From Corallococcus coralloides DSM 2259 (GTDB taxonomy: Bacteria; Myxococcota; Myxococcia; Myxococcales; Myxococcaceae), in NCBI RefSeq assembly GCF_000255295.1, contig NC_017030.1:4836001-4900000 (forward strand): 64,000 nt of DNA, given 5' to 3'. The notes beneath the pieces were generated by a model that worked only from the letters and a program-made list of their open reading frames with translations, did not search any database and was not told where the DNA came from. Positions 1 through 64,000 of the stretch are shown one piece after another (position 1 is the first letter of the stretch; every line of letters starts with the position of its first letter). Made by a program: the position numbers and the translations under genes.

Positions 1-1
1 G

Positions 2-190
2 CGCAAGCGCGTGCTGCGCAAGAACAAGGAGAACGTCCTCAAGTACCTCTCCGAGGACCGCAACCAGCTCTCCGCGCGCGAGCAGTCGCAGGTGCAGGAC
101 ACGCTCAAGACGATGGCGGAGCGCTACGGCTACTGCGAGTTCTGCGCGAAGGACGCCATCCTGTTCCTGATGCGTCAGCGCTACACCTGA
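2..190 (+). CDS. C-terminal end of an unrecognised protein (truncated by window edge)
   Basis: An open frame enters from the left edge and stops at TGA 188-190, leaving 62 codons. The visible part is highly charged (Lys/Arg-rich at its start). It ends with a segment containing two cysteines in a C-x2-C arrangement (YCEFC), followed by a hydrophobic stretch and MRQRYT. Codon use matches neighbouring genes. Too little is present to name a family. The C-x2-C pair could be a metal site or chance. Confidence 0.6.
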   Translation, partial: RKRVLRKNKENVLKYLSEDRNQLSAREQSQVQDTLKTMAERYGYCEFCAKDAILFLMRQRYT

Positions 191-339
191 CGGGCAGGGG
201 AGGGCAGGCATCCTGGAAGCCGATGCCTGCTCGTCTGCTTCCCAATCCGGGCCGAGGCTCGGGATGATGGGACTTCGCACCGAGTTTGCGCGTGTGTCGT
301 CGTCTTTCGTCCCGCCTCATCCTTGCGCCTGGAGAGTTG

Positions 340-1230
340 ATGAACCGGTTGCTGTTGGGCACCCCCCTCCTGTGGGCCCTCGTGTCGTGCGCCAGTGCCC
401 CGTCGCAGTCCTCCGAGGACACTCCGGTCGCGACGCACACGCAGGCTCCGCTCCGGGTGGAGCGGGCGCTGTCCCGGCCCGAGCCCACGCCGCAGCCCAC
501 GCGCAAGGCGATGGTGCGCCGCATCCTCCCGCTCAACGTGCGGCTGGTGACGACGGAGGACGGCAAGGTGCGCCGCTCTGCATCGGGCGTCGTCATTGGC
601 ACGGAGGCCGGTGAGGCCGGGCCCGTCAGCTACGTGCTCACCAACGCGCACGCGGTGGAGCAGGGCGACCTGAAGGACCCCGTGCTCAAGGTCATGTTGG
701 ACCGGCGCGCGGAGACGCACGAGTACCTGGCGGAGGTGGTGGCCACGGGCCAGGTGCCGGACCTGGACCTGGCGCTGCTGCGCGTGACGGGCGTGACGTG
801 GCCCGTGGCGGAGCTGGCCTCGGACGACGAGCCGGAGCCCGGCGAGGACGTGGTGGTGGCGGCGTCCCCGTACGGCCGCGCGCTGTCCATCTCCGGCGGC
901 ATGGTGTCCCAGGTGGAGTGGGACAAGGAGACGAAGCACCCGCGCATGCTGAAGACGGACGCGCCCATCGGCTACGGGGCCTCCGGCGGTGGCATCTTCA
1001 GCCTGGAGACGGGGCGGCTGTTGGCCATCGTGGAGGGCTACCGCACCGCGAAGGTGGACTTCGAGGTCGCCTCCCAGAACTTCAGCTTCGACGTGCCCAT
1101 GCCCGGCGAGACGTTCGCCGCGCCCAGCGCCAAGGTGCGCGGCTTCCTCCAGGCGAAGGGCTTCGGCCGGCTCCTGGAGCGCTCCGCGGACGCGGAGGGT
1201 GCGGGGCCCCAGAAGACCGCGAGTCGTTGA
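340..1230 (+). CDS. Trypsin-like (S1/DegP-type) serine protease lipoprotein
   Basis: Probable 296-residue envelope protease. The start at 340 is preferred over the in-frame ATG at 286 because GGAGAG lies just before it and it begins a lipoprotein signal ending in the lipobox LVSC (Cys17). The trypsin-like triad is visible: His104 in TNAHAVE, Asp143 in DLDLALL and Ser215 in GASGGG, in the spacing normal for trypsin-like peptidases. I see no PDZ domain, so it is shorter than DegP/HtrA. The region between Cys17 and about residue 55 is a Pro/Thr/Ser-rich linker, as expected for a protein tethered to the membrane. It is likely anchored and acts in the periplasm or at the cell surface. The substrate is unknown. 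It is followed 83 bases later by the deaminase gene on the same strand. Confidence 0.8.
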   Translation: MNRLLLGTPLLWALVSCASAPSQSSEDTPVATHTQAPLRVERALSRPEPTPQPTRKAMVRRILPLNVRLVTTEDGKVRRSASGVVIGTEAGEAGPVSYVLTNAHAVEQGDLKDPVLKVMLDRRAETHEYLAEVVATGQVPDLDLALLRVTGVTWPVAELASDDEPEPGEDVVVAASPYGRALSISGGMVSQVEWDKETKHPRMLKTDAPIGYGASGGGIFSLETGRLLAIVEGYRTAKVDFEVASQNFSFDVPMPGETFAAPSAKVRGFLQAKGFGRLLERSADAEGAGPQKTASR

Positions 1231-1277
1231 GCCAACAGCCCCGGACCGAGAAATTGGTGCGGGCCTGATCCAGCGTT

Positions 1278-1294
1278 AGAGCTGCGGGCTCTTT
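1278..1294 (+). terminator. Short hairpin with T run after the protease gene
   Basis: AGAGC (1278-1282) pairs with GCTCT (1288-1292) around a 5-base loop and runs into TTT. The stem is only 5 bp and it lies 20 bases before the next start codon, so it could be a weak terminator or chance. Confidence 0.25.
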
Positions 1295-1313
1295 CGCTGG
1301 AGGGTTCACGCGC

Positions 1314-1772
1314 ATGTCCGCTCGGGGCAATTGGGATCAGTACTTCATGGACATCGCCCAGCAGGTGGCCACCCGCGCCACCTGCGACCGCAAGCACGTG
1401 GGCGCGGTGCTGGTGCGGGACAAGACCATCCTGTCCACCGGCTACAACGGCGCCATCCGCGGCCTGCCCCACTGCGATGAAGTGGGCCACATGATGGAGA
1501 ACGGCCACTGCGTGGCCACCGTCCACGCGGAGGCCAACGCCATCATCCAGGCCGCGAAGAACGGCGTCGGAATCGACGGGGCGACCATCTACACGACCGC
1601 CAGCCCCTGCTGGCCGTGCTTCAAGCTGATCGCCAACAGCGGCTGCACCCGCATCGTCTTTGGCGAGTTCTACCGGGACCCGCGCATCTTCGAGTACGCG
1701 GCCCGGCTGGGCCTCCAACTCGTGGGCCTGGGCGCCGCCGCGCAGCCGCCGTCGCCCGCAACCGGCACCTGA
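1314..1772 (+). CDS. dCMP deaminase-family protein (ComEB-like)
   Basis: A 152-residue zinc deaminase of the cytidine/deoxycytidylate deaminase superfamily. Visible signatures are HAE at residues 71-73 (zinc ligand His71 and catalytic Glu73) and SPCWPC with zinc ligands Cys99 and Cys102. The N-terminal CDRKHVGAVLV and TGYNGA segments are typical of dCMP deaminases. The length matches single-domain family members. The expected reaction is dCMP to dUMP, feeding dTMP synthesis. A GGAGG-like site lies about 10 bases before ATG 1314. The last 15 residues are Ala/Pro-rich and probably unimportant. Other deaminases of the superfamily cannot be excluded, but the zinc core is complete. Confidence 0.85.
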   Translation: MSARGNWDQYFMDIAQQVATRATCDRKHVGAVLVRDKTILSTGYNGAIRGLPHCDEVGHMMENGHCVATVHAEANAIIQAAKNGVGIDGATIYTTASPCWPCFKLIANSGCTRIVFGEFYRDPRIFEYAARLGLQLVGLGAAAQPPSPATGT

Positions 1773-1924
1773 GGGCGGACGCGGTGTCCGGGGGTGGACA
1801 ACCCCTGGACACGCTGATCGCCCGGGATGAGGTTCCCGTTCGTTGAATGACACTTGTGAGTGGTCCTAAGTGGCTGTTCCGACACGGGAATTTTAGAACT
1901 CCGGCAAGAATTACCGACCCAGGG

Positions 1925-1953
1925 TTGACGATCCCAGGGGTGCTCCCTAAATC
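1925..1953 (+). promoter_or_regulatory. Candidate sigma-70-type promoter upstream of the kinase-like gene
   Basis: TTGACG (1925-1930), a 17-base spacer, then TAAATC (1948-1953). The -35 is good and the -10 weak (3 of 6). It lies about 58 bases upstream of the GTG start at 2011, within a 238-base gap that otherwise shows no gene. Confidence 0.4.
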
Positions 1954-2010
1954 CTGGCCTCGGTAGGGCGGCGGCGGGGGTGGGGCGACGGAAATTCCTA
2001 GGAGTTCCAG

Positions 2011-2691
2011 GTGGTTAACTCATCTCTCATGGCCAGCAGTGTGCCTTCTGTCCAGGAAGTGTCGGACCCGGTGGTGGGCGCGGCCCGCTACGACGCGGTT
2101 CCGCCCTTGATGGACAGCCTGCTGCACGACGTGCGCAACCCGCTCAACGCGCTGGCCATCCATCTCGAAGTTCTCTCCGAGAAGCTCAAGGGCGAGTCCG
2201 GCCAGGTGCCGGCCACGCAGGAGAAGAACCTCAAGGCGATGCGCGAGCAGATCGCTCGCGTGGACGGCCTGCTCAAGCTCTTCTCGGACTTCATCGTGTT
2301 TCGCGGGGCGGGCCCCTCCGGGGACGCGCCGCTGTCGGACGCCACCGGCAAGGCCCTGGACGTGCTGGGCCATGAGAGCCGCCGGCGCCGCCTCCAGGTC
2401 CAGCGCCTCATCGAGCCGGACGTGCAGGCCCACCTGGAGGACACCACCGAGCTGGGGTTCTTCCTGGTGCAGGTGCTGATGCGTGCCTTCCAGCGCGCGG
2501 AGTCCGGCGCCACCATCGTCGTGTCGGTCCGCGCGGAAGGGCCGAGCGCGGTGCTGGAGGTGACGGACGGCTCCTCGGCGCCCGAGCGGGCGGCGGACAC
2601 CGTGGCCGCGCTGACGCTCCGCTCGGCCCAGCTGGGCATCGAATTCTTCGTGGAGGCGGGGACGTGCCGCCTCGTGTTCCCGCGCGCCTGA
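2011..2691 (+). CDS. Small histidine-kinase-like protein with degenerate ATPase region
   Basis: A 226-residue protein starting at GTG 2011, preceded by AGGAG at 2000-2004. An alternative ATG is at 2029. Residues 34-75 resemble a DHp/HisKA dimerisation segment with the H-box LLHDVRNPLNAL, so His39 is the candidate phospho-acceptor. The C-terminal half follows the general layout of a HATPase fold but I cannot find a convincing N-box or glycine-rich G2 box. Only a weak DG near residue 189 is seen. It has no membrane segment and no sensor domain. The NtrC-type regulator follows 69 bases downstream on the same strand, so the two may work together as a histidine phosphotransfer or pseudokinase pair with its regulator. 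Confidence 0.65.
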   Translation: MVNSSLMASSVPSVQEVSDPVVGAARYDAVPPLMDSLLHDVRNPLNALAIHLEVLSEKLKGESGQVPATQEKNLKAMREQIARVDGLLKLFSDFIVFRGAGPSGDAPLSDATGKALDVLGHESRRRRLQVQRLIEPDVQAHLEDTTELGFFLVQVLMRAFQRAESGATIVVSVRAEGPSAVLEVTDGSSAPERAADTVAALTLRSAQLGIEFFVEAGTCRLVFPRA

Positions 2692-2760
2692 CCTTCCCCC
2701 CAGGCGCAGTCGGCTATCCATCCGGTTTCATCACGCTTCATCGCAGTGGAGGTTTTCACC

Positions 2761-4200
<1,440 letters not shown>

Positions 4201-4528
4201 TCCGCACCCCGTCCGGACCCCGCGGCCGCTCGCCGCTGACCTGACGGGTAGGCAAGAAGGCCCGGATTCCGGGCCCTTGGCAGGGCTCCTGGAGAGCGCG
4301 CACGGGGCCTCCCCAAGCCGGTTTAAAGGGGCGGGGGAGGTCTCGAAAACCCCTGTCAATTCTTGACTTTTCCCCCCTGGACGGGGGATCCTCCGGGCCT
4401 CTCCCACCCGTTGGTGAGGGCCCGGCCGGGACGTTTCATTTCGGGCCACGTCCGCCCCCCATGGTGCGGTCGTCCGACGTGAGTCATCTGGGGTGCCGCC
4501 GGGGGGGCACAAGGAAGGCCACAACGCA
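4201..4528. other. Intergenic region between the NtrC-type regulator and the ArsA-like ATPase
   Basis: A 328-base gap with no supportable gene. It holds a GC-rich hairpin at 4259-4275 (listed separately) and a -35-like TTGACT at 4363-4368. No acceptable -10 follows that element at 16-18 bases. GTTTAAAG at 4321-4328 is the only AT-rich patch. The promoter for the downstream ATPase is presumably here but I cannot place it. Confidence 0.5.
4259..4278 (+). terminator. GC-rich hairpin downstream of the NtrC-type regulator
   Basis: GGCCCGG (4259-4265) pairs perfectly with CCGGGCC (4269-4275) around a 3-base loop, 58 bases after the stop codon. Only two T residues follow closely, so it is terminator-like rather than a textbook intrinsic terminator. 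Confidence 0.4.
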
Positions 4529-6511
4529 ATGAGCGACGCGCGAGTTCTTCACTTCTTCGGCGGCAAGGGCGGGGTCGGCAAGACCACGCTCGCGGCAGCG
4601 TACGCGGTGAGGCTCTCCGAAGAAGTGCCCAAGCACCGGGTGCTGGTCGTCTCGTTGGATCCGGTTCAGTCCCTGTCGGACCTCGTGAAGAAGAAGCTGC
4701 CGGCGAAGCCCACCAAGCTCCAGGCGGGCAAGGGCGAAGGCGGCCTCTTCGGCGCGGAGCTGAACCCGCCCGCGCTGCTCAAGCCGTTCCTGGCGGAATA
4801 CCTGCCGGCGCTGGCGAAGGCGGCGGTGAAGGGCACGCACCTGTCGGACGAGGAGCTGGGCAAGCTCTACCAGCAGGCGGTGCCGGGGCTGGAGGAGCTG
4901 GTGGCCCTCTTCCACGTGGTGGAGCTGCTGGAGTCTGGCGACTACGACCGCATCGTGGTGGACACGGCGCCTACCAGCCACACGCTGCGCCTGTTCGACA
5001 TGCCGGCGCAGCTGCGCAAGTTCCTGGGCTTCGTGAAGGCGGGCCAGGACCGCGCCGCCCCGGCCCCCAGCGGCAAGGGCAAGAAGGCGGCCGCTGCCGC
5101 CGCCGCGGCGGAGGGCTCTGGCGGCTTCCTGGAGCAGGTGGGCCAGAAGGCGGAGAAGCTGCTCGCGCTGCTGAAGGATCCGGCGCGCACGGCCTTCCAC
5201 CTGGTGGCGCTGGCGGAGCCGGTGCCGGAAGCTCAGACGCGCATGTACTTCACCCAGCTGCGCGAGCGCGGGCTGCCGGTGACGGAGGTGGTGGTCAACC
5301 AGGTGGAGGACCACCAGGGCTGTCCGGCGTGTCAGGGCCGCCGCGGCCTTCAGGCGCCGCACGTGCGCAAGTACCAGGCGCTGGACAAGACCGTGCCCGT
5401 GAACCTGCTGGGCCGCCGTGAAGTGGCGCCCCGGGGGCTGGACGGGCTGAAGGAGTTCGCCAAGGAGTGGGCGGCGGGCAAGGAGACCAAGGCGCTGGAG
5501 TTCAGCGCGGCCGAAGGGCCTCCGGCGCTGGTGCGCGCCCCGTCCATGCCTCCCATCGCGGCGCCTCCGCTGCCGCCCACGCGGCTCATCTTCTTCGTGG
5601 GGCAGGGCGGGGTGGGCAAGTCCTCCTGCGCGGCCGCCGCGGCGGTGACGCTGACGGAGAAGGAGGGGCCGGTGCTCCTCATCTCCACGGATCCCGCGCA
5701 CTCGCTGTCGGACGTGCTGCAGAGCCGCCTGACCGACACCGAGACCCAGGTGAAGGGCACCAAGGGCCTGTACGCGCGCGAGCTGGACATGGCGGGTTGG
5801 TTCAACGCCCTGCGCAAGCGGCTGAAGGAGAAGGCGGAGAAGGCCTTCGAGGGCGCGCCCAAGGCGGGCAACGACGTGCCGGCGGACCTGCTCTACCTGC
5901 GCAACCTGCTGGAGTGCGCGCCCCCGGGCATCGACGAGCTGGCGGCCATGTCCGTGCTGACGGACGCGCTGGTGCAGGAGCGCTTCAAGCGCATCGTGGT
6001 GGACTCGTCGCCGCAGGTGACGAACGTGCGCGTGGTGGAGCTGGCGGACACAGCAAAGACGTGGCTGGGCGCGCTGCACGGCATCCTCAACAAGCACCGC
6101 GCCAAGGGCCTGGGCGAGCTGGCGGATGACCTGGCGGCGATGCTCAAGCACGTGAAGCGCTTCGAGGACGCGTTGGCGTCCCCCAGCGAGTCGCGCTTCG
6201 TGGTCGTCACGCGCGGCGAGGACCTGGCGTCGTCCCGCACGGAGCGGCTGGTGGAGTACCTCAAGGAGAAGAAGCTCCAGGTGGAGCGGGTGCTCGTCAA
6301 CCGCGTGGGCCCCAAGTCCACCTGCGACAAGTGCGAGAACCGCCGCAAGCTGGAGCTGAACGCGGCCAAGGCCATGGAGAAGAAGATTGGCCTGCCCGTG
6401 ACGATGGCGCCCGCGCTGGGCCGTCACCCCGCGGGGCTGCGCGAGCTGAAGGCGTTCCGCACCGCCTGGTACGCGCTGTCCGCGCCGCCGGCGAAGGTCA
6501 AGGCGGCCTGA
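4529..6511 (+). CDS. Tandem ArsA/Get3-family P-loop ATPase
   Basis: A 660-residue protein with two homologous ATPase halves. ATG 4529 is chosen because AAGGAAGG lies before it and the P-loop follows at once. Half one has the deviant Walker A GGKGGVGKTT (residues 9-18) and half two has GQGGVGKSS (about 357-365). Each half has a switch-like VDTAPTSHTLR or VDSSPQ segment. Each half also carries a C-x2-C pair (GCPACQGRRG in half one, CDKCENRRK in half two), like the zinc-binding CxxC of eukaryotic Get3. The classic ArsA arsenite-binding cysteines are not obvious and no arsenic resistance gene is nearby. A role in client-protein handling or envelope targeting is therefore as plausible as anion transport. 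A Lys/Ala-rich insert lies near residues 180-200. Confidence 0.85.
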   Translation: MSDARVLHFFGGKGGVGKTTLAAAYAVRLSEEVPKHRVLVVSLDPVQSLSDLVKKKLPAKPTKLQAGKGEGGLFGAELNPPALLKPFLAEYLPALAKAAVKGTHLSDEELGKLYQQAVPGLEELVALFHVVELLESGDYDRIVVDTAPTSHTLRLFDMPAQLRKFLGFVKAGQDRAAPAPSGKGKKAAAAAAAAEGSGGFLEQVGQKAEKLLALLKDPARTAFHLVALAEPVPEAQTRMYFTQLRERGLPVTEVVVNQVEDHQGCPACQGRRGLQAPHVRKYQALDKTVPVNLLGRREVAPRGLDGLKEFAKEWAAGKETKALEFSAAEGPPALVRAPSMPPIAAPPLPPTRLIFFVGQGGVGKSSCAAAAAVTLTEKEGPVLLISTDPAHSLSDVLQSRLTDTETQVKGTKGLYARELDMAGWFNALRKRLKEKAEKAFEGAPKAGNDVPADLLYLRNLLECAPPGIDELAAMSVLTDALVQERFKRIVVDSSPQVTNVRVVELADTAKTWLGALHGILNKHRAKGLGELADDLAAMLKHVKRFEDALASPSESRFVVVTRGEDLASSRTERLVEYLKEKKLQVERVLVNRVGPKSTCDKCENRRKLELNAAKAMEKKIGLPVTMAPALGRHPAGLRELKAFRTAWYALSAPPAKVKAA

Positions 6512-6523
6512 GTTCTTCCGCCG

Positions 6524-6552
6524 CGCCGGGCTCCTCTAGCGGGGGCCCGGCG
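6524..6552. terminator. Inverted repeat between convergent genes
   Basis: CGCCGGGC (6524-6531) is perfectly complementary to GCCCGGCG (6545-6552) with a 13-base loop. It starts 12 bases after the ATPase stop and overlaps the 3' end of the convergent membrane protein gene, whose TAG lies in the loop. It may terminate transcription from both sides. Confidence 0.4.
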
Positions 6553-7003
6553 ACAGCAGGGACAGGGGCAGCCGGTGGGGATCCACCCGGCGCACCTGGC
6601 CCAGCAGGTCCACGGCGGTCGCCTCGAGTGAGCGCACCGTCGGGGCCGCCGGCACCTTCAGGTGCTGATGGAGCACCCAGCCCGGACCCAGGAGCATCAG
6701 CGCCACCGCTGGCACGATGCACAGGGTCACCACCACGCTGGCGCCGCCCACCGTGCCCAGCACGCGCAGCACCGGGGATGCCTGGATGCGCGGGCGCTGC
6801 AGCGCCGCGAGGATGCGCGCGAAGAGGGCACCGCCCACGAGCCCCAGCACCGTGGCCAGCCCCCAGCTCAGCCCGCCCACCGGAGTGCCGAGCACCGGCT
6901 CCAGCAACTGGGGCGCCAGGGCTCCCAGCACGAAGGCGAGGATGAAGGGCGCGACCGCGATGATGGCGGCCAGCCCCCAGTGTCTGGCGTTGAGTCGATG
7001 CAC
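6536..7003 (-). CDS. Small multi-pass membrane protein, function unknown
   Basis: A 155-residue protein. The frame is open upstream to 7183, but GTG at 7003 is chosen because a strong purine tract (AGGGGGGAA) lies just before it and coding character begins there. Three hydrophobic segments are visible: about residues 8-30 (WGLAAIIAVAPFILAF...), 45-65 (WGLATVLGLVGGALFA) and 82-105 (VVVTLCIVPAVALMLLG). A soluble tail of about 45 residues is rich in Ala/Val/Arg. I recognise no family. It is convergent with the ATPase gene and lies downstream of the TPR gene on the same strand with a gap of about 115 bases. Confidence 0.6.
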   Translation of the reverse strand: MHRLNARHWGLAAIIAVAPFILAFVLGALAPQLLEPVLGTPVGGLSWGLATVLGLVGGALFARILAALQRPRIQASPVLRVLGTVGGASVVVTLCIVPAVALMLLGPGWVLHQHLKVPAAPTVRSLEATAVDLLGQVRRVDPHRLPLSLLSPGPR

Positions 7004-7118
7004 GGCTTCCCCCCTCGGCGACACGGGGAAGGTGGGCACCGGCAGGCAGGCGCGCCAGGGCGGTCTCCCCCGGGACGCGGGTAGGCGTGCACGGGGCGTC
7101 ACTTCACGGCGCCTCACG

Positions 7119-7811
7119 TCAGGCGTCGCACTCCGACGGGCTGTCGATGAAGCCGCCCAGGGGCTCCGGGAAGGTGAGGGCACCCGCCGGACTGAGGGTG
7201 CCGGTGATGGGCGCGGCGTTGGGGAGCTTCACCTCCACCGTGCGGCCCTTGACGGTGTACGTGCCCGGGGTCCGGGACTCACGGGGCGTGCCGGAGTCGT
7301 CCACGTCCCTCTTCCAGAGCTCCACGCGGCCACCGTCCTGGAACTTCAGGGCTCGGGTGGTGCCGTAGACGCCCACGCCGGGGCCGTACCAGGACACCGC
7401 CCGCAGGAGGGCCGGCACGTCGGCCTCCTTTTCGGGCGTGCGGCCCAGCAGCTTCTGCCAGCCGAGTGTGTCCCGGATGACGTCCAGGTCCCGGTCCTCC
7501 TTCGCCCGCTGGAGGCGGCGCGCGTCCAGGCGCACGGCGGTGGCCAGCTTCTCCACGATGACGTCGCGGTGGGCGCTGTACTCGCACACCTTGCCCTGCT
7601 TGCGCAGGAGGCCCAGGGTGGCGGCGGCGTTGTAGTGGGCCAGGGCGTAGTCCGGGGTGGCCTGTGCGGCCGCCTGGAATTTCTCCAGCGCCTCCGGATA
7701 ACGGCCGGACTGGTACAGCCGGAACCCCTGCGTGTTGAGGGCCCGGCCGGAAGCGGGGGCCGCTGGAGCGGCGGACAGCGTCAGGGTCAGCAGGGACAGG
7801 GCGAGGACCAT
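7119..7811 (-). CDS. Secreted TPR-containing protein, function unknown
   Basis: A 230-residue protein. ATG 7811 is chosen over the longer open frame (to 7910) because it begins a clear signal peptide (MVLALSLLTLTLSAAPAAPA) with GGAG upstream. Residues about 25-75 form one or two TPR repeats (NTQGFRLYQSGRYPEALEKF, then ALAHYNAAATLGLL). The C-terminal half is beta-rich (GTYTVKGRTVEVKLPN) and resembles the lipocalin-like or DUF-type repeats found in myxobacterial secreted proteins. It is divergent from accA with about 90 bases between the starts. No catalytic motif is seen. Confidence 0.65.
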   Translation of the reverse strand: MVLALSLLTLTLSAAPAAPASGRALNTQGFRLYQSGRYPEALEKFQAAAQATPDYALAHYNAAATLGLLRKQGKVCEYSAHRDVIVEKLATAVRLDARRLQRAKEDRDLDVIRDTLGWQKLLGRTPEKEADVPALLRAVSWYGPGVGVYGTTRALKFQDGGRVELWKRDVDDSGTPRESRTPGTYTVKGRTVEVKLPNAAPITGTLSPAGALTFPEPLGGFIDSPSECDA

Positions 7812-7868
7812 GTTGCTCCAGACGGGCGGTCTCCCCGGACATTCCAGGGGTGCGTAACCGCTTGCGCG

Positions 7869-7897
7869 TTGATTGGCCTGAACCCTGGTGCTAGTTC
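7869..7897 (+). promoter_or_regulatory. Candidate promoter placing the accA transcript start at its ATG
   Basis: TTGATT (7869-7874), a 17-base spacer, then TAGTTC (7892-7897). The -10 match is poor. If used, transcription would begin at about 7904, the A of the accA start codon, consistent with the absence of a Shine-Dalgarno sequence there. Confidence 0.3.
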
Positions 7898-7903
7898 GGC
7901 GCC

Positions 7904-8872
7904 ATGGCAACCGGCATTGGCTACGCGCTCGACTTCGAGCGCCCGCTCATCGAGCTGGAGAAGAAGATCGAGGAGCTGAAGGCCCTCTCCACCAGCGGCT
8001 CGGTGGATTTCTCCTCTGAAATCTCCAAGCTGGAGAAGAAGGCGAAGAAGCTCCAGTCGGAGATCTTCAGCGACCTGTCCCGCTGGCAGATGGTGCAGCT
8101 GTCGCGCCACAACTCGCGTCCGTACTTCCTGGACTACGTCCAGCACCTGTTCACGGACTTCTTCGAGCTGTGCGGCGACCGGCACTTCGGCGAGGACCCG
8201 TCCATCGTCGGTGGCTTCGCGCGCTTCGACGGCAAGACGGTGATGGTCATCGGCCACCAGAAGGGCCGCAACACGCGCGAGAACATGGCCCGCAACTTCG
8301 GCATGCCGCGCCCGGAGGGCTACCGCAAGGCGCGCCGGCTGATGGAGCTGGCCGAGCGGATGGAGAAGCCCATCCTCACCTTCGTGGACACGCCGGGCGC
8401 GTACCCGGGCATCGGCGCGGAGGAGCGCGGGCAGGCGGAGGCCATCGCCGTGAACCTGGAGGTGATGAGCCGGCTGCGCGTGCCCATCATCGCCACCGTG
8501 ATTGGCGAGGGCGGCTCCGGTGGCGCGCTGGCCATCGGCGTGGGCAACCGCGTGCTGATGCTCCAGAACAGCGTCTACTCCGTCATCACCCCGGAGGGCT
8601 GCGCGTCCATCCTCTTCCGTGACGCCAGCAAGGCGGACAAGGCCGCGGACGCGATGCGTCCCACCGCGCCGGACCTGCTGGAGATGAAGATCATCGACGA
8701 GATGATTCCCGAGCCGCCGGGTGGCGCGCACCGCGACCCGGCCAAGACGGCGGAAACGCTGGGCAAGGCGCTGCGCAAGCACCTGGGCCAGCTGGCGGAG
8801 CTGAGGCCGGACGCGCTGGTGCGCGACCGCTATGACAAGTTCCGCGCCTTCGGCGTGTTCTCCGGCAAGTAG
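7904..8872 (+). CDS. accA: Acetyl-CoA carboxylase carboxyltransferase subunit alpha
   Basis: A 322-residue protein of normal AccA length. It forms the carboxyltransferase with AccD and moves the carboxyl group from biotin to acetyl-CoA, giving malonyl-CoA for fatty acid synthesis. Recognisable features are the N-terminal coiled-coil (DFERPLIELEKKIEELKAL), GRNTRENMARNFGMPRPEGYRKA, the crotonase-fold oxyanion region VDTPGAYPG with AEERGQ, GEGGSGGALAIGVGN, and SVITPEGCASILF. No Shine-Dalgarno sequence is visible before the ATG. It is first in a tight operon with hisC (14-base gap) and cmk (overlap). A co-transcribed accD is not in this window. Confidence 0.95.
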   Translation: MATGIGYALDFERPLIELEKKIEELKALSTSGSVDFSSEISKLEKKAKKLQSEIFSDLSRWQMVQLSRHNSRPYFLDYVQHLFTDFFELCGDRHFGEDPSIVGGFARFDGKTVMVIGHQKGRNTRENMARNFGMPRPEGYRKARRLMELAERMEKPILTFVDTPGAYPGIGAEERGQAEAIAVNLEVMSRLRVPIIATVIGEGGSGGALAIGVGNRVLMLQNSVYSVITPEGCASILFRDASKADKAADAMRPTAPDLLEMKIIDEMIPEPPGGAHRDPAKTAETLGKALRKHLGQLAELRPDALVRDRYDKFRAFGVFSGK

Positions 8873-8886
8873 AGGACCCTCACCCC

Positions 8887-9978
8887 ATGCGACCGCTCGT
8901 TCCTCCCTACGTCGAGACGCTCAAGGCCTACGTTCCGGGCAAGCCCATCGAGGAGACCGAGCGGGAGTACGGCCTCAAGGGCGTCATCAAGCTGGCCTCC
9001 AACGAGAACCCGCTGGGCCCGTCGCCCCGCGCCGTGGAGGCCATGCGCAACGCCGCCGCGCAGGTGCACCTGTACCCGGACGCCACCAGCTTCCACCTGG
9101 TGCGCAAGCTCGCCGCGCACCTGGGCGTGAAGCCGGAGGAAGTGGTGCTGGGCAGCGGCTCCAACGAGCTCATCGAGCTGTTGATGCGCACGTTCACGAC
9201 GCCCGAGGAGGAGATCCTCCTGTGCAAGGGCTCGTTCCCCGCGTACCGCATCTCCGCGCAGGCGCACGGCCGCGCGTTCGTGGAGGTGCCCATGCGCGAG
9301 GGCTTCCGCTACGACCTGGAGGCCATGGCCCGCGCCGTCACGCCGCGCACGCGCATGGTGTTCCTGGCCAACCCGGACAACCCCACGGGCACCACGTTCG
9401 GGCGCAAGGACCTGGAGACGTTCCTCGCGGCGGTGCCGAAGGACGTGCTCGTCGTCCACGACGAGGCCTATGCGGAGTTCGTGGACTGGCCCGACTACGC
9501 GAGCGCCGTGGAGCTGTTCCACGCGCACCCGAACCTGGTGGGGCTGCGCACCTTCAGCAAGATCCACGGGCTGGCCGGCATCCGGCTGGGCTGCGCGGTG
9601 ATGGACGCGAAGCTCGCGGGCTACGTGCACCGCACGCGCATGCCGTTCAACCTGACGACGGTGGCGCAGGCGGCGGGGATGGCCGCGCTGGAGGACAAGG
9701 CGCACGTGGAGCGCACGCGCGAGAACAACCGCGTGGGCCTGCGCTTCTACGGAGAAGAGCTGCCGAAGCTGGGGCTCACGCTGACGGACAGCCACGCGAA
9801 CTTCGTCTTCGTGGACTGCCACCGTCCGTCCGGTGAGGTGTACGAGCAGCTCTTGCGCCGGGGCGTCATCGTGCGGCCCATGGCGGGCAACGGCCACCCG
9901 AACTGCCTGCGCATCTCCGTGGGCTCGCCCCAGGAGAACGCGCGCTGCGTGGCCGCGCTGAAGGAGGTCCTGTCATGA
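8887..9978 (+). CDS. hisC: Histidinol-phosphate aminotransferase
   Basis: A 363-residue class I/II PLP aminotransferase. It converts imidazole acetol phosphate and glutamate to histidinol phosphate in histidine synthesis. Typical HisC features are SNENPLGPSP near the N-terminus, NPDNPTGT, DEAYAEFVDW, and the PLP lysine Lys225 in TFSKIHGLAGIRLGC. An AGAGGA site precedes ATG 8887. It overlaps cmk by four bases (ATGA), indicating translational coupling. No other his genes are present here. The family also acts on phenylalanine or tyrosine precursors in some bacteria, so substrate range is inferred. Confidence 0.92.
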   Translation: MRPLVPPYVETLKAYVPGKPIEETEREYGLKGVIKLASNENPLGPSPRAVEAMRNAAAQVHLYPDATSFHLVRKLAAHLGVKPEEVVLGSGSNELIELLMRTFTTPEEEILLCKGSFPAYRISAQAHGRAFVEVPMREGFRYDLEAMARAVTPRTRMVFLANPDNPTGTTFGRKDLETFLAAVPKDVLVVHDEAYAEFVDWPDYASAVELFHAHPNLVGLRTFSKIHGLAGIRLGCAVMDAKLAGYVHRTRMPFNLTTVAQAAGMAALEDKAHVERTRENNRVGLRFYGEELPKLGLTLTDSHANFVFVDCHRPSGEVYEQLLRRGVIVRPMAGNGHPNCLRISVGSPQENARCVAALKEVLS

Positions 9979-10670
9979 GCACGCGTCCGTTCATCGTCGC
10001 CATCGACGGGCCGGCCGGTGCAGGCAAGTCCTCCGTGTCCAAGCTGCTCGCGCGGCGGCTGGGCTTCGCGCTGGTGGACACCGGCGCCATCTACCGCTGC
10101 GTGGCGCTGATGGCCTCGCGCGAGGGCATCGCCTTCGACGACGACGCGAAGCTGGGCGAGCTGCTCGGGCGCGTGCGCATCCACTTCCAGGTGGTGGGCG
10201 AGGAGAACCACGTCTTCCTGGGCGGCGAGGACGTGTCGTCGGAGATCCGCACGCCGCCCATCTCCATGGGCGCGTCGCAGGTGTCCGGGCGGCCGGTGGT
10301 GCGCGCGGGGCTGCTCGCGCTCCAGCGGCGGCTGGCGCTGGAGGCGGCGTCGGGCGCCATCCTGGAGGGCCGGGACATTGGCACGGTGGTGTTCCCGGAC
10401 GCGGACGTGAAGTTCTTCCTCCAGGCGAACCCGGAGGTGCGCGCGCGCCGCCGCTTCGAGGAGCTGTTCCAGAAGGGCGTGGACAGCAGCCTGGAGGGCG
10501 TCCTCCAGGACCAGACGCGCCGCGACGCCGCGGACTCCGGCCGAGAGGTGGCGCCCCTGAAGCCCGCCGAGGACGCGGTGCACGTGGACTCCAGCAGCAT
10601 GCCGCTGTCGGAGGTGGTGCAGTCGCTGGAGCAGGAAATCGAGCGCCGCCGGGCCTCGCGCGGCGCCTGA
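9975..10670 (+). CDS. cmk: (d)CMP kinase
   Basis: A 231-residue cytidylate kinase, phosphorylating CMP and dCMP with ATP. The P-loop GPAGAGKSS is at residues 12-20, followed by ARRLGFALVDTGAIYR, the NMP-binding region, GRDIGTVVFPDADVKFFL and RRRFEEL, then the lid segment with RDAADSGREVAPLKPAEDA. All family landmarks are present. The ATG overlaps the hisC stop, so it is the third gene of the accA operon. In many bacteria cmk is near aroA or rpsA. Here it follows hisC. Confidence 0.94.
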   Translation: MSTRPFIVAIDGPAGAGKSSVSKLLARRLGFALVDTGAIYRCVALMASREGIAFDDDAKLGELLGRVRIHFQVVGEENHVFLGGEDVSSEIRTPPISMGASQVSGRPVVRAGLLALQRRLALEAASGAILEGRDIGTVVFPDADVKFFLQANPEVRARRRFEELFQKGVDSSLEGVLQDQTRRDAADSGREVAPLKPAEDAVHVDSSSMPLSEVVQSLEQEIERRRASRGA

Positions 10671-10677
10671 AGTCGTC

Positions 10678-10695
10678 GCCCGAGCCTCGGGCCTT
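10678..10695. terminator. Terminator hairpin between convergent cmk and transglycosylase genes
   Basis: GCCCGA (10678-10683) pairs with TCGGGC (10687-10692) around a 3-base loop, then CTT. It occupies the 28-base gap between two convergent stop codons. Confidence 0.45.
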
Positions 10696-10698
10696 CCG

Positions 10699-12834
10699 TC
10701 AGAAGCTGACGCCGTCCGTGCTGGGGGCGGGCACCGTCAGGGTCAGCCGGGCCTGCGTGCCGTCCTTCTCGTAGAAGCGGTGGTAGAGGTACAGGTCCGC
10801 CACCACCTGCTTCACGTAGCCGCGCGTCTCCCGGTACGGGATGGACTCCACGAACAGGTCCAGGGGCAGGCTGCCGCGCTCCTGCGTCCAGCGCACCGCC
10901 GCCTTGGGGCCCGCGTTGTAGGCCGCCGCCGCCAGCGCCGGGTGCGCGAAGCGCTTCATCAGCTGCGCCAGGTACCACGCGCCGTAGCGGATGTTGCGCT
11001 CCGGGGCGAACAGGTCCGCGGGCGCGGGCGCGGGCTCCGCCATCTTCTGGGCGATCTCCGTCGCCGTGGGCGGGATGATCTGCATCAGGCCGCGCGCGTC
11101 CGCCGCGCTCATGACCTCCGGGCGGAAGGCGCTCTCGCGCCGCATGATGGCCCACACGAGGAACGGATCCAGCGCCTGCCGCGTGGCCTCCGTCTCCACC
11201 GCCTGGGCGAACGCGCGCGGGTAGAACGCGGCCAGCGCGTCCGGTGCCTTCGCCCCGAAGGCGCGGCCCCACAGGTGGCGTGCCGCCACGACGTGCGCGT
11301 GGCCGTACTCGCCCAGCTGCAGCAGGGCATGCGCGAACGGCAGCGCCTGGTCCGCGCCGCGCAGGCCCGACACGCGCGACTGCACCTCGTCCGCCGCGTC
11401 GCGGAAGAGGCCCGCGCGCGTCAGCGCCACCGCCAGTTCCAGCTCCGGCGGGCGGGGGAGGGTGAGCTGCTTCGGAGGCTGCGGGAAGGCCGCGGGCGGC
11501 GTGCGCCCCAATTCGCGCAGCCGCTCCGTGGCGAGCAGCGCGTAGAACGACGCAGGCGCCGCGCTGATGACGGCCTCATAGGCGGGCCCCACCGTCGCCG
11601 GCTTGCCGCCGCCCAGCTCCTCCGTGCGCGCCTGCCAGTAGCGCGCCTGCGGCGCCATGCTCGTCTTCGGATAGGCCGTCACCAGGTCGTCCAGCGCCTG
11701 GCGCGCCTTCGCGTACTGCTCCAGCCGGATGTGCGAGAGCGCGCGGAACCACATCGCCTCGTCGCGGCGGCGCGAGCCCTTGTAGCGCTTCTCGTAGTCC
11801 GCGAAGGACTTCGCCGCGTCCTCGAAGCGGCCACCCTGCAGGTCCAACCACGCGGCGAAGAACGCGCCCTCCTCACCGGCCGCTTGAGAGGGGTAGGCCT
11901 TGTCCAGCGCCGCCATCAGCTTGCGCGCCTTCTCGTTGTCGTCCGACTTCAGCGCCCGGCGCGCCACCACCAGCGCGGCCTCCGCGGCGATGGCCGGCGG
12001 CCCCTTGCGCGCCACCGCGAGCGCCTTCTCCGCCTCCTCGCGCTTGCCTCGCGCGAAGAGCACCTGCGCGCGCAGGAGCGCCACCTGCGCCTGGGCGGGC
12101 GCGCCCTTCACCAGCCCCCGCTTCTCCGCCGTCAGGAGCTCGTCCTCGGCCCGCGTCGCCGCGCCGTCGGAGAGCAAGCTCCGGGCGCGCTGGAGGTGTT
12201 CGGGCAGGGTGAGCTTCACCGCGGGCTTCAGCGCGGCCAGCTGCTCCAGCGCCTCGTCCGCGTAGGGGTGGGTGGGGAAGCGCAGCGCCACCGTCTTCAG
12301 GTCCGCCCGCAGGCCCGCCGCGTTGCCAGTGGCCGCGCGCGTCTGGGCGCGCTGGAAGAGCAGCTCCGGGGTGGGCTGCGCCGCCGCCGCGGACTCCAGC
12401 ACCGGGGCCGCGTCCTTGGGCCGGTGTGCGTCCAGGAGCGACTCACCCAGGCGGGCGCGGGCGCGCACGGCCAGGGCCGGGGAGGCCTTCTCCAGGGCCC
12501 GCTCGAAGTCCTTCGCCGCGCCGTTGGGGTCGCCCGCGTAGAAGCGCGCCTGGCCCAGGTAGAAGGCGTGGAAGGCCTCCAGGGGCGCGGGAGGCGCATG
12601 GCGGGTGAGCAGGTCCCGCGCCTGAGCGGCGTCCCCGTCCGAAAGGACGAGTGTCCCGGCGAGCAGGCCCAGGCGGCCCGCGTCCGGGCACTTCGCCTGC
12701 TCGCAGGCGGTGAGCTCCGCCCGGGCGAGTGACGCCGCGTCGGACCGGTGCAGGCGGACGGCCTCCAGCGTCGCCGGGGACTGCCCCAGCGCCACCCCCG
12801 TCACCCAACCCGCCACCCAGCCGGTCCAACTCAT
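10699..12834 (-). CDS. Soluble lytic murein transglycosylase with long TPR-like region
   Basis: A 711-residue periplasmic peptidoglycan lytic transglycosylase. ATG 12834 is chosen because AAAGGAAG precedes it and it opens a signal-peptide-like start (MSWTGWVAGWVTGVALGQ). The frame is open upstream to 12960. Residues about 30-530 are Ala/Leu/Arg-rich alpha-helical repeats (TPR or superhelical, like the U and L domains of Slt70). The C-terminal SLT domain has the catalytic Glu567 in MRRESAFRPEV, GLMQIIPPTA, NIRYGAWYLAQL and AAAYNAGP. It cleaves the MurNAc-GlcNAc bond to give 1,6-anhydroMurNAc. It is convergent with cmk. Confidence 0.9.
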   Translation of the reverse strand: MSWTGWVAGWVTGVALGQSPATLEAVRLHRSDAASLARAELTACEQAKCPDAGRLGLLAGTLVLSDGDAAQARDLLTRHAPPAPLEAFHAFYLGQARFYAGDPNGAAKDFERALEKASPALAVRARARLGESLLDAHRPKDAAPVLESAAAAQPTPELLFQRAQTRAATGNAAGLRADLKTVALRFPTHPYADEALEQLAALKPAVKLTLPEHLQRARSLLSDGAATRAEDELLTAEKRGLVKGAPAQAQVALLRAQVLFARGKREEAEKALAVARKGPPAIAAEAALVVARRALKSDDNEKARKLMAALDKAYPSQAAGEEGAFFAAWLDLQGGRFEDAAKSFADYEKRYKGSRRRDEAMWFRALSHIRLEQYAKARQALDDLVTAYPKTSMAPQARYWQARTEELGGGKPATVGPAYEAVISAAPASFYALLATERLRELGRTPPAAFPQPPKQLTLPRPPELELAVALTRAGLFRDAADEVQSRVSGLRGADQALPFAHALLQLGEYGHAHVVAARHLWGRAFGAKAPDALAAFYPRAFAQAVETEATRQALDPFLVWAIMRRESAFRPEVMSAADARGLMQIIPPTATEIAQKMAEPAPAPADLFAPERNIRYGAWYLAQLMKRFAHPALAAAAYNAGPKAAVRWTQERGSLPLDLFVESIPYRETRGYVKQVVADLYLYHRFYEKDGTQARLTLTVPAPSTDGVSF

Positions 12835-12921
12835 GGGATTCTTCCTTTCACTTCGCGGCCTTGCGGCTTCCGAACGAGAGGTTTGCAGTCGACATTCCCC
12901 ACCAGGTGGGCGGGGGTCGGT

Positions 12922-12950
12922 TTGACAGTCGGCCCGACAAGTCCTAGATC
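12922..12950 (+). promoter_or_regulatory. Candidate sigma-70-type promoter for the small Cys-rich gene
   Basis: A perfect TTGACA (12922-12927), a 17-base spacer and TAGATC (12945-12950). It would give a leader of about 190 bases before ATG 13149, with the tandem repeat inside the leader. Confidence 0.45.
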
Positions 12951-13055
12951 CCGCGCCCACGGGCTGGTCCCGCGGGGTTGTCGGCCCGTTGCGCTATCCG
13001 GAGGGAATCCTTACGTTGCGCCGCCGTTGAGCGCTACTCCGGACCGCCGTCGTGT

Positions 13056-13091
13056 CAGGAAGACCTGTCGTCGCAGGAAGACCTGTCGTCG
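13056..13091 (+). repeat. Perfect 18-base direct tandem duplication in a leader region
   Basis: The unit CAGGAAGACCTGTCGTCG occurs at 13056-13073 and again at 13074-13091 with no mismatch. Each unit contains the near-palindrome CAGG-AAGA-CCTG, which can form a small hairpin. It lies 58 bases upstream of the Cys-rich gene start. Confidence 0.9.
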
Positions 13092-13148
13092 GTAGCACCT
13101 GCTCGTTCACAGACCTCGGGGGGGGAAACAGCTCATAGGGGAGGCTCC

Positions 13149-13382
13149 ATGAAGCCGTGTCCATCCGATCTGCCGCAGACCATCAATCCCGAAGCCGGCC
13201 CGAAGCGGGCAGGCGTCGAGACGCATCGCAACCTGAACTGCAACCACTACGACAACTGCCTCGATGAGGCGGTCCGTCGCGGCTGGCAGTCGTTCACGTG
13301 CATGAAGTGCCCGATGTACGCCAACCTCGCTCCTCCGCAGATGGGGCTGGAGGCGTACGCCACGCAGCGCCGTCCTGTCTAA
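13149..13382 (+). CDS. Small Cys-rich, probably zinc-binding protein
   Basis: A 77-residue protein. ATG 13149 follows GGGGAGG (13138-13144), and the ORF extension upstream to 12978 is not needed. After Cys4, four cysteines are arranged as NCNHYDNC, then 13 residues, then CMKC, with an intervening aromatic WQSF. This looks like a small zinc ribbon or treble-clef. No signal peptide or membrane segment is present, so it is probably cytoplasmic. I recognise the pattern from conserved hypothetical proteins of delta-proteobacteria but not a function. A hairpin terminator follows. Zinc binding and any role in nucleic acid or protein binding are inference. Confidence 0.75.
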   Translation: MKPCPSDLPQTINPEAGPKRAGVETHRNLNCNHYDNCLDEAVRRGWQSFTCMKCPMYANLAPPQMGLEAYATQRRPV

Positions 13383-13399
13383 CCGGGACGTCTGACATG

Positions 13400-13419
13400 G
13401 GGCCCGTTGCACCGGGCCC
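13400..13419. terminator. Hairpin between the Cys-rich gene and the convergent CAP gene
   Basis: GGGCCCG (13400-13406) pairs perfectly with CGGGCCC (13413-13419) around a 6-base loop, 17 bases after the TAA stop. No T run follows. A factor-independent role is uncertain. Confidence 0.4.
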
Positions 13420-13500
13420 GCGCGAGCTTGCACCCGGTCACGCCCGAAGCCCGGTCGTGGCCGGCGTCCGCGTCGGCGTTGCTCTTTCGAAGCCAGCGCT

Positions 13501-15111
13501 TCAGGGGACCGCGGCGTAGATGACGGCCACCCAGTACTGGCCCTGGCCGAAGCGCTTGGAGTTGCCCCGCACCAGCCCCACACCCACCTGGGTGTAGGTG
13601 GCGGTGGCCAGGCTGCGTGACTCCGGTACGGCGCCCGGGTCGCCCACGACGAAGAAATCCACCGAAGCGGTGCCCGCGTCCGGCAGCGCGGAGAACACGC
13701 GCTCGTGCAGCGGGGAGGGGTCTCCGTCTCCGGCGGAGGGCTCGTCCTGCGACAGCGCGCGGCGGGCGTGGTCGCGCGCCAGCCGCTCCAGCGCCTCGCT
13801 GCGCACCAGGGGCGGCAGCTTGAGCGTGGCGCGGTGCCGGGACAGGGCGTCGTAGACGTCCGACACCGGGTCCACCGGGAGCGCCGCGCCGGGCGAGGCC
13901 GCGGTGAAGACCTCCGTGACGATGGCCTGGTCGCGGCCGTCCACCTTCTGGAACGCCACGCCCACGCCCATGAAGCGGAACGCGGGGTCCAGCAGGTTCT
14001 TGCGGTGGCCGGGGCTGTGCTCGATGCCGAAGTGCGCGGCGAGCGGGCCCGCCGCCAGGCCCAGGTTCTCTCCGGCGCGCACGTAGCGCGTGCCCTCCGG
14101 GAGGCGGCGGGTGAGCGTGGAGCCGTCCGGCGCGATGTGCGCGAAGAAGCCCTCTGTCGCCATGCGCGTGCTGTAGCGCAGCGACACCTCCTCCAGCGTG
14201 GGATCCGGCGTGAGCTCCGGCAGCTGGTGTGCGCGGCGCAGGGTGTTGATGCGCTCGTAGAGGGCGGTGCGGGCCTCGGCCAGCGTGGTGGGTTCGGGCT
14301 GCGACTTCTGTCCGCCGCGCCCGGAACGGGCTTCCACCTGCACGAGGAACAGCGACGTCACCTCCGGCCCCGCGCTCGCCTGGCCCACCACCTCCACGGT
14401 GTAGCTGCCGGGGGTGTTGAAGCCCACCAGGGCACAGAAGCCGTTGGTGCCGGAGGGCATGCGGCTCAGGGCCACGGCCTCCACCTCGCCATCCGGCCGG
14501 GTGACGAAGACCTGCGGGCTGCGCAGCGGCGGCACGAGCCGGCCGCACACGCGCTTCTCCGTCCCGGCCTTGGCAATCTTCCGGGGGAAGGGGAGCACCT
14601 CCGCCTTGCGGTCCGCGACGAGCAGCACCAGCGCGGCGCGCTCGCCCAGGAAGGCCACGCCCACGCCGAAGTGGCTCACGCGCTCGTCGTTGAAGTCCGT
14701 GCGGGCGAGGAACGTCTCGATGGCGTGCGCGTGCACCCAGGCGCGGATGACCAGCACCTTCGGGGACGGATCCGCGGCGCCCGAGTCGCTGACCGCCTCC
14801 ATCAACCTGAGCAGGTCCGGGGCGCCGGTGGTGAACTCGCTCAGGGCCTCGCGCGCGAGCCTCCGGGCCGCGGCCTCCAGCGCCTTGTCGCTCGTGGGGG
14901 CGCGGCGGCCCACGCGCTCGAACTCGCGCAGCACGTGCAGCCGGGCCCGGGCCTCCTGGGCCTGGGGCGTCTCCTCCGGGACGGGGGCCGGGAACTCCTG
15001 GCCCTCCGGGGTGGGGACGGAGACGGAGGCCACCGCCGGGGATGGCGGCGCGGCGGATGCCGGAAGGACGCAGGCGCCCGCGAGCAGCAGGCCCAGCAGC
15101 GCGCGTCTCAT
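13501..15111 (-). CDS. Secreted protein with two CAP/SCP-like domains
   Basis: A 536-residue exported protein. ATG 15111 starts a signal peptide (MRRALLGLLLAGACVLPASA). Residues about 45-270 have no family I recognise. Residues about 270-400 form a CAP (YkwD/PR-1) domain: INTLRRAHQLPELTPDPTLEEV, MATEGFFAHIAPDGSTL, RAGENLGLA and the histidine motif HSPGHRKNLLDP. A second, degenerate CAP-like domain follows at about 415-536 (LSRHRATLKLPPL, RDHARRAL, GQYWVAVIYAAVP) and lacks the HSPGHR core. The CAP domain probably binds ligands or acts on the cell surface, but no enzymatic role is proven. The start overlaps the stop of the DUF721 gene by four bases, so the two genes are co-transcribed. Confidence 0.8.
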   Translation of the reverse strand: MRRALLGLLLAGACVLPASAAPPSPAVASVSVPTPEGQEFPAPVPEETPQAQEARARLHVLREFERVGRRAPTSDKALEAAARRLAREALSEFTTGAPDLLRLMEAVSDSGAADPSPKVLVIRAWVHAHAIETFLARTDFNDERVSHFGVGVAFLGERAALVLLVADRKAEVLPFPRKIAKAGTEKRVCGRLVPPLRSPQVFVTRPDGEVEAVALSRMPSGTNGFCALVGFNTPGSYTVEVVGQASAGPEVTSLFLVQVEARSGRGGQKSQPEPTTLAEARTALYERINTLRRAHQLPELTPDPTLEEVSLRYSTRMATEGFFAHIAPDGSTLTRRLPEGTRYVRAGENLGLAAGPLAAHFGIEHSPGHRKNLLDPAFRFMGVGVAFQKVDGRDQAIVTEVFTAASPGAALPVDPVSDVYDALSRHRATLKLPPLVRSEALERLARDHARRALSQDEPSAGDGDPSPLHERVFSALPDAGTASVDFFVVGDPGAVPESRSLATATYTQVGVGLVRGNSKRFGQGQYWVAVIYAAVP

Positions 15112-15407
15112 CGCGACTCCAACTGGAAGGCGAGCGCCTTCACGGTGCCAGTGCCCAGCTTCTCGTTGAGCCGCTCGCGCAGGGAGTCGGCCTGGCGGGA
15201 GAGGACCTGGGCCCACTCGGCGCTCTCCACGGAGATGATCAGCGTGCTGCCGTCCAGCTGGTGCGGCCGGCTGTGGCGCGCGATGTTCTCTCCCACCGCG
15301 GCGGTCCAGAGCGGCATCAGCGACGACGCGCGGCCGGACTCTCCCGCCAGGCGCGCCAGCACCCGGGGCAGCAGGCTCTCCAAGGTCTTCGGTTCACCGC
15401 GCGCCAT
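15108..15407 (-). CDS. DUF721 (DciA-like) small protein
   Basis: A 99-residue protein of the DUF721 family. Diagnostic segments are LLPRVLARLAG near the start, LMPLWTAAVGENIARHSRP and LIISVESAEWAQVLSRQADSLRERLN. DUF721 proteins are related to DciA, the helicase loader or operator used by bacteria lacking DnaC, so a replication role is possible. The assignment is by family resemblance only. ATG 15407 is chosen by alignment to typical family starts; its ribosome site is weak (GGA). It overlaps the downstream secreted CAP gene by four bases, an odd pairing of a cytoplasmic replication-type protein with an exported one. Confidence 0.75.
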   Translation of the reverse strand: MARGEPKTLESLLPRVLARLAGESGRASSLMPLWTAAVGENIARHSRPHQLDGSTLIISVESAEWAQVLSRQADSLRERLNEKLGTGTVKALAFQLESR

Positions 15408-15603
15408 CGTCGGTCCGATTCTGGAACCCCTGGCGACGGAAGCCAACCGACACTTGCCTGCCCGCCCGTCCGATTTTTCCAGGGCCCCGGTTTCGCCCTC
15501 GGCACCGGGTGTCCAGCGAAAGCGGTTCCGCTGCCATCGCCGGTCGCGTCGCGGCCCTTCCCCCTGTAAGGTCGGGGCAAGGCCGGTCCCCCTCGGAGTT
15601 CCC

Positions 15604-18195
15604 ATGCGTTCCATCCCCCATCCGGTCCGGTCCCCCGGCCTCGTGCTCGCATGCCTGCTGGCGTGCGTCATGGGCTGCGCGATGTCCGACATGGATGCCC
15701 CGTTCATCCATGTGGGCAGGACGGACGCTTTCTGTACGGTGGATCAGGACTGTGGGGATCCGGCGCTGTTCTTCTGCAACACCGCCCTGTCGCGCTGTGA
15801 GCCCGCGTGCCGGACGGACCTCGACTGTTCGGTGAAGCGCCGCGGGGAGCTGAACGCCATCGCCGCTTGTGAGACCCAGTCGCTGGGCTGCCGCTGTGAT
15901 GCCAGCCGCTGCGTCCCCGCCCTCTGCACCGGAGACAGTGACTGCGAGGACGGGGAGCTGTGCCGTGACGGTGCCTGTGTGGCGCCCCCGCCGTCGTCCG
16001 GCGTCAAGGCCTGCCGCGTGGTGCCCGAGCGCATCATCGCGCCCGTGGGCACGACCCTGCGCTTCGAGACCTGGGTGTCCGATGCCACGGGCCAGCCCTT
16101 CGTCCCGCGCAACGGGCTCACCTGGTCCGCCGTGTCGGCGCGCGTGAAGGGCGGAGGCACCGGCACCGGGGCCACGTTCACCCTGGAGACGGCGGGCGCG
16201 GAGGAGGAGGCGGTGGAGGCCCGGGTGGGCACCGTCGCGTGCCGTGCGCGCGTCACCGTGCTGCCTCCGCACACGGCCCCGGGGCAGGTGCGGGTGGTGG
16301 TGACGGACGCGCTCTCGGGATACCCCGTCGAGGGCGCTTCGGTGGTGGTGGCGGACGCGCTGGGCGGCGTGACGGCGAGCGCGTCCACGGACGCGCAGGG
16401 CGTGGCCGTGCTGGGGGCCCGGAGTGATTCGACGGTGTCCGTCTTCCACCCGGACTTCGGCTACCTCACCGTGGCGAACTACGACATGACCGGCTCGCGG
16501 GACCTGCGGCTGCCGCTGCGCCGCAACCCGACGGACCGCGTGGGCGGAGTCAGCGCCCGGTTCACCCACCTCGCGCCCGTGGGGGCGGGCGGCGCGTTGG
16601 CCATGGGGATGGCGGGGCTGTCCGTGCCGGGCCTCCTGTCCGAAGCGGCCCCCGCCCAGGTGCAGGGGCCCGAGCGGAACGTGGAGCTTTCGCTCAGAGG
16701 GGTGATGCGCCCGTTCCAGCTGCCCGCCAACGTCTGGGTGAACGGGCTGGGTGTCCTTCCCCAGGAGTCCGTGGAGGTGCCGGGCATCTCCGGGGTGTGC
16801 GACACGGCGCTCGCGGACGGAACGGATCCGGAGGCGGCCACGCGCTCGGGGACCTGTGGCACGCGCACCGCCTGGGCCCTCACCGCGCAGGTGCCGTCCA
16901 GCGAGCTGCCGGCGGGGATGATGGATCCGGGCACGGATCCGCTGCTGCTCCTGGCGCGCGCGCTGCCGCAGTCGGGGCGGTTCTCCTCCGCCGTCCAGCG
17001 CGACGTGCGCTTCCCCCTGTATGCGCCAATCGAGGGGAAGCTTCCGCCCCGCGGGCCCGTCACGTCGCTGGACTTCCAGCAGGTGCCGCTGGCCTTCCCG
17101 TTCGTGGTGCGCGTCCCGCCGCTCCCGCGCTTCCGCGACAGCTACCTGTGTCGCGCGCTGGTGGTGGGCTCGGTGACCGCGCCCGGACAGGGCATGGTGC
17201 CGCTGGGCCTGGGCGCCGCCGTCAACGCCAACCCGGTGGATCCGAACACGGACACGCAGCCCCTGTTGTCCTCGCCGGGCCTGGTGCGTGTGCGCATGGC
17301 GCCCGCCCATCACGGCCTGGAGGGACAGCCGTACCGGCTGGTCGCGGTCGCGTCGTCCGGAGCGTTGGGCGGCGAGGAGCCGGCGGGCCTGGCCACCAGC
17401 GCGGTGATGACCAAGCTGGACGCGCCCCGCTTCGATCCAGAGGGCATTCAGCCGGTGACACTCGGGGACATGTTCCTCGGCATCCCGGTGGGCGCGCACT
17501 ACAACCCGGACGCGTCGCCGTGGCACGGCCTGCTGCCGCGCGAGTGGCGCATGGACAGCTCCCTCCCGGGCGCGACGATCGTGCGCGCCACCTTCACCAA
17601 CGCGGCCGGCCGGCGCTGGACGGTCTGGGTGGACAGCCGCCGGTCCGTGACCGGCGTGCGCCTGCCCGTGCCACCCTCGGGGCTGGAGGACCGCACCTTC
17701 CAGGGCGACACGGAGGGCTCGCGCGCGTCGTTGTCGGTGGAGGCGTTGAACGTGGCCATGTCCGAGGGCCGTTCGATGAACCTCTCCGCGCTGGCGGAGA
17801 CCGGAGGCATGGCACCCGAGCGGCTCGCCGAGTCGGTGCTCGCCGCTTCCACGCTGAACTACGGCCGGCCCCAGGTGACGTGGCTCGCGCCCGCCGAGGG
17901 CGCGTCGCTGGCTCGCGGCGCCACCGTGCGCGTGCGGGTGGACGGCTTCCAGGTGGGGACGGACGCCGCCAACGGTGACGAGGGTGGGGTGCTGCTCACC
18001 GTGCGCGATGGCGGCCCGGGCTGCGACCTGTCGGTGGTGCGCGGCGACGTGGCCATGCATTCGGGCGAGGTGGAGCTCTCCCTGCCCACCGCCTGCTCCG
18101 GGGCGGCGGTCACGCTGGTGGCGTCGCTGGTGGACGGGCTCGGGCTGCCGCTGCGCCCCGCCGTCAGTGCCGCCCGCACGGTGCGGGTGCCCTGA
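15604..18195 (+). CDS. Large lipoprotein with Cys-rich N-terminus and carboxypeptidase-regulatory-like domain
   Basis: An 863-residue predicted lipoprotein. ATG 15604 has GGAG just upstream and begins a lipoprotein signal ending in VMGC (Cys25). The frame is open much further upstream but that part lacks coding character. Residues about 40-135 contain many cysteines in DxDC-type repeats (TVDQDCGD, RTDLDCSV, TGDSDCEDGELC), as in many myxobacterial surface proteins. Residues 230-290 resemble a carboxypeptidase-regulatory/Ig-like beta-sandwich (YPVEGASVVVADALGGVTASASTDAQGVAVL is split across two strands). The remainder is beta-rich without motifs I recognise, ending in a MHSGEVELSLP segment. It is likely surface exposed. 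Function is unknown; no enzyme signature is seen. Confidence 0.75.
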   Translation: MRSIPHPVRSPGLVLACLLACVMGCAMSDMDAPFIHVGRTDAFCTVDQDCGDPALFFCNTALSRCEPACRTDLDCSVKRRGELNAIAACETQSLGCRCDASRCVPALCTGDSDCEDGELCRDGACVAPPPSSGVKACRVVPERIIAPVGTTLRFETWVSDATGQPFVPRNGLTWSAVSARVKGGGTGTGATFTLETAGAEEEAVEARVGTVACRARVTVLPPHTAPGQVRVVVTDALSGYPVEGASVVVADALGGVTASASTDAQGVAVLGARSDSTVSVFHPDFGYLTVANYDMTGSRDLRLPLRRNPTDRVGGVSARFTHLAPVGAGGALAMGMAGLSVPGLLSEAAPAQVQGPERNVELSLRGVMRPFQLPANVWVNGLGVLPQESVEVPGISGVCDTALADGTDPEAATRSGTCGTRTAWALTAQVPSSELPAGMMDPGTDPLLLLARALPQSGRFSSAVQRDVRFPLYAPIEGKLPPRGPVTSLDFQQVPLAFPFVVRVPPLPRFRDSYLCRALVVGSVTAPGQGMVPLGLGAAVNANPVDPNTDTQPLLSSPGLVRVRMAPAHHGLEGQPYRLVAVASSGALGGEEPAGLATSAVMTKLDAPRFDPEGIQPVTLGDMFLGIPVGAHYNPDASPWHGLLPREWRMDSSLPGATIVRATFTNAAGRRWTVWVDSRRSVTGVRLPVPPSGLEDRTFQGDTEGSRASLSVEALNVAMSEGRSMNLSALAETGGMAPERLAESVLAASTLNYGRPQVTWLAPAEGASLARGATVRVRVDGFQVGTDAANGDEGGVLLTVRDGGPGCDLSVVRGDVAMHSGEVELSLPTACSGAAVTLVASLVDGLGLPLRPAVSAARTVRVP

Positions 18196-18250
18196 CGTGC
18201 TGGGGTGTCAGTGCGTCTACGACCTGGCGGGGTAACCCGGTCCGGCCGTG

Positions 18251-18268
18251 AATTCGCTTTCGCGAATT
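18251..18268. promoter_or_regulatory. Perfect inverted repeat upstream of the diguanylate cyclase gene
   Basis: AATTCGC (18251-18257) and GCGAATT (18262-18268) form a perfect 7-bp inverted repeat with a 4-base centre, in an AT-rich island 22 bases before ATG 18291. A weak -10-like TGATAC (18275-18280) follows, so it may be an operator. A leader hairpin is the alternative. Confidence 0.4.
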
Positions 18269-18290
18269 GCGCGGTGATACGTTTCGCTCC

Positions 18291-19169
18291 ATGGGCCAGA
18301 AGGAGACGGTCGTCACCGTCATCTCGAAGATCTCCGAGCGCCCCGTCAACCTGGACGCGGCGCTGGTGGTCATCTACGGCCTGGATCTGGGGCGCAAGTA
18401 CGACCTGGCGCGTGAGGAGACGCTGATCGGCCGGTCGTCCAAGGCGGACATCCAGATTGATCAGGAGGCGGTGAGCCGCAACCACGCGCGCATCACCAAC
18501 ACCACCAAGGGCGTGCGCATCGAGGACCTGGGGTCCACCAATGGCACGTTCGTCAACGACGACGTCGCGTCGTCGGCGCGGTCGCTGCAGAACGGCGACC
18601 TGGTGAAGATTGGCCGCACCATCTTCAAGTTCATCGCGGGCGGCAACATCGAGGCGGCGTACCACGACGAGATCTACCGGCTGACCACCATGGACGGCCT
18701 CACGCAGATCTACAACCGCCGCTACTTCGACGAGCAGCTGGACCGGGAGATCTCCCGCAGCCGTCGCTACGAGCGCGTGCTGTCGCTGGTGATGTTCGAC
18801 CTGGATCACTTCAAGGACGTGAACGACACCTACGGGCACCTGGCCGGGGACTCGGTGCTCAAGCAGCTGGCGTCCACGGTGCGCACGCGCATCCGGCGCG
18901 AGGATGTCTTCGCCCGCTACGGCGGTGAGGAGTTCGCGCTGCTCCTGCCGGAGATCAACCTGGCCGGCGCCCGTCAGCTCGCGGAGAAGGTGCGCAAGCT
19001 GGTGGAGCGGCAGCGCTTCGAGTTCGACAAGCAGGTCATCCCCGTCACGCTGTCCATGGGCGTGGCCACGCTGGAGCCGCAGCACCGCGAGCCCGCGGAT
19101 CTGGTGCGCACGGCGGATGAGCACCTCTTCACGGCGAAGAGCCAGGGGCGCAACCGCATCTGCGGCTGA
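18291..19169 (+). CDS. FHA-GGDEF diguanylate cyclase
   Basis: A 292-residue cytoplasmic protein making c-di-GMP from two GTP. The N-terminal FHA domain (about 25-115) has [19 protein letters not shown] and [12 protein letters not shown], expected to bind phosphothreonine. The C-terminal GGDEF domain (about 125-290) has an intact active site GGEEF at 211-215 and an inhibitory I-site RRED at 202-205, exactly five residues upstream, so product feedback is likely. No transmembrane segment is present. ATG 18291 has no clear Shine-Dalgarno sequence; the upstream in-frame TTG 18267 is less likely. The FHA domain suggests control by a Ser/Thr kinase. The gene is convergent with the acyltransferase gene. 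Confidence 0.92.
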
Positions 19170-19204
19170 CGCCCCCGGAGTACCGTTTGAAGCTCAGCTG
19201 ACGC

Positions 19205-21418
19205 TCAGCCCGTGAAGACGGAGCGGCGCTCGCGCAGCAGGGCCTGGAGCATGCCCTGGATGGACTCGCGGGTGCGCTCGGTCAGCCGCTGCACCTCACC
19301 CAGGTCGTCCGCGGCCTCCGGAGCCAGGCCTTCCATGGTGATGGGCTCGCCGAAGCGGATGGTCCACTTGGCGGGCAGCGGGCCGGGCGCGGTGAGCGGC
19401 AGCGACGGGAACCCCAGGAAGCCACCGGGGAGGCGGCCCAGCAGCGGCGACGTCTCCTCCGCGCCGACGATGGCCACCGGGACGATGGGCGCGCCGGTGC
19501 GCAGGGCCAGCTTGACGAAGCCGCCTCGGCCAAAGCGCTTGAGCCGGTAGCGCTCCGCGAACGGCTTGCTCGCGCCCTGGTAGCCCTCCGGGAAGACGAC
19601 GAGCGGCCGGTGCTCGTCCAGCAGCCGCAGCGCGTTCTCCGGTGAGGCGCGCACGGCGCCCAGGCGGTTGAAGAGGGTGCCGAGCATGGGCGCGTGGAAG
19701 ACCTGATCCTCCACCAGCCAGCGGGCCTCGGGCAGATCCGGGCGCTCCCGCAGGAGCGCCTGCGCCATCACGAGGCCGTCGTAGGGCAGGGCGCCGGAGT
19801 GGTTGGCGACGAGGATGGAGGCGCCGCGCGGCACCTGATCCACGCCCTCCACGGAGACGCGCCAGTACTGCTCGTAGAGGAAGTCGAGGACGGGCTGGAG
19901 GCTCTCCACCAGGCCCGCGTCCTTGCCGTAGTCATCCAGCCGGCTGCCGCCGCCGGCGCCCAGGCTGGTGCGCATGGCCTCCATCAGGCCGTGCATGGCG
20001 CCCACGGCGCGGCCCAGGCCTTCGCTCGCGAGCGCCTGTCCGGCGATCTCCTTCGCCAGGGAGAACATGCCCGCGGCGCGGCCCGCGAAGCCGGACGACG
20101 GGGCCGACTCTTCCGGTCGGTCGAAGCCCTGCGCATCCCGCTCCGCTTCCTCCGGGAGGGTCGCCTCGCCGGGGTCGCTCACGAGCGACAGGGGCCGGCG
20201 GCTGGGGGGCAGCTCGTCGTGGGACTCGTCGGGCAGCTCCACCTCCGGCTCCACGTCCGTGGGGGCGGCGCCCTCGATGATGGAGACGGAGATGTGCACG
20301 CCGTTCTCCTCGACGCGCTCGACGCCGCTGATCAGGTCGTCGTCCTCGTCCGGGTCCTCTGGCGCGGCCATGCCGTCCGGGTCGCGGCGCCAGGCGTCCG
20401 CGGTCCAGAGGTCCCCGGTGTCCTCGGGAGGAGGCACGTCCTTCGGGTCGCGGACCCAGGCGTCGGTGGGCCAGGCCTCCTCGGCGTCCTCGTCCTTGTC
20501 CAGGTCCCGCGCGTCGCGGTCCTCGGCGGAGGGCAGGGCGCGCTCGTCAGGGCTTGTGGCGTTGCGGTCCAGCACCTCGTCCACGGCGACGCCCGCGGTG
20601 GCCTCGGCCACCTGGGTCGCGACGGCGGTGGCGACCTGTCGCTCGGCGGCGTCGCCATTGCCATTGTCCAGCACCTGCCGCACGGCGGACTCGGCCACCT
20701 CGGCGACGAGCTCCGTCGCGAGGACGCGCTCGATGTCGCGGTCCGGCCCCTGGCGTCCCTCGAACAGCTCGTCCACGGCCGTCTTCGCGGCGGCCTCCGC
20801 GGCGTCCGACGCGAGGGCCTCCGTCAGGGCGCGGTCCACCTTGCGCTCCTGGGGACGCGAGGCGTGCACCTCGTCCGCCAGCACCTGGGGCCGCGACGGC
20901 CGGGGCTCGGCGGCGGGGCCCGGCACGGAGGGCTCGCGCAGGGGCGAGGCGTCCTCCGCGGCGGGATGCTGGCCCGAGGCGTGCGCGGCATCCCGGGCGC
21001 CAGGCTTCGCGGCCGGTGACCCTCCCGACGCGTGCGAATCCTTCGCGGAGGGACGCCCGTGCTTCGCACCCGAGTCCTGCTCCACGTCGCGCGCGTCCTC
21101 TTCGTGCCTCGCGCCGCCGCGTCCGTTGGCGCGGGCCTCGAACATGTGGACCTTGGCCGCGGGCGTCTTCGGCGTCGCGGCGGCCTGCTTCGCCTCCGCG
21201 GCCTTGCCACCCCTGGGCGCCTTCGCCTGGGCGCTGGCCTTCGACGCGCCACCCTTGGCGCTCTTCGTCTTGCCCGCTGACTTCGCACCCTTCGCGGACT
21301 TCGACGCCGCGGACTTCTTCTTCGCGGCCTTCGGGGCGGCCGCGTCGTCCTTCACCTCGCCCGTGCGAGGCGCGGCGCCCCGCTGGAAGGGATCATTCCC
21401 GAGGACACCCTTGGTCAT
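19205..21418 (-). CDS. PlsC-type lysophospholipid acyltransferase with a long disordered N-terminus
   Basis: A 737-residue protein; AAGGAG precedes ATG 21418. Residues about 1-420 are low-complexity: first Lys/Ala-rich tracts, then Glu/Asp-rich sequence with repeats such as WVRDPKDV and WRRDPDGM. Residues about 500-737 carry the acyltransferase fold with ANHSGALPYD (motif I, catalytic His540), FPEGYQG (motif III) and GAPIVPVAIVGAEE (motif IV). The family transfers acyl chains to lysophosphatidate or other lysolipids. Typical PlsC proteins are 230-300 residues, so the N-terminal half is an unusual addition. The stop-start overlap with the upstream SDR gene (21415-21418) indicates an operon. 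Confidence 0.85.
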   Translation of the reverse strand: MTKGVLGNDPFQRGAAPRTGEVKDDAAAPKAAKKKSAASKSAKGAKSAGKTKSAKGGASKASAQAKAPRGGKAAEAKQAAATPKTPAAKVHMFEARANGRGGARHEEDARDVEQDSGAKHGRPSAKDSHASGGSPAAKPGARDAAHASGQHPAAEDASPLREPSVPGPAAEPRPSRPQVLADEVHASRPQERKVDRALTEALASDAAEAAAKTAVDELFEGRQGPDRDIERVLATELVAEVAESAVRQVLDNGNGDAAERQVATAVATQVAEATAGVAVDEVLDRNATSPDERALPSAEDRDARDLDKDEDAEEAWPTDAWVRDPKDVPPPEDTGDLWTADAWRRDPDGMAAPEDPDEDDDLISGVERVEENGVHISVSIIEGAAPTDVEPEVELPDESHDELPPSRRPLSLVSDPGEATLPEEAERDAQGFDRPEESAPSSGFAGRAAGMFSLAKEIAGQALASEGLGRAVGAMHGLMEAMRTSLGAGGGSRLDDYGKDAGLVESLQPVLDFLYEQYWRVSVEGVDQVPRGASILVANHSGALPYDGLVMAQALLRERPDLPEARWLVEDQVFHAPMLGTLFNRLGAVRASPENALRLLDEHRPLVVFPEGYQGASKPFAERYRLKRFGRGGFVKLALRTGAPIVPVAIVGAEETSPLLGRLPGGFLGFPSLPLTAPGPLPAKWTIRFGEPITMEGLAPEAADDLGEVQRLTERTRESIQGMLQALLRERRSVFTG

Positions 21419-22356
21419 GACTGGCTCCTTCTGAGCGCCGAGGCGGCGTCCCTGACATGGTGGAGGGGCACGAACCCCAGCGCGGACTCGGCGCGCTCCC
21501 CGTCCGCGACCCAGGAGTAATGCATGTAGTCGAGCAGGGCCACCGGCAACGTGCCCGCTCCCACCACCCCGAGCGCGCGAAGTGCTCCACGAAACAACGG
21601 CCCCGGCAGGGGGAGCGGTTGCGCGCCCGCCTGGCGGATGAGCCCGGACAGGGGCAACACTCCGCGCCCCACGACGTTGAAATCTCCCGCGGCATCCGCC
21701 CGCAGGGCCAGATGCAGCGCCCGGCCCGCGTCCTCCTCGTGGATGGCCTGCCAGAGCGGGTCGAATCCCAGGAGCGTGGGCACCACCGCGTGCGACAGCA
21801 ACCGCGTCGCCGGATTGTCCAGGCTCGGGCCGAGCAGGGGAGCGAAGCGCAACACCAGCGTGCGGGTGTCGGGATTGCGCTCGCGGAAGGCCCGCACCTG
21901 GCCCTCCACCTCCACCTTGTCATTCACGAAGCGGCTGTGCGGACAGCCGAACAGCGGCGAGCCCTCGCGCAGGAGCGCCGGGTTGTTGCCCCGCGCGCCG
22001 TACGTCACCGTCAGCGACGGCACCACCAGCCGGGGCAGCCGGGCGCGGCCCACCGCCGTCAGCACGTTCATGGTGCCGATGACTTCCAGCTCGTGCGCCA
22101 GCGGGCCGTTGAGGATGGGCCCGAAGAGGAACGCCAGGTGGAAGAGGGCGTCCACGGGGCGCTCGGTGAGCGCGTCCGTCAGCTCTCCTTCCGCGTCGTA
22201 GCGGGTGAGGTCCACACGGTGGAACTCCACCTTGCTCATCGGCTGAGGCTCCTTCGTGTCCAGCACGAGGATGCTCTCCACGCCGGGGTCCGCTTCCAGC
22301 CTCGGCAGGAGCAGCCTGCCGTAGTCGCCATTGGCTCCTGTCACCGCGATGCGCAT
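21415..22356 (-). CDS. NAD(P)-dependent epimerase/dehydratase-type SDR protein
   Basis: A 313-residue extended short-chain dehydrogenase. ATG 22356 is chosen because AAGGG lies five bases upstream and it places the Rossmann glycine motif (VTGANGDYGR) at the N-terminus, as usual. ATG 22386 would add ten residues but lacks a ribosome site. An Ala-Phe-Leu segment (LFHLAFLFGP) and a TVTYGARG region correspond to the SDR core, but the usual YxxxK is unclear: FVNDKVEVEGQ is the likely equivalent with Asn replacing Tyr. Substrate is unknown. It overlaps the acyltransferase gene by four bases, suggesting a shared lipid role, and is divergent from mutL. Confidence 0.8.
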   Translation of the reverse strand: MRIAVTGANGDYGRLLLPRLEADPGVESILVLDTKEPQPMSKVEFHRVDLTRYDAEGELTDALTERPVDALFHLAFLFGPILNGPLAHELEVIGTMNVLTAVGRARLPRLVVPSLTVTYGARGNNPALLREGSPLFGCPHSRFVNDKVEVEGQVRAFRERNPDTRTLVLRFAPLLGPSLDNPATRLLSHAVVPTLLGFDPLWQAIHEEDAGRALHLALRADAAGDFNVVGRGVLPLSGLIRQAGAQPLPLPGPLFRGALRALGVVGAGTLPVALLDYMHYSWVADGERAESALGFVPLHHVRDAASALRRSQS

Positions 22357-22488
22357 CGGGCCCTTGCCTGCTCGGATCACTTCCATTCGCAGGGGCGGGT
22401 GTTAGCCCAGCCGTCCGGGAATGTCAGCCGAGTGCGCCCGTGATGTTCTGGACAACGTCATCCAGGTGGCGGAGGGTGGTTGATCGCC

Positions 22489-24366
22489 ATGTCCCGAATC
22501 GCGCGCCTGAGCGACGTGCTCATCAACAAGATCGCCGCCGGTGAGGTGGTGGAGCGCCCCGCCTCCGTGGTGAAGGAGCTGTGCGAGAACTCGCTCGACG
22601 CTGGCGCCCGCACCGTGCGCGTGGAGCTGGAGGCCGGCGGGGTGGGGCGCATCACCATCTCCGACGACGGCCATGGCATGAGCCGCGAGGACGCCACGCT
22701 CTGCCTGGAGCGCCACGCCACCAGCAAGCTGCGCGAACTGGACGACCTCTTCCACATCGACTCCATGGGGTTCCGGGGCGAGGCCATCCCCGCCATCGCC
22801 TCCGTGTCCCGCTTCACGCTGCACACCGCGGAGCCGGACGCGCACGAGGGCACCCAGGTCACGGTGGAGGGCGGCGGCCCGCCGACGGTGGAGGTCGCGC
22901 CGCCCCGCGTGGGCACGGTCATCACCGTGCAGGACCTGTTCTTCAACGTGCCCGCGCGCCGCAAGTTCATGCGCCAGGGCGCCACGGAGCTCAAGCACTG
23001 CGAGGAGGCCGTGGTGCGCCTGGCGCTCGCGCACCCGGAGGTCGGCTTCTTCGCCTCGCACGAGGGCAACGAGCTCTTCTCCAGCCCCGCCAGCGAACAC
23101 GACCCTCGCGAGCGCATCGCCGCGGCCCTGGGCCCCGCGTCCTTCCCGCACCTGTTCCCGGTGGAGGAGCGCCGGCTGGGCGTCGTCGTCACGGGCTACC
23201 TCGCGTCGCCGGAGTACACGCTGCCCAACGCGCGCGGCCTCTACACCTTCGTCAACCGCCGCTACATCCGCGACCGCGGCCTCATCAGCACCGTGCAGCG
23301 CGCGTTCCAGGACTTCCTGCCCGCGGGCCGGCAGCCGGTGGTGGTGCTGCACATCGACGTGGAGCCCGCCGCGGTGGACGTCAACGTGCACCCGCAGAAG
23401 ATGGAGGTGCGCTTCGCGGACGCCCGCGGCGTGCAGGACGCGATCAGCGCCGCCCTCTCGCGCGTGCTGCGCGCGGCCCCGTGGCTGGGCTCGCCGGAAG
23501 AGCAGGCCGCGAACCCCCAGCCCCGGGACGCCGCGCACTACGCGCACGCCGTGGAGCGCTTCCTCACCCGCGCGCAGGAGGCCACCTGGGGCGCGCCGCT
23601 GCCCACCGCGATGGACGCACCGGGAGGCTCGACGCCCGCCCGCCCGCTGACGCCGTCCTACTTCACGCCGAACGGTGGAGCGCAGGGCAGCGCGTTCCCC
23701 GGTCCGTTCCAGGGGCCCCAGGTGCCGGGCCGCACGCTCGGGTTCGGCGAGGCGCAGCCGCAGCTCAACGAAGCTCCGCCCCCGGGCTACTTCGCGGCGC
23801 TGCGCCCCATGGGCCTGCTGGGCAGCCGCTTCCACGTGTGTGAAGGCCCCGGCGGCACGCTGGTGGTCCTGGATCCGCACGCCGCGCTGGAGCGCGCGCG
23901 CCTCACCGCGTACCTGCGCCGGCTGGAGGACGACACGAAGGCGCCGCCGCCGTCGCTGTTCGGCACCACGGTGGACCTGTCCCTGGCGGCGGTGAAGGCG
24001 CTGGTGGACGGCCGGGAGGCGCTGCTCAAGCTGGGCGTGGACGTGGAGCCCTTCGGCGGAACGGCGCTCGCGCTCAAGTCGGTGCCGGCGGGCCTGGAGG
24101 GCGTGGACCCCCGCGCGCTCCTGGAGGCCCTGTCGCGCGCGCTGCCTCCGCGCAGCGCTCCGCTGGACGTGACGAGCCTGGCGGAAGCGGTGCGCGTGAT
24201 GGCCTGTCACGCCGCGCGCCGCGCGTCCTCTTCGCCGCTCACCGACGCGCAGCTGCGCGCGCTCCTGGGCGAGTTGGATCGCGCGGACTTCACCCCCCCG
24301 TGCACGCACGGCACGGTGGTGGTGCTGGAGATGCCGCTGCTGGAGCTGGAGCGGCGCGCTCGCTGA
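22489..24366 (+). CDS. mutL: DNA mismatch repair protein MutL
   Basis: A 625-residue MutL. ATG 22489 gives the canonical start MSRIARLSDVLINKIAAGEVV; TTG 22480 is too close to GGAGGG (22471-22476) to be preferred. The N-terminal GHKL ATPase has CENSLDAGA, DDGHGMS and FRGEAIPAIASV, then a transducer domain (NRRYIRDR, NVHPQKMEVRF). Residues about 355-430 are a Pro/Gly/Ala linker. The C-terminal dimerisation domain begins near 440. The endonuclease motif reads DPHAALERARL instead of DQHAxxE-x4-E, and the usual CPHGRP reads CTHGTV. The protein couples mismatch recognition by MutS to strand removal. mutS is not in this window. Confidence 0.93.
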   Translation: MSRIARLSDVLINKIAAGEVVERPASVVKELCENSLDAGARTVRVELEAGGVGRITISDDGHGMSREDATLCLERHATSKLRELDDLFHIDSMGFRGEAIPAIASVSRFTLHTAEPDAHEGTQVTVEGGGPPTVEVAPPRVGTVITVQDLFFNVPARRKFMRQGATELKHCEEAVVRLALAHPEVGFFASHEGNELFSSPASEHDPRERIAAALGPASFPHLFPVEERRLGVVVTGYLASPEYTLPNARGLYTFVNRRYIRDRGLISTVQRAFQDFLPAGRQPVVVLHIDVEPAAVDVNVHPQKMEVRFADARGVQDAISAALSRVLRAAPWLGSPEEQAANPQPRDAAHYAHAVERFLTRAQEATWGAPLPTAMDAPGGSTPARPLTPSYFTPNGGAQGSAFPGPFQGPQVPGRTLGFGEAQPQLNEAPPPGYFAALRPMGLLGSRFHVCEGPGGTLVVLDPHAALERARLTAYLRRLEDDTKAPPPSLFGTTVDLSLAAVKALVDGREALLKLGVDVEPFGGTALALKSVPAGLEGVDPRALLEALSRALPPRSAPLDVTSLAEAVRVMACHAARRASSSPLTDAQLRALLGELDRADFTPPCTHGTVVVLEMPLLELERRAR

Positions 24367-24370
24367 CGGC

Positions 24371-24796
24371 TCAGGCCTTGGCCTTCGCCTCGACCTGGGC
24401 GCGCAGCGCCTCTTCCTTCGCGCGCAGCTCGCCCGTGGGGTCGCTGGGCGCGAAGTCCTCCGCCATGGCCACCTGGCGGATCTCCACCTCGCCCTCCTTG
24501 AAGGGGATGCGGCGCGCCCAGGCGATGGCCTCCTCGCGCGACTTCACCTCGATGATCCAGAAGCCGGCGACCAGCTCCTTCGTCTCGGAGAAGGGGCCAT
24601 CCGTCACCGTGCTGCCCGTCTTGGAGAACGCCACGCGGGCGCCCTTGGAGCTGGGGTGCAGCCCTTCACCCGCGAGCAGGATGCCGGCCTTCACCAGCTC
24701 CTCGTTGTACTTGCCCATCTCGGTCAGCTCCTCCGTGGAGGGGAGGCGACCGGTCTCGCTATCGGCGTTGGCCTTGACGATCATCATGAAGCGCAT
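24371..24796 (-). CDS. YCII/DGPF-domain protein
   Basis: A 141-residue YCII-family protein. ATG 24796 follows AGGAGAA. The family core is present: MRFMMIVKAN, LVKAGILLAGEGLHPSSKG and the signature TDGPFSETKELVAGFWIIE. The C-terminal 25 residues are a charged Ala/Glu/Lys helix. DGPF proteins are small ferredoxin-like-fold proteins, often near ECF sigma factors, but no sigma factor is next to it here. Catalytic function is not established for this subfamily. It is convergent with mutL (four bases apart) and divergent from the outer-membrane-like gene. Confidence 0.88.
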   Translation of the reverse strand: MRFMMIVKANADSETGRLPSTEELTEMGKYNEELVKAGILLAGEGLHPSSKGARVAFSKTGSTVTDGPFSETKELVAGFWIIEVKSREEAIAWARRIPFKEGEVEIRQVAMAEDFAPSDPTGELRAKEEALRAQVEAKAKA

Positions 24797-24880
24797 GGGG
24801 AGTTCTCCTGGAACGTCGGGTTCAAAATGGCGACGAATAGCAGGGCGCGAAATCGACACGGCGGCGCACGGACCGGAAAG

Positions 24881-24908
24881 TTGACGCGGCAAGGTCCCCG
24901 GGTACGGT
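24881..24908 (+). promoter_or_regulatory. Candidate promoter for the beta-barrel-like protein gene
   Basis: TTGACG (24881-24886), a 16-base spacer, then TACGGT (24903-24908). The -35 is good and the -10 weak. It would start transcription about 65 bases before ATG 24978. Confidence 0.4.
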
Positions 24909-24977
24909 GTGCGACACGCCTGTAGCACCGGGCCGCGAGCGCCCGTGCCGGCAGAAAGCCCCGGGAACCGCGCCTTG

Positions 24978-25709
24978 ATGCTCCGCCGTCTGCCGCTCGT
25001 CTTCGCCCTCGCCACCGCACCCGCCCTTGCCCAGGAGGAAGGCGATTGGAGCGCGGCGCGGGCCCCCACCAACCTGGACGGCGTGGGCCGCATCACCGTG
25101 CAGGCCGGCTACCGGCTCACCTCCAACGGCACGCTCTACGACGCCTGGTATGGCGCCAAGGGGCCAGGCAACGGCCTGGAGCGCGCGCCGGAGTCCTCGG
25201 GTGGGCCCCTGGGCGTGGCCACGTTCGCGTACGCGATGTCGGACCTGGTGGAGGTGGGCATCGACCTGTTCGGCACCGCGCAGACCCTGCGCCTGTCCGA
25301 GCCCGGGCCCGACGGCACCACCGTGTCCCGCAAGGTCAGCACCGTGTCGTACGGCGCGCTCCTCGGCGTGCGCTTCCAGGGCGTGCTCGACATCGGGCCG
25401 CAGGGGCTGATCCCCTCCGCGGGCGTGCTCACCGGGCCCGCGGTCATCTCCTCGACGCGCGAGGGTGCGTCCATCCAGGAGCGGGTCTCGCAGGCATGGG
25501 TGGGCTCGCTCGGCGCCACGCTCCGCCTGTCCGCGGAGTGGGGTATCACCGCCGAGTACCGCTTCATGCTCCTGCGCGGCCCCGTGGAGTCCCCGAACGC
25601 CGAGGCGTTCAAGGGGCCCTTCAGCTTCAGCCACGGCGGCAACTGGTTCGGGCTCGGCGTGACGTATGCGTTCCCGCCCAATCCGTCCCGTCCCATGGCC
25701 TCGTTCTAG
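24978..25709 (+). CDS. Exported beta-barrel-like outer membrane protein, function unknown
   Basis: A 243-residue protein with a clear signal peptide (MLRRLPLVFALATAPALA, cleaved before QEE). The mature part alternates hydrophobic and polar residues in strand-like segments (ITVQAGYRLTS, LGVATFAYAMSDLVEVGIDLFG, YGALLGVRFQGVLDIG, LGATLRLSAEWGITAEYRFML) and nears its end with GLGVTYAFPP. This is the pattern of a small 8- to 10-strand outer membrane barrel. I do not recognise a named family. The frame is open upstream to 24909, but signal peptide placement fixes the start. No convincing ribosome site is visible. Confidence 0.7.
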   Translation: MLRRLPLVFALATAPALAQEEGDWSAARAPTNLDGVGRITVQAGYRLTSNGTLYDAWYGAKGPGNGLERAPESSGGPLGVATFAYAMSDLVEVGIDLFGTAQTLRLSEPGPDGTTVSRKVSTVSYGALLGVRFQGVLDIGPQGLIPSAGVLTGPAVISSTREGASIQERVSQAWVGSLGATLRLSAEWGITAEYRFMLLRGPVESPNAEAFKGPFSFSHGGNWFGLGVTYAFPPNPSRPMASF

Positions 25710-25886
25710 AGGCTCGGGAAAGTTCCAACACGAAAGCAGGCGAGCGCGCGGAGCAGGGACTTCCGGGGAATGGTGGGCACCAAGGGCCCTGTTGGGGAGC
25801 GACAAAAAGAACCCGCCCCTCATCCCGGAGAGTCCCCTAGCATGCGTGAGTCGGCCGAAGTCATTTCCGGTCCCAGGAAGATGTCC

Positions 25887-26867
25887 ATGCCCCCCTCTGA
25901 ACAGCCGAAGACCGACGTCGAGAAGGAACTCTCCGAGCTCCGCCGCGAGGTCATCGAGTCGCGCAACCTCGTCATCAAGACGGACAACCTGCTGAAGAAC
26001 CTCCATGCGGAGGTGAAGGCGGTCGGCAAGCGCCACGAGGACTTCCAGAAGCGGCAGTGGATCTCCTCGGCGGTGGCCTACGCGCTCTTCGCGATTCTGG
26101 CGGTCGGTGGCGCGGTGCTGGTGAACGGCGCGCGCAGCTCCAGCAACACCAACGAGCGCGAGCGGCTGGAGAAGCAGGTGGCGGACCTGTCCACGCAGCT
26201 GGAGAAGCAGCGCGCGGACACCACCGCGCACCTGACGGCCCAGCGCGCCGCGAACGAAGTCTACAAGATGATGACCACGCTGCCGGGCGACGAGCGCCTC
26301 AAGGGCATCGACGCGCTGGTGAAGCTGGACACGCAGAAGCTGTCCTCGCTGGAGCGCCAGGCGCTCAACGACCGCGCCGCCATCCTGCGCCGCGAGACGG
26401 GCGACGCCGCCTTCGAGCGCGGGAAGATCGCCTTCCGCAGGAACGAGATGAACGCCGTGGTGGAGGACCTGTCGCGCTTCCTGGCCATGAACCCGGCGGA
26501 GGCGGAGGCGCTGGACGCGTCCTTCTTCCTGGGCACCGCCTACAACCAGCTGCGTCAGCACGACAAGGCCGTGCCGCTGCTGGCCCGCTTCGTGGAAGGC
26601 GACAAGAAGTCCAAGACGCGTGACTACGCCATGCTGCTGCTGGCCCAGTCGTACCAGGAGACGGGCGCGTTCGATAAGGCGGCGGACACGGTGCGCGACG
26701 CGCTGGCCACGTACCCGGCCACCCAGTACCTGTCGCAGTTCCGCGGCCGGCTGAACTCCGCCAAGCGCGCCGCCGCCGGTGGTGACGCCGCCGCGATGCC
26801 CGCCGCCGCTCCGGCCGCCGCGCCCCAGGCCGCTCCGGCCGTGGCCGCCCCCGCCGCGGGCCAGTAG
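25887..26867 (+). CDS. Membrane-anchored coiled-coil and TPR protein
   Basis: A 326-residue protein. ATG 25887 is preferred because AGGAAG (25875-25880) is six bases upstream. ATG 25842 (341 residues) is the main alternative. Order: an acidic coiled-coil (residues 10-55), one transmembrane helix (about 58-80, WISSAVAYALFAILAVGGAVLV), a second coiled-coil (85-115), then TPR-like repeats (about 150-290: FERGKIAFRRNEMNAVVEDL, DASFFLGTAYNQLRQHDKAV, MLLLAQSYQETGAFDKAAD). The last 30 residues are Ala/Pro-rich. The topology suggests a periplasmic scaffold. The downstream 169-residue gene also encodes a single-span membrane protein, and the two may be functionally linked. No enzyme motif is seen. Confidence 0.75.
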   Translation: MPPSEQPKTDVEKELSELRREVIESRNLVIKTDNLLKNLHAEVKAVGKRHEDFQKRQWISSAVAYALFAILAVGGAVLVNGARSSSNTNERERLEKQVADLSTQLEKQRADTTAHLTAQRAANEVYKMMTTLPGDERLKGIDALVKLDTQKLSSLERQALNDRAAILRRETGDAAFERGKIAFRRNEMNAVVEDLSRFLAMNPAEAEALDASFFLGTAYNQLRQHDKAVPLLARFVEGDKKSKTRDYAMLLLAQSYQETGAFDKAADTVRDALATYPATQYLSQFRGRLNSAKRAAAGGDAAAMPAAAPAAAPQAAPAVAAPAAGQ

Positions 26868-26881
26868 TCCCCACACCGCCG

Positions 26882-26911
26882 CCGTCCGGGCAGGGTTCGC
26901 CTTCCGGACGG
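26882..26911 (+). terminator. Inverted repeat after the TPR gene
   Basis: CCGTCCGG (26882-26889) is perfectly complementary to CCGGACGG (26904-26911) with a 14-base loop, 14 bases after the stop codon. No T run follows. Confidence 0.4.
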
Positions 26912-26964
26912 TGTGCAAGGGAAGCATTGCCACCCGGGGTCCAGGGTCGTAAGACCTGGGCCCC

Positions 26965-27474
26965 GTGTCCGCTCCCGACTCGCAGAAAGATCCCCGCTTC
27001 CGCCGCTACCGTGGCGCCGCGTACGCGGTCCACATCACGCTGGCCTCGCTGGTGTCGGTCTGGATGATCTGGAACGTGGGGCACTCCGTCGCGGCGATGA
27101 CGCCCGCGAGGCCCCCGGCCGTGACGCCGCCGCTCACCGTGCGCGAATGCCTGGACGCCGCGGACGCGCACTGGAAGGACCTGGAGTCCGAGCGCGAGAA
27201 GCTCGTGCATGTCCTCCCCGCCCGCAAGGTCGACCAGGAGTGGATGCGCTTCCGCACGGACTGGCTCACGCGCGTGCGCAAGTCCGAGTCCGAGTGCGCC
27301 CTGGAGTCGCGGGATCCGGCGCGCGTGGAGCTGCGCTCGGTGTACCGCCACCTCACGAAGGTGCAGGACCTCTACACCATCCACGCGGTGCAGTACGCGG
27401 GCGAGGTGGGCGGCGCGGTGGACGCGCTGCACGCCGCCTTCGACACCGCGCGCCGCAAGGACAGCGGCCGGTAG
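26965..27474 (+). CDS. Single-span membrane protein, function unknown
   Basis: A 169-residue protein starting at GTG 26965. A basic N-terminus (RFRRYRG) is followed by one hydrophobic helix (about residues 19-43, YAVHITLASLVSVWMIWNVG) and a Pro-rich linker (PARPPAVTPP). The soluble remainder is helical and charged, with two cysteines (ECLDAADAHW and SECALESRD) 51 residues apart that could form a disulfide if periplasmic. I recognise no family. It is on the same strand as the TPR gene and convergent with the lipoprotein gene. Confidence 0.65.
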   Translation: MSAPDSQKDPRFRRYRGAAYAVHITLASLVSVWMIWNVGHSVAAMTPARPPAVTPPLTVRECLDAADAHWKDLESEREKLVHVLPARKVDQEWMRFRTDWLTRVRKSESECALESRDPARVELRSVYRHLTKVQDLYTIHAVQYAGEVGGAVDALHAAFDTARRKDSGR

Positions 27475-27492
27475 CGCGCTCGCTTCAGCGCG
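27475..27492. terminator. Hairpin between convergent genes
   Basis: CGCGCT (27475-27480) pairs with AGCGCG (27487-27492) around a 6-base loop. It begins right after the TAG of the membrane protein gene and overlaps the stop codon of the minus-strand lipoprotein gene. Confidence 0.35.
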
Positions 27493-29122
27493 TGGGCAGC
27501 ACGGTGGAGTAGCGCCCCGTGCTGTCGGACACCGTCTGCGCCAGCAGGATGGACTCCGGCCGTCCCCCCACCGTCACCACGCGGAAGAAGCGCACGGACG
27601 CGTTCGCCGCGATGCCGTCCGGCGCCAGCGCCGGGTCCGGGGGCAGGGTGATGCGGCCGCTCAACGAACGGCCCCGTGACAGCGTGAAGGCCGCCAGCGT
27701 CATCACCTCCTCATCGGCGGTGCCGGCCGGCACGGTGACGAAGCGGCTGACGCGCGGCAGGTTCTCCCCGGGCAGGAAGTCCAGCCGGTACTCGCCCGGG
27801 TCCAGGGCCAGCGCGAAGTTGCCGTTGCTGTCGGTGGTGAGGGACGACTCGAAGCCCTGGGGCGGCTGCGGATAGCCATCCAGGGCTCCCACCGGCTCCA
27901 CCACGACGCGCACGCCCGACGCGGGGCCGGTGCCCTCCGGGTTCTTCACGCTGCCCACCACCGTCATGCGCTCCGGGCACGTCACGTCCGGCAGCACCGT
28001 GTCCACCGCCGCCACCGTCACCGGCTGGGGCGTCAGGCGCGAGCGCGAGCTGTGCGGCGGGACGATGAGCAGCGTGAGCGGTGACTCCGCGACGCCGGGC
28101 AGGGACTGAAGCTGGTAGCGCCCCTCCTTGTCCGTCAGCACCGGCACGCCCTTGAAGGTGCCGCCGCCAGCCACGCTGCCCTGGAGCGACACGCGCGCGC
28201 CGGCCATGGGCGTCTGGCCATCCATCTCCAGCACGCGGCCCTCCACCCTCACGGCCACGCCCGAGTCGCCCAGCTCCAACGGGATGGGCGAAATGGTGGA
28301 CGGATCCACCACGAAGGTCTTCCAGGGCACCAGGTCCGCGGCGTTCACGGGGGTCGCGCGCAGGAGCACCGTGTCGCGCGCGGCGTCCTCCGCGCCCAGC
28401 ACCAGCTGGAACGCCCCTGTGTCGCGGGCCACGCGGGCGCGTTGGGACAGCGGGCGCAGGGACTCATCCAGCACCTGCACCTCCATGTCCGCTTCCACCC
28501 GCTTCGACCCCTGGAGCATCAGCGTCCCCGTCAGCGTCACCACGCGCGACGCGATGGGCAGGTCGAAGGCCACCATGCCGCCCGAGGAGGGGTCCACGAA
28601 GGCGTCGCGCGACAGCGGCGGCAGGCCCGGGTCCAGGGGCGTGAGCGTCACGGTGTACTGGCCGCTGCCCACGGGCAGCGCCCACGCGCCATTGTCTGGG
28701 AAGAGCGTCGTCTCATGGCGCCGCGCCACGCCCGGGATGAGGCGGCTGGCGCCCGTGGCCAGCACGTGGATGGGGGCGCGGTAGGGGACGGGGGCCGTGC
28801 CGCCGTCCGCCGTGGTGGAGCTTCCGCGCGTGACGGTCCCCGTCAGGCGCACGGGGCTGAAGAGCTCCAGGTTCTGCTCCGGCCGCAGCCGGTCCACCGG
28901 GAAGTCCTGCGCGAGCAGGCCCGCCTTGGGGTGGGCCTGCACCTCCACGACGATGTCGCCGCCGGGGTTGCCGCAGCCGTCCACGAAGCACACCTGTCCG
29001 GCGGCGCACTCCGCGTCGGAGCGGCACACCAGCTGCTCCGGCGGAGGCTCGTCCTCCAGGAAGCCGCACCCGGTCCCGGTCAGCCCGAGCGCCAGCGCCA
29101 GGGCCCGGAACGCTCGGCTCAC
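27485..29122 (-). CDS. Lipoprotein with repeated carboxypeptidase-regulatory/Ig-like domains
   Basis: A 545-residue protein starting at GTG 29122, whose bases overlap the stop of the preceding gene (GTGA). The N-terminal signal ends in GTGC (Cys19), an imperfect lipobox. A short Cys-rich segment follows (CRSDAECAAGQVCFVDGCG). The rest is a series of beta-sandwich units resembling carboxypeptidase regulatory domains: VRVEGRVLEMDGQTPMAGA, VVGSVKNPEGTGPASGVRV, GNFALALDPGEYRLDFLPG and SGRITLPPDP. Such proteins are common myxobacterial surface or secreted proteins. No enzyme motif is seen. It is probably last in the operon that begins at pfkA. Confidence 0.75.
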   Translation of the reverse strand: MSRAFRALALALGLTGTGCGFLEDEPPPEQLVCRSDAECAAGQVCFVDGCGNPGGDIVVEVQAHPKAGLLAQDFPVDRLRPEQNLELFSPVRLTGTVTRGSSTTADGGTAPVPYRAPIHVLATGASRLIPGVARRHETTLFPDNGAWALPVGSGQYTVTLTPLDPGLPPLSRDAFVDPSSGGMVAFDLPIASRVVTLTGTLMLQGSKRVEADMEVQVLDESLRPLSQRARVARDTGAFQLVLGAEDAARDTVLLRATPVNAADLVPWKTFVVDPSTISPIPLELGDSGVAVRVEGRVLEMDGQTPMAGARVSLQGSVAGGGTFKGVPVLTDKEGRYQLQSLPGVAESPLTLLIVPPHSSRSRLTPQPVTVAAVDTVLPDVTCPERMTVVGSVKNPEGTGPASGVRVVVEPVGALDGYPQPPQGFESSLTTDSNGNFALALDPGEYRLDFLPGENLPRVSRFVTVPAGTADEEVMTLAAFTLSRGRSLSGRITLPPDPALAPDGIAANASVRFFRVVTVGGRPESILLAQTVSDSTGRYSTVLPTR

Positions 29123-29703
29123 TGGCAGTCCCCCGCCACGGTGTTCACCACCCACGAGTACGAGGTGACGAAGCCCGGGTTCTTCACCACGCCGCCGTCC
29201 GCGAGGAGGACCTCGTCCGGGGGATCCGGCTGGCGGTTGGTGAGGCTCCGGTCGGTGACGAGCGCCTCCACCAGGTGGATGCCCGGCGGCGCCAGCGGGT
29301 TGTTGGCCGTGCGCAGGTCCATGGTCAGCTCGCCGCGGTCGTCACGGCCGGGCCGGCCGGTGTTGGCGAGGACGAACTGCCGGTAGTAGCCCGTGGGGTT
29401 CGACGGGTTGTAGTCCACGTACCACTCCACGGTGATGCGATCGTCGACGTCCGGGTCCTCCACCACCACGTTGAATTTCTGGACGCAGTTGCCCACGCCG
29501 AAGGTGCGCAGGATGCGCTCGGAGGGCTCCACCTGCTCCTCCAGGATGCGCGGCGGCCGGTTGCGGAACTGGGGCACGCTCTCCAGCAGCGCCACGTCCT
29601 GGGGGATGAGACACCCGGAGCCCGTCGCGATCGCCGCGAGCCCCAGGGCCGTCACCAGCGGCTGGAGGATGCCCCGGGACTGTCGCGTCGCGTGACGGTG
29701 CAT
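29119..29703 (-). CDS. Small lipoprotein, function unknown
   Basis: A 194-residue predicted lipoprotein. The N-terminus (basic, then LVTALGLAAIATGSGC) has a lipobox-like end at Cys31. The mature protein has strand-like segments (FNVVVEDPDVDDRITVEWYVDY, ELTMDLRTANNPLAPPGIHLVEALVTD), suggesting an immunoglobulin- or PKD-like fold. Cysteines occur near residues 73 and 193. It overlaps the next lipoprotein gene by four bases and lies 19 bases after the FHA-sigma-54 activator gene, so all are likely co-transcribed. Co-occurrence suggests a two-lipoprotein envelope complex. This is inference. Confidence 0.7.
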   Translation of the reverse strand: MHRHATRQSRGILQPLVTALGLAAIATGSGCLIPQDVALLESVPQFRNRPPRILEEQVEPSERILRTFGVGNCVQKFNVVVEDPDVDDRITVEWYVDYNPSNPTGYYRQFVLANTGRPGRDDRGELTMDLRTANNPLAPPGIHLVEALVTDRSLTNRQPDPPDEVLLADGGVVKNPGFVTSYSWVVNTVAGDCQ

Positions 29704-29722
29704 GGCGTGGCTTGAAGGAACG

Positions 29723-31621
<1,899 letters not shown>

Positions 31622-31644
31622 GGGCGGACTTTGGGTTCTTGGGG

Positions 31645-32643
31645 CTAGAACGTGAGGGTGAAGCCGGCGCCCAGCCCACCACGGGTGGAGTACAGCCGCA
31701 TGCGCGGCGGCGCGGCCTGGGAGACGGAAGGAGAGGGCTTCGGTTCGGGGCGGGACTCGACGGTGGTGCTGGTCACCACCTGGTCCTCGTGGTGGTAGAC
31801 GGCGTCCACCACGCCCAGGGTGTAGACGGTGTAGAAGCCGGTGGCGGACGCGAGCTTGAGCAGCTGCCAGGTGTCCGCCTGCCGGGCGCGGTCCGTGGGG
31901 ATGTAGCGAATGGGGATGGACGCGCGGCCATCTTCATCCAGCACGTTGTCCAGGTTGATGAGCCGCTCCTCGAAGAGCGAGTCGTACGCGAAGAACGCGA
32001 TGATGCTGGTGATGGCCAGCACGCCTTCCGTGGCGGCGAAGGCGATGCCCATGCCGTTGCGGCCCTGCTGGAACTGACCGGCGCCGAACGGGACGAAGTT
32101 GACCAGGAAGTTGCGCTTCTCCACGGTGCGCACGGTGACCTGGCGGGCCAGCTCCTCCGCGCGGCGGCGCTGCGTCTCCAGGGCGACGCGCTCCTGTTCC
32201 CGGCGCTCCTGTTCGGCCTTCTCTCGCTCCAGGCGCAGGCGCTGCTCCTGGCGGAGGAACTCGCGCTCGCCGGACATCTGATTCTTGAGGTCCTCGAAGT
32301 AGGCGACGGCCGGGGGCGGGACGACGAAGGGGTCCAGGCTGAAGTCGGGGTCCAGCCGGAGCACGGCGCGCAGGTGGCGTTCAGCCTCGTCCGTCTTGTT
32401 GAGGTTGAAGGCGGACAGGCCCGCGAGCTTGTGCAGCTCCACCAGGTCCTCTTCCGGCAGGTCGCCCCGGTCGATGCGTTGGCCCGCGCGCTCCAGCACC
32501 TCCGCGTACTTGCCGTACTCGAACGACGAGCGCAGCGCGGCGACCTCCGGATCCGCGCCCAGGGGCGTCTGGGCGCGCGCGGACGCGGGGCCGAGCAGGG
32601 CGGCCAGCAGGCAGAACGTGAGAAGCAGCGGGCCGCGGCTCAT
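31645..32643 (-). CDS. Membrane protein with TPR-like repeat and coiled-coil, function unknown
   Basis: A 332-residue protein. ATG 32643 overlaps the kinase stop (ATGA) and opens a signal peptide (MSRGPLLLTFCLLAALLGPASARA). Residues 25-110 hold TPR-like helices (LHKLAGLSAFNLNKTDEAERHL, RAVLRLDPDF). Residues 130-175 are a charged coiled-coil rich in Arg/Glu/Gln. Two hydrophobic segments follow (about 205-228, VLAITSIIAFFAYDSLF; about 262-280, ASATGFYTVYTLGVVDAVYH). GQFQQGRNGMGIAF resembles a DUF5683-like motif. It is the third gene of the pfkA operon. Its place between a kinase and a sigma-54 activator suggests a part in the same pathway. Function is unknown. Confidence 0.75.
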   Translation of the reverse strand: MSRGPLLLTFCLLAALLGPASARAQTPLGADPEVAALRSSFEYGKYAEVLERAGQRIDRGDLPEEDLVELHKLAGLSAFNLNKTDEAERHLRAVLRLDPDFSLDPFVVPPPAVAYFEDLKNQMSGEREFLRQEQRLRLEREKAEQERREQERVALETQRRRAEELARQVTVRTVEKRNFLVNFVPFGAGQFQQGRNGMGIAFAATEGVLAITSIIAFFAYDSLFEERLINLDNVLDEDGRASIPIRYIPTDRARQADTWQLLKLASATGFYTVYTLGVVDAVYHHEDQVVTSTTVESRPEPKPSPSVSQAAPPRMRLYSTRGGLGAGFTLTF

Positions 32644-34661
32644 TCGGGCGCCAGGCTCCCGCGCAGGGTGGTGGGCTTGCCGGGCTCCAGCAGGACGACG
32701 CGCTTCTCCGTCTTGTAGCCGGGGGAGGAGATCTCCACCTCCACGCGGTGCTGGAAGCTGGCGGGGCCGCGGGGGGAGCGGATGTCGAAGGGGTGCTGGA
32801 GGCTTTCGCTCGCGGTGCGCTCCACGTCGCCCACGCGCACGGTGGCGTCCGGCGGCTGGTAGTCCATGGCCAGCTGCGAGGCCTTCAGCAGGGCGCGCAG
32901 GCGGAAGACGTTCTCGCGGTCCGGCTTCACGTCGATGGTCTCCGTGGCGTCCTCGCAGTAGCCGCAGGAGACGGTGACGGTGTGCTCGCCCGGGGTCAGG
33001 TGCACGTCGTGCTGCGCGAGCTGCTGCGTGCCAGCGGGGCCGCCGTCCACGCGGATCGAGCCGTAGGGGCGCACGAGGATGGACACGGGGATCTTGCCCG
33101 CGCGCGAAGACTTGGAGTCGTCCTGCGGGTCGAGGCTGGCGACCACCGCGGGGCGCGACGGCGTGCGTTCCGGAGGGGAGGGGGCGCGAGGGTTGGAGTC
33201 GGGAGGCAGGAGTGCGTCTCGGCCGGGCGTGCCCGTGCCACCCGTGCCCTGCGCACCTGTAGGACGCGAGCCCGTGGCCTGCGTGCCCTGAGGGGTGCCC
33301 GTGCCGTCGGGCGAACCCGTCGCGCCGCCCGTGCCCTGGCCGCCGTGAAAGGTGCCTGTGCCGTCGGGTGAACCCGTGCCCTGCGTGCCGGTGACAGCGC
33401 CCGTGCCCTGCGTTCCAGTGGCGCCAGCCGCGACCTGCGCGTCCGGGGCCTTCGGGCCATCCGCGCGCGGAGCCACCGGTTGCACCTTCGGCGTCTCGGG
33501 CGTGCTCGCGTTCATCCGGTACACCTGCCAGCCGCCCAGCCCCAACGCGAGCGCCACGCCCGCCCCGATGCCCACGCGGATGCCGCGCCTGCGCCACGTG
33601 CGCCGCCGCTGCTGACGCTGGATGCCCTTGAGCAGCCCCAGCGCCCGTTCATTCGTCGCGTCCAGCGCGAGCACGTGGTTGAGGCACGCCAGCGCGCGCG
33701 GCGTCCGCTTCTCCGCGAGCTGCCGTTCTCCGCGCTCCAGCAGCGCCGCGACGATGCGCTGGCGCGCGAGCCGCTGGTACGACGGCGGATCCGCGAAGAA
33801 CGAGATCAGCTCCTCGCCCACGCGGGAGAAGCCCAGCCCCGCGAGCGCATCCGCCAGCGCGTCGCGCAGCTTCCCCGCGTTCGGATAGCGCCGCGCCGGA
33901 TCGCGCTGGAGGCACGTCGCGCAGATCTCCGCCAGCTCATCCGACAGCGTGGGCACGCGGCGGCGAGGGTCCTCATACGCCCCGTCCAGGATGCGCTTGA
34001 GCGTCGCAGTGGTGTTCGACGCGGTGAAGGGCAGCCGGCCCGTCATCAGCGCGTAGAACATGATCCCCAGGCTGAAGACGTCCGCTTCCGGCCCGGCCTC
34101 CAGGCCCTCGATGATCTCCGGTGACATGTGCGCGGGCGAGCCCACCAGCGCGCCCGTCACCGTCATCCGGTCCTCGATGTCCAGCAGCCGCGCGATGCCG
34201 AAGTCCATGAGCTTGAGGACCCCGTCCTCGCGCACCATGACGTTCTCCGGCTTCAAGTCGCGGTGGATGACGCCCGCTTCGTGCGCGTGCGCCAGCGCCG
34301 CCGCCAGCTCGTGGATGATCATCGCCGCCAGCTCCGGCGGCTCCAGCGGGCCCTCGTCCAGGTACGTCTTGAGCGTCCGGCCCCGGATGTACTCCGTGAC
34401 GATGAAGGCGTCGTGCGCCTCCGCCGAGGAGAAGTCGAACACCTCCAGGATGTTGGGGTGGTGCAGCTTCGCCACCGCGCGGGCCTCGCGCGCCAGGCGC
34501 CGCCGCGACTCGTCCTTGCCGGCCAGGTGCGGGTGCAGCACCTTCACCGCGACCTCGCGGTCCAGGGCCGTGTCCAGGCCCTTGTACACGACGCTCATGC
34601 CCCCGGAGCCCAGCTCCTCCAGGATGCGATAGCGACCGATATGGCGGCCGACGAGCGTCAT
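32640..34661 (-). CDS. pkn4: Pkn4-like membrane Ser/Thr protein kinase with PEGA-like extracellular tail
   Basis: A 673-residue Hanks-type kinase. Catalytic domain residues 11-275: glycine loop GSGGMSVVY, Lys40 in VAVKVL, HRDLKPEN with Asp135, DFG (153-155) and a SPE in place of APE. One transmembrane helix lies near 370-390, then a Gly/Thr-rich linker (GTQGTG-type repeats) and a C-terminal PEGA-like beta-domain. It lies directly downstream of pfkA. In M. xanthus the pfk gene is followed by pkn4, and Pkn4 activates phosphofructokinase by phosphorylating it (work of Nariya and Inouye). The symbol is assigned on that synteny and the kinase fold, not on an alignment. Linker lengths may differ from the named protein. 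Confidence 0.75.
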   Translation of the reverse strand: MTLVGRHIGRYRILEELGSGGMSVVYKGLDTALDREVAVKVLHPHLAGKDESRRRLAREARAVAKLHHPNILEVFDFSSAEAHDAFIVTEYIRGRTLKTYLDEGPLEPPELAAMIIHELAAALAHAHEAGVIHRDLKPENVMVREDGVLKLMDFGIARLLDIEDRMTVTGALVGSPAHMSPEIIEGLEAGPEADVFSLGIMFYALMTGRLPFTASNTTATLKRILDGAYEDPRRRVPTLSDELAEICATCLQRDPARRYPNAGKLRDALADALAGLGFSRVGEELISFFADPPSYQRLARQRIVAALLERGERQLAEKRTPRALACLNHVLALDATNERALGLLKGIQRQQRRRTWRRRGIRVGIGAGVALALGLGGWQVYRMNASTPETPKVQPVAPRADGPKAPDAQVAAGATGTQGTGAVTGTQGTGSPDGTGTFHGGQGTGGATGSPDGTGTPQGTQATGSRPTGAQGTGGTGTPGRDALLPPDSNPRAPSPPERTPSRPAVVASLDPQDDSKSSRAGKIPVSILVRPYGSIRVDGGPAGTQQLAQHDVHLTPGEHTVTVSCGYCEDATETIDVKPDRENVFRLRALLKASQLAMDYQPPDATVRVGDVERTASESLQHPFDIRSPRGPASFQHRVEVEISSPGYKTEKRVVLLEPGKPTTLRGSLAPE
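33230..33460 (-). repeat. Low-complexity repeat encoding a Gly/Thr-rich kinase linker
   Basis: Imperfect short repeats of GTxGTG- and GSPDGTGT-type units, visible in the DNA as recurring GTGCCCTG and CCGTCGGG words. They encode the flexible linker between the kinase transmembrane helix and its C-terminal domain, a likely site of length variation between strains. Confidence 0.7.
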
Positions 34662-34684
34662 GGCGTGCGGTGCGCGCTCTCCCC

Positions 34685-35782
34685 TCAGTCCCCGAACCCG
34701 ATGCCCATGCTCCGCGCGAACCGCACCAGGTCCCCCTGGACGTCCACGCGTCGCTCCTTGCGAGACTCACTCAGTGGCACGGGGACGACCTCGTTGTTCC
34801 TGAGGGCCACCATGTGGCCCCACTGGCCGTCCCGCACCAGGTCCAGCACCTTGCACCCGTAGCGCGTGGCCAGCACCCGGTCCGCCGCGCTCGGGCTGCC
34901 GCCGCGCTGCAGGTGGCCCAGCACCGTCACGCGGATCTCCGCGTCGATGTGGCGCGCCAGCAGATCCGCGCACACCTTGCCGGAGCCGCCCAGCCGCACC
35001 ACGCCGCGGCCCGGGATGTCCGCAGCCTCCGCGAGCACGGACAGCGCGCCGCCCTCCGGATACGCGCCTTCGGAGATGGCGATGATGGAGAAGCTGCGCC
35101 GCCGCGTGGCCCGCCGCTTCAGCGTCTCCAGCACGGACTCCACGCGGTACGGAATCTCCGGGATGAGGATGACGTCCGCGCCGCCGGCGATGCCGCTCTC
35201 CAGCGTGAGAAAGCCCGCGTGGCGGCCCATGATCTCCACCACCATCACGCGGTCATGCGCCTCCGCGGTGGAGTGCAGCCGATCCAACGCCTCCGTGACG
35301 ATGAGCCGCGCGGTGTCGAACCCGAACGTCTGGTCCGTGCCGGACAGGTCATTGTCGATGGTCTTCGGACACCCGACGACCTTCAGCCCCTTGTCCGCCA
35401 GCTGGTGCGCGATGGACAGCGTGCCATCCCCGCCAATGGCGACCAGGCCGTCCAGCCGCAACTCCTCGCAGCGGCGCAGGACCTGATCCGACACGTCCCG
35501 CTCCACCCAGCCCGTGCCCTCACGCACCGGGTAGGAGAACGGGTTCGCCTTGTTGGACGTGCCAAGGATGGTGCCGCCCTTGGGCAGGATGCCGCGCGTG
35601 TCCTCCACACCGAGCGGGCGGACGAGCTCCGGCTCCACCAAGCCCATGTACCCGTTCTCGATGCCTACGAACGAGTGGTCGAACTCGTGCACGCCCCGTC
35701 GCACGAGGCCTCGGATGAGCGCATTGAGTCCCGGGCAATCACCACCGCCGGTGAGGACGCCGAGTCGAAGAGGTCGAGCCAT
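34685..35782 (-). CDS. pfkA: 6-phosphofructokinase
   Basis: A 365-residue PFK-A family enzyme converting fructose 6-phosphate to the 1,6-bisphosphate. Motifs: GGGD at 12-15, GGDG at 117-120, PKTIDND at 139-145 (catalytic Asp143), MGRHAGF, PEIPY, and HLQRGGSPSAADR. The Gly after GGD indicates ATP use rather than pyrophosphate. The Lys in PKTIDND is typical of the group III/mixed-type enzymes of actinobacteria rather than the E. coli PGTIDND. The kinase gene begins 23 bases after its stop. A strong promoter-like site lies upstream at 35852-35880. No ribosome site is evident before the ATG. Confidence 0.93.
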   Translation of the reverse strand: MARPLRLGVLTGGGDCPGLNALIRGLVRRGVHEFDHSFVGIENGYMGLVEPELVRPLGVEDTRGILPKGGTILGTSNKANPFSYPVREGTGWVERDVSDQVLRRCEELRLDGLVAIGGDGTLSIAHQLADKGLKVVGCPKTIDNDLSGTDQTFGFDTARLIVTEALDRLHSTAEAHDRVMVVEIMGRHAGFLTLESGIAGGADVILIPEIPYRVESVLETLKRRATRRRSFSIIAISEGAYPEGGALSVLAEAADIPGRGVVRLGGSGKVCADLLARHIDAEIRVTVLGHLQRGGSPSAADRVLATRYGCKVLDLVRDGQWGHMVALRNNEVVPVPLSESRKERRVDVQGDLVRFARSMGIGFGD

Positions 35783-35851
35783 AGGAACGAAGAAAGTCGG
35801 ACGCGGGTGTCAGTGGGACCGGGCGACACTATGACAGGAACGTCGGTGCGG

Positions 35852-35880
35852 ATTGTAGGTGCCACCCCAGGGGGGTGCAA
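35852..35880 (-). promoter_or_regulatory. Promoter for the pfkA operon
   Basis: On the minus strand TTGCAC (35880-35875) and TACAAT (35857-35852) are separated by exactly 17 bases, a good sigma-70-type promoter. It would start transcription near 35846, about 65 bases before the pfkA ATG. Confidence 0.6.
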
Positions 35881-35936
35881 CGCACGAATCAGCGCTGACG
35901 TCGGATCCGCGCTCGCAGGGACGCGGGGGCGCCCCC

Positions 35937-36416
35937 TCAGTCGCGCTTGAGGCGACGCCGGGAGGCCAGCCGGTCCAGGAGGGCCTGGAGGCGATCCTCC
36001 TTCTGCGCGGGAAGGGCCCGGTCCGTGGGGGACTGCACGGGCATCTCGCGGGCCATCCGGTACAGCTCTTCCAGCCGCTCCAGCACCAGCTCGTTGCCGG
36101 GGCGCTCCTGGAGGGCCCGGCGGTACGCGGCGGCGGCGCCCACGTAGTCACCCAACGTGAAGAGTCGCTCGCCCTCCTGCATGGGGGAGGGCGGGCCCAG
36201 CGGCAGGCGCTGGGGTTCGCGCACGCGGTTCTTCAGGAGCTGCAGCTCCTCCGGCTGGAGGCTGTCGCGCAGCTGGGCCAGCCTGGCGGCCAGGGCCTCC
36301 TCGCGCGGAAAGGCGGCGAGGAGGTGCTCGAAGAGCTCGAACGCCTCAGCGAGCTCGCCCCGGCGCAAGGCGCGGTCGGCACGTGCTTCCATGTCGGCCC
36401 GGACGGCAGGGGTCAT
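35937..36416 (-). CDS. Small TPR-type protein, function unknown
   Basis: A 159-residue soluble protein. Two helical repeat units are visible: ADRALRRGELAEAFELFEHL at about 13-32 and EGERLFTLGDYVGAAAAY at about 81-98, followed by RRALQERPGNELVLERLEELY. These fit the TPR consensus (A-x-x-A-Y/L-...-A). No signal peptide or membrane segment is visible. The C-terminus is basic. It lies on the same strand as pfkA but 154 bases upstream of it, with the pfkA promoter between them, so it is probably a separate unit. A protein-interaction role is the only reasonable guess. Confidence 0.65.
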   Translation of the reverse strand: MTPAVRADMEARADRALRRGELAEAFELFEHLLAAFPREEALAARLAQLRDSLQPEELQLLKNRVREPQRLPLGPPSPMQEGERLFTLGDYVGAAAAYRRALQERPGNELVLERLEELYRMAREMPVQSPTDRALPAQKEDRLQALLDRLASRRRLKRD

Positions 36417-36494
36417 CTCGGGCGGGAGAGTAACTGTTGCCCACCCGGGATGTCACATGCGGAAAAGCCTGCGCTCGGCGGGCCGCAAGGCCTC

Positions 36495-37520
36495 TCAGGC
36501 GGGCGTCGCGGACGACTCCGGCAATACCGTGCTTTCCGGGGCCTGCGCGCTCCGCCTCCAATGGCGGAAGAGCCACACGGCCACCAGTCCGTGGAGCAGC
36601 ACGCCGAAGACGCCCTCGCCGTTGAAGACCCAGACCTGACCGCCGAAGAGCCCCGGCCGGCCGTTGTAGACGCTGCCGAAGAGCTGCGGGTTGATGAGGT
36701 TCCAGCTGATGTGGAAGAGGGCGGGCGGCCAGATGGAGCGCGACGCCATGTAGAGCTGCGCGAACACCACCGCGGCCACGGCGATGGACAAGAGGAACGT
36801 CACGTTCTGCCCCATGTGCCCGCGCTGCACCTTGGAGAAGATGAAGGGCAGGTGGAACGCGGCCCACACCGGCATGGTGATGGCCGCGGCCAGCGCCGGC
36901 CGGTGCATCCACCAGCGCGTCAGCGTTCCGCGCCAGCCCACCTCTTCACCCAGCTCGCTGGGGACGCCGAAGCCCACGACGGGCGACCACACCAGCGCCG
37001 CCAGGCCGTAGCGCAGCCAGCGCCAGCGCTCGGGCAGCTTCGCGCCCAGCTTCTCCACCCAGCGCCAGCGCACGGACGCGGCGGCCAGCCACCACGTCAC
37101 CGTCATCGCCCAGAACATGAGGATCATCACCGGCACCGTCGCCACGCCCGTGACCCCGAACGGGCCCTTGAGCAGCTCCGGCTGATACGTGATGAAGGAC
37201 GCGTCCCCCGTGACGAAGCGGATCGCGTAGGCCAGCGGCGCGATGACGGCGGCGTACGCCAGGGGCAGCGCCAGCCCCAGGAACCACCACTTCCAGCCGG
37301 GGAAGGAGAAGCCCACCGCGGACGGGGGCTCGCGACGGAAGAACCACGAGCACGCGAGGCCCACGATGCCGGGCACGCACATCATCCAGCGCATCAGCCA
37401 CACGGACTCGCGCGTCTCGCCGCCCATGATGAACAGGACGGCCATCGTCCAGCTCACGGCGAGCGTCACCGCGAGGAACGTGAGGGTTTCTTTCCGGGGA
37501 TTCCTCATGTTCCGGAGCAT
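36495..37520 (-). CDS. CPBP-family intramembrane metalloprotease
   Basis: A 341-residue multi-pass membrane protein with about eight hydrophobic segments. The three CPBP (CAAX protease and bacteriocin-processing) motifs are present: ELGEEVGWRG (the EExxxR motif), FHLPF (FxxxH) and HISWN (HxxxN). Family members cut proteins within the membrane and include prenyl-protein proteases and bacteriocin-immunity proteins. The physiological substrate here is unknown. ATG 37520 and ATG 37508 are both possible starts. A perfect hairpin sits just upstream. It lies downstream of the CmlA-like gene on the same strand, so it could serve in export or self-protection of the NRPS product, but that is inference. 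Confidence 0.87.
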   Translation of the reverse strand: MLRNMRNPRKETLTFLAVTLAVSWTMAVLFIMGGETRESVWLMRWMMCVPGIVGLACSWFFRREPPSAVGFSFPGWKWWFLGLALPLAYAAVIAPLAYAIRFVTGDASFITYQPELLKGPFGVTGVATVPVMILMFWAMTVTWWLAAASVRWRWVEKLGAKLPERWRWLRYGLAALVWSPVVGFGVPSELGEEVGWRGTLTRWWMHRPALAAAITMPVWAAFHLPFIFSKVQRGHMGQNVTFLLSIAVAAVVFAQLYMASRSIWPPALFHISWNLINPQLFGSVYNGRPGLFGGQVWVFNGEGVFGVLLHGLVAVWLFRHWRRSAQAPESTVLPESSATPA

Positions 37521-37523
37521 ACC

Positions 37524-37551
37524 GGTTGGGCTCGTCTCGTCGAGCCCAACC
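37524..37551 (-). terminator. Strong hairpin between the CmlA-like and CPBP genes
   Basis: GGTTGGGCTCG (37524-37534) and CGAGCCCAACC (37541-37551) form a perfect 11-bp stem with a 6-base loop. It is 44 bases after the CmlA-like stop and only 3 bases before the longer CPBP start. It may separate the NRPS locus from the downstream gene or control CPBP translation. Confidence 0.55.
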
Positions 37552-37595
37552 TACGAGGGGAGGGCGGCCAGGCCGCCCTGCGCCCGCGTGCGCCT

Positions 37596-39197
37596 TCAGC
37601 TCTTGAGGACGACCTCGCGCGCGCCCTCGAGTCGCTCGGCCTGCATGCCGCGCTCACGGGCGGTGGTGAGCAGCAGATCCGACTCCTTCATGCGGGGCGT
37701 CTCCGGCGTGGCGGCGGGCCCGATGATGTGCTCCATCCAGGGCTCCAGGCCCATGGCGTAGTTGAAGAGCCGCTTCGCTCCCACGAGCTCCAGCAGGCGC
37801 AGGCCTTCGGTGGAGTTGCTGCCGCGGCAGCGGCGGTTCTTCTCCAGCTTGCGGTCGCGCTTCTTGGGGAAGAAGCCCTCCAGCATCCACGTGTGCGGCG
37901 CGCCGACGATCTCCGTGTTCATGAAGACCGTGTGCAGGTCGCCCACGGTGCTGCGCAGGTCGCGGTACGTCGTCTCGTCCACGCACATGGAGTCGGCGGC
38001 GAAGAACAGGCGCTCCTCGCCCGTGCGGATGATCCACGCCGTCTTGGCGTGGGCCACGTCGCCGTGCTCGCCCATGAACGGCGCGGCGATGATCTCGCCG
38101 TCCGGGATGGGCAGGGACTCGTAGAAGTAGGGCTCCAGCACGTTCTTGAAGCCGAGCGCCTTGCCCAGGAGCCGGGGCGAGTAGTCACCCGCCAGTGCGC
38201 CGCTCGCGCGCGGCACCATCAGCGTGCCGACGCGGTGGCGCAGGCGCAGCAGCGTCTCGATGTCCAGGTGATCCGGGTGGCTGTGGGTGATGACCACGTA
38301 GTCGATGCGGCGGGGCAGGTCCGCGAAGGACATGCGCGCCAGCGGGCCCAGCTTCTCCGGCCGCACCGGCACCACCGCGTCGATGAGGATGGACGTGCCC
38401 TTCCACTCCACCAGCACGCACGCGTGGCCCACGTAGCGGATGCGCGGTCCCGGCCCGTTCCACGTCTCGGGAAGGGTCTGCGGCGCCTCCGTGAGCAGGG
38501 GCATCAGGTCCGCGTCGGACTGCACCGCGTCGCCCAGCACGTCGCGGATCCACTCCAGCGGCTTGGGCTCCAGGTCCAGGCTGAACAGCTTGTCCAGGCG
38601 CTCGTCGTGGAAGGGCACCTTCCAGTCCAGCTGCCCGGCCTCCATCAGGCGAGGCGTGGTGAGCAGCGAGTCGCGCTCCGCGTCCGCCTTCAGCCGGCGG
38701 ATCCGCATCGACTGGAGCTCCGTCTTGTGGTGGCGGCCGCGGTACAGCAGGCCTTCGTGCACGCGCATGGACGGGCGGTTCACGTAGTCGTACACCAGCT
38801 CCACCACGCCCTTGAGCGGCTCCGGCAGCCGCGCGTACAGCGGCTCCAGCGACTGGCCCTTGGCCTCCGCCAGGAGCTGCGTCTGGAACTCGTCGAACGC
38901 CTCCGCCAGCTTGATGTTGTCCTCCTGCGCGGTGGTCATCCGCTGCATGAGCGCCCGCACCTCTTCGGCGCGCTCCGGCGCGATGCCCACGAAGGAGCTA
39001 CCGCTCAGCTCCGGATCCTTCGCCGCCTTCGCGTGGAAGTCCGGCGTCTGCAGGTAGGCCTTCAGCAGCGGCAGCAGGTAGGCCTGCAGATGCAGGCTCG
39101 CGGGCATGGGCGCCACCGTCATCCACCAGGCCTGGAAGTCCTGGACGAGCGGTTCGACGAGGGTGGCGTCCGCGAGGCGATACAGAGGAGCAGTCAT
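37596..39197 (-). CDS. CmlA-like diiron, MBL-fold NRPS beta-hydroxylase
   Basis: A 533-residue protein, matching CmlA from chloramphenicol synthesis (532 residues), a diiron oxygenase that beta-hydroxylates an amino acid while it is bound to an NRPS carrier protein. Residues 1-245 are a helical N-terminal domain. Residues 250-533 are an MBL fold with THSHPDH, giving His305, His307, Asp309 and His310. Glu377 in GEHGD replaces the usual MBL histidine, and Asp402 is in AADS. As I recall them, CmlA iron ligands are H305, H307, D309, H310, E377, D403 and H468, a near-exact match in position. I do not see the last histidine; His490 is the nearest candidate. It is divergent from the giant NRPS gene. 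Generic MBL hydrolase is the alternative. Confidence 0.75.
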   Translation of the reverse strand: MTAPLYRLADATLVEPLVQDFQAWWMTVAPMPASLHLQAYLLPLLKAYLQTPDFHAKAAKDPELSGSSFVGIAPERAEEVRALMQRMTTAQEDNIKLAEAFDEFQTQLLAEAKGQSLEPLYARLPEPLKGVVELVYDYVNRPSMRVHEGLLYRGRHHKTELQSMRIRRLKADAERDSLLTTPRLMEAGQLDWKVPFHDERLDKLFSLDLEPKPLEWIRDVLGDAVQSDADLMPLLTEAPQTLPETWNGPGPRIRYVGHACVLVEWKGTSILIDAVVPVRPEKLGPLARMSFADLPRRIDYVVITHSHPDHLDIETLLRLRHRVGTLMVPRASGALAGDYSPRLLGKALGFKNVLEPYFYESLPIPDGEIIAAPFMGEHGDVAHAKTAWIIRTGEERLFFAADSMCVDETTYRDLRSTVGDLHTVFMNTEIVGAPHTWMLEGFFPKKRDRKLEKNRRCRGSNSTEGLRLLELVGAKRLFNYAMGLEPWMEHIIGPAATPETPRMKESDLLLTTARERGMQAERLEGAREVVLKS

Positions 39198-39501
39198 GGT
39201 GGGCGATCGCGAGGAGGCACCCGCACCCGGACTCGATTCACGGCGGTTCCGGGAAGGGAACTCGCGGAGTCAAGGAAGGGCGGGGTGAGTGCAGAAGACC
39301 AGGAAGCAGGGCTGACGAGCGAATGTGAGCGATTCGAGCAAATTGTTCAAGTTCGGTAGAACCCATTCCTAGTGGTATTCTCGTATCCAGTTCTGCTCCC
39401 CCGGACACATTGCAAGGGCGCCCGTGTCACGCACGTTGTGAGTGTGCGTCGCACAGGGAGTCGGCCCACTGAAGCTCTTGCGGTGTTCCCCGGCCTTCCG
39501 A
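39198..39501. other. Divergent promoter region of the NRPS locus
   Basis: A 304-base gap between the CmlA-like gene (minus) and the NRPS gene (plus), clearly less GC-rich near 39330-39390. A minus promoter candidate is listed separately. For the NRPS, an extended -10-like TGGTATTCT (39373-39381) is the best candidate but lacks a good -35. A near-palindrome GAGCAAATTGTTC (39336-39348) sits between them and overlaps the minus -35, a plausible operator. No gene is visible. Confidence 0.5.
39322..39350 (-). promoter_or_regulatory. Candidate promoter for the CmlA-like gene
   Basis: On the minus strand TTGAAC (39350-39345) is followed after 17 bases by CACATT (39327-39322). It matches the consensus at 4 of 6 and 3 of 6 positions. 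The transcript would start about 118 bases before ATG 39197. Confidence 0.35.
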
Positions 39502-41600
39502 ATGGGTTCTTCCTTGTCGCGTTCCCCTGAGCTGACGCCCTCGCATTCCACCCTCGTCGAAATCTTGCGGAGCCGGGCCGAGTCGTGGCCCGAACAGCCG
39601 CTGTACACCTTCCTGGATGACGCGGGTCAGGAAGACGGAACGCTGAGCTACGCGGGGCTGGACGCGCGGGCGCGGCGGATCGCGGTGGCGCTGCGGAAGG
39701 TGGCGAAGCCGGGCGAGCGCGTGATGCTGCTGTATCCGCCCGGGCTGGAGTACGTGGCGGGGTTCTTCGGGTGCCTCTACGCGGGGCTCATCGCGGTGCC
39801 GGCGTATCCGCCGGATCCGATGCGGCTGGAGCGGACGCTGCCGCGCCTGCGGGCGATCATCCAGGACGCGAACGCGACGGTGGTGCTCACCACGTCCGGC
39901 ATCCTGTCCATGACGGAGTTCGTCTTCGAGCAGGCGCCGGACCTGCGCTCGCTGCACTGGGTGGGGACGGACGAGATCCCGGCGGGTGGGGAAGCGGAGT
40001 GGACGCCGCCGGAGGTGGACGCGTCGACGCTGGCGTTCCTCCAGTACACGTCGGGGTCCACGGGCTCGCCCAAGGGCGTGATGCTGAGCCACGGCAACCT
40101 GGCGCACAACCTGGCGCTGATCACGGACGCGTTCGAGCTGGGCCCCACCAGCTCGGCCGTCATCTGGCTGCCGCCGTACCACGACATGGGGCTCATCGGC
40201 GGCATCCTCACGCCGCTGTACGCGACGTTCCACGCGGCGCTGATGTCGCCGCTGACGATGCTCAAGAACCCGCGCGTGTGGCTGGAGGCCATCACCCGCT
40301 ACAAGGCCACCATCAGCGGCGGGCCGAACTTCGCGTTCGACCTGTGCGTGCGGCGCATCCCGGCGGAGGAGCGGCAGTCGCTGGACCTGAGCTCGTGGAA
40401 GGTGGCGTTCACCGGCGCGGAGCCCATCCGTCCGGCGACGCTGGATCGCTTCGAGCAGGCCTTCGGGCCGCACGGCTTCAAGCGGGAGTTCTTCTTCCCG
40501 TGCTACGGCCTGGCGGAGGCGACGCTGCTGGTGTCGGGCGGGCGCGTGGAGGCGCCGCCGGTGAGCTGCGCGCTGGATGCTCCGGCGTTGGAGCAGCGCC
40601 GGGCGGTGCTGGTGGACGCGGCGAAGCCGGAGGCGCGCGTCCTGGTGGGCTGCGGCGATGAGCGGCCGGGACACCCGGTCGTCATCGTGGATCCCCAGAC
40701 GCGCGAGGCGTGCGCGCCCGGCGGCGTGGGTGAAATCTGGGTGCGCGGCCCCAGCGTGGCGCTGGGCTACTGGAACAAGCCGGAGGCGACGGCGGAGGCG
40801 TTCCAGGCGCGCGTGAAGGGAACGGATGAAGGCCCGTTCCTGCGCACCGGCGACCTGGGCTTCATGCGGGACGGCGAGCTGTACGTCACCGGCCGGGCCA
40901 AGGACCTGATCATCATCCGCGGCCGCAACCACTACCCGCAGGACATCGAGCAGACGGTGGAGGAGAGCCACCCCGCGCTGCGTGCGGGCAGCGTCGCGGC
41001 GGTGTCGCTGGAGGTGGCGGGCGAGGAGCGCCTGGTGGTGGTGCAGGAGATCGACCTGCGCAAGGCGGGCAACCTGCGCAAGCAGGTGGACATGGCGGAG
41101 GCGGCGGTGAAGGAGATCCGCCAGCGCGTCGCCGAGCGTCACGAAGTCCAGGTGCACGCCGTGGCGCTGATCGAGCCCGGCAGCATCCCGAAGACCTCCA
41201 GCGGGAAGATCCAGCGGCACGCGTGCAAGGCGCAGTTCCTCGCGGACGAGCTGCGCACGGTGCTGGTGTGGCGCGAGCCGGGGTTCGAGGAGGCGGAAGA
41301 GACGGAAGCCGCCGAGTCCTCGGAGCCTGCGGCTGCGCCGGTCCGTGAGGACGTGCCGGAGGCCGCGCGGGCCACGCTGACGTGGCTGGTGGAGCGCGTG
41401 GCGGAGCAGCTCAAGGTGCCGGCGAAGACGGTGGACGTGCGTGAGCCCATCACGCGCTACGGCCTGGATTCGCTGAGCGCGGTGGAGCTGGCGCACGCCG
41501 TGGAGAAGGGGCTGGGGATCGCGCTGCCCATGGAGCTGCTGCTCCAGGGCCCGAGCCTGGTGGAGCTGGCGAAGCGCATCACGGCGTCGAAGCAGGAGCC
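39502..41600 (+). other. NRPS loading unit: fatty acyl-AMP ligase and acyl carrier domain
   Basis: The FAAL domain (residues about 1-610) has YTSGSTGSPKG with Lys191 and the FAAL-typical WLPPYHDMGLIGGIL at 222-236. It also has FYPCYG-like FFPCYGLAEATL, TGDLGF and KDLIIIRGRNHYPQDIE. It activates a fatty acid as the adenylate and passes it to the carrier domain, whose phosphopantetheine serine is Ser657 in GLDSL. This makes the product a lipopeptide. Acyl chain length cannot be read from the sequence. Confidence 0.88.
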
Positions 41601-44600
41601 GAAGGCGGCGGTGCTCGCGCCCCGGCCGCGTGGGGCGACGCAGCCGCTGTCGTTCGCGCAGCAGCGCCTGTGGTTCCTGGACCGGTTGGAGCAGGGCAGC
41701 GCGCTCTACAGCATCCCGGGCGCGGTGCGGCTGGACGGCGCGCTGGATGCCGAATCGCTGCGGCGGAGCCTGGAGGAGATCGTCCGCCGGCACGAATCGC
41801 TGCGCACGACGTTCCGCGAGGAGAACGGCGAAGCGGTGCAGCTCATCCACCCGGCGAAGGCCTTCGAGCTGCCGGTGGTGGACCTGACGGGCTTCCCGGA
41901 GGCGTCGCGCGAGGCAGAGGCGCGGCGGTGCGTGGATGAAGAGGCCGTGCGCCCGTTCGACCTGGGCTCTGGCCCGCTGGTGCGCGCGCGGTTGCTCAAG
42001 CTGGGTGAAGCGAAGCACGTGCTGCTGGTGACGATGCACCACATCGTCTCCGACGGCTGGTCCATGGGTGTGCTCGTGCGCGAGGTCGCAGCGCTCTACG
42101 ACGCGTTCCGTGGCGGACGGGGTTCTCCGCTGCCGGAGCTGCGCGTGCAGTACGCGGACTTCGCGCAGTGGCAGCGGGAGTGGCTGCTGGGCGGCGTGTT
42201 GGAGAAGCAGGTCGGTTACTGGAAGCAGCGGCTGGCCGGAGCGCCCGCCGTGCTGGAGCTGCCGACGGACTTCGCGCGTCCGGCTGCGCAGACGTATCGC
42301 GGCGCGACGGTGCCGGTGAAGCTGGGCGCGGAGCTGGGAAAGGCGCTGGGCGCGCTGGCGAAGAAGGAAGGCGTCACGCCGTACATGCTGCTCCTGGCCG
42401 CGTTCCAGGTGCTGCTGGGGCGCTACAGCGGGCAGGACGACATCTCGGTGGGTTCGCCTATCACGGGCCGCTCGCGTGCGGAGACGGAGGGCCTCATCGG
42501 CTTCTTCGTCAACACGCTGGTGCTGCGCACGAAGCTGGAGGGCAACCCGTCCTTCCGCGCGCTGCTGGCCCAGGTGAAGGAGACGACGCTGGGCGCGTAC
42601 GCGCACCAGGACGTGCCGTTCGAGAAGCTGGTGGAGGAGCTGCAGCCGCAGCGCAGCCTGAGCCACGCGCCGCTGTTCCAGGTGATGTTCGTGTTGCAGC
42701 AGGACGTGCTGCCGCACTTCCGTCTGCCGGGCGTGGAGCTGTCGCCGTACGAGGTGGAGTCGAAGACGGCGAAGTTCGACCTCACGCTCTACCTGACGGA
42801 GACGGCGGGCGGGCTGGAAGGGACGCTCGAGTACAACACGGACCTGTTCGCCGCGGCGACGGCGCGGCGGATGATGGAGCACCTGCGGGTGCTGCTGGAG
42901 TCACTGCTCACGGATCCGGGCGCGAAGCTGTCCGACCTGTCGCTGATGGGAGCGCAGGAGAAGCAGACGCTGCTCAAGGACATCTCGGGGACGGACCTGT
43001 CGGCCCCGGTGAGCGGGACGATGCAGGCGCTCTTCGAGGCGCAGGCGGCACGCACGCCGGATGCGCCCGCGGTCCACTTCGACGGGCAGGTGCTGACGTA
43101 CGCGCAGCTGGACGCGCAGGCGAATCAGCTGGCGCACCATCTACGTGGCATGGGCGTGGGCCCGGACACGCTGGTGGGCGTGAGCCTGGAGCGTTCCGCG
43201 CGCATGGTGGTGGCGCTGCTGGGCGTGCTGAAGGCGGGCGGCGCGTACGTGCCGCTGGATCCTGCGTACCCGCGTGACCGTCTGGGCTGGATGCTGGAGG
43301 ACGCACAGGCGCCGGTGCTGCTGACGCAGCAGAAGCTGCTGGGCGTGCTGCCCGAGCACTCCGCGAAGGCCGTCTGCGTGGACGCGGACTGGGCCGTGAT
43401 CGCGACGCAGCCGACCACGCCTGTCGCGACGAGCACGGGCGTGGGGAACCTGGCGTACGTGCTGTACACGTCGGGCTCGACGGGCCGTCCGAAGGGCGTG
43501 GCGATCGAGCAGCGCAGCGTGGTGGCGTTCCTGCACTGGTCAACGGCTGCGTTCACGAAGCAGCAGCTGGCCGGCGTGCTGGCGGCGACGTCGCTGAACT
43601 TCGACCTGTCGGTGTTCGAAGTCTTCGCGCCGCTGAGCAGCGGTGGTGCCGTCATCGTCGCGGAGAACGCGCTGGCGTTGCCGACGCTGAAGGACGCGAG
43701 CCGGGTGACGCTGGTGAACACGGTGCCCTCCGCGATGGCGGAGCTCGTGCGCAGCCAGGGCGTGCCTGAGTCGGTGCGCACGGTGAACCTCGCGGGCGAG
43801 CCGTTGCTGAACCGGCTGGCGAAGCCTCTGTACGGACTGAAGAACGTGGAGGGCGTCTACAACCTCTACGGCCCGACGGAAGACACGACGTACTCGACGT
43901 ACACGCGGGTGGAGAAGGATGCCGCGCGGGAGCCGACGATTGGCCGTCCGCTGACGGGCTCGCGTGCGTACGTGCTGGATGCGTGGCTGCGTCCGGTACC
44001 GCAGGGCGTGCCGGGCGAGCTGTACCTGGCGGGCGCGGGCCTCGCGCGAGGCTACCTGGCCAAGCCGTCGCTGACGGCGGAGCGCTTCGTGCCGAACCCG
44101 TTCTCGGAGCAGCCGGGAGCGCGGATGTACCGCACGGGCGACCGCGTGCGCTGGCTTGCGACGGGCGAGCTGGAGTACCTGGGCCGCATCGACTTCCAGG
44201 TGAAGGTGCGCGGCTTCCGCATCGAGCTGGGCGAGGTCGAGTCAGCGCTGGCGTCGCAGCCCGGCGTGCGCGAGTCCGTGGTGGTGGTGCGCGAGGACGT
44301 GCCGGGCGACAAGCGCCTGGTGGCGTACGTCGCGGGCACGTCGCTGGACGTGGCGGAGCTGCGCAAGGGCCTGAAGGCGCGGCTGCCGGAGTACATGGTG
44401 CCGTCGGCGTTCGTGGTGCTGAACGCGCTGCCGCTGACGCCCAACGGGAAGGTGGACCGCAAGTCGCTGCCGGTGCCGGAAGGCCAAGCTTCACAGAGCC
44501 AGTACGTGGCGCCGCGCACGGCGACGGAGGAGCAGGTCGCGACGCTCTTCGCGCAGTTGCTGCGCGTGGAGCGCGTGGGCGCGGAGGACTCGTTCTTCGA

Positions 44601-47600
44601 GCTGGGCGGCCACTCGCTGCTGGCGATGCAGTTGGTCTCCCGGCTGCGCACGGCCTTTGGCATCGAGGTCCCGCTGCGCTCGCTCTTCGAGCTGAGCACG
44701 GTGGCCTCGCTCGCGGCGTTCATCGACGGGAAGAAGCAGCAGGCGGAAGGCGCGAACCTGCCGCCGTTGAAGCGGGTGGTTCGTGAGGGCTCGCTGCCGC
44801 TGTCGTTCGCGCAGCAGCGCCTGTGGTTCCTGGACCGGCTGGAGCAGGGCAGCGCGCTCTACAACATCCCGGGCGCGGTGCGTCTGGAGGGTGCGCTGGA
44901 CGTGGAGGCCCTGCGCCTGACGCTCCAGGAGATCGTCGCGCGGCACGAGTCCCTGCGCACGACGTTCCGTGAGGAGAACGGCGAGGCAGTGCAGAGCATC
45001 CAGGCCGCGGGCCGGATGGACCTGCCCGTGGTGGACCTGTCGACCGTGGCCGAAGCGGAGACCCAGCGCCTGGTCAACGAGGAGGCCGTGCGTCCATTCG
45101 ATCTGGGCACGGGTCCGCTCTTCCGCGCTCAGTTGCTGAAGCTGGGCGAGGCGAAGCACGTGCTGCTGGTGACGATGCACCACATCGTCTCCGACGGTTG
45201 GTCCCTGGGCGTGCTCGTGCGTGAGATGGCCGCGCTCTACGAGGCGCACTCGCAGGGCCGCGCCATGCCCCTGCCGGAGCTGGCGGTGCAGTACGCGGAC
45301 TTCGCGCAGTGGCAGCGGGAGTGGCTGCTGGGCGGGGTGCTGGAGAAGCAGGTCGGCTACTGGAAGCAGCAGCTGGCTGGGGCTCCTGCGCTGCTGGAGC
45401 TGCAGACGGACTTCGCGCGTCCCGCGGTGCAGACGTACCGGGGCGCGACGGTGCCGGTGAAGCTGGGCGCGGACCTGAGCCGCACGCTGAACGCGCTGGC
45501 GAAGCAGGAAGGTGTCACGCCGTACCAGTTGCTCCTGGCCGCGTTCCAGGTGCTGCTGGCGCGCTACTCGGGCCAGGACGACATCTCGGTCGGTTCGCCC
45601 ATCGCGGGCCGGACGCAGGCGGAGACGGAAGGGCTCATCGGCTTCTTCGTCAACACGCTGGTGCTGCGCACGAAGCTGGCGGGCAACCCGACCTTCCAGC
45701 AGGTGCTCAAGCAGGTGCGTGAGACGACGCTGGGCGCGTACGCGCACCAGGACGTGCCGTTCGAGAGGCTGGTGGAGGAACTCCAGCCGCAGCGCAGCCT
45801 GAGCCACGCGCCGCTGTTCCAGGTGATGTTCGCGCTGCAGCAGGACGTGCTGCCGCACCTGAAGCTGTCGGGCATGGAGCTGTCGCCGTACGAGGTGGAG
45901 TCGAAGACGGCGAAGTTCGACCTGACGCTCTTCCTCACGGAAACCGCGGGCGGGCTGGAAGGCACGCTGGAGTACAACACCGACCTGTTCACGGCGGCGA
46001 CGGCGCAGCGGATGACGGAGCACCTGCGGGTGCTGCTGGAGTCCGTGGCGGTGCGGCCCATGGCGAAGGTGTCTGACCTCGCGCTGATGAGCGCGCAGGA
46101 GAAGCAGACGCTGCTGATGGACGTGTCGGGGACGGACCTGCCGGCCCCGGTGAGCGGGACGATGCAGGCGCTCTTCGAGGCGCAGGTTGCGCGCACGCCG
46201 GACGCGGCGGCCGTCTACTTCGACGGACAGGTGCTGACGTACGCGCAGTTGGAGGCGCAGGCGAACCAGCTGGCGCACCATCTGCGTGGCATGGGCGTGG
46301 GTCCGGACACGCTGGTGGGCGTGAGCCTGGAGCGTTCCGCGCGGATGGTGGTGGCGCTGCTGGGCGTGCTGAAGGCCGGTGGCGCGTACGTGCCGCTGGA
46401 TCCTGCGTACCCGCGTGACCGTCTGGGCTGGATGCTGGAGGACGCGCAGGCGCCGGTGGTGCTGACGCAGCAGAAGCTGCTGGGCGTGCTGCCCGAGCAC
46501 TCGGCGCGCAACGTGTTCCTGGATACCGATTGGGAGACCATCTCCAAGAACCCTGTTTCGCGCGTCGATCCGCGCACGGGCGTGAGGAACCTGGCGTACG
46601 TGCTGTACACGTCGGGCTCGACGGGCCGTCCCAAGGGCGTGGCCATCGAGCAGCGCAGCGTGGTGGCCTTCCTGCACTGGGCGACGGCGTTTTTCACGCC
46701 GCAGCAGCTGTCGGGCATGCTGGCGTCGACGTCGCTGAATTTCGACATCTCGGTGTTTGAAGTCTTCGCGCCGCTGAGCGTCGGTGGTGCCGTCATCGTC
46801 GCGGAGAACGCACTGGCGCTCCCGACGATGAAGGACGCGAGCCGGGTGACGCTGGTGAACACGGTGCCCTCCGCGATGGCGGAGTTGCTGCGCAGCGGGG
46901 GCGTGCCGGACTCGGTGCGGACGGTGAACCTCGCCGGTGAGCCGTTGCTGAACCGGCTGGCGCAGGCGGCGTACGGGCTGAAGAACGTGGAGGCCGTCTA
47001 CAACTTCTACGGCCCGACGGAAGACACGACGTATTCGACGTACTTGCGCGTGGAGAAGGGTGCTGCGCGGGAGCCGACGGTGGGCCGTCTCCTGACGGGC
47101 TCGCGGGGGTACGTGCTGGATGCATGGCTGCGTCCGGTGCCGCAGGGCGTGCCGGGCGAGCTGTACATCGCGGGTGCGGGCCTCTCGCGAGGGTACCTGG
47201 CCAAGCCGGCGCTGACGGCGGAGAAGTTCGTCCCCAATCCCTTCAGCCAGGAGCCCGGCGCGCGGATGTACCGCACGGGCGACCGCGTGCGCTGGTTGGC
47301 GAATGGCGAGCTGGAGTACTTCGGCCGCATCGACTTCCAGGTGAAGGTGCGCGGCTTCCGCATCGAGCTGGGTGAAGTGGAGTCGGTGCTGTCCACGCAG
47401 CCCGGCGTGCGCGAGTCCGTGGTGGTGGTGCGCGAAGACGTGCCCGGCGACAGGCGCCTGGTGGCGTACGTCGCGGGCGCGTCTCTGGACGTGGCGGAGC
47501 TGCGCAAGGGCCTGAAGGCGCGGCTGCCGGAGTACATGGTGCCGTCGGCGTTCGTGGTGCTGAACGCGCTGCCGCTCAATCCGAACGGGAAGGTGGACCG

Positions 47601-50600
47601 CAAGTCGCTGCCGGTGCCGGAGGCCCAGTCGTCGCAGGGCCAGTACGTGGCGCCGCGTACGGCAACGGAAGAGCAGGTGGCGACGCTCTTTGCGCAGTTG
47701 CTGCGCGTGGAGCGCGTGGGTGCGGAGGACTCGTTCTTCGAGCTGGGCGGACACTCGCTGCTGGCAATGCAGCTGGTCTCCCGGCTGCGCACGGCCTTCG
47801 GCGCCGAGGTCCCGCTGCGTTCGCTCTTCGAGCTGAGCACGGTGGCTTCGCTCGCGGCGTTCGTGGATACGGCCGTGTCAGGCCGTGATGCGTCCAAGGC
47901 CCCGGCGATCACGGCTCGGCCCCGGAGCGCCACGGAGTCACTGTCGTTCGCTCAGCAGCGTCTGTGGTTCCTGGACCAACTGGAGCAGGGCAGCGCCTTC
48001 TACAACGTGGCGGGCGGTGTGAAGCTGGAGGGTGCGCTGCATGTGGATGCCATGCGGCGGGCCTTGGAAGAGATCGTCCGCCGACATGAGTCGCTGCGCA
48101 CGACCTTCCGCGATGAGAACGGTCAGGCGGTGCAGGTCATCCACCCGGCGAAGGTCTTCGAACTGCCGGTGGTGGACGTCTCCGGGGCACAGGACACGGA
48201 AGCGCGGCGGCTGGCGGAGGAAGAGGCCACGCGCCCGTTCGACCTGGGCACGGGTCCGCTCTTCCGGGCCAAGCTGCTGAAGCTGGGTGAGGCGAAGCAC
48301 GTGCTGCTGGTGACGATGCACCACATCGTCTCCGACGGCTGGTCCATGGGGGTCCTCGTGCGCGAGGTCGCCGCGCTCTACGAGGCCCAGGTCCTCAAGC
48401 AGAAGTCGCCGCTGCCGGAGCTGGCGGTGCAGTACGCGGACTTCGCGCAGTGGCAGCGGGAGTGGCTGCTGGGCGGGGTGCTGGAGAAGCAGGTCGGCTA
48501 CTGGAAGCAGCAGCTGGCCGGAGCGCCCGCGGTGCTGGAGCTGCCGACGGACTTCGCGCGTCCCGCGGTGCAGACGTACCGGGGCGCGACGGTGCCGGTG
48601 AAGCTGGGTGCGGACCTGAGCCGCACGCTGAACGCGCTGGCGAAGCAGGAAGGCGTCACGCCGTACCAGCTGCTGCTGGCGGCGTTCCAGGTGCTGCTGT
48701 CGCGCTACTCGGGCCAGGACGACATCTCGGTGGGCTCGCCCATCGCGGGCCGGACGCAGGCGGAGACGGAAGGGCTCATCGGCTTCTTCGTCAACACGCT
48801 GGTGCTGCGCACGAAGCTGACGGGCAACCCGAGCTTCCAGCAGGTGCTCAAGCAGGTGCGCGAGACGACGCTGGGCGCGTACGCGCACCAGGACGTGCCG
48901 TTCGAGAAGCTGGTGGAGGAACTCCAGCCGCAGCGCAGCCTGAGCCACGCGCCGCTGTTCCAGGTGATGTTCGCGCTGCAGCAGGACGTGCTGCCGCACC
49001 TGAAGCTGTCGGGCGTGGAGCTGTCGCCGTACGAGGTGGACGCGAAGTCGGCGAAGTTCGACCTGACGCTGTCGCTGACGGAGACGGCGGGCGGATTCGA
49101 AGGAACGCTCGAGTACAACACCGACCTGTTCACGGCGGCGACGGCGCAGCGGATGACGGAGCACCTGCGGGTGCTGCTGGAGTCCGTGGCGGTGCGGCCC
49201 ATGGCGAAGCTGTCCCAGCTCGCGCTGATGGGCCCGCAGGAGCGTCACCAGGTGCTGGTGGCGTGGAACGACACGCGCGCCGACGTCACGGGTGACGTGA
49301 CGTTCCCGGTGCTCTTCGAGGCCCAGGTACGTCGCGCGCCGGACTCGCAGGCGCTGGTGTTCGAGGATGCCTCGCTGACGTACGCGCAGCTGGACGCGCG
49401 GGCGAACCAGCTGGCGCACCACCTGCGCACGCTGGGCGTCGGGCCCGAGGTGCGCGTGGCGCTCTGCGTGGAGCGTTCGCTGGAACTCGCGGTGGCGATG
49501 CTCGGCATCCAGAAGGCCGGTGGCGCCTTCGTGCCGTTGGATCCGTCCTACCCGCGTGAGCGCCTGTCCTTCATGCTGGAGGACAGCGGCGCGCCCGTAC
49601 TGGTGACGCAGTCGTCGCTGAGCCAGCAGCTGCCCGCCGACGGCCTGCGCGTGGTGCGCATGGACGTGGAGGCGGCGCACCTGCGGACGCTGCCGGAGAC
49701 TGCTCCGGCCTCCAGCGCCAACGCCGACACCCTGGCGTACGTCATCTACACGTCCGGCTCCACGGGCCGCCCCAAGGGCACGCTCCTGCCGCACCGTGGC
49801 CTCAACAACACGGCCCGGCAGGCCGCCGCGGCGAAGGGCCTGGGCACGGGCCGCCGCGCGCTGCAGTACGCGGCGTCCAGCTTCGACGCCAGCGTGTGGG
49901 AGGTGTTCAGCACGCTCGTGTCCGGGGCCACGCTGGTGCTCGCGCCCCGCGACCGGCTGCTGCCGGATGAGCCTCTGCGCACGCTGCTGAAGTCGCAGCG
50001 CATCAGCACCGTGACGCTGACGCCGTCGGTGCTCGCGCAGCTGAGCACGGACGGGCTGGATGGCCTGTCCACCATCGTCTCCGCCGGTGAGGCGCTGAGC
50101 GTGGAGATGGCTCGCAAGTGGGGGCAGGGCAGGACGCTGATCAACGCGTACGGCCCCACCGAGACCACGGTCTGCGCGACCCTCACGCACGGCGGCGTCC
50201 GGGCGGAGCGCCTGACCATCGGCAAGCCGCTGGCGAACGTGCAGGTGTACGTGCTGGATGCCCTGCACCACCCGGTGCCCGTGGGCGTCGCCGGCGAGCT
50301 GTACGTCGCGGGTGAAGGCCTGGCGCGCGGCTACCAGGGCCGGCCGGACATGACGGCCGAGAAGTTCGTCCCCAACCCGTTCAGCAACGAGCCCGGCGCG
50401 CGGCTGTACCGCACCGGCGACCGCGTGCGCTGGCTGGCCGAGGGCGAGCTCGAATACCTGGGCCGCATCGACCACCAGGTGAAGGTGCGCGGCTTCCGCA
50501 TCGAGCTGGGTGAAATCGAGGCCGTGCTGCTGCGCCACGCGGACGTGCGTGAGGCGGCGGTGGTGGTGCGCGAGGACGTCCCGGGCGACAAGCGGCTCGT

Positions 50601-53600
50601 CGGCTACGTCGTGCCGCAGCCGGGGCGGACGGTGGACGCGGCCTCGCTGCGCAAGCACCTGAAGGACGGCGTGCCGGAGTACATGGTGCCGTCGGCGTTC
50701 GTCGTCCTGGACGCGCTGCCGATGACGCCCGCCGGCAAGGTGGACCGCAAGGCCCTGCCAGCCCCCACGGGCGCGCTCACGCGTCCGGACGCCTACGTGG
50801 CCCCGCGCACGCCGACGGAAACGCGCGTGGCGGCCCTCTTCGCGCGCGTGCTCACCGTGGAGCGCGTGGGCGCGGAGGATTCGTTCTTCGAACTGGGCGG
50901 CCACTCGCTGATGGCCACCCAGCTGGTGTCGCGCCTGCGCGGCGAGTTCCAGGTGGAGCTACCCCTGCGCGCGCTCTTCGAGTCCCCGACGGTGGCCGCC
51001 CTGGCCGCCCGCGTGGACGAGGCCACCGGCGCCGAGCGGAAGTTCAAGACGCCGCCGCTCAAGCCCGCGTCGCGCGAGGGCTCGCTGCCGCTGTCGTTCG
51101 ACCAGGAGCGCCTCTGGCTCTTCGAGCAGCTCACGCCGGGCACGCCCATCTACAACGTGCCCAGCGCGGCGCGCCTGAGCGGCGACCTGGACGTCGAGGT
51201 GCTCCGCCGCGGCCTGGAGGAGATCGTCCGTCGCCACGAGGCGCTGCGCACCGTCTTCCATCAGGACGCGTCCGGTTCTCCCGTGCAGGTCGTCCTGCCG
51301 GCGAAGCCGTTCGTGCTGCCCGTGGTGGACCTGTCCTCGCTGCCCGCCGACAAGGCGGAGGCCGAGGCCCGGAAGCACCTGAACGCGGAGGCCGCTCGGC
51401 CCTTCGACCTGGTGCAGGGTCCGCTGCTGCGCGCCCAGCTCCTGAAGCTGAGCGCGCGCGAGCACGTGCTGTGCCTCGCCATGCACCACATCGTGGTGGA
51501 TGGCTGGGCCGTGGGCGTGTTCATGAACGAACTCCAGGCGCTCTACACCGCGTTCTCGCGCGGCGAGCCCTCGCCGCTGCCCGCGCTGCCCGTGCAGTAC
51601 GCGGACTACACGCTCTGGCACCGCCAGTGGCTGAGCGGTGACGTGCTGGAGCAGCAGATTGCCTGGTGGAAGAAGCAGCTCGCCGGAGCGCCCCGCATCG
51701 CGCTGCGCACGGACGCGCCGCGCCCCGCGGGTGATCGCTTCCACGGTGACAGCCGCCGCTTCCACCTGTCCCCGGACCTCACGTCCCGCATCGAAGCGCT
51801 GGGGCGAGGGGAGGGCGCCACGCTGTTCATGGTGCTGCTCGCCGCGTTCGACGCGCTCCTGCACCGCCGCACGGGCCAGGACGACATCGTCGTGGGCACG
51901 GACATCGCGAACCGCGCCCGCGAGGAGCTGGAGTCCCTGGTCGGCTTCTTCACCAACCAGCTCGTCCTGCGCACGCAGGTGTCCGGCGACCTGTCCTTCC
52001 GCGCGCTGCTGGACCGCGTGCGCAAGGGGACCCTGGATGCCTACGAGCACCAGGACCTGCCCTTCGGCACGCTGGTGCAGGCGCTCAAGCCGCCGCGCGA
52101 GCCGGGTGGCCAGCTCTTCAACGTGAAGTTCGTTCTGGAGAACGCGCCGCTGCCGCCGCTCCAGCTCCCCGGCCTGGAGCTGAGCCTCCTGGACGCGGAG
52201 ACGAACGGGACCGCGAAGTGGGACCTGCTCGTCGTCGTGTTCCCGTGGCAGGGCGGGCTCACCGTCACGGTGGAGCACAACACGGACGTGCTCGACCGCG
52301 CGTCGGTGGAGCGCCTGTTCGCCCACTTCGAGTCGCTGCTGCGCGCCGTCGTGGAGAACCCCGAGCACCGCATCGGCACGCTGCCGCTGCTCACGCAGGA
52401 TGAGCGCGGCACGCTCGCCGCGTGGAACGACCGCCCGCGGACGTACCCGCACGGCCAGCCCGTGTCGCGCGTCTTCGAGGCGCAGGCCGCCCGCGCCCCT
52501 GACGCGGTCGCCGTGAGCTTCGAAGGGGAGACGCTCACCGCCGGCCAGCTCAACGCGCGCGCCAACCAGCTCGCGCACCACCTGCGCGCCCTGGGCGTCA
52601 GGCCCGGCAAGCGCGTGGGCGTGTCCCTGGAGCGTTCGCTGGACCTCGTCGTGGCGGTGCTGGGCATCGCCAAGGCGGGCGGCGCGTACGTGCCGCTCGA
52701 CCCCAGCTTCCCCACCGAGCGCCTGTCGATGCTCATCGAGGACGCGGGCCTGTCCGCGCTCGTCAGCGTCTCCGCGATCGCGGACGAGCTGCCCGCGCAG
52801 TGGCTCCAGGTGGTCTGCCTGGATGACGACGCGGCCACGCTCGCGAAGCGTCCGGACACGAACCTCGACACCGCGCCCACGGGCGAGGACGAGCTGTACG
52901 TCCTCTACACCTCCGGCTCCACGGGCCGCCCCAAGGGCGTGTCCGTGCCCCACCGCGCCGTCGTGCGCCTGGTGTGCGGACCGGAGTGGGTGAGCCTGTC
53001 GTCGAAGGAGGTCTTCCTCCAGCTGGCGCCGCTCGCGTTCGACGCGTCCACCTTCGAGCTGTGGGGCGCGATGCTCAACGGCGCGAAGCTCGCCGTGTTC
53101 CCGCCGCGCGCGCCCACCCTGGACGAGCTGGGGGAGGTCATCACCCGCGAGGGCGTGAGCACGCTGTGGCTCACCGCGGGTCTGTTCCACCAGATGGTGG
53201 ACGGCAACCTGGACGGCCTGCGTCCCGTGCGCCAGCTGCTGGCCGGTGGTGACGTGCTGTCCCCCGCGCACGTGCTGCGCGTGATGGAGCAGCTGCCCGG
53301 CTGCCGCGTCATCAACGGCTACGGCCCCACGGAGAACACGACGTTCACCGCGTGCTACCCGGTGGAGGACGCGGGCGCGCTGGGCATCTCCGTGCCCATC
53401 GGCCGACCCATCAACGGCACGCGCGTGCACGTCCTCAACGCGTCCCTGGAGCCCGTGCCCCTGGGTGCCCCCGGTGAGCTGTTCGCGGGCGGCGACGGCC
53501 TGGCGCACGGCTACCTGAACCAGCCGGAGCTGACGGCGGAGAAGTTCATCCCGGATCCGTTCAGCACCGTGCCGGGCGCGCGGCTGTACCGCACCGGCGA

Positions 53601-56600
53601 CCAGGTCCGCTTCCGCGCGGACGGCTCGCTGGAGTTCCTGGGCCGCATCGACCAGCAGGTGAAGGTGCGCGGCTTCCGCATCGAGCCGGGCGAGATCGAG
53701 ACGGCGCTGCGTGGACACCCGTCCGTGCTCGACGTCACCGTGGCCGTGCAGGAGGTCGCGGGCGAGAAGGCCCTGGTGGCCTACGTCGTCACGGAGGAGG
53801 GCGCGGAGCCGCTGGGCGTGGACACGATGCGTTCGTTCCTCCACGACAAGCTGCCCGCGTACATGGTGCCCACGGCGCTGATGGAGCTGGACGCGATGCC
53901 GCTCACGCCCAACGGCAAGGTGGACCGTCGCGCCCTGCCCGTGCCCGGCAGCGAGCGTCCGCAGATGTCCACCGCGTACGCCGCTCCTCGCACCATGGAG
54001 GAGACCGCGCTGTGCGAGGTCTGGGCGGAGGTCCTGGGCGTGGAGCGCGTCGGTATCGACGACAGCTTCTACGACCTGGGTGGTGACTCCATCCGCAGCA
54101 TCCAGCTCATCGCGAAGCTGCGCGAGCGCGGGCTGGATCTGCCCATGGTGGAGCTGCTGCGTCAGCCCACCATCCGCGCGCTGGGGAACCTGGTGCACGC
54201 GGCCCCGTCGAAGGCCGCGGCGCAGGCCGTGCCGGGCTCGGAGCCCTTCAGCCTGCTGTCCGACGCGGACCGCGCGCGCCTGCCCGCGGACGTGGAGGAT
54301 GCGTACCCGGTGGCCGTGCTCCAGGCCGGCATGCTCTTCCAGAGCGAGCTGGACCAGGCGTCCGGCATGTACCACGACGCCACCAGCTACCACCTGGAGA
54401 TGGCGCTCGATGAGGCGAAGATGCGCCAGCTGCTGGCCGAGCTGGCCCGCCGCCACGCCATCCTGCGCACGTCGTTCGACCTCACCGGTTACGAGCAGCC
54501 GTTGCAGTTCGTGCACCGCGAGGCCCAGGTGCCGCTGGAGCTCCACGACGTGCGCCACGTGCCCGCCGCCGAGCAGGACGCGCTGTTGCGCAAGCTCGTG
54601 GAGGAGGACCGCTGCCGTCCGTTCGACTGGAGCCGCGCGCCGCTCTTGCGCTTCGCGATCTACCGGCGCACGGAGAAGACGCTCCAGTTCTCGCTCATCT
54701 TCCACCACGCCATCCTGGATGGTTGGAGCCTCGCGACGCTGCTGTCGGAGCTGTTCCGCGGCTACGTGAACCTGCTGCGCGGCACGCCGGCCCCGGAGGC
54801 GGCGCCGCTGGCCGTCACCTACCGCCAGTTCGTCGCGCTGGAGCACCAGTCGCTCACCTCCGGCGAGGGCGAGCAGTTCTGGAAGTCGCGCCTGTCGGAA
54901 GTGGACCGTCCTGCTCCCCGCGCGCCGCTGCCCGCGGGCCAGGAGCCGGTGCTGAGCATGCGGCAGGTGGATGTGCCCGCCGCGCTCCAGGACGGACTGC
55001 AGCGCGTGGCGCAGGCGGCCAACGTTCCGCTGAAGACCGTGCTGCTGGCGGCGCACCTGCGCGTGCGCGCGCTCATGGAGGGACAGCGCTCGGTGGTGAC
55101 GGGCGTGGTCTCCAACGGCCGTCCGGAGACGGCCGACAGTGAGCGCATGGTCGGCCTGTTCCTCAACAGCATCCCGTTCCCGGTGACGCTGGAGGACGGC
55201 TCGTGGCTGGACCTGGTGCGCCAGGTCTCGAAGGCGGACGGCGACATCTGGCCGCACCGCCGCTACCCCATGGGCCGGTTGCAGCAGCAGCTGGGGGGCC
55301 AGCGGCTGTTCGAGACCATCTTCAACTTCGTCCACTTCCACGTGGCCGGAGGCCTGTCGCAGCTCGAAGGCGTGCGCCTCTTGGAAGAGACGCCGTCCAC
55401 CGCGTGGATGGAGCTGCCGCTGAGCACGCTGTTCCTCCAGCGCCCGGACACCGGCGCGCTGATGCTCGTGCTGCGCACCAACGGCACGCAGCGCGACGCG
55501 GACCAGACGGAGGCGCTGGCGGGCTACTACTTCCGCGCCCTCGAAGCGATGGCCGCCAACCCGCACGCGCGTCACGAGCACGCGCGGCTGCTGCCGGACG
55601 CGGAGCGCCAGAAGCTGCTGGTGGAGTGGAACGCCACGGGCGCCCAGCCCGCGGGTGACACCTGCGTCCATGAGCGCTTCGCTGTCCACGCGGCCCGTAC
55701 GCCGGACGCCGTGGCGGTGGTCTGCGACGACGGCCAGCTCACCTACGGGGAGCTGAACCGCAGGGCCAACCAGCTCGCGCACTGGCTGCGCGCGCGCGGC
55801 GTGGGCCCGGATGCGCGCGTGGGCCTGCTCACCGAGCGCACCCCGGATGCCATCGTCGGCATGATGGGCATCCTCAAGGCCGGTGGCGCGTACGTGCCGC
55901 TGGATCCGTCGCATCCGCCGGAGCGCCTGCGCACGGTGCTGGAGGACGCGTCGGCCTCACTCGTGGTCACCCAGGCCTCGCTCGCCGCGCACGTGGCGGA
56001 CGCCTCCAGGGGACACGTGTGCCTGGACTCCGACGCCGCGCTGCTCTCGCGCGAGCGTGAGGACGACCCGAAGCGCCTGGGCGACGCGAGCTCCCTGGCC
56101 TACGTCATCTTCACGTCCGGCTCCACGGGCCGGCCCAAGGGCGTGGCCATCGAGCACCGTCAGCTCAACCACTACGTGGAGGGCGTGACGCTCCGGCTGG
56201 AGCTGCCCCCGGCGGCGAGCTTCGCGTCGGTGTCCACGCTGGCCGCGGACCTGGGCCACACCGCCGTCTTCCCGACGCTGAGCGGCGGCGGCACGCTGCA
56301 TCTCATCTCCCGCGACCGGGCGTCCGATCCGGCCGCGCTGGGCGACTACTTCCAGCGCCACGCGGTGGACTGCTTGAAGATCGTCCCCTCGCACCTGACG
56401 GCGCTCCTGTCGTCGCCGTCGCCCGAGCGCGTCCTGCCGCGCAAGCGGCTGGTGCTGGGTGGTGAGGCGTCCGATCCGGCGCTCGTGGCGCGCGTGCACG
56501 CGCTCGTGCCCGGGCTCGAAGTCTTCAACCACTACGGCCCCACCGAGACCACGGTCGGCGTGCTGACGTGGAAGGTGGAGCGGGGCACGCAGCTGTCCGC

Positions 56601-59600
56601 CACGGCCTCCGTGCCGCTGGGCCGGCCGCTGCCCAACGCGCGGATGTACGTGCTGGACGCGGCGCTGCAGCCCGTCCCCGTGGGCGTGCCCGGCGAGCTG
56701 TTCATCGGCGGCGCGGGCGTGGCCCGGGGCTACCTGGGCCAGCCCGGCCTCACGATGGAGCGCTTCCTGGCGGATCCGTTCCACCCGGAGCCGGGCGCGC
56801 GCGTGTACCGCACGGGTGACCGCGTGCGCTACCTGCCGGACGGCGCGCTGGAGTTCCTGGGCCGCGTCGACTTCCAGGTGAAGGTGCGCGGCTTCCGCAT
56901 CGAGCTGCCGGAGATCGAAGCCGCGATGAGCGGCCTGCCCGGCGTCGCGGAGGTCGTCGTGCTGGCGCGCGAGGACGTGCCGGGCGACAAGCGCCTGGTG
57001 GCCTACGTCGTCGCGGTGCCCGGCCACACGCTGGAGGCCGGGGCGCTTCGCCAGGGCCTGAAGTCGCGGCTGCCGGACTACATGGTGCCGTCCGCCTTCG
57101 TCATGCTGGACGCGCTGCCGCTCACGTCCAACGGCAAGGTGGACCGCCGCGCGCTGCCCGCGCCGGAGAAGGAGACCGAAGCCGGCCGCGCCCACGTGGC
57201 CCCGCGCACTCCCACCGAGGAGCTCATCGCGGGCCTGTGGTCCAAGCTGCTGGGCGTGGAGCGCGTGGGCGTGAAGGACGACTTCTTCGCGCTCGGCGGC
57301 CACTCGCTGCTGGCGACGCAGATGATCTCCCGCATCCGGAGCGCGTTCCGCGTGGAGCTGCCCCTGCGCGCGCTCTTCGAGGCGACCACGGTGGAGACGC
57401 TCTCCGCCCGCGTGGACGAGGCGGTCCGCCAGGGCTTCGGCCTGGAGGCGCCGGCCATCGTGCCGCTGTCGCGTGAGCACACGCTGCCGCTGTCGTTCGC
57501 GCAGCAGCGCCTGTGGTTCCTGGATCAGCTGGAGCCGGACAGCGCGTTCTACAACATCGCCGCGCCGGTGATGCTGGACGGCTCGCTGGAAGTGGCCCCG
57601 CTGGAGCAGGCCTTCACGGAGCTGGTGCGCCGTCACGAAGTGCTGCGCACCACCTTCCGCGCGGAGGGTGGCAACCCGGTGCAGGTCGTCCACCCGGCGG
57701 CCCCCATGCCGCTGCCGCTCGTGGACCTCACGCACCTGCCGGAGGCCGAACGCGAGGCGAAGGCGCAGCGTCTGGCGGATGAGGACGCGGGCAGGCCGTT
57801 CAACCTGGCCACGGGCCCGCTGCTGCGCGCCACGCTGGTGCGCATCTCGGACGTGCGCCACATGCTGCTGCTCACGGTGCACCACATCGTGTCCGACGGC
57901 TGGTCGCGCGGCGTGCTCGTGCGTGAAGTGGCCGCGCTCTACGAGGCCTTCCGCCAGGGCAAGCCGTCGCCGCTGCCGGAGCTGCCGGTGCAGTACGCGG
58001 ACTACTCGGGCTGGCAGCGCGGCTGGCTCCAGGGCGACGTGCTGAAGAAGCAGGTCGGCTACTGGAAGCAGCAGCTGACCGGCGCGCCCTCCGCGCTGGA
58101 ACTGCCCACGGACTTCCCGCGCCCGGCCGTGCAGACGTACCGCGGCGAGACGCTGCCCTTCACGCTGCCGCGCGAGCTGTCGGATGCCCTGCGCGCCCTG
58201 GCGCTGAAGGAAGGCGTCACGCCGTACATGCTGCTGCTCACCGCGTGGCAGGTGCTGCTGGCGCGCCACGCGGGCCAGGACGACGTCACGGTGGGTTCGC
58301 CCGTGGCGGGCCGTGGCCGCATGGAGACCGAAGGCCTCATCGGCTTCTTCATCAACACGCTCGTGCTGCGCACGCGGCTGGAAGGGGACCCCTCGTTCCG
58401 CCAGGTGCTCGCGCGGGTGCGGGAGTCGGTGCTGGGCGCGCACGCGCACCAGGAAGTGCCCTTCGAGAAGCTGGTGGAGGAGCTGCAGCCGGTGCGCGAC
58501 ACCAGCCGCTCGCCGCTCTTCCAGGTGTGGTTCGTGCTGCACCAGGAGCTGGCGGCGAAGCTGTCCGTCCCGGGCCTCACTCTGAGCGCCTACGAGGCGG
58601 AAGCGCGCACCGCGAAGTTCGACCTGGCCCTGTCCATGCTGGACGCGGCGGACGGCTTCGTGGGCCGCCTGGAGTACAACTCCGACCTGTTCGCCCGCGC
58701 GACCGCAGAGCGGATGATGGCGCGCCTGCACGTGCTGCTGGCGGGCATCGTCGCGAAGCCCGAGTCGGCCGTGGGTGAGCTGCCCCTGCTGTCCGCCGAG
58801 GAGCGGCACCAGGTGCTGGTGGGCTGGAACAGCGTGCGCGCGGAGCTGCCGCGCGAGGCGACCATCCACTCGCTCATCGAAGCGCACGCGGAGGCCACGC
58901 CGGACGCGGTGGCCCTCGTGTACGAGGACCAGTCGCTCACGTACGCGGAGCTGGACGTGAAGGCGAACCAGCTGGCGCACCACCTGCGCCGCCGGTACGT
59001 CGGACGCGAAGTGCGCGTGGCGCTCTGCCTGGAGCGCTCGCTGGATCTCGTGGTGGGCATGCTCGGCATCCTCAAGGCCGGCGGCGCCTTCATCCCGTTG
59101 GATCCGTCGTACCCGGTGGAGCGGCTCGACTACATGCTGTCGGACTCGGGCGCGCCGGTGCTGGTGACGCAGGAGTCGCTGATGGACTCGCTGCCCACCG
59201 ACGGCCGCCTGACCATCCAGCTGGACATGGACGTGGACGCCATCGAGCGGATGCCGGAGGAGGCACCGCGCTCGGGCACGTCCGCCCACAACCTGGCCTA
59301 CGTCATCTACACGTCCGGCTCCACGGGCCGTCCCAAGGGCACGCTGCTCCAGCACGAGGGCCTGGTGAACACGGCCCTGCGCGCCGCCGCGGCGAAGCGG
59401 GTGGGGCCGGGCAGCCGCGTGTTGCAGTACGCGGCGTCCAGCTTCGATGCCAGCGTCTGGGAGATCTTCAGCACCCTGGCCGCGGGCGCCACGCTGGTGC
59501 TCGCGCCGCGCGACCGGCTGATGCCGGACGAGCCGCTGCGCACGCTGCTGAAGGAGCAGGGCATCACCACCGCCACGCTGACCCCGTCGGTGCTCGCGCA

Positions 59601-62600
59601 GCTGAGCACGGAAGGGCTGGAGGGCCTGCGCAGCGTCGTGTCCGCCGGTGAAGCGCTGAGCGTGGAGCTGGCGCGCAAGTGGGGCGCGGGGCGCCTCATG
59701 ATCAACGCCTACGGCCCCACGGAGGCCACGGTCTGCGCGACGCTGACCGAAGGCGGCGTGAACCCCGAGCGGATCACCATCGGCAAGCCGTGGGCGAACG
59801 CGCAGGTGTACGTGCTGGACGCGGCGCAGCGTCCGGTGCCGGTGGGCGTGGCCGGCGAGCTGTACATCGGCGGCGTGGCGCTGGCGCGCGGCTACCAGGG
59901 CCGGCCGGACCTGACGGCGGAGAAGTTCGTGCCGCATCCGTTCAGCCAGGAGCCGGGCGCCCGCGTGTACCGCACGGGTGACCGCGTGCGGTGGCTGGCC
60001 ACGGGCGAGCTGGAGTACCTGGGCCGCATCGACTTCCAGGTGAAGGTGCGCGGCTTCCGCATCGAGCTGGGCGAGGTCGAATCCGTGCTGCTGCACCACA
60101 CGGACATCCGCGAGGCGGCGGTGGTGGTGCGCGAGGACGTGCCGGGCGACAAGCGCCTGGTGGCCTACGTCGTCGCGCAGGAGGACACCGAGCTGGACGT
60201 GGCGGAGCTGCGGCGTCACCTGAAGGGCGAGGTGCCGGAGTACATGGTGCCGTCCGCCTTCGTGGTGCTGGAGGCGCTGCCGATGACGCCCGCGGGCAAG
60301 GTGGACCGCAAGGCGCTGCCCGCGCCGTCCGACGCCCGCATGGAGCGCAGCGAGGCGGAGTTCGCCGCGCCGCGCACGCCGACGGAGAAGATGCTCGCCA
60401 CGGTCTGGACGGAGATCCTGGACGTGAAGCGGGTAGGGGTGCGCGACAACTTCTTCGACCTGGGCGGGCACTCGCTCCTGGCCACGCAGGTCGCTTCGCG
60501 CATCCGCGAGGCGTTCGGCGTGGAGCTGCCGCTACGCGCGCTCTTCGAGGCGCCCACCATCGCGGACCTGGCCCAGCGCGTGGATCAGTCCGTGCGTTCG
60601 GAGCAGGGACTCCAGGCGCCGCCCATCGTGCCGCTGCCGCGCGAGGGCTCGCTGCCGCTGGGTCTTGCCCAGCAGCGCCTGTGGTTCCTGGACCAGATGG
60701 AGCCGGACAGCGCGTTCTACAACATCGTGCTGCCCGTCCGTCTGGAGGGTGAGCTGGACCTGGGCGTGCTGGAGCGGACCTTCACGGAGCTGGTGCGCCG
60801 GCATGAATCGCTGCGCACCACCTTCCACGCGGAAGGCGACCAGCCCGTGCAGCGCATCCACGCGCCCGCGCCCGCGTCGCTCAACGTCGTGGACCTGAGC
60901 GGCCTGCCGGACGCGGAGCGCGAGGCCGAGGCGAAGCGCCTGGCCGACGCGGAGACCAACCGGGGCTTCAAGCTGGCCACGGGGCCGCTCATGCGCGCCC
61001 TCATCCTGCGCATGTCGCAGACGGAGCACGTGCTGCTCCTGTCCTTGCACCACATCATCACGGACGGCTGGTCCATGAGCCTGCTCGTCCGGGAGATCGC
61101 CGCCATCTACGCGGCCTTCCGCGAGGACAAGCCGTCGCCGCTGCCGGAGCTGCCGGTGCAGTACGCGGACTACGCGGGCTGGCAGCGCGACTGGCTGCGC
61201 AGCGACGTGATGGGCAAGCACGTGGAGTACTGGCGGCAGCAGCTGTCCGGCGCGCCCTCCGCGCTGGAGCTGCCCACGGACTTCCCGCGCCCGGCGGTGA
61301 TGACGTACTCGGGCGGCGGCGTGGCGGTGAAGGTGCCGCAGGCGCTGTCGCAGCGGATCAAGGCGCTGTGCCGCGAGAAGGGCGTGACGCCGTTCATGTT
61401 CCTGCTGGCGGCGTGGCAGGTGCTCCTGGCGCGCCACGCGGGCCAGGACGACATCAGCGTGGGTTCGCCGGCCGCGGGCCGCGGGCACTCGTCGACGGAG
61501 GGCATCATCGGCTTCTTCGTCAACACGCTGGTGCTGCGCGCGAAGCTGGAGGGCAACCCGTCCTTCCGCGACGTGCTGACCCAGGTGCGTGACACGGTGC
61601 TGTCCGCGCACGTCCACCAGGAGGTCCCGTTCGAGAAGCTGGTGGAGGAGCTGCACCCGGTGCGCGACACCAGCCGCTCGCCGCTCTTCCAGGCCATGTT
61701 CGTGCTCCAGGCGGAGGAGCTGTCCGGCCAGGTGTCCGTGGCCGGCCTCACGCTGAAGACCTTCGAGGCCGAAGCGCGCACGGCGAAGTTCGACATGTCC
61801 CTGTCGCTCGCGGATGCGTCCGAGGGCTTCCTGGGCCGGCTCGCGTACAACTCCGACCTGTACTCCCGCGTCACCGCCGAGCGGCTGGTGCAGCACTTCG
61901 TGATGATGCTGGAAGGCATCGCCACGGACATGGACCAGCGCGTGATGGCGCTGCCGCTCATGACGGAGGACGAGGCGCGGCAGGAGCTGGTGGTGTGGAA
62001 CGACACCCGCGTGGACTTCCCGCGCGAGGCGTGCATCCAGTCGTTCATCCAGGCGCATGCCCGCGCCACGCCGGACGCCGTGGCGCTCGTCTACGAGGAC
62101 ACGTCGCTCACGTTCGCGCAGCTGGACGCGAAGGCGAACCAGCTGGCGCACCACCTGCGCACCCTGGGCGTCGCGCCGGAAGTGCGCGTGGCGCTCTGCC
62201 TGGACCGCTCGCTGGACCTGGTGGTCGGCATGCTGGGCGTGCTCAAGGCCGGCGGCGCGTTCGTGCCGCTCGACCCGGCGTACCCCATCGACCGGCTCGA
62301 CTACATGCTGGAGGACAGCGGCGCCACGGTGCTCGTGACGCGCGGCGAGCCCATGCCGGGCCTGCACGCGGAGGATCGCGTCGGGCTGCACCTGGATGAC
62401 GTCCGGGACGTTCTCAAGGCCATGCCCACCACGGCGCCGTCCGTGAACCTGACCTCCGCCAACCTGGCGTACGTCATCTACACGTCCGGCTCCACGGGCC
62501 GTCCCAAGGGCACGCTGCTCCAGCACCAGGGTCTGGTGAACACGGCCATCCAGGCGGGCCGCGCGCACCGCTACGCGCCGGGCAGCCGCGTGCTGCAGTA

Positions 62601-64000
62601 CGCGGCGTCCAGCTTCGACGCCAGCGTGTGCGAGGTGTTCGGCACGCTCGTCGCCGGGGCCACGCTGGTGCTCGCGCCGCGCGACCGGCTGCTGCCGGAC
62701 GAGCCGCTGCGCACGCTGCTCCAGCAGCAGCGCATCACCGCTGTCACCCTGACGCCGTCGGTGCTCGCGCAGCTGGGCACGGAAGGGCTGGAGGGCCTGC
62801 GCACCGTCATCTCCGCCGGTGAAGCGCTGAGCGTGGAGCTGGCTCGCAAGTGGGGCGAAGGGCGCTTGATGATCAACGCCTACGGCCCCACGGAGGCCAC
62901 GGTCTGCGCGACCCTGACCGAGAACGGCGCGAACCCGGAGCGGCTCACCATCGGCAAGCCGTGGGCGAACGTGCAGGTGTACGTGCTGGATGACGCGCTC
63001 CGGCCCCAGCCGGCGGGCGTCCCGGGCGAGCTGTACGTGGCGGGCGTGGGCCTGGCGCGTGGCTACCAGGGCCGGCCGGACCTGACGGCGGAGCGGTTCA
63101 TCCCGAACCCGTTCAGCCAGGAGCCCGGCGCGCGGCTCTACCGCACCGGTGACCGCGTGCGGTGGACGTCCTCGGCCGAGCTCGAGTACCTGGGCCGCAT
63201 CGACTCGCAGGTGAAGGTGCGCGGCTTCCGCATCGAGCTGGGTGAGGTCGAGTCCGTGCTGCTGCACCACGCGGAGGTGCGTGAGGCGGCGGTGGTGGTG
63301 CGCGAGGACGCGCCGGGCGACAAGCGCCTGGTGGCGTACGTCGTGCCCCAGGCCGCGGGCACGCTGGACGCGGTGGAGCTGCGCCGCCACCTGAAGAGCG
63401 AGGTGCCGGAGTACATGGTGCCCTCCGCCTTCGTGGTGCTGGAGGCCCTGCCGCTGACGCCCGCGGGCAAGATCGACCGCAAGGCCCTGCCCGCGCCGAC
63501 GGGCGAGGTGTCGCGCACGCGCACCTTCGTGGCCCCGCGCACGCCGACGGAGGAGCTGCTGGCGGCCCTCTTCGCGCAGCTGTTGGGCGTGGAGCGCATG
63601 GGCGTGGAGGACCACTTCTTCGAGATGGGTGGCCACTCGCTCATGGCCACGCGGCTGGCGTCGCGCATCCGCGAGGCCTTCGACGTGGAGCTGCCGCTGC
63701 GGACGCTCTTCGAGGCGCCCACGGTGACGGACCTGGCCCGGCGCGTGGACGCGCTCGTGGCGCAGGGCAGGGGCGTGAAGGCGCCGCCGCTCGTGGCACT
63801 GCCGCGCGCGGAGCGGATGCCGCTGTCATTCGCCCAGCAGCGCCTGTGGTTCCTCAACCAGCTGGAGCCGGACAGCGCCTTCTACAACCTCCCGCTGCCG
63901 GTGCGGCTGGAGGGCACGCTGGACGTGTCCGCGCTGGAGCGCGCCTTCACGGAGCTGGTGCGCCGCCACGAATCGCTGCGCACCACGTTCCCCATGCGTG
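39502..64000 (+). CDS. Giant lipopeptide NRPS: FAAL-ACP plus seven C-A-T modules and part of an eighth (open at right edge)
   Basis: One reading frame runs from ATG 39502 to the window edge without a stop, giving 8,166 codons so far. I checked that domain motifs at 41,641, 44,800, 47,941, 51,091, 55,621, 57,481, 60,661 and 63,781 all fall in the same frame. Domain order: FAAL, acyl carrier, then (C-A-T) seven times, then C. Every visible C domain except the truncated last has HHxxxDG, and every A domain has the core YTSGSTG-type motif and the GKxDR lysine. No E, MT, KS or TE domain is seen. The product is predicted to be an acylated peptide beginning Ala-Ala-Phe-Val-Asp-Phe-Tyr. The start is uncertain: ATG 39502 lacks a ribosome site, while CTG 39469 follows GGGAG at 8 bases. 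Confidence 0.93.
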   Translation, partial: MGSSLSRSPELTPSHSTLVEILRSRAESWPEQPLYTFLDDAGQEDGTLSYAGLDARARRIAVALRKVAKPGERVMLLYPPGLEYVAGFFGCLYAGLIAVPAYPPDPMRLERTLPRLRAIIQDANATVVLTTSGILSMTEFVFEQAPDLRSLHWVGTDEIPAGGEAEWTPPEVDASTLAFLQYTSGSTGSPKGVMLSHGNLAHNLALITDAFELGPTSSAVIWLPPYHDMGLIGGILTPLYATFHAALMSPLTMLKNPRVWLEAITRYKATISGGPNFAFDLCVRRIPAEERQSLDLSSWKVAFTGAEPIRPATLDRFEQAFGPHGFKREFFFPCYGLAEATLLVSGGRVEAPPVSCALDAPALEQRRAVLVDAAKPEARVLVGCGDERPGHPVVIVDPQTREACAPGGVGEIWVRGPSVALGYWNKPEATAEAFQARVKGTDEGPFLRTGDLGFMRDGELYVTGRAKDLIIIRGRNHYPQDIEQTVEESHPALRAGSVAAVSLEVAGEERLVVVQEIDLRKAGNLRKQVDMAEAAVKEIRQRVAERHEVQVHAVALIEPGSIPKTSSGKIQRHACKAQFLADELRTVLVWREPGFEEAEETEAAESSEPAAAPVREDVPEAARATLTWLVERVAEQLKVPAKTVDVREPITRYGLDSLSAVELAHAVEKGLGIALPMELLLQGPSLVELAKRITASKQEPKAAVLAPRPRGATQPLSFAQQRLWFLDRLEQGSALYSIPGAVRLDGALDAESLRRSLEEIVRRHESLRTTFREENGEAVQLIHPAKAFELPVVDLTGFPEASREAEARRCVDEEAVRPFDLGSGPLVRARLLKLGEAKHVLLVTMHHIVSDGWSMGVLVREVAALYDAFRGGRGSPLPELRVQYADFAQWQREWLLGGVLEKQVGYWKQRLAGAPAVLELPTDFARPAAQTYRGATVPVKLGAELGKALGALAKKEGVTPYMLLLAAFQVLLGRYSGQDDISVGSPITGRSRAETEGLIGFFVNTLVLRTKLEGNPSFRALLAQVKETTLGAYAHQDVPFEKLVEELQPQRSLSHAPLFQVMFVLQQDVLPHFRLPGVELSPYEVESKTAKFDLTLYLTETAGGLEGTLEYNTDLFAAATARRMMEHLRVLLESLLTDPGAKLSDLSLMGAQEKQTLLKDISGTDLSAPVSGTMQALFEAQAARTPDAPAVHFDGQVLTYAQLDAQANQLAHHLRGMGVGPDTLVGVSLERSARMVVALLGVLKAGGAYVPLDPAYPRDRLGWMLEDAQAPVLLTQQKLLGVLPEHSAKAVCVDADWAVIATQPTTPVATSTGVGNLAYVLYTSGSTGRPKGVAIEQRSVVAFLHWSTAAFTKQQLAGVLAATSLNFDLSVFEVFAPLSSGGAVIVAENALALPTLKDASRVTLVNTVPSAMAELVRSQGVPESVRTVNLAGEPLLNRLAKPLYGLKNVEGVYNLYGPTEDTTYSTYTRVEKDAAREPTIGRPLTGSRAYVLDAWLRPVPQGVPGELYLAGAGLARGYLAKPSLTAERFVPNPFSEQPGARMYRTGDRVRWLATGELEYLGRIDFQVKVRGFRIELGEVESALASQPGVRESVVVVREDVPGDKRLVAYVAGTSLDVAELRKGLKARLPEYMVPSAFVVLNALPLTPNGKVDRKSLPVPEGQASQSQYVAPRTATEEQVATLFAQLLRVERVGAEDSFFELGGHSLLAMQLVSRLRTAFGIEVPLRSLFELSTVASLAAFIDGKKQQAEGANLPPLKRVVREGSLPLSFAQQRLWFLDRLEQGSALYNIPGAVRLEGALDVEALRLTLQEIVARHESLRTTFREENGEAVQSIQAAGRMDLPVVDLSTVAEAETQRLVNEEAVRPFDLGTGPLFRAQLLKLGEAKHVLLVTMHHIVSDGWSLGVLVREMAALYEAHSQGRAMPLPELAVQYADFAQWQREWLLGGVLEKQVGYWKQQLAGAPALLELQTDFARPAVQTYRGATVPVKLGADLSRTLNALAKQEGVTPYQLLLAAFQVLLARYSGQDDISVGSPIAGRTQAETEGLIGFFVNTLVLRTKLAGNPTFQQVLKQVRETTLGAYAHQDVPFERLVEELQPQRSLSHAPLFQVMFALQQDVLPHLKLSGMELSPYEVESKTAKFDLTLFLTETAGGLEGTLEYNTDLFTAATAQRMTEHLRVLLESVAVRPMAKVSDLALMSAQEKQTLLMDVSGTDLPAPVSGTMQALFEAQVARTPDAAAVYFDGQVLTYAQLEAQANQLAHHLRGMGVGPDTLVGVSLERSARMVVALLGVLKAGGAYVPLDPAYPRDRLGWMLEDAQAPVVLTQQKLLGVLPEHSARNVFLDTDWETISKNPVSRVDPRTGVRNLAYVLYTSGSTGRPKGVAIEQRSVVAFLHWATAFFTPQQLSGMLASTSLNFDISVFEVFAPLSVGGAVIVAENALALPTMKDASRVTLVNTVPSAMAELLRSGGVPDSVRTVNLAGEPLLNRLAQAAYGLKNVEAVYNFYGPTEDTTYSTYLRVEKGAAREPTVGRLLTGSRGYVLDAWLRPVPQGVPGELYIAGAGLSRGYLAKPALTAEKFVPNPFSQEPGARMYRTGDRVRWLANGELEYFGRIDFQVKVRGFRIELGEVESVLSTQPGVRESVVVVREDVPGDRRLVAYVAGASLDVAELRKGLKARLPEYMVPSAFVVLNALPLNPNGKVDRKSLPVPEAQSSQGQYVAPRTATEEQVATLFAQLLRVERVGAEDSFFELGGHSLLAMQLVSRLRTAFGAEVPLRSLFELSTVASLAAFVDTAVSGRDASKAPAITARPRSATESLSFAQQRLWFLDQLEQGSAFYNVAGGVKLEGALHVDAMRRALEEIVRRHESLRTTFRDENGQAVQVIHPAKVFELPVVDVSGAQDTEARRLAEEEATRPFDLGTGPLFRAKLLKLGEAKHVLLVTMHHIVSDGWSMGVLVREVAALYEAQVLKQKSPLPELAVQYADFAQWQREWLLGGVLEKQVGYWKQQLAGAPAVLELPTDFARPAVQTYRGATVPVKLGADLSRTLNALAKQEGVTPYQLLLAAFQVLLSRYSGQDDISVGSPIAGRTQAETEGLIGFFVNTLVLRTKLTGNPSFQQVLKQVRETTLGAYAHQDVPFEKLVEELQPQRSLSHAPLFQVMFALQQDVLPHLKLSGVELSPYEVDAKSAKFDLTLSLTETAGGFEGTLEYNTDLFTAATAQRMTEHLRVLLESVAVRPMAKLSQLALMGPQERHQVLVAWNDTRADVTGDVTFPVLFEAQVRRAPDSQALVFEDASLTYAQLDARANQLAHHLRTLGVGPEVRVALCVERSLELAVAMLGIQKAGGAFVPLDPSYPRERLSFMLEDSGAPVLVTQSSLSQQLPADGLRVVRMDVEAAHLRTLPETAPASSANADTLAYVIYTSGSTGRPKGTLLPHRGLNNTARQAAAAKGLGTGRRALQYAASSFDASVWEVFSTLVSGATLVLAPRDRLLPDEPLRTLLKSQRISTVTLTPSVLAQLSTDGLDGLSTIVSAGEALSVEMARKWGQGRTLINAYGPTETTVCATLTHGGVRAERLTIGKPLANVQVYVLDALHHPVPVGVAGELYVAGEGLARGYQGRPDMTAEKFVPNPFSNEPGARLYRTGDRVRWLAEGELEYLGRIDHQVKVRGFRIELGEIEAVLLRHADVREAAVVVREDVPGDKRLVGYVVPQPGRTVDAASLRKHLKDGVPEYMVPSAFVVLDALPMTPAGKVDRKALPAPTGALTRPDAYVAPRTPTETRVAALFARVLTVERVGAEDSFFELGGHSLMATQLVSRLRGEFQVELPLRALFESPTVAALAARVDEATGAERKFKTPPLKPASREGSLPLSFDQERLWLFEQLTPGTPIYNVPSAARLSGDLDVEVLRRGLEEIVRRHEALRTVFHQDASGSPVQVVLPAKPFVLPVVDLSSLPADKAEAEARKHLNAEAARPFDLVQGPLLRAQLLKLSAREHVLCLAMHHIVVDGWAVGVFMNELQALYTAFSRGEPSPLPALPVQYADYTLWHRQWLSGDVLEQQIAWWKKQLAGAPRIALRTDAPRPAGDRFHGDSRRFHLSPDLTSRIEALGRGEGATLFMVLLAAFDALLHRRTGQDDIVVGTDIANRAREELESLVGFFTNQLVLRTQVSGDLSFRALLDRVRKGTLDAYEHQDLPFGTLVQALKPPREPGGQLFNVKFVLENAPLPPLQLPGLELSLLDAETNGTAKWDLLVVVFPWQGGLTVTVEHNTDVLDRASVERLFAHFESLLRAVVENPEHRIGTLPLLTQDERGTLAAWNDRPRTYPHGQPVSRVFEAQAARAPDAVAVSFEGETLTAGQLNARANQLAHHLRALGVRPGKRVGVSLERSLDLVVAVLGIAKAGGAYVPLDPSFPTERLSMLIEDAGLSALVSVSAIADELPAQWLQVVCLDDDAATLAKRPDTNLDTAPTGEDELYVLYTSGSTGRPKGVSVPHRAVVRLVCGPEWVSLSSKEVFLQLAPLAFDASTFELWGAMLNGAKLAVFPPRAPTLDELGEVITREGVSTLWLTAGLFHQMVDGNLDGLRPVRQLLAGGDVLSPAHVLRVMEQLPGCRVINGYGPTENTTFTACYPVEDAGALGISVPIGRPINGTRVHVLNASLEPVPLGAPGELFAGGDGLAHGYLNQPELTAEKFIPDPFSTVPGARLYRTGDQVRFRADGSLEFLGRIDQQVKVRGFRIEPGEIETALRGHPSVLDVTVAVQEVAGEKALVAYVVTEEGAEPLGVDTMRSFLHDKLPAYMVPTALMELDAMPLTPNGKVDRRALPVPGSERPQMSTAYAAPRTMEETALCEVWAEVLGVERVGIDDSFYDLGGDSIRSIQLIAKLRERGLDLPMVELLRQPTIRALGNLVHAAPSKAAAQAVPGSEPFSLLSDADRARLPADVEDAYPVAVLQAGMLFQSELDQASGMYHDATSYHLEMALDEAKMRQLLAELARRHAILRTSFDLTGYEQPLQFVHREAQVPLELHDVRHVPAAEQDALLRKLVEEDRCRPFDWSRAPLLRFAIYRRTEKTLQFSLIFHHAILDGWSLATLLSELFRGYVNLLRGTPAPEAAPLAVTYRQFVALEHQSLTSGEGEQFWKSRLSEVDRPAPRAPLPAGQEPVLSMRQVDVPAALQDGLQRVAQAANVPLKTVLLAAHLRVRALMEGQRSVVTGVVSNGRPETADSERMVGLFLNSIPFPVTLEDGSWLDLVRQVSKADGDIWPHRRYPMGRLQQQLGGQRLFETIFNFVHFHVAGGLSQLEGVRLLEETPSTAWMELPLSTLFLQRPDTGALMLVLRTNGTQRDADQTEALAGYYFRALEAMAANPHARHEHARLLPDAERQKLLVEWNATGAQPAGDTCVHERFAVHAARTPDAVAVVCDDGQLTYGELNRRANQLAHWLRARGVGPDARVGLLTERTPDAIVGMMGILKAGGAYVPLDPSHPPERLRTVLEDASASLVVTQASLAAHVADASRGHVCLDSDAALLSREREDDPKRLGDASSLAYVIFTSGSTGRPKGVAIEHRQLNHYVEGVTLRLELPPAASFASVSTLAADLGHTAVFPTLSGGGTLHLISRDRASDPAALGDYFQRHAVDCLKIVPSHLTALLSSPSPERVLPRKRLVLGGEASDPALVARVHALVPGLEVFNHYGPTETTVGVLTWKVERGTQLSATASVPLGRPLPNARMYVLDAALQPVPVGVPGELFIGGAGVARGYLGQPGLTMERFLADPFHPEPGARVYRTGDRVRYLPDGALEFLGRVDFQVKVRGFRIELPEIEAAMSGLPGVAEVVVLAREDVPGDKRLVAYVVAVPGHTLEAGALRQGLKSRLPDYMVPSAFVMLDALPLTSNGKVDRRALPAPEKETEAGRAHVAPRTPTEELIAGLWSKLLGVERVGVKDDFFALGGHSLLATQMISRIRSAFRVELPLRALFEATTVETLSARVDEAVRQGFGLEAPAIVPLSREHTLPLSFAQQRLWFLDQLEPDSAFYNIAAPVMLDGSLEVAPLEQAFTELVRRHEVLRTTFRAEGGNPVQVVHPAAPMPLPLVDLTHLPEAEREAKAQRLADEDAGRPFNLATGPLLRATLVRISDVRHMLLLTVHHIVSDGWSRGVLVREVAALYEAFRQGKPSPLPELPVQYADYSGWQRGWLQGDVLKKQVGYWKQQLTGAPSALELPTDFPRPAVQTYRGETLPFTLPRELSDALRALALKEGVTPYMLLLTAWQVLLARHAGQDDVTVGSPVAGRGRMETEGLIGFFINTLVLRTRLEGDPSFRQVLARVRESVLGAHAHQEVPFEKLVEELQPVRDTSRSPLFQVWFVLHQELAAKLSVPGLTLSAYEAEARTAKFDLALSMLDAADGFVGRLEYNSDLFARATAERMMARLHVLLAGIVAKPESAVGELPLLSAEERHQVLVGWNSVRAELPREATIHSLIEAHAEATPDAVALVYEDQSLTYAELDVKANQLAHHLRRRYVGREVRVALCLERSLDLVVGMLGILKAGGAFIPLDPSYPVERLDYMLSDSGAPVLVTQESLMDSLPTDGRLTIQLDMDVDAIERMPEEAPRSGTSAHNLAYVIYTSGSTGRPKGTLLQHEGLVNTALRAAAAKRVGPGSRVLQYAASSFDASVWEIFSTLAAGATLVLAPRDRLMPDEPLRTLLKEQGITTATLTPSVLAQLSTEGLEGLRSVVSAGEALSVELARKWGAGRLMINAYGPTEATVCATLTEGGVNPERITIGKPWANAQVYVLDAAQRPVPVGVAGELYIGGVALARGYQGRPDLTAEKFVPHPFSQEPGARVYRTGDRVRWLATGELEYLGRIDFQVKVRGFRIELGEVESVLLHHTDIREAAVVVREDVPGDKRLVAYVVAQEDTELDVAELRRHLKGEVPEYMVPSAFVVLEALPMTPAGKVDRKALPAPSDARMERSEAEFAAPRTPTEKMLATVWTEILDVKRVGVRDNFFDLGGHSLLATQVASRIREAFGVELPLRALFEAPTIADLAQRVDQSVRSEQGLQAPPIVPLPREGSLPLGLAQQRLWFLDQMEPDSAFYNIVLPVRLEGELDLGVLERTFTELVRRHESLRTTFHAEGDQPVQRIHAPAPASLNVVDLSGLPDAEREAEAKRLADAETNRGFKLATGPLMRALILRMSQTEHVLLLSLHHIITDGWSMSLLVREIAAIYAAFREDKPSPLPELPVQYADYAGWQRDWLRSDVMGKHVEYWRQQLSGAPSALELPTDFPRPAVMTYSGGGVAVKVPQALSQRIKALCREKGVTPFMFLLAAWQVLLARHAGQDDISVGSPAAGRGHSSTEGIIGFFVNTLVLRAKLEGNPSFRDVLTQVRDTVLSAHVHQEVPFEKLVEELHPVRDTSRSPLFQAMFVLQAEELSGQVSVAGLTLKTFEAEARTAKFDMSLSLADASEGFLGRLAYNSDLYSRVTAERLVQHFVMMLEGIATDMDQRVMALPLMTEDEARQELVVWNDTRVDFPREACIQSFIQAHARATPDAVALVYEDTSLTFAQLDAKANQLAHHLRTLGVAPEVRVALCLDRSLDLVVGMLGVLKAGGAFVPLDPAYPIDRLDYMLEDSGATVLVTRGEPMPGLHAEDRVGLHLDDVRDVLKAMPTTAPSVNLTSANLAYVIYTSGSTGRPKGTLLQHQGLVNTAIQAGRAHRYAPGSRVLQYAASSFDASVCEVFGTLVAGATLVLAPRDRLLPDEPLRTLLQQQRITAVTLTPSVLAQLGTEGLEGLRTVISAGEALSVELARKWGEGRLMINAYGPTEATVCATLTENGANPERLTIGKPWANVQVYVLDDALRPQPAGVPGELYVAGVGLARGYQGRPDLTAERFIPNPFSQEPGARLYRTGDRVRWTSSAELEYLGRIDSQVKVRGFRIELGEVESVLLHHAEVREAAVVVREDAPGDKRLVAYVVPQAAGTLDAVELRRHLKSEVPEYMVPSAFVVLEALPLTPAGKIDRKALPAPTGEVSRTRTFVAPRTPTEELLAALFAQLLGVERMGVEDHFFEMGGHSLMATRLASRIREAFDVELPLRTLFEAPTVTDLARRVDALVAQGRGVKAPPLVALPRAERMPLSFAQQRLWFLNQLEPDSAFYNLPLPVRLEGTLDVSALERAFTELVRRHESLRTTFPMR
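41635..44730 (+). other. NRPS module 1 (C-A-T), predicted alanine
   Basis: C domain 41,635-42,950 with HHIVSDG (His846-His847) condenses the acyl chain with the first amino acid. A domain about 43,020-44,480: pocket residues read by eye in GrsA numbering give DLFNNALTYK, an alanine-type code. Carrier Ser1705 is in LGGHS. Confidence 0.75.
44785..47870 (+). other. NRPS module 2 (C-A-T), predicted alanine
   Basis: C domain 44,785-46,090 (HHIVSDG). A domain about 46,140-47,620 gives DIFNNAFTYK, differing from module 1 at two positions, so probably alanine or another small residue. Carrier Ser2752. The module is a near copy of module 1. Confidence 0.68.
47935..51015 (+). other. NRPS module 3 (C-A-T), predicted phenylalanine
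   Basis: C domain 47,935-49,215 (HHIVSDG). A domain about 49,260-50,770 gives DAWTVAAVCK, one conservative step from the GrsA phenylalanine code. Carrier Ser3802. Confidence 0.75.
51085..54195 (+). other. NRPS module 4 (C-A-T), predicted valine
   Basis: C domain 51,085-52,395 with HHIVVDGW. A domain about 52,430-53,950 gives DAFWLGGTFK, a valine code. The carrier domain has LGGDS (Ser4862) rather than the LGGHS used by the other modules. Confidence 0.75.
54290..57415 (+). other. NRPS module 5 (divergent C-A-T), predicted aspartate
   Basis: The C domain (54,290-55,630) belongs to a different subtype: it opens with YPVAVLQAGMLFQSEL and has HHAILDGWS. A domain about 55,655-57,175 has the ADLGHT form of core A4 and gives DLTKVGHVGK, an aspartate code. 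Carrier Ser5935. Confidence 0.72.
57480..60580 (+). other. NRPS module 6 (C-A-T), predicted phenylalanine
   Basis: C domain 57,480-58,795 (HHIVSDGWSRG). A domain about 58,830-60,330 again gives DAWTVAAVCK. Carrier Ser6991. Confidence 0.75.
60650..63745 (+). other. NRPS module 7 (C-A-T), predicted tyrosine or other aromatic
   Basis: C domain 60,650-61,975 (HHIITDGWS). A domain about 62,010-63,510 gives DACTIAAVCK: the tryptophan at pocket position 239 is cysteine (FDASVCE). The nearest code I know is DASTVAAVCK for tyrosine. Carrier Ser8046 in MGGHS. Confidence 0.6.
63815..64000 (+). other. NRPS module 8, start of C domain (truncated)
   Basis: The C-domain opening LSFAQQRLWFLNQLEPDSAFYN is cut by the window edge just after RRHESLRTTF, showing that the peptide has at least eight residues. 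Confidence 0.85.

Follow-up and report, generated by a model that had tools for sequence, protein, structure and literature searches.

The locus described here raises the question of which amino acid residue is modified by a CmlA-type β-hydroxylase encoded next to a very long non-ribosomal peptide synthetase (NRPS) gene. The window, i.e. the whole stretch of 64,000 nucleotides that was analysed, covers positions 4,836,001-4,900,000 of the 10.08-Mb single-contig genome of Corallococcus coralloides DSM 2259. The hydroxylase gene (37596..39197, minus strand) is intact and encodes 533 amino acids from an ATG, as originally predicted. The NRPS gene begins on the plus strand across an intergenic region (39198..39441, counted to the first in-frame GTG and compared between genomes), and the two genes are thus divergent, again as predicted.

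The family of the enzyme was assessed with Pfam, phmmer and a predicted structure. Pfam placed a CmlA_N domain over residues 7-239 (E 9.3e-88) and families of the metallo-β-lactamase (MBL) fold inside residues 252-418, the MBL domain starting at about residue 250, and with these matches the reading frame is not a chance one. The best sequence matches in the PDB were FrsH (8a90, E 1.7e-89) and CmlA (4jo0, E 1.9e-81), both over almost the full length, at identities of 34.8 % and 32.8 %, respectively. The residues H305, H307, D309, H310, E377 and D402, which the original prediction had equated with the metal ligands of CmlA, are identical in CmlA and FrsH and do not vary among the 60 family sequences compared. 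Four of them lie in the motif HSHPDH (residues 305-310), encoded at 38268..38285 on the minus strand according to translation and alignment. We take the diiron ligands of CmlA to be H305, H307, D309, H310, E377 and D403 in CmlA numbering, a list checked through alignment; D403 of CmlA corresponds to D402 here, and all six residues are in place. Because this list contains three histidines, a "last His" is no part of the site. The residue that had been put forward for that role, H490, was rejected, being V in CmlA, F in FrsH and H, N or Q inside the enzyme's own clade (clade I, see below).

The structure was predicted from ten aligned family members, with a mean pLDDT of 83.3 and a pTM of 0.87. 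The whole-length CmlA/FrsH fold is present in the model, in agreement with the helical N-terminus and MBL fold foreseen from the sequence, while residues 430-458 and 483-494 are poorly modelled (pLDDT below 50). In Foldseek the model gave TM 0.93 against FrsH and 0.89 against CmlA, and in VIA Z 45.0 and 42.6, respectively. All FrsH and CmlA rows in VIA spanned Z 41.7-45.0, whereas the remaining MBL-fold rows reached at most 20.4 and aligned chiefly to the C-terminal domain. That the protein is an ordinary MBL-fold hydrolase without relation to the NRPS is hardly conceivable. NCBIfam models of metal-dependent hydrolases do match it, weakly, over about 60 residues and far under their cut-offs, and the idea is already contradicted by the CmlA_N domain, the near full-length match to FrsH and CmlA and the presence of E377 and D402. 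Judged from sequence and model, the product of 37596-39197 is almost certainly an NRPS-linked β-hydroxylase; it would be expected to bind iron as a non-heme diiron enzyme, to use O2 and to act on a carrier-bound substrate.

The NRPS gene (39442..64000 on the plus strand, continuing past the window to 71016) encodes 10,524 amino acids with the domain order FAAL-ACP-(C-A-T)x9-TE. Its frame opens at a GTG at 39442. An ATG at 39502 (MG[SP]SL) is common to the six genomes of the window type and may be the actual start, as far as the sequence comparison tells; the letters upstream of this ATG are partly conserved too. The AMP-binding and ACP domains at the N-terminus (39571..41580, plus strand; AMP-binding at 44-444 and PP-binding at 648-713 of the translated piece) probably load a lipid, a FAAL reading suggested by their position and the domain order. 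The A-domain codes, extracted with a GrsA numbering fragment, were DLFNNALTY, DIFNNAFTY, DAWTVAAVC, DAFWLGGTF and DLTKVGHVG in modules 1-5 and DAWTVAAVC, DACTIAAVC, DLTKVGEVG and DFWNVGMVH in modules 6-9. We take them to mean Ala-Ala-Phe-Val-Asp-Phe-Phe-Asn-Thr, an order read from the usual meanings of the codes and not from a specificity server. To our knowledge, the product of this cluster has not been described. The original prediction had named Phe, Tyr or Asp as the hydroxylated residue; no Tyr code is present among the nine A domains, and Val, which had been left out, is loaded by module 4 according to its code. The Phe code of module 6 (DAWTVAAVCK, presumably Phe, in the piece 58966..60393, plus strand) is replaced in the relative G004 by an Asn code (L069-L070). 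That A domain shares 94 % identity with the one for Asn in module 8 of the window NRPS, and it looks like a module copied within the gene.

The modules at the centre of the present proposal are all on the plus strand. Module 4 consists of a C domain (51085..52413), an A domain (52474..53919) with the code DAFWLGGTFK, read as Val, and a T domain (T4, 54007..54192) with the motif LGGDSI. It is followed by the C domain of module 5 (C5, 54286..55620) and by the A and T domains of that module (55681..57414), with the code DLTKVGHVGK, read as Asp. C5 is only 27-30 % identical to the other eight C domains of the NRPS, which are 44-84 % identical to each other. In a phmmer search of the PDB with a C5 query that lacked ~40 residues at its start and included some linker, McyA scored 338 bits, AmbE 189 and McyB 162, and the next matches 119 or less. 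A quick tree built from 25 C domains, with a long AmbE branch, placed C5 in a group with McyA, AmbE and two further related ones at a support of 99, and both the search and the tree separate it from LCL domains and the remaining C domains. The motifs given for CmodAA domains in the available part of the corallorazine report are [K/R]SVLLAAH, R(R) at motif C6 and a retained DG (PMC11342130). C5 is the only one of the nine C domains with KTVLLAAH (T for S) and HRRYP, it keeps the DG in HHAILDG, and at E 1e-65 it is the only CmodAA-like match in the genome. By these sequence features C5 is a C domain of the CmodAA (dehydrating) type. None of the other eight module T domains shares the D in the motif of T4, and LGGDSI is presumably the T_E-type motif. 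In the part of the literature available to us, a T_E-type motif was reported in T domains upstream of dehydrating C domains, the C domains after dehydrovaline in myxovalargin fell in the dehydrating group, and hydroxylases were considered probably to put the hydroxyl on in line before dehydration (PMC10880069).

The type of C5 makes Val4 the most specific candidate for the target residue. CmodAA domains need a β-hydroxylated donor and module 4 loads Val by its code, so that a tailoring enzyme would have to supply the hydroxyl, and the CmlA-type enzyme provides the simplest mechanism. We lean, with slightly better than even confidence, towards the view that this enzyme hydroxylates Val on T4 and that C5 then dehydrates it to dehydrovaline. 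As a diiron monooxygenase of the CmlA family, the enzyme would hydroxylate the β carbon of a carrier-bound aminoacyl residue on the neighbouring nine-module NRPS. With Val on T4 as the target, β-hydroxy-Val would be formed; C5 would remove water from it on its donor side and then join the residue to Asp5. The product would be acyl-Ala-Ala-Phe-dehydroVal-Asp-Phe-Phe-Asn-Thr, with α,β-dehydrovaline at position 4. The CmlA gene has been kept in all six genomes of the window type.

The association of A4-like A domains with dehydrating C domains was also seen outside the window. The 59 related genomes contain at least 23 CmodAA-like domains, spread over 17 of them. A4 was used as a query in seven genomes and the best 17 of about 150 A-domain rows were looked at. 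Among these 17, the eight closest A domains (63-100 % identity; A4 itself, two orthologues and five others) were all followed by a CmodAA within 301 bp, compared to none of the nine next-best ones (55-58 % identity), which indicates that the A4-type A domain, the T domain and CmodAA travel together. A CmlA gene was located within 15 kb of four of the eight cassettes, namely the three window-type copies and one in G030:C4. The latter cluster has a distant CmlA (41 % identity) and the same order of Val code, LGGDSI and CmodAA as the window, and in a third CmlA-linked cluster, G029, CmodAA comes after a Thr code. For the other four cassettes (G006:C1:6623237-6626299, G010:C5, G012:C765 and G002:C477), a CmlA homologue was not found, whether on the contig or within 600 kb. 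This result is firm in the single-contig genome G006; G010, G012 and G002 are fragmented, and it is less firm there. Another kind of hydroxylase may thus serve such a cassette.

The relatives of the hydroxylase itself point less clearly to Val. CmlA, NRPS and C5 of the window type occur together in six genomes (G000, i.e. the window genome, G004, G006, G008, G010 and G013), and the CmlA of G004 is 93 % identical to that of the window. In a quick family tree, which carries long-branch warnings and from which five CmlA sequences (three short, two truncated) had been removed, the enzyme belongs to a clade of 23 sequences (clade I), parted by a long branch from a second myxobacterial clade (clade II, ~38 % identity) as well as from CmlA and FrsH. 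A search of 195 genomes of the phylum at E 1e-120 found clade I in 23, all of one family. Its marker residues, shared by at least 95 % of the members and different in clade II, CmlA and FrsH, include N427, T428, K445, R447, K453, C457 and R458, and most of them fall in the poorly modelled stretch.

Clade I genes occur in eight cluster types with differing NRPSs. This comparison excludes G018 (contig end) and G118; the clusters of G003, G014, G030 and G128 end at contig ends and those of G116 and G140 are partial. A clear CmodAA was found in the window type (G000 and G004) alone among 13 clade I loci and in none of the 11 others, several of which end at contig ends, so clade I as such is not tied to CmodAA. 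The CMOD profile was built including C5, and its 694 bits for the window are by construction; in several other clade I loci it beat the ordinary-C profile by 0 to 34 bits, and the domains behind these small margins may be epimerisation or D-type domains. The mixed cluster types and the restriction of CmodAA to the window type argue against a simple equation of clade I with Val and keep Asp5 and Asn8 alive as targets. In that case the enzyme would hydroxylate Asp5 and/or Asn8 to give a β-hydroxy-Asx lipopeptide, and C5 would carry out plain condensation or some other modification. An Asp, Asn or Asn-like code is indeed present in all eight cluster types, and the two without a Phe-like code share Asn-like and Ala codes (G145, where Ala is the only aliphatic code) or an Asn code (G102) with the window. 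The Lys and Arg residues that mark clade I at positions 445, 447, 453 and 458, in contrast to clade II, CmlA and FrsH, also speak for an Asx substrate. However, the NRPS of G145 may be incomplete, as the contig begins 4.6 kb before it, the link between CmlA and NRPS in G102 is weak (~13 kb apart, across a MATE and a TldD-type gene), and with an Asx target the CmodAA after Val would be left without a hydroxylated donor. We regard Asx hydroxylation as rather unlikely, while still a serious rival.

Phe has lost more ground. Hydroxylation of Phe3, Phe6 or Phe7 would resemble the action of CmlA itself on an aromatic residue and of KasD, which in the part of the report available is proposed to act on Phe (PMC5061366). 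Phe-like codes occur in six of the eight clade I cluster types, G145 and G102 being the exceptions. Phe6 in particular is disfavoured by the Asn in module 6 of G004, a genome with an almost unchanged CmlA, and for any of the three residues the CmodAA would stay unexplained. We consider a Phe target improbable.

Co-occurrence of codes was also assessed against a control of four one-contig genomes, in which loci with about four or more C domains each were set by hand and A domains were typed by identity to A5, A8 and A6, not by code. Among the matches listed, Asx-type A domains were present in 4/4 clade I loci and in 5/21 NRPS loci without CmlA (Fisher p 0.01), and exactly the same figures were obtained for Phe/Tyr-type A domains (4/4 compared to 5/21, p 0.01). 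Of the single types, again among the matches listed, Asn gave the strongest association (3/4 compared to 1/21, p 0.007), and Asp gave 3/4 compared to 5/21 (p 0.08). Since Asx and Phe/Tyr are equally enriched, choosing the residue from code co-occurrence alone was abandoned; if anything, the statistics lean towards Asn.

A single enzyme could also act on several residues of the chain, Val plus Asx or Phe. Chitinopeptins carry β-hydroxylated Asp, Phe and Ile, and their clusters have an MBL-fold gene likened to CmlA, according to the part of that report available (PMC9248904); FrsH also takes other substrates, with D-Leu and Ile among those tried, as stated in the accessible portion of its description (PMC7794379). 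Against this stand the clusters with two CmlA genes in G103, G125, G135 and G145, which suggest a division of labour, and such broad action of the present enzyme seems improbable to us. Two CmlA-type genes per cluster were observed in G103 (L174-L175), G125 (L168-L169 with L192), G135 (L172 with L194), G145 (L162-L163), G026 (L104-L105) and G034 (L108-L109). In the first four of these, one gene comes from each clade, and the pairs suggest one hydroxylase per residue type. At the clade I loci of G014 (L074), G128 (L166) and G103 (L174), the last domain of the adjoining NRPS is a C domain, and no TE match was obtained. The window genome itself has a second CmlA homologue (L014, G000:C1:5825205-5826755; 38 % identity), with no NRPS domain within ~20 kb on either side, as is the case for its counterparts in G006, G010, G013 and G032; it is perhaps a remnant, or an enzyme that works in trans.

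The other genes around the NRPS encode, upstream, a CAAX-protease-like protein, a TPR protein, PFK, a kinase, a sigma-54 activator and MutL, and downstream a trypsin-like protein, an aldo/keto reductase, a P450 and Lon. The P450 gene, between those of the aldo/keto reductase and Lon (75056-76369 in window numbering, past its end; L010:11056-12369) and ~4 kb after the NRPS, encodes the only oxygenase besides the CmlA-type enzyme among the neighbouring proteins scanned. It is present in G004, G006 and G008 and absent in G010 and G013, where both flanking genes are in reach. As it is missing in two of five relatives that keep the NRPS, it is not a constant partner, and it was rejected as the Val hydroxylase. 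The CAAX-protease-like gene (36495-37520) adjoins CmlA in the window type and had no match at the clade I loci of G011, G003, G141 and G022; it was likewise rejected as a part of the system. An open reading frame at 106968-107714, 36 kb past the NRPS, resembles a PhyH-type oxygenase by eye in its first 40 letters.

The locus combines one hydroxylase gene, one NRPS gene and one dehydrating C domain, which would make the route of hydroxylation followed by dehydration directly testable with three domains and one enzyme. If Val4 is the target, the +16 Da by which the product was originally to be recognised would miss it, since the expected net change is -2 Da; the mass shift to be sought is -2.016 Da instead of +15.995 Da. 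In a wider sense, the window enzyme, from a separate Myxococcaceae branch of the CmlA family with part of its sequence changed around residues 427-458, might work here as an in-line Val β-hydroxylase, and the Val A domain, the T domain with LGGDSI and CmodAA might form a transplantable dehydrovaline cassette, a proposal that we put forward tentatively and with more doubt than belief. Such an enzyme kind could also account for the as yet unexplained hydroxyvaline and dehydrovaline residues that other Corallococcus peptides contain. According to the accessible part of one report, the origin of β-hydroxyvaline has not been identified for myxoprincomide and needs work for corramycin (PMC10099666), and in the portions of the literature seen, dehydrovaline formation was proposed and not reconstituted. 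The added value of the present analysis is in the pairing of a hydroxylase with CmodAA, in a different mass to look for and in a test system of small size.

Of the known systems, FrsH, the Leu β-hydroxylase of FR900359, shares the fold (TM 0.93), the six ligands and the partnership with an NRPS with the window enzyme, and differs from it in acting on Leu, in sequence and in its separate branch of the tree. CmlA of chloramphenicol biosynthesis likewise has the two-domain fold and the ligands, whereas its substrate is p-aminophenylalanine. C5 shares the CmodAA motifs and the clade with McyA, AmbE and Crz1-C2. The dehydrating C domain of McyA presumably acts on Ser; Crz1-C2 acts on Ser and AmbE on hydroxylated Glu, whereas the window module loads Val. 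In the open-licence PMC papers, available mostly as titles and beginnings of abstracts, we recognised no work on this cluster or on a Corallococcus dehydrovaline lipopeptide with CmlA besides that on myxovalargin and corramycin. The dehydro-amino acids and hydroxyvaline of myxovalargin, also from Corallococcus, are proposed in the available part of the report to stem from MxvH (PMC9853869). Myxovalargin is like the window system in that the C domains after its dehydro residues are grouped as dehydrating, MxvH being compared here by its proposed role; its peptide and starter differ from those of the window lipopeptide. The cryopeptins are isolated dehydrovaline lipopeptides, and CrpA of Pedobacter (38 % identity to CmlA and FrsH) is proposed, in the part of the paper at hand, to hydroxylate Val, which a modAA C domain then dehydrates (PMC12181424). 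As likened by this description, both systems have a CmlA-like enzyme, an NRPS with modAA-type C domains and a lipopeptide product, while the cryopeptin system is from another phylum and gives a linear product with several dehydrovaline residues. The window thus combines the three elements of the cryopeptin proposal, a CmlA-type enzyme, a Val module and a CmodAA domain.
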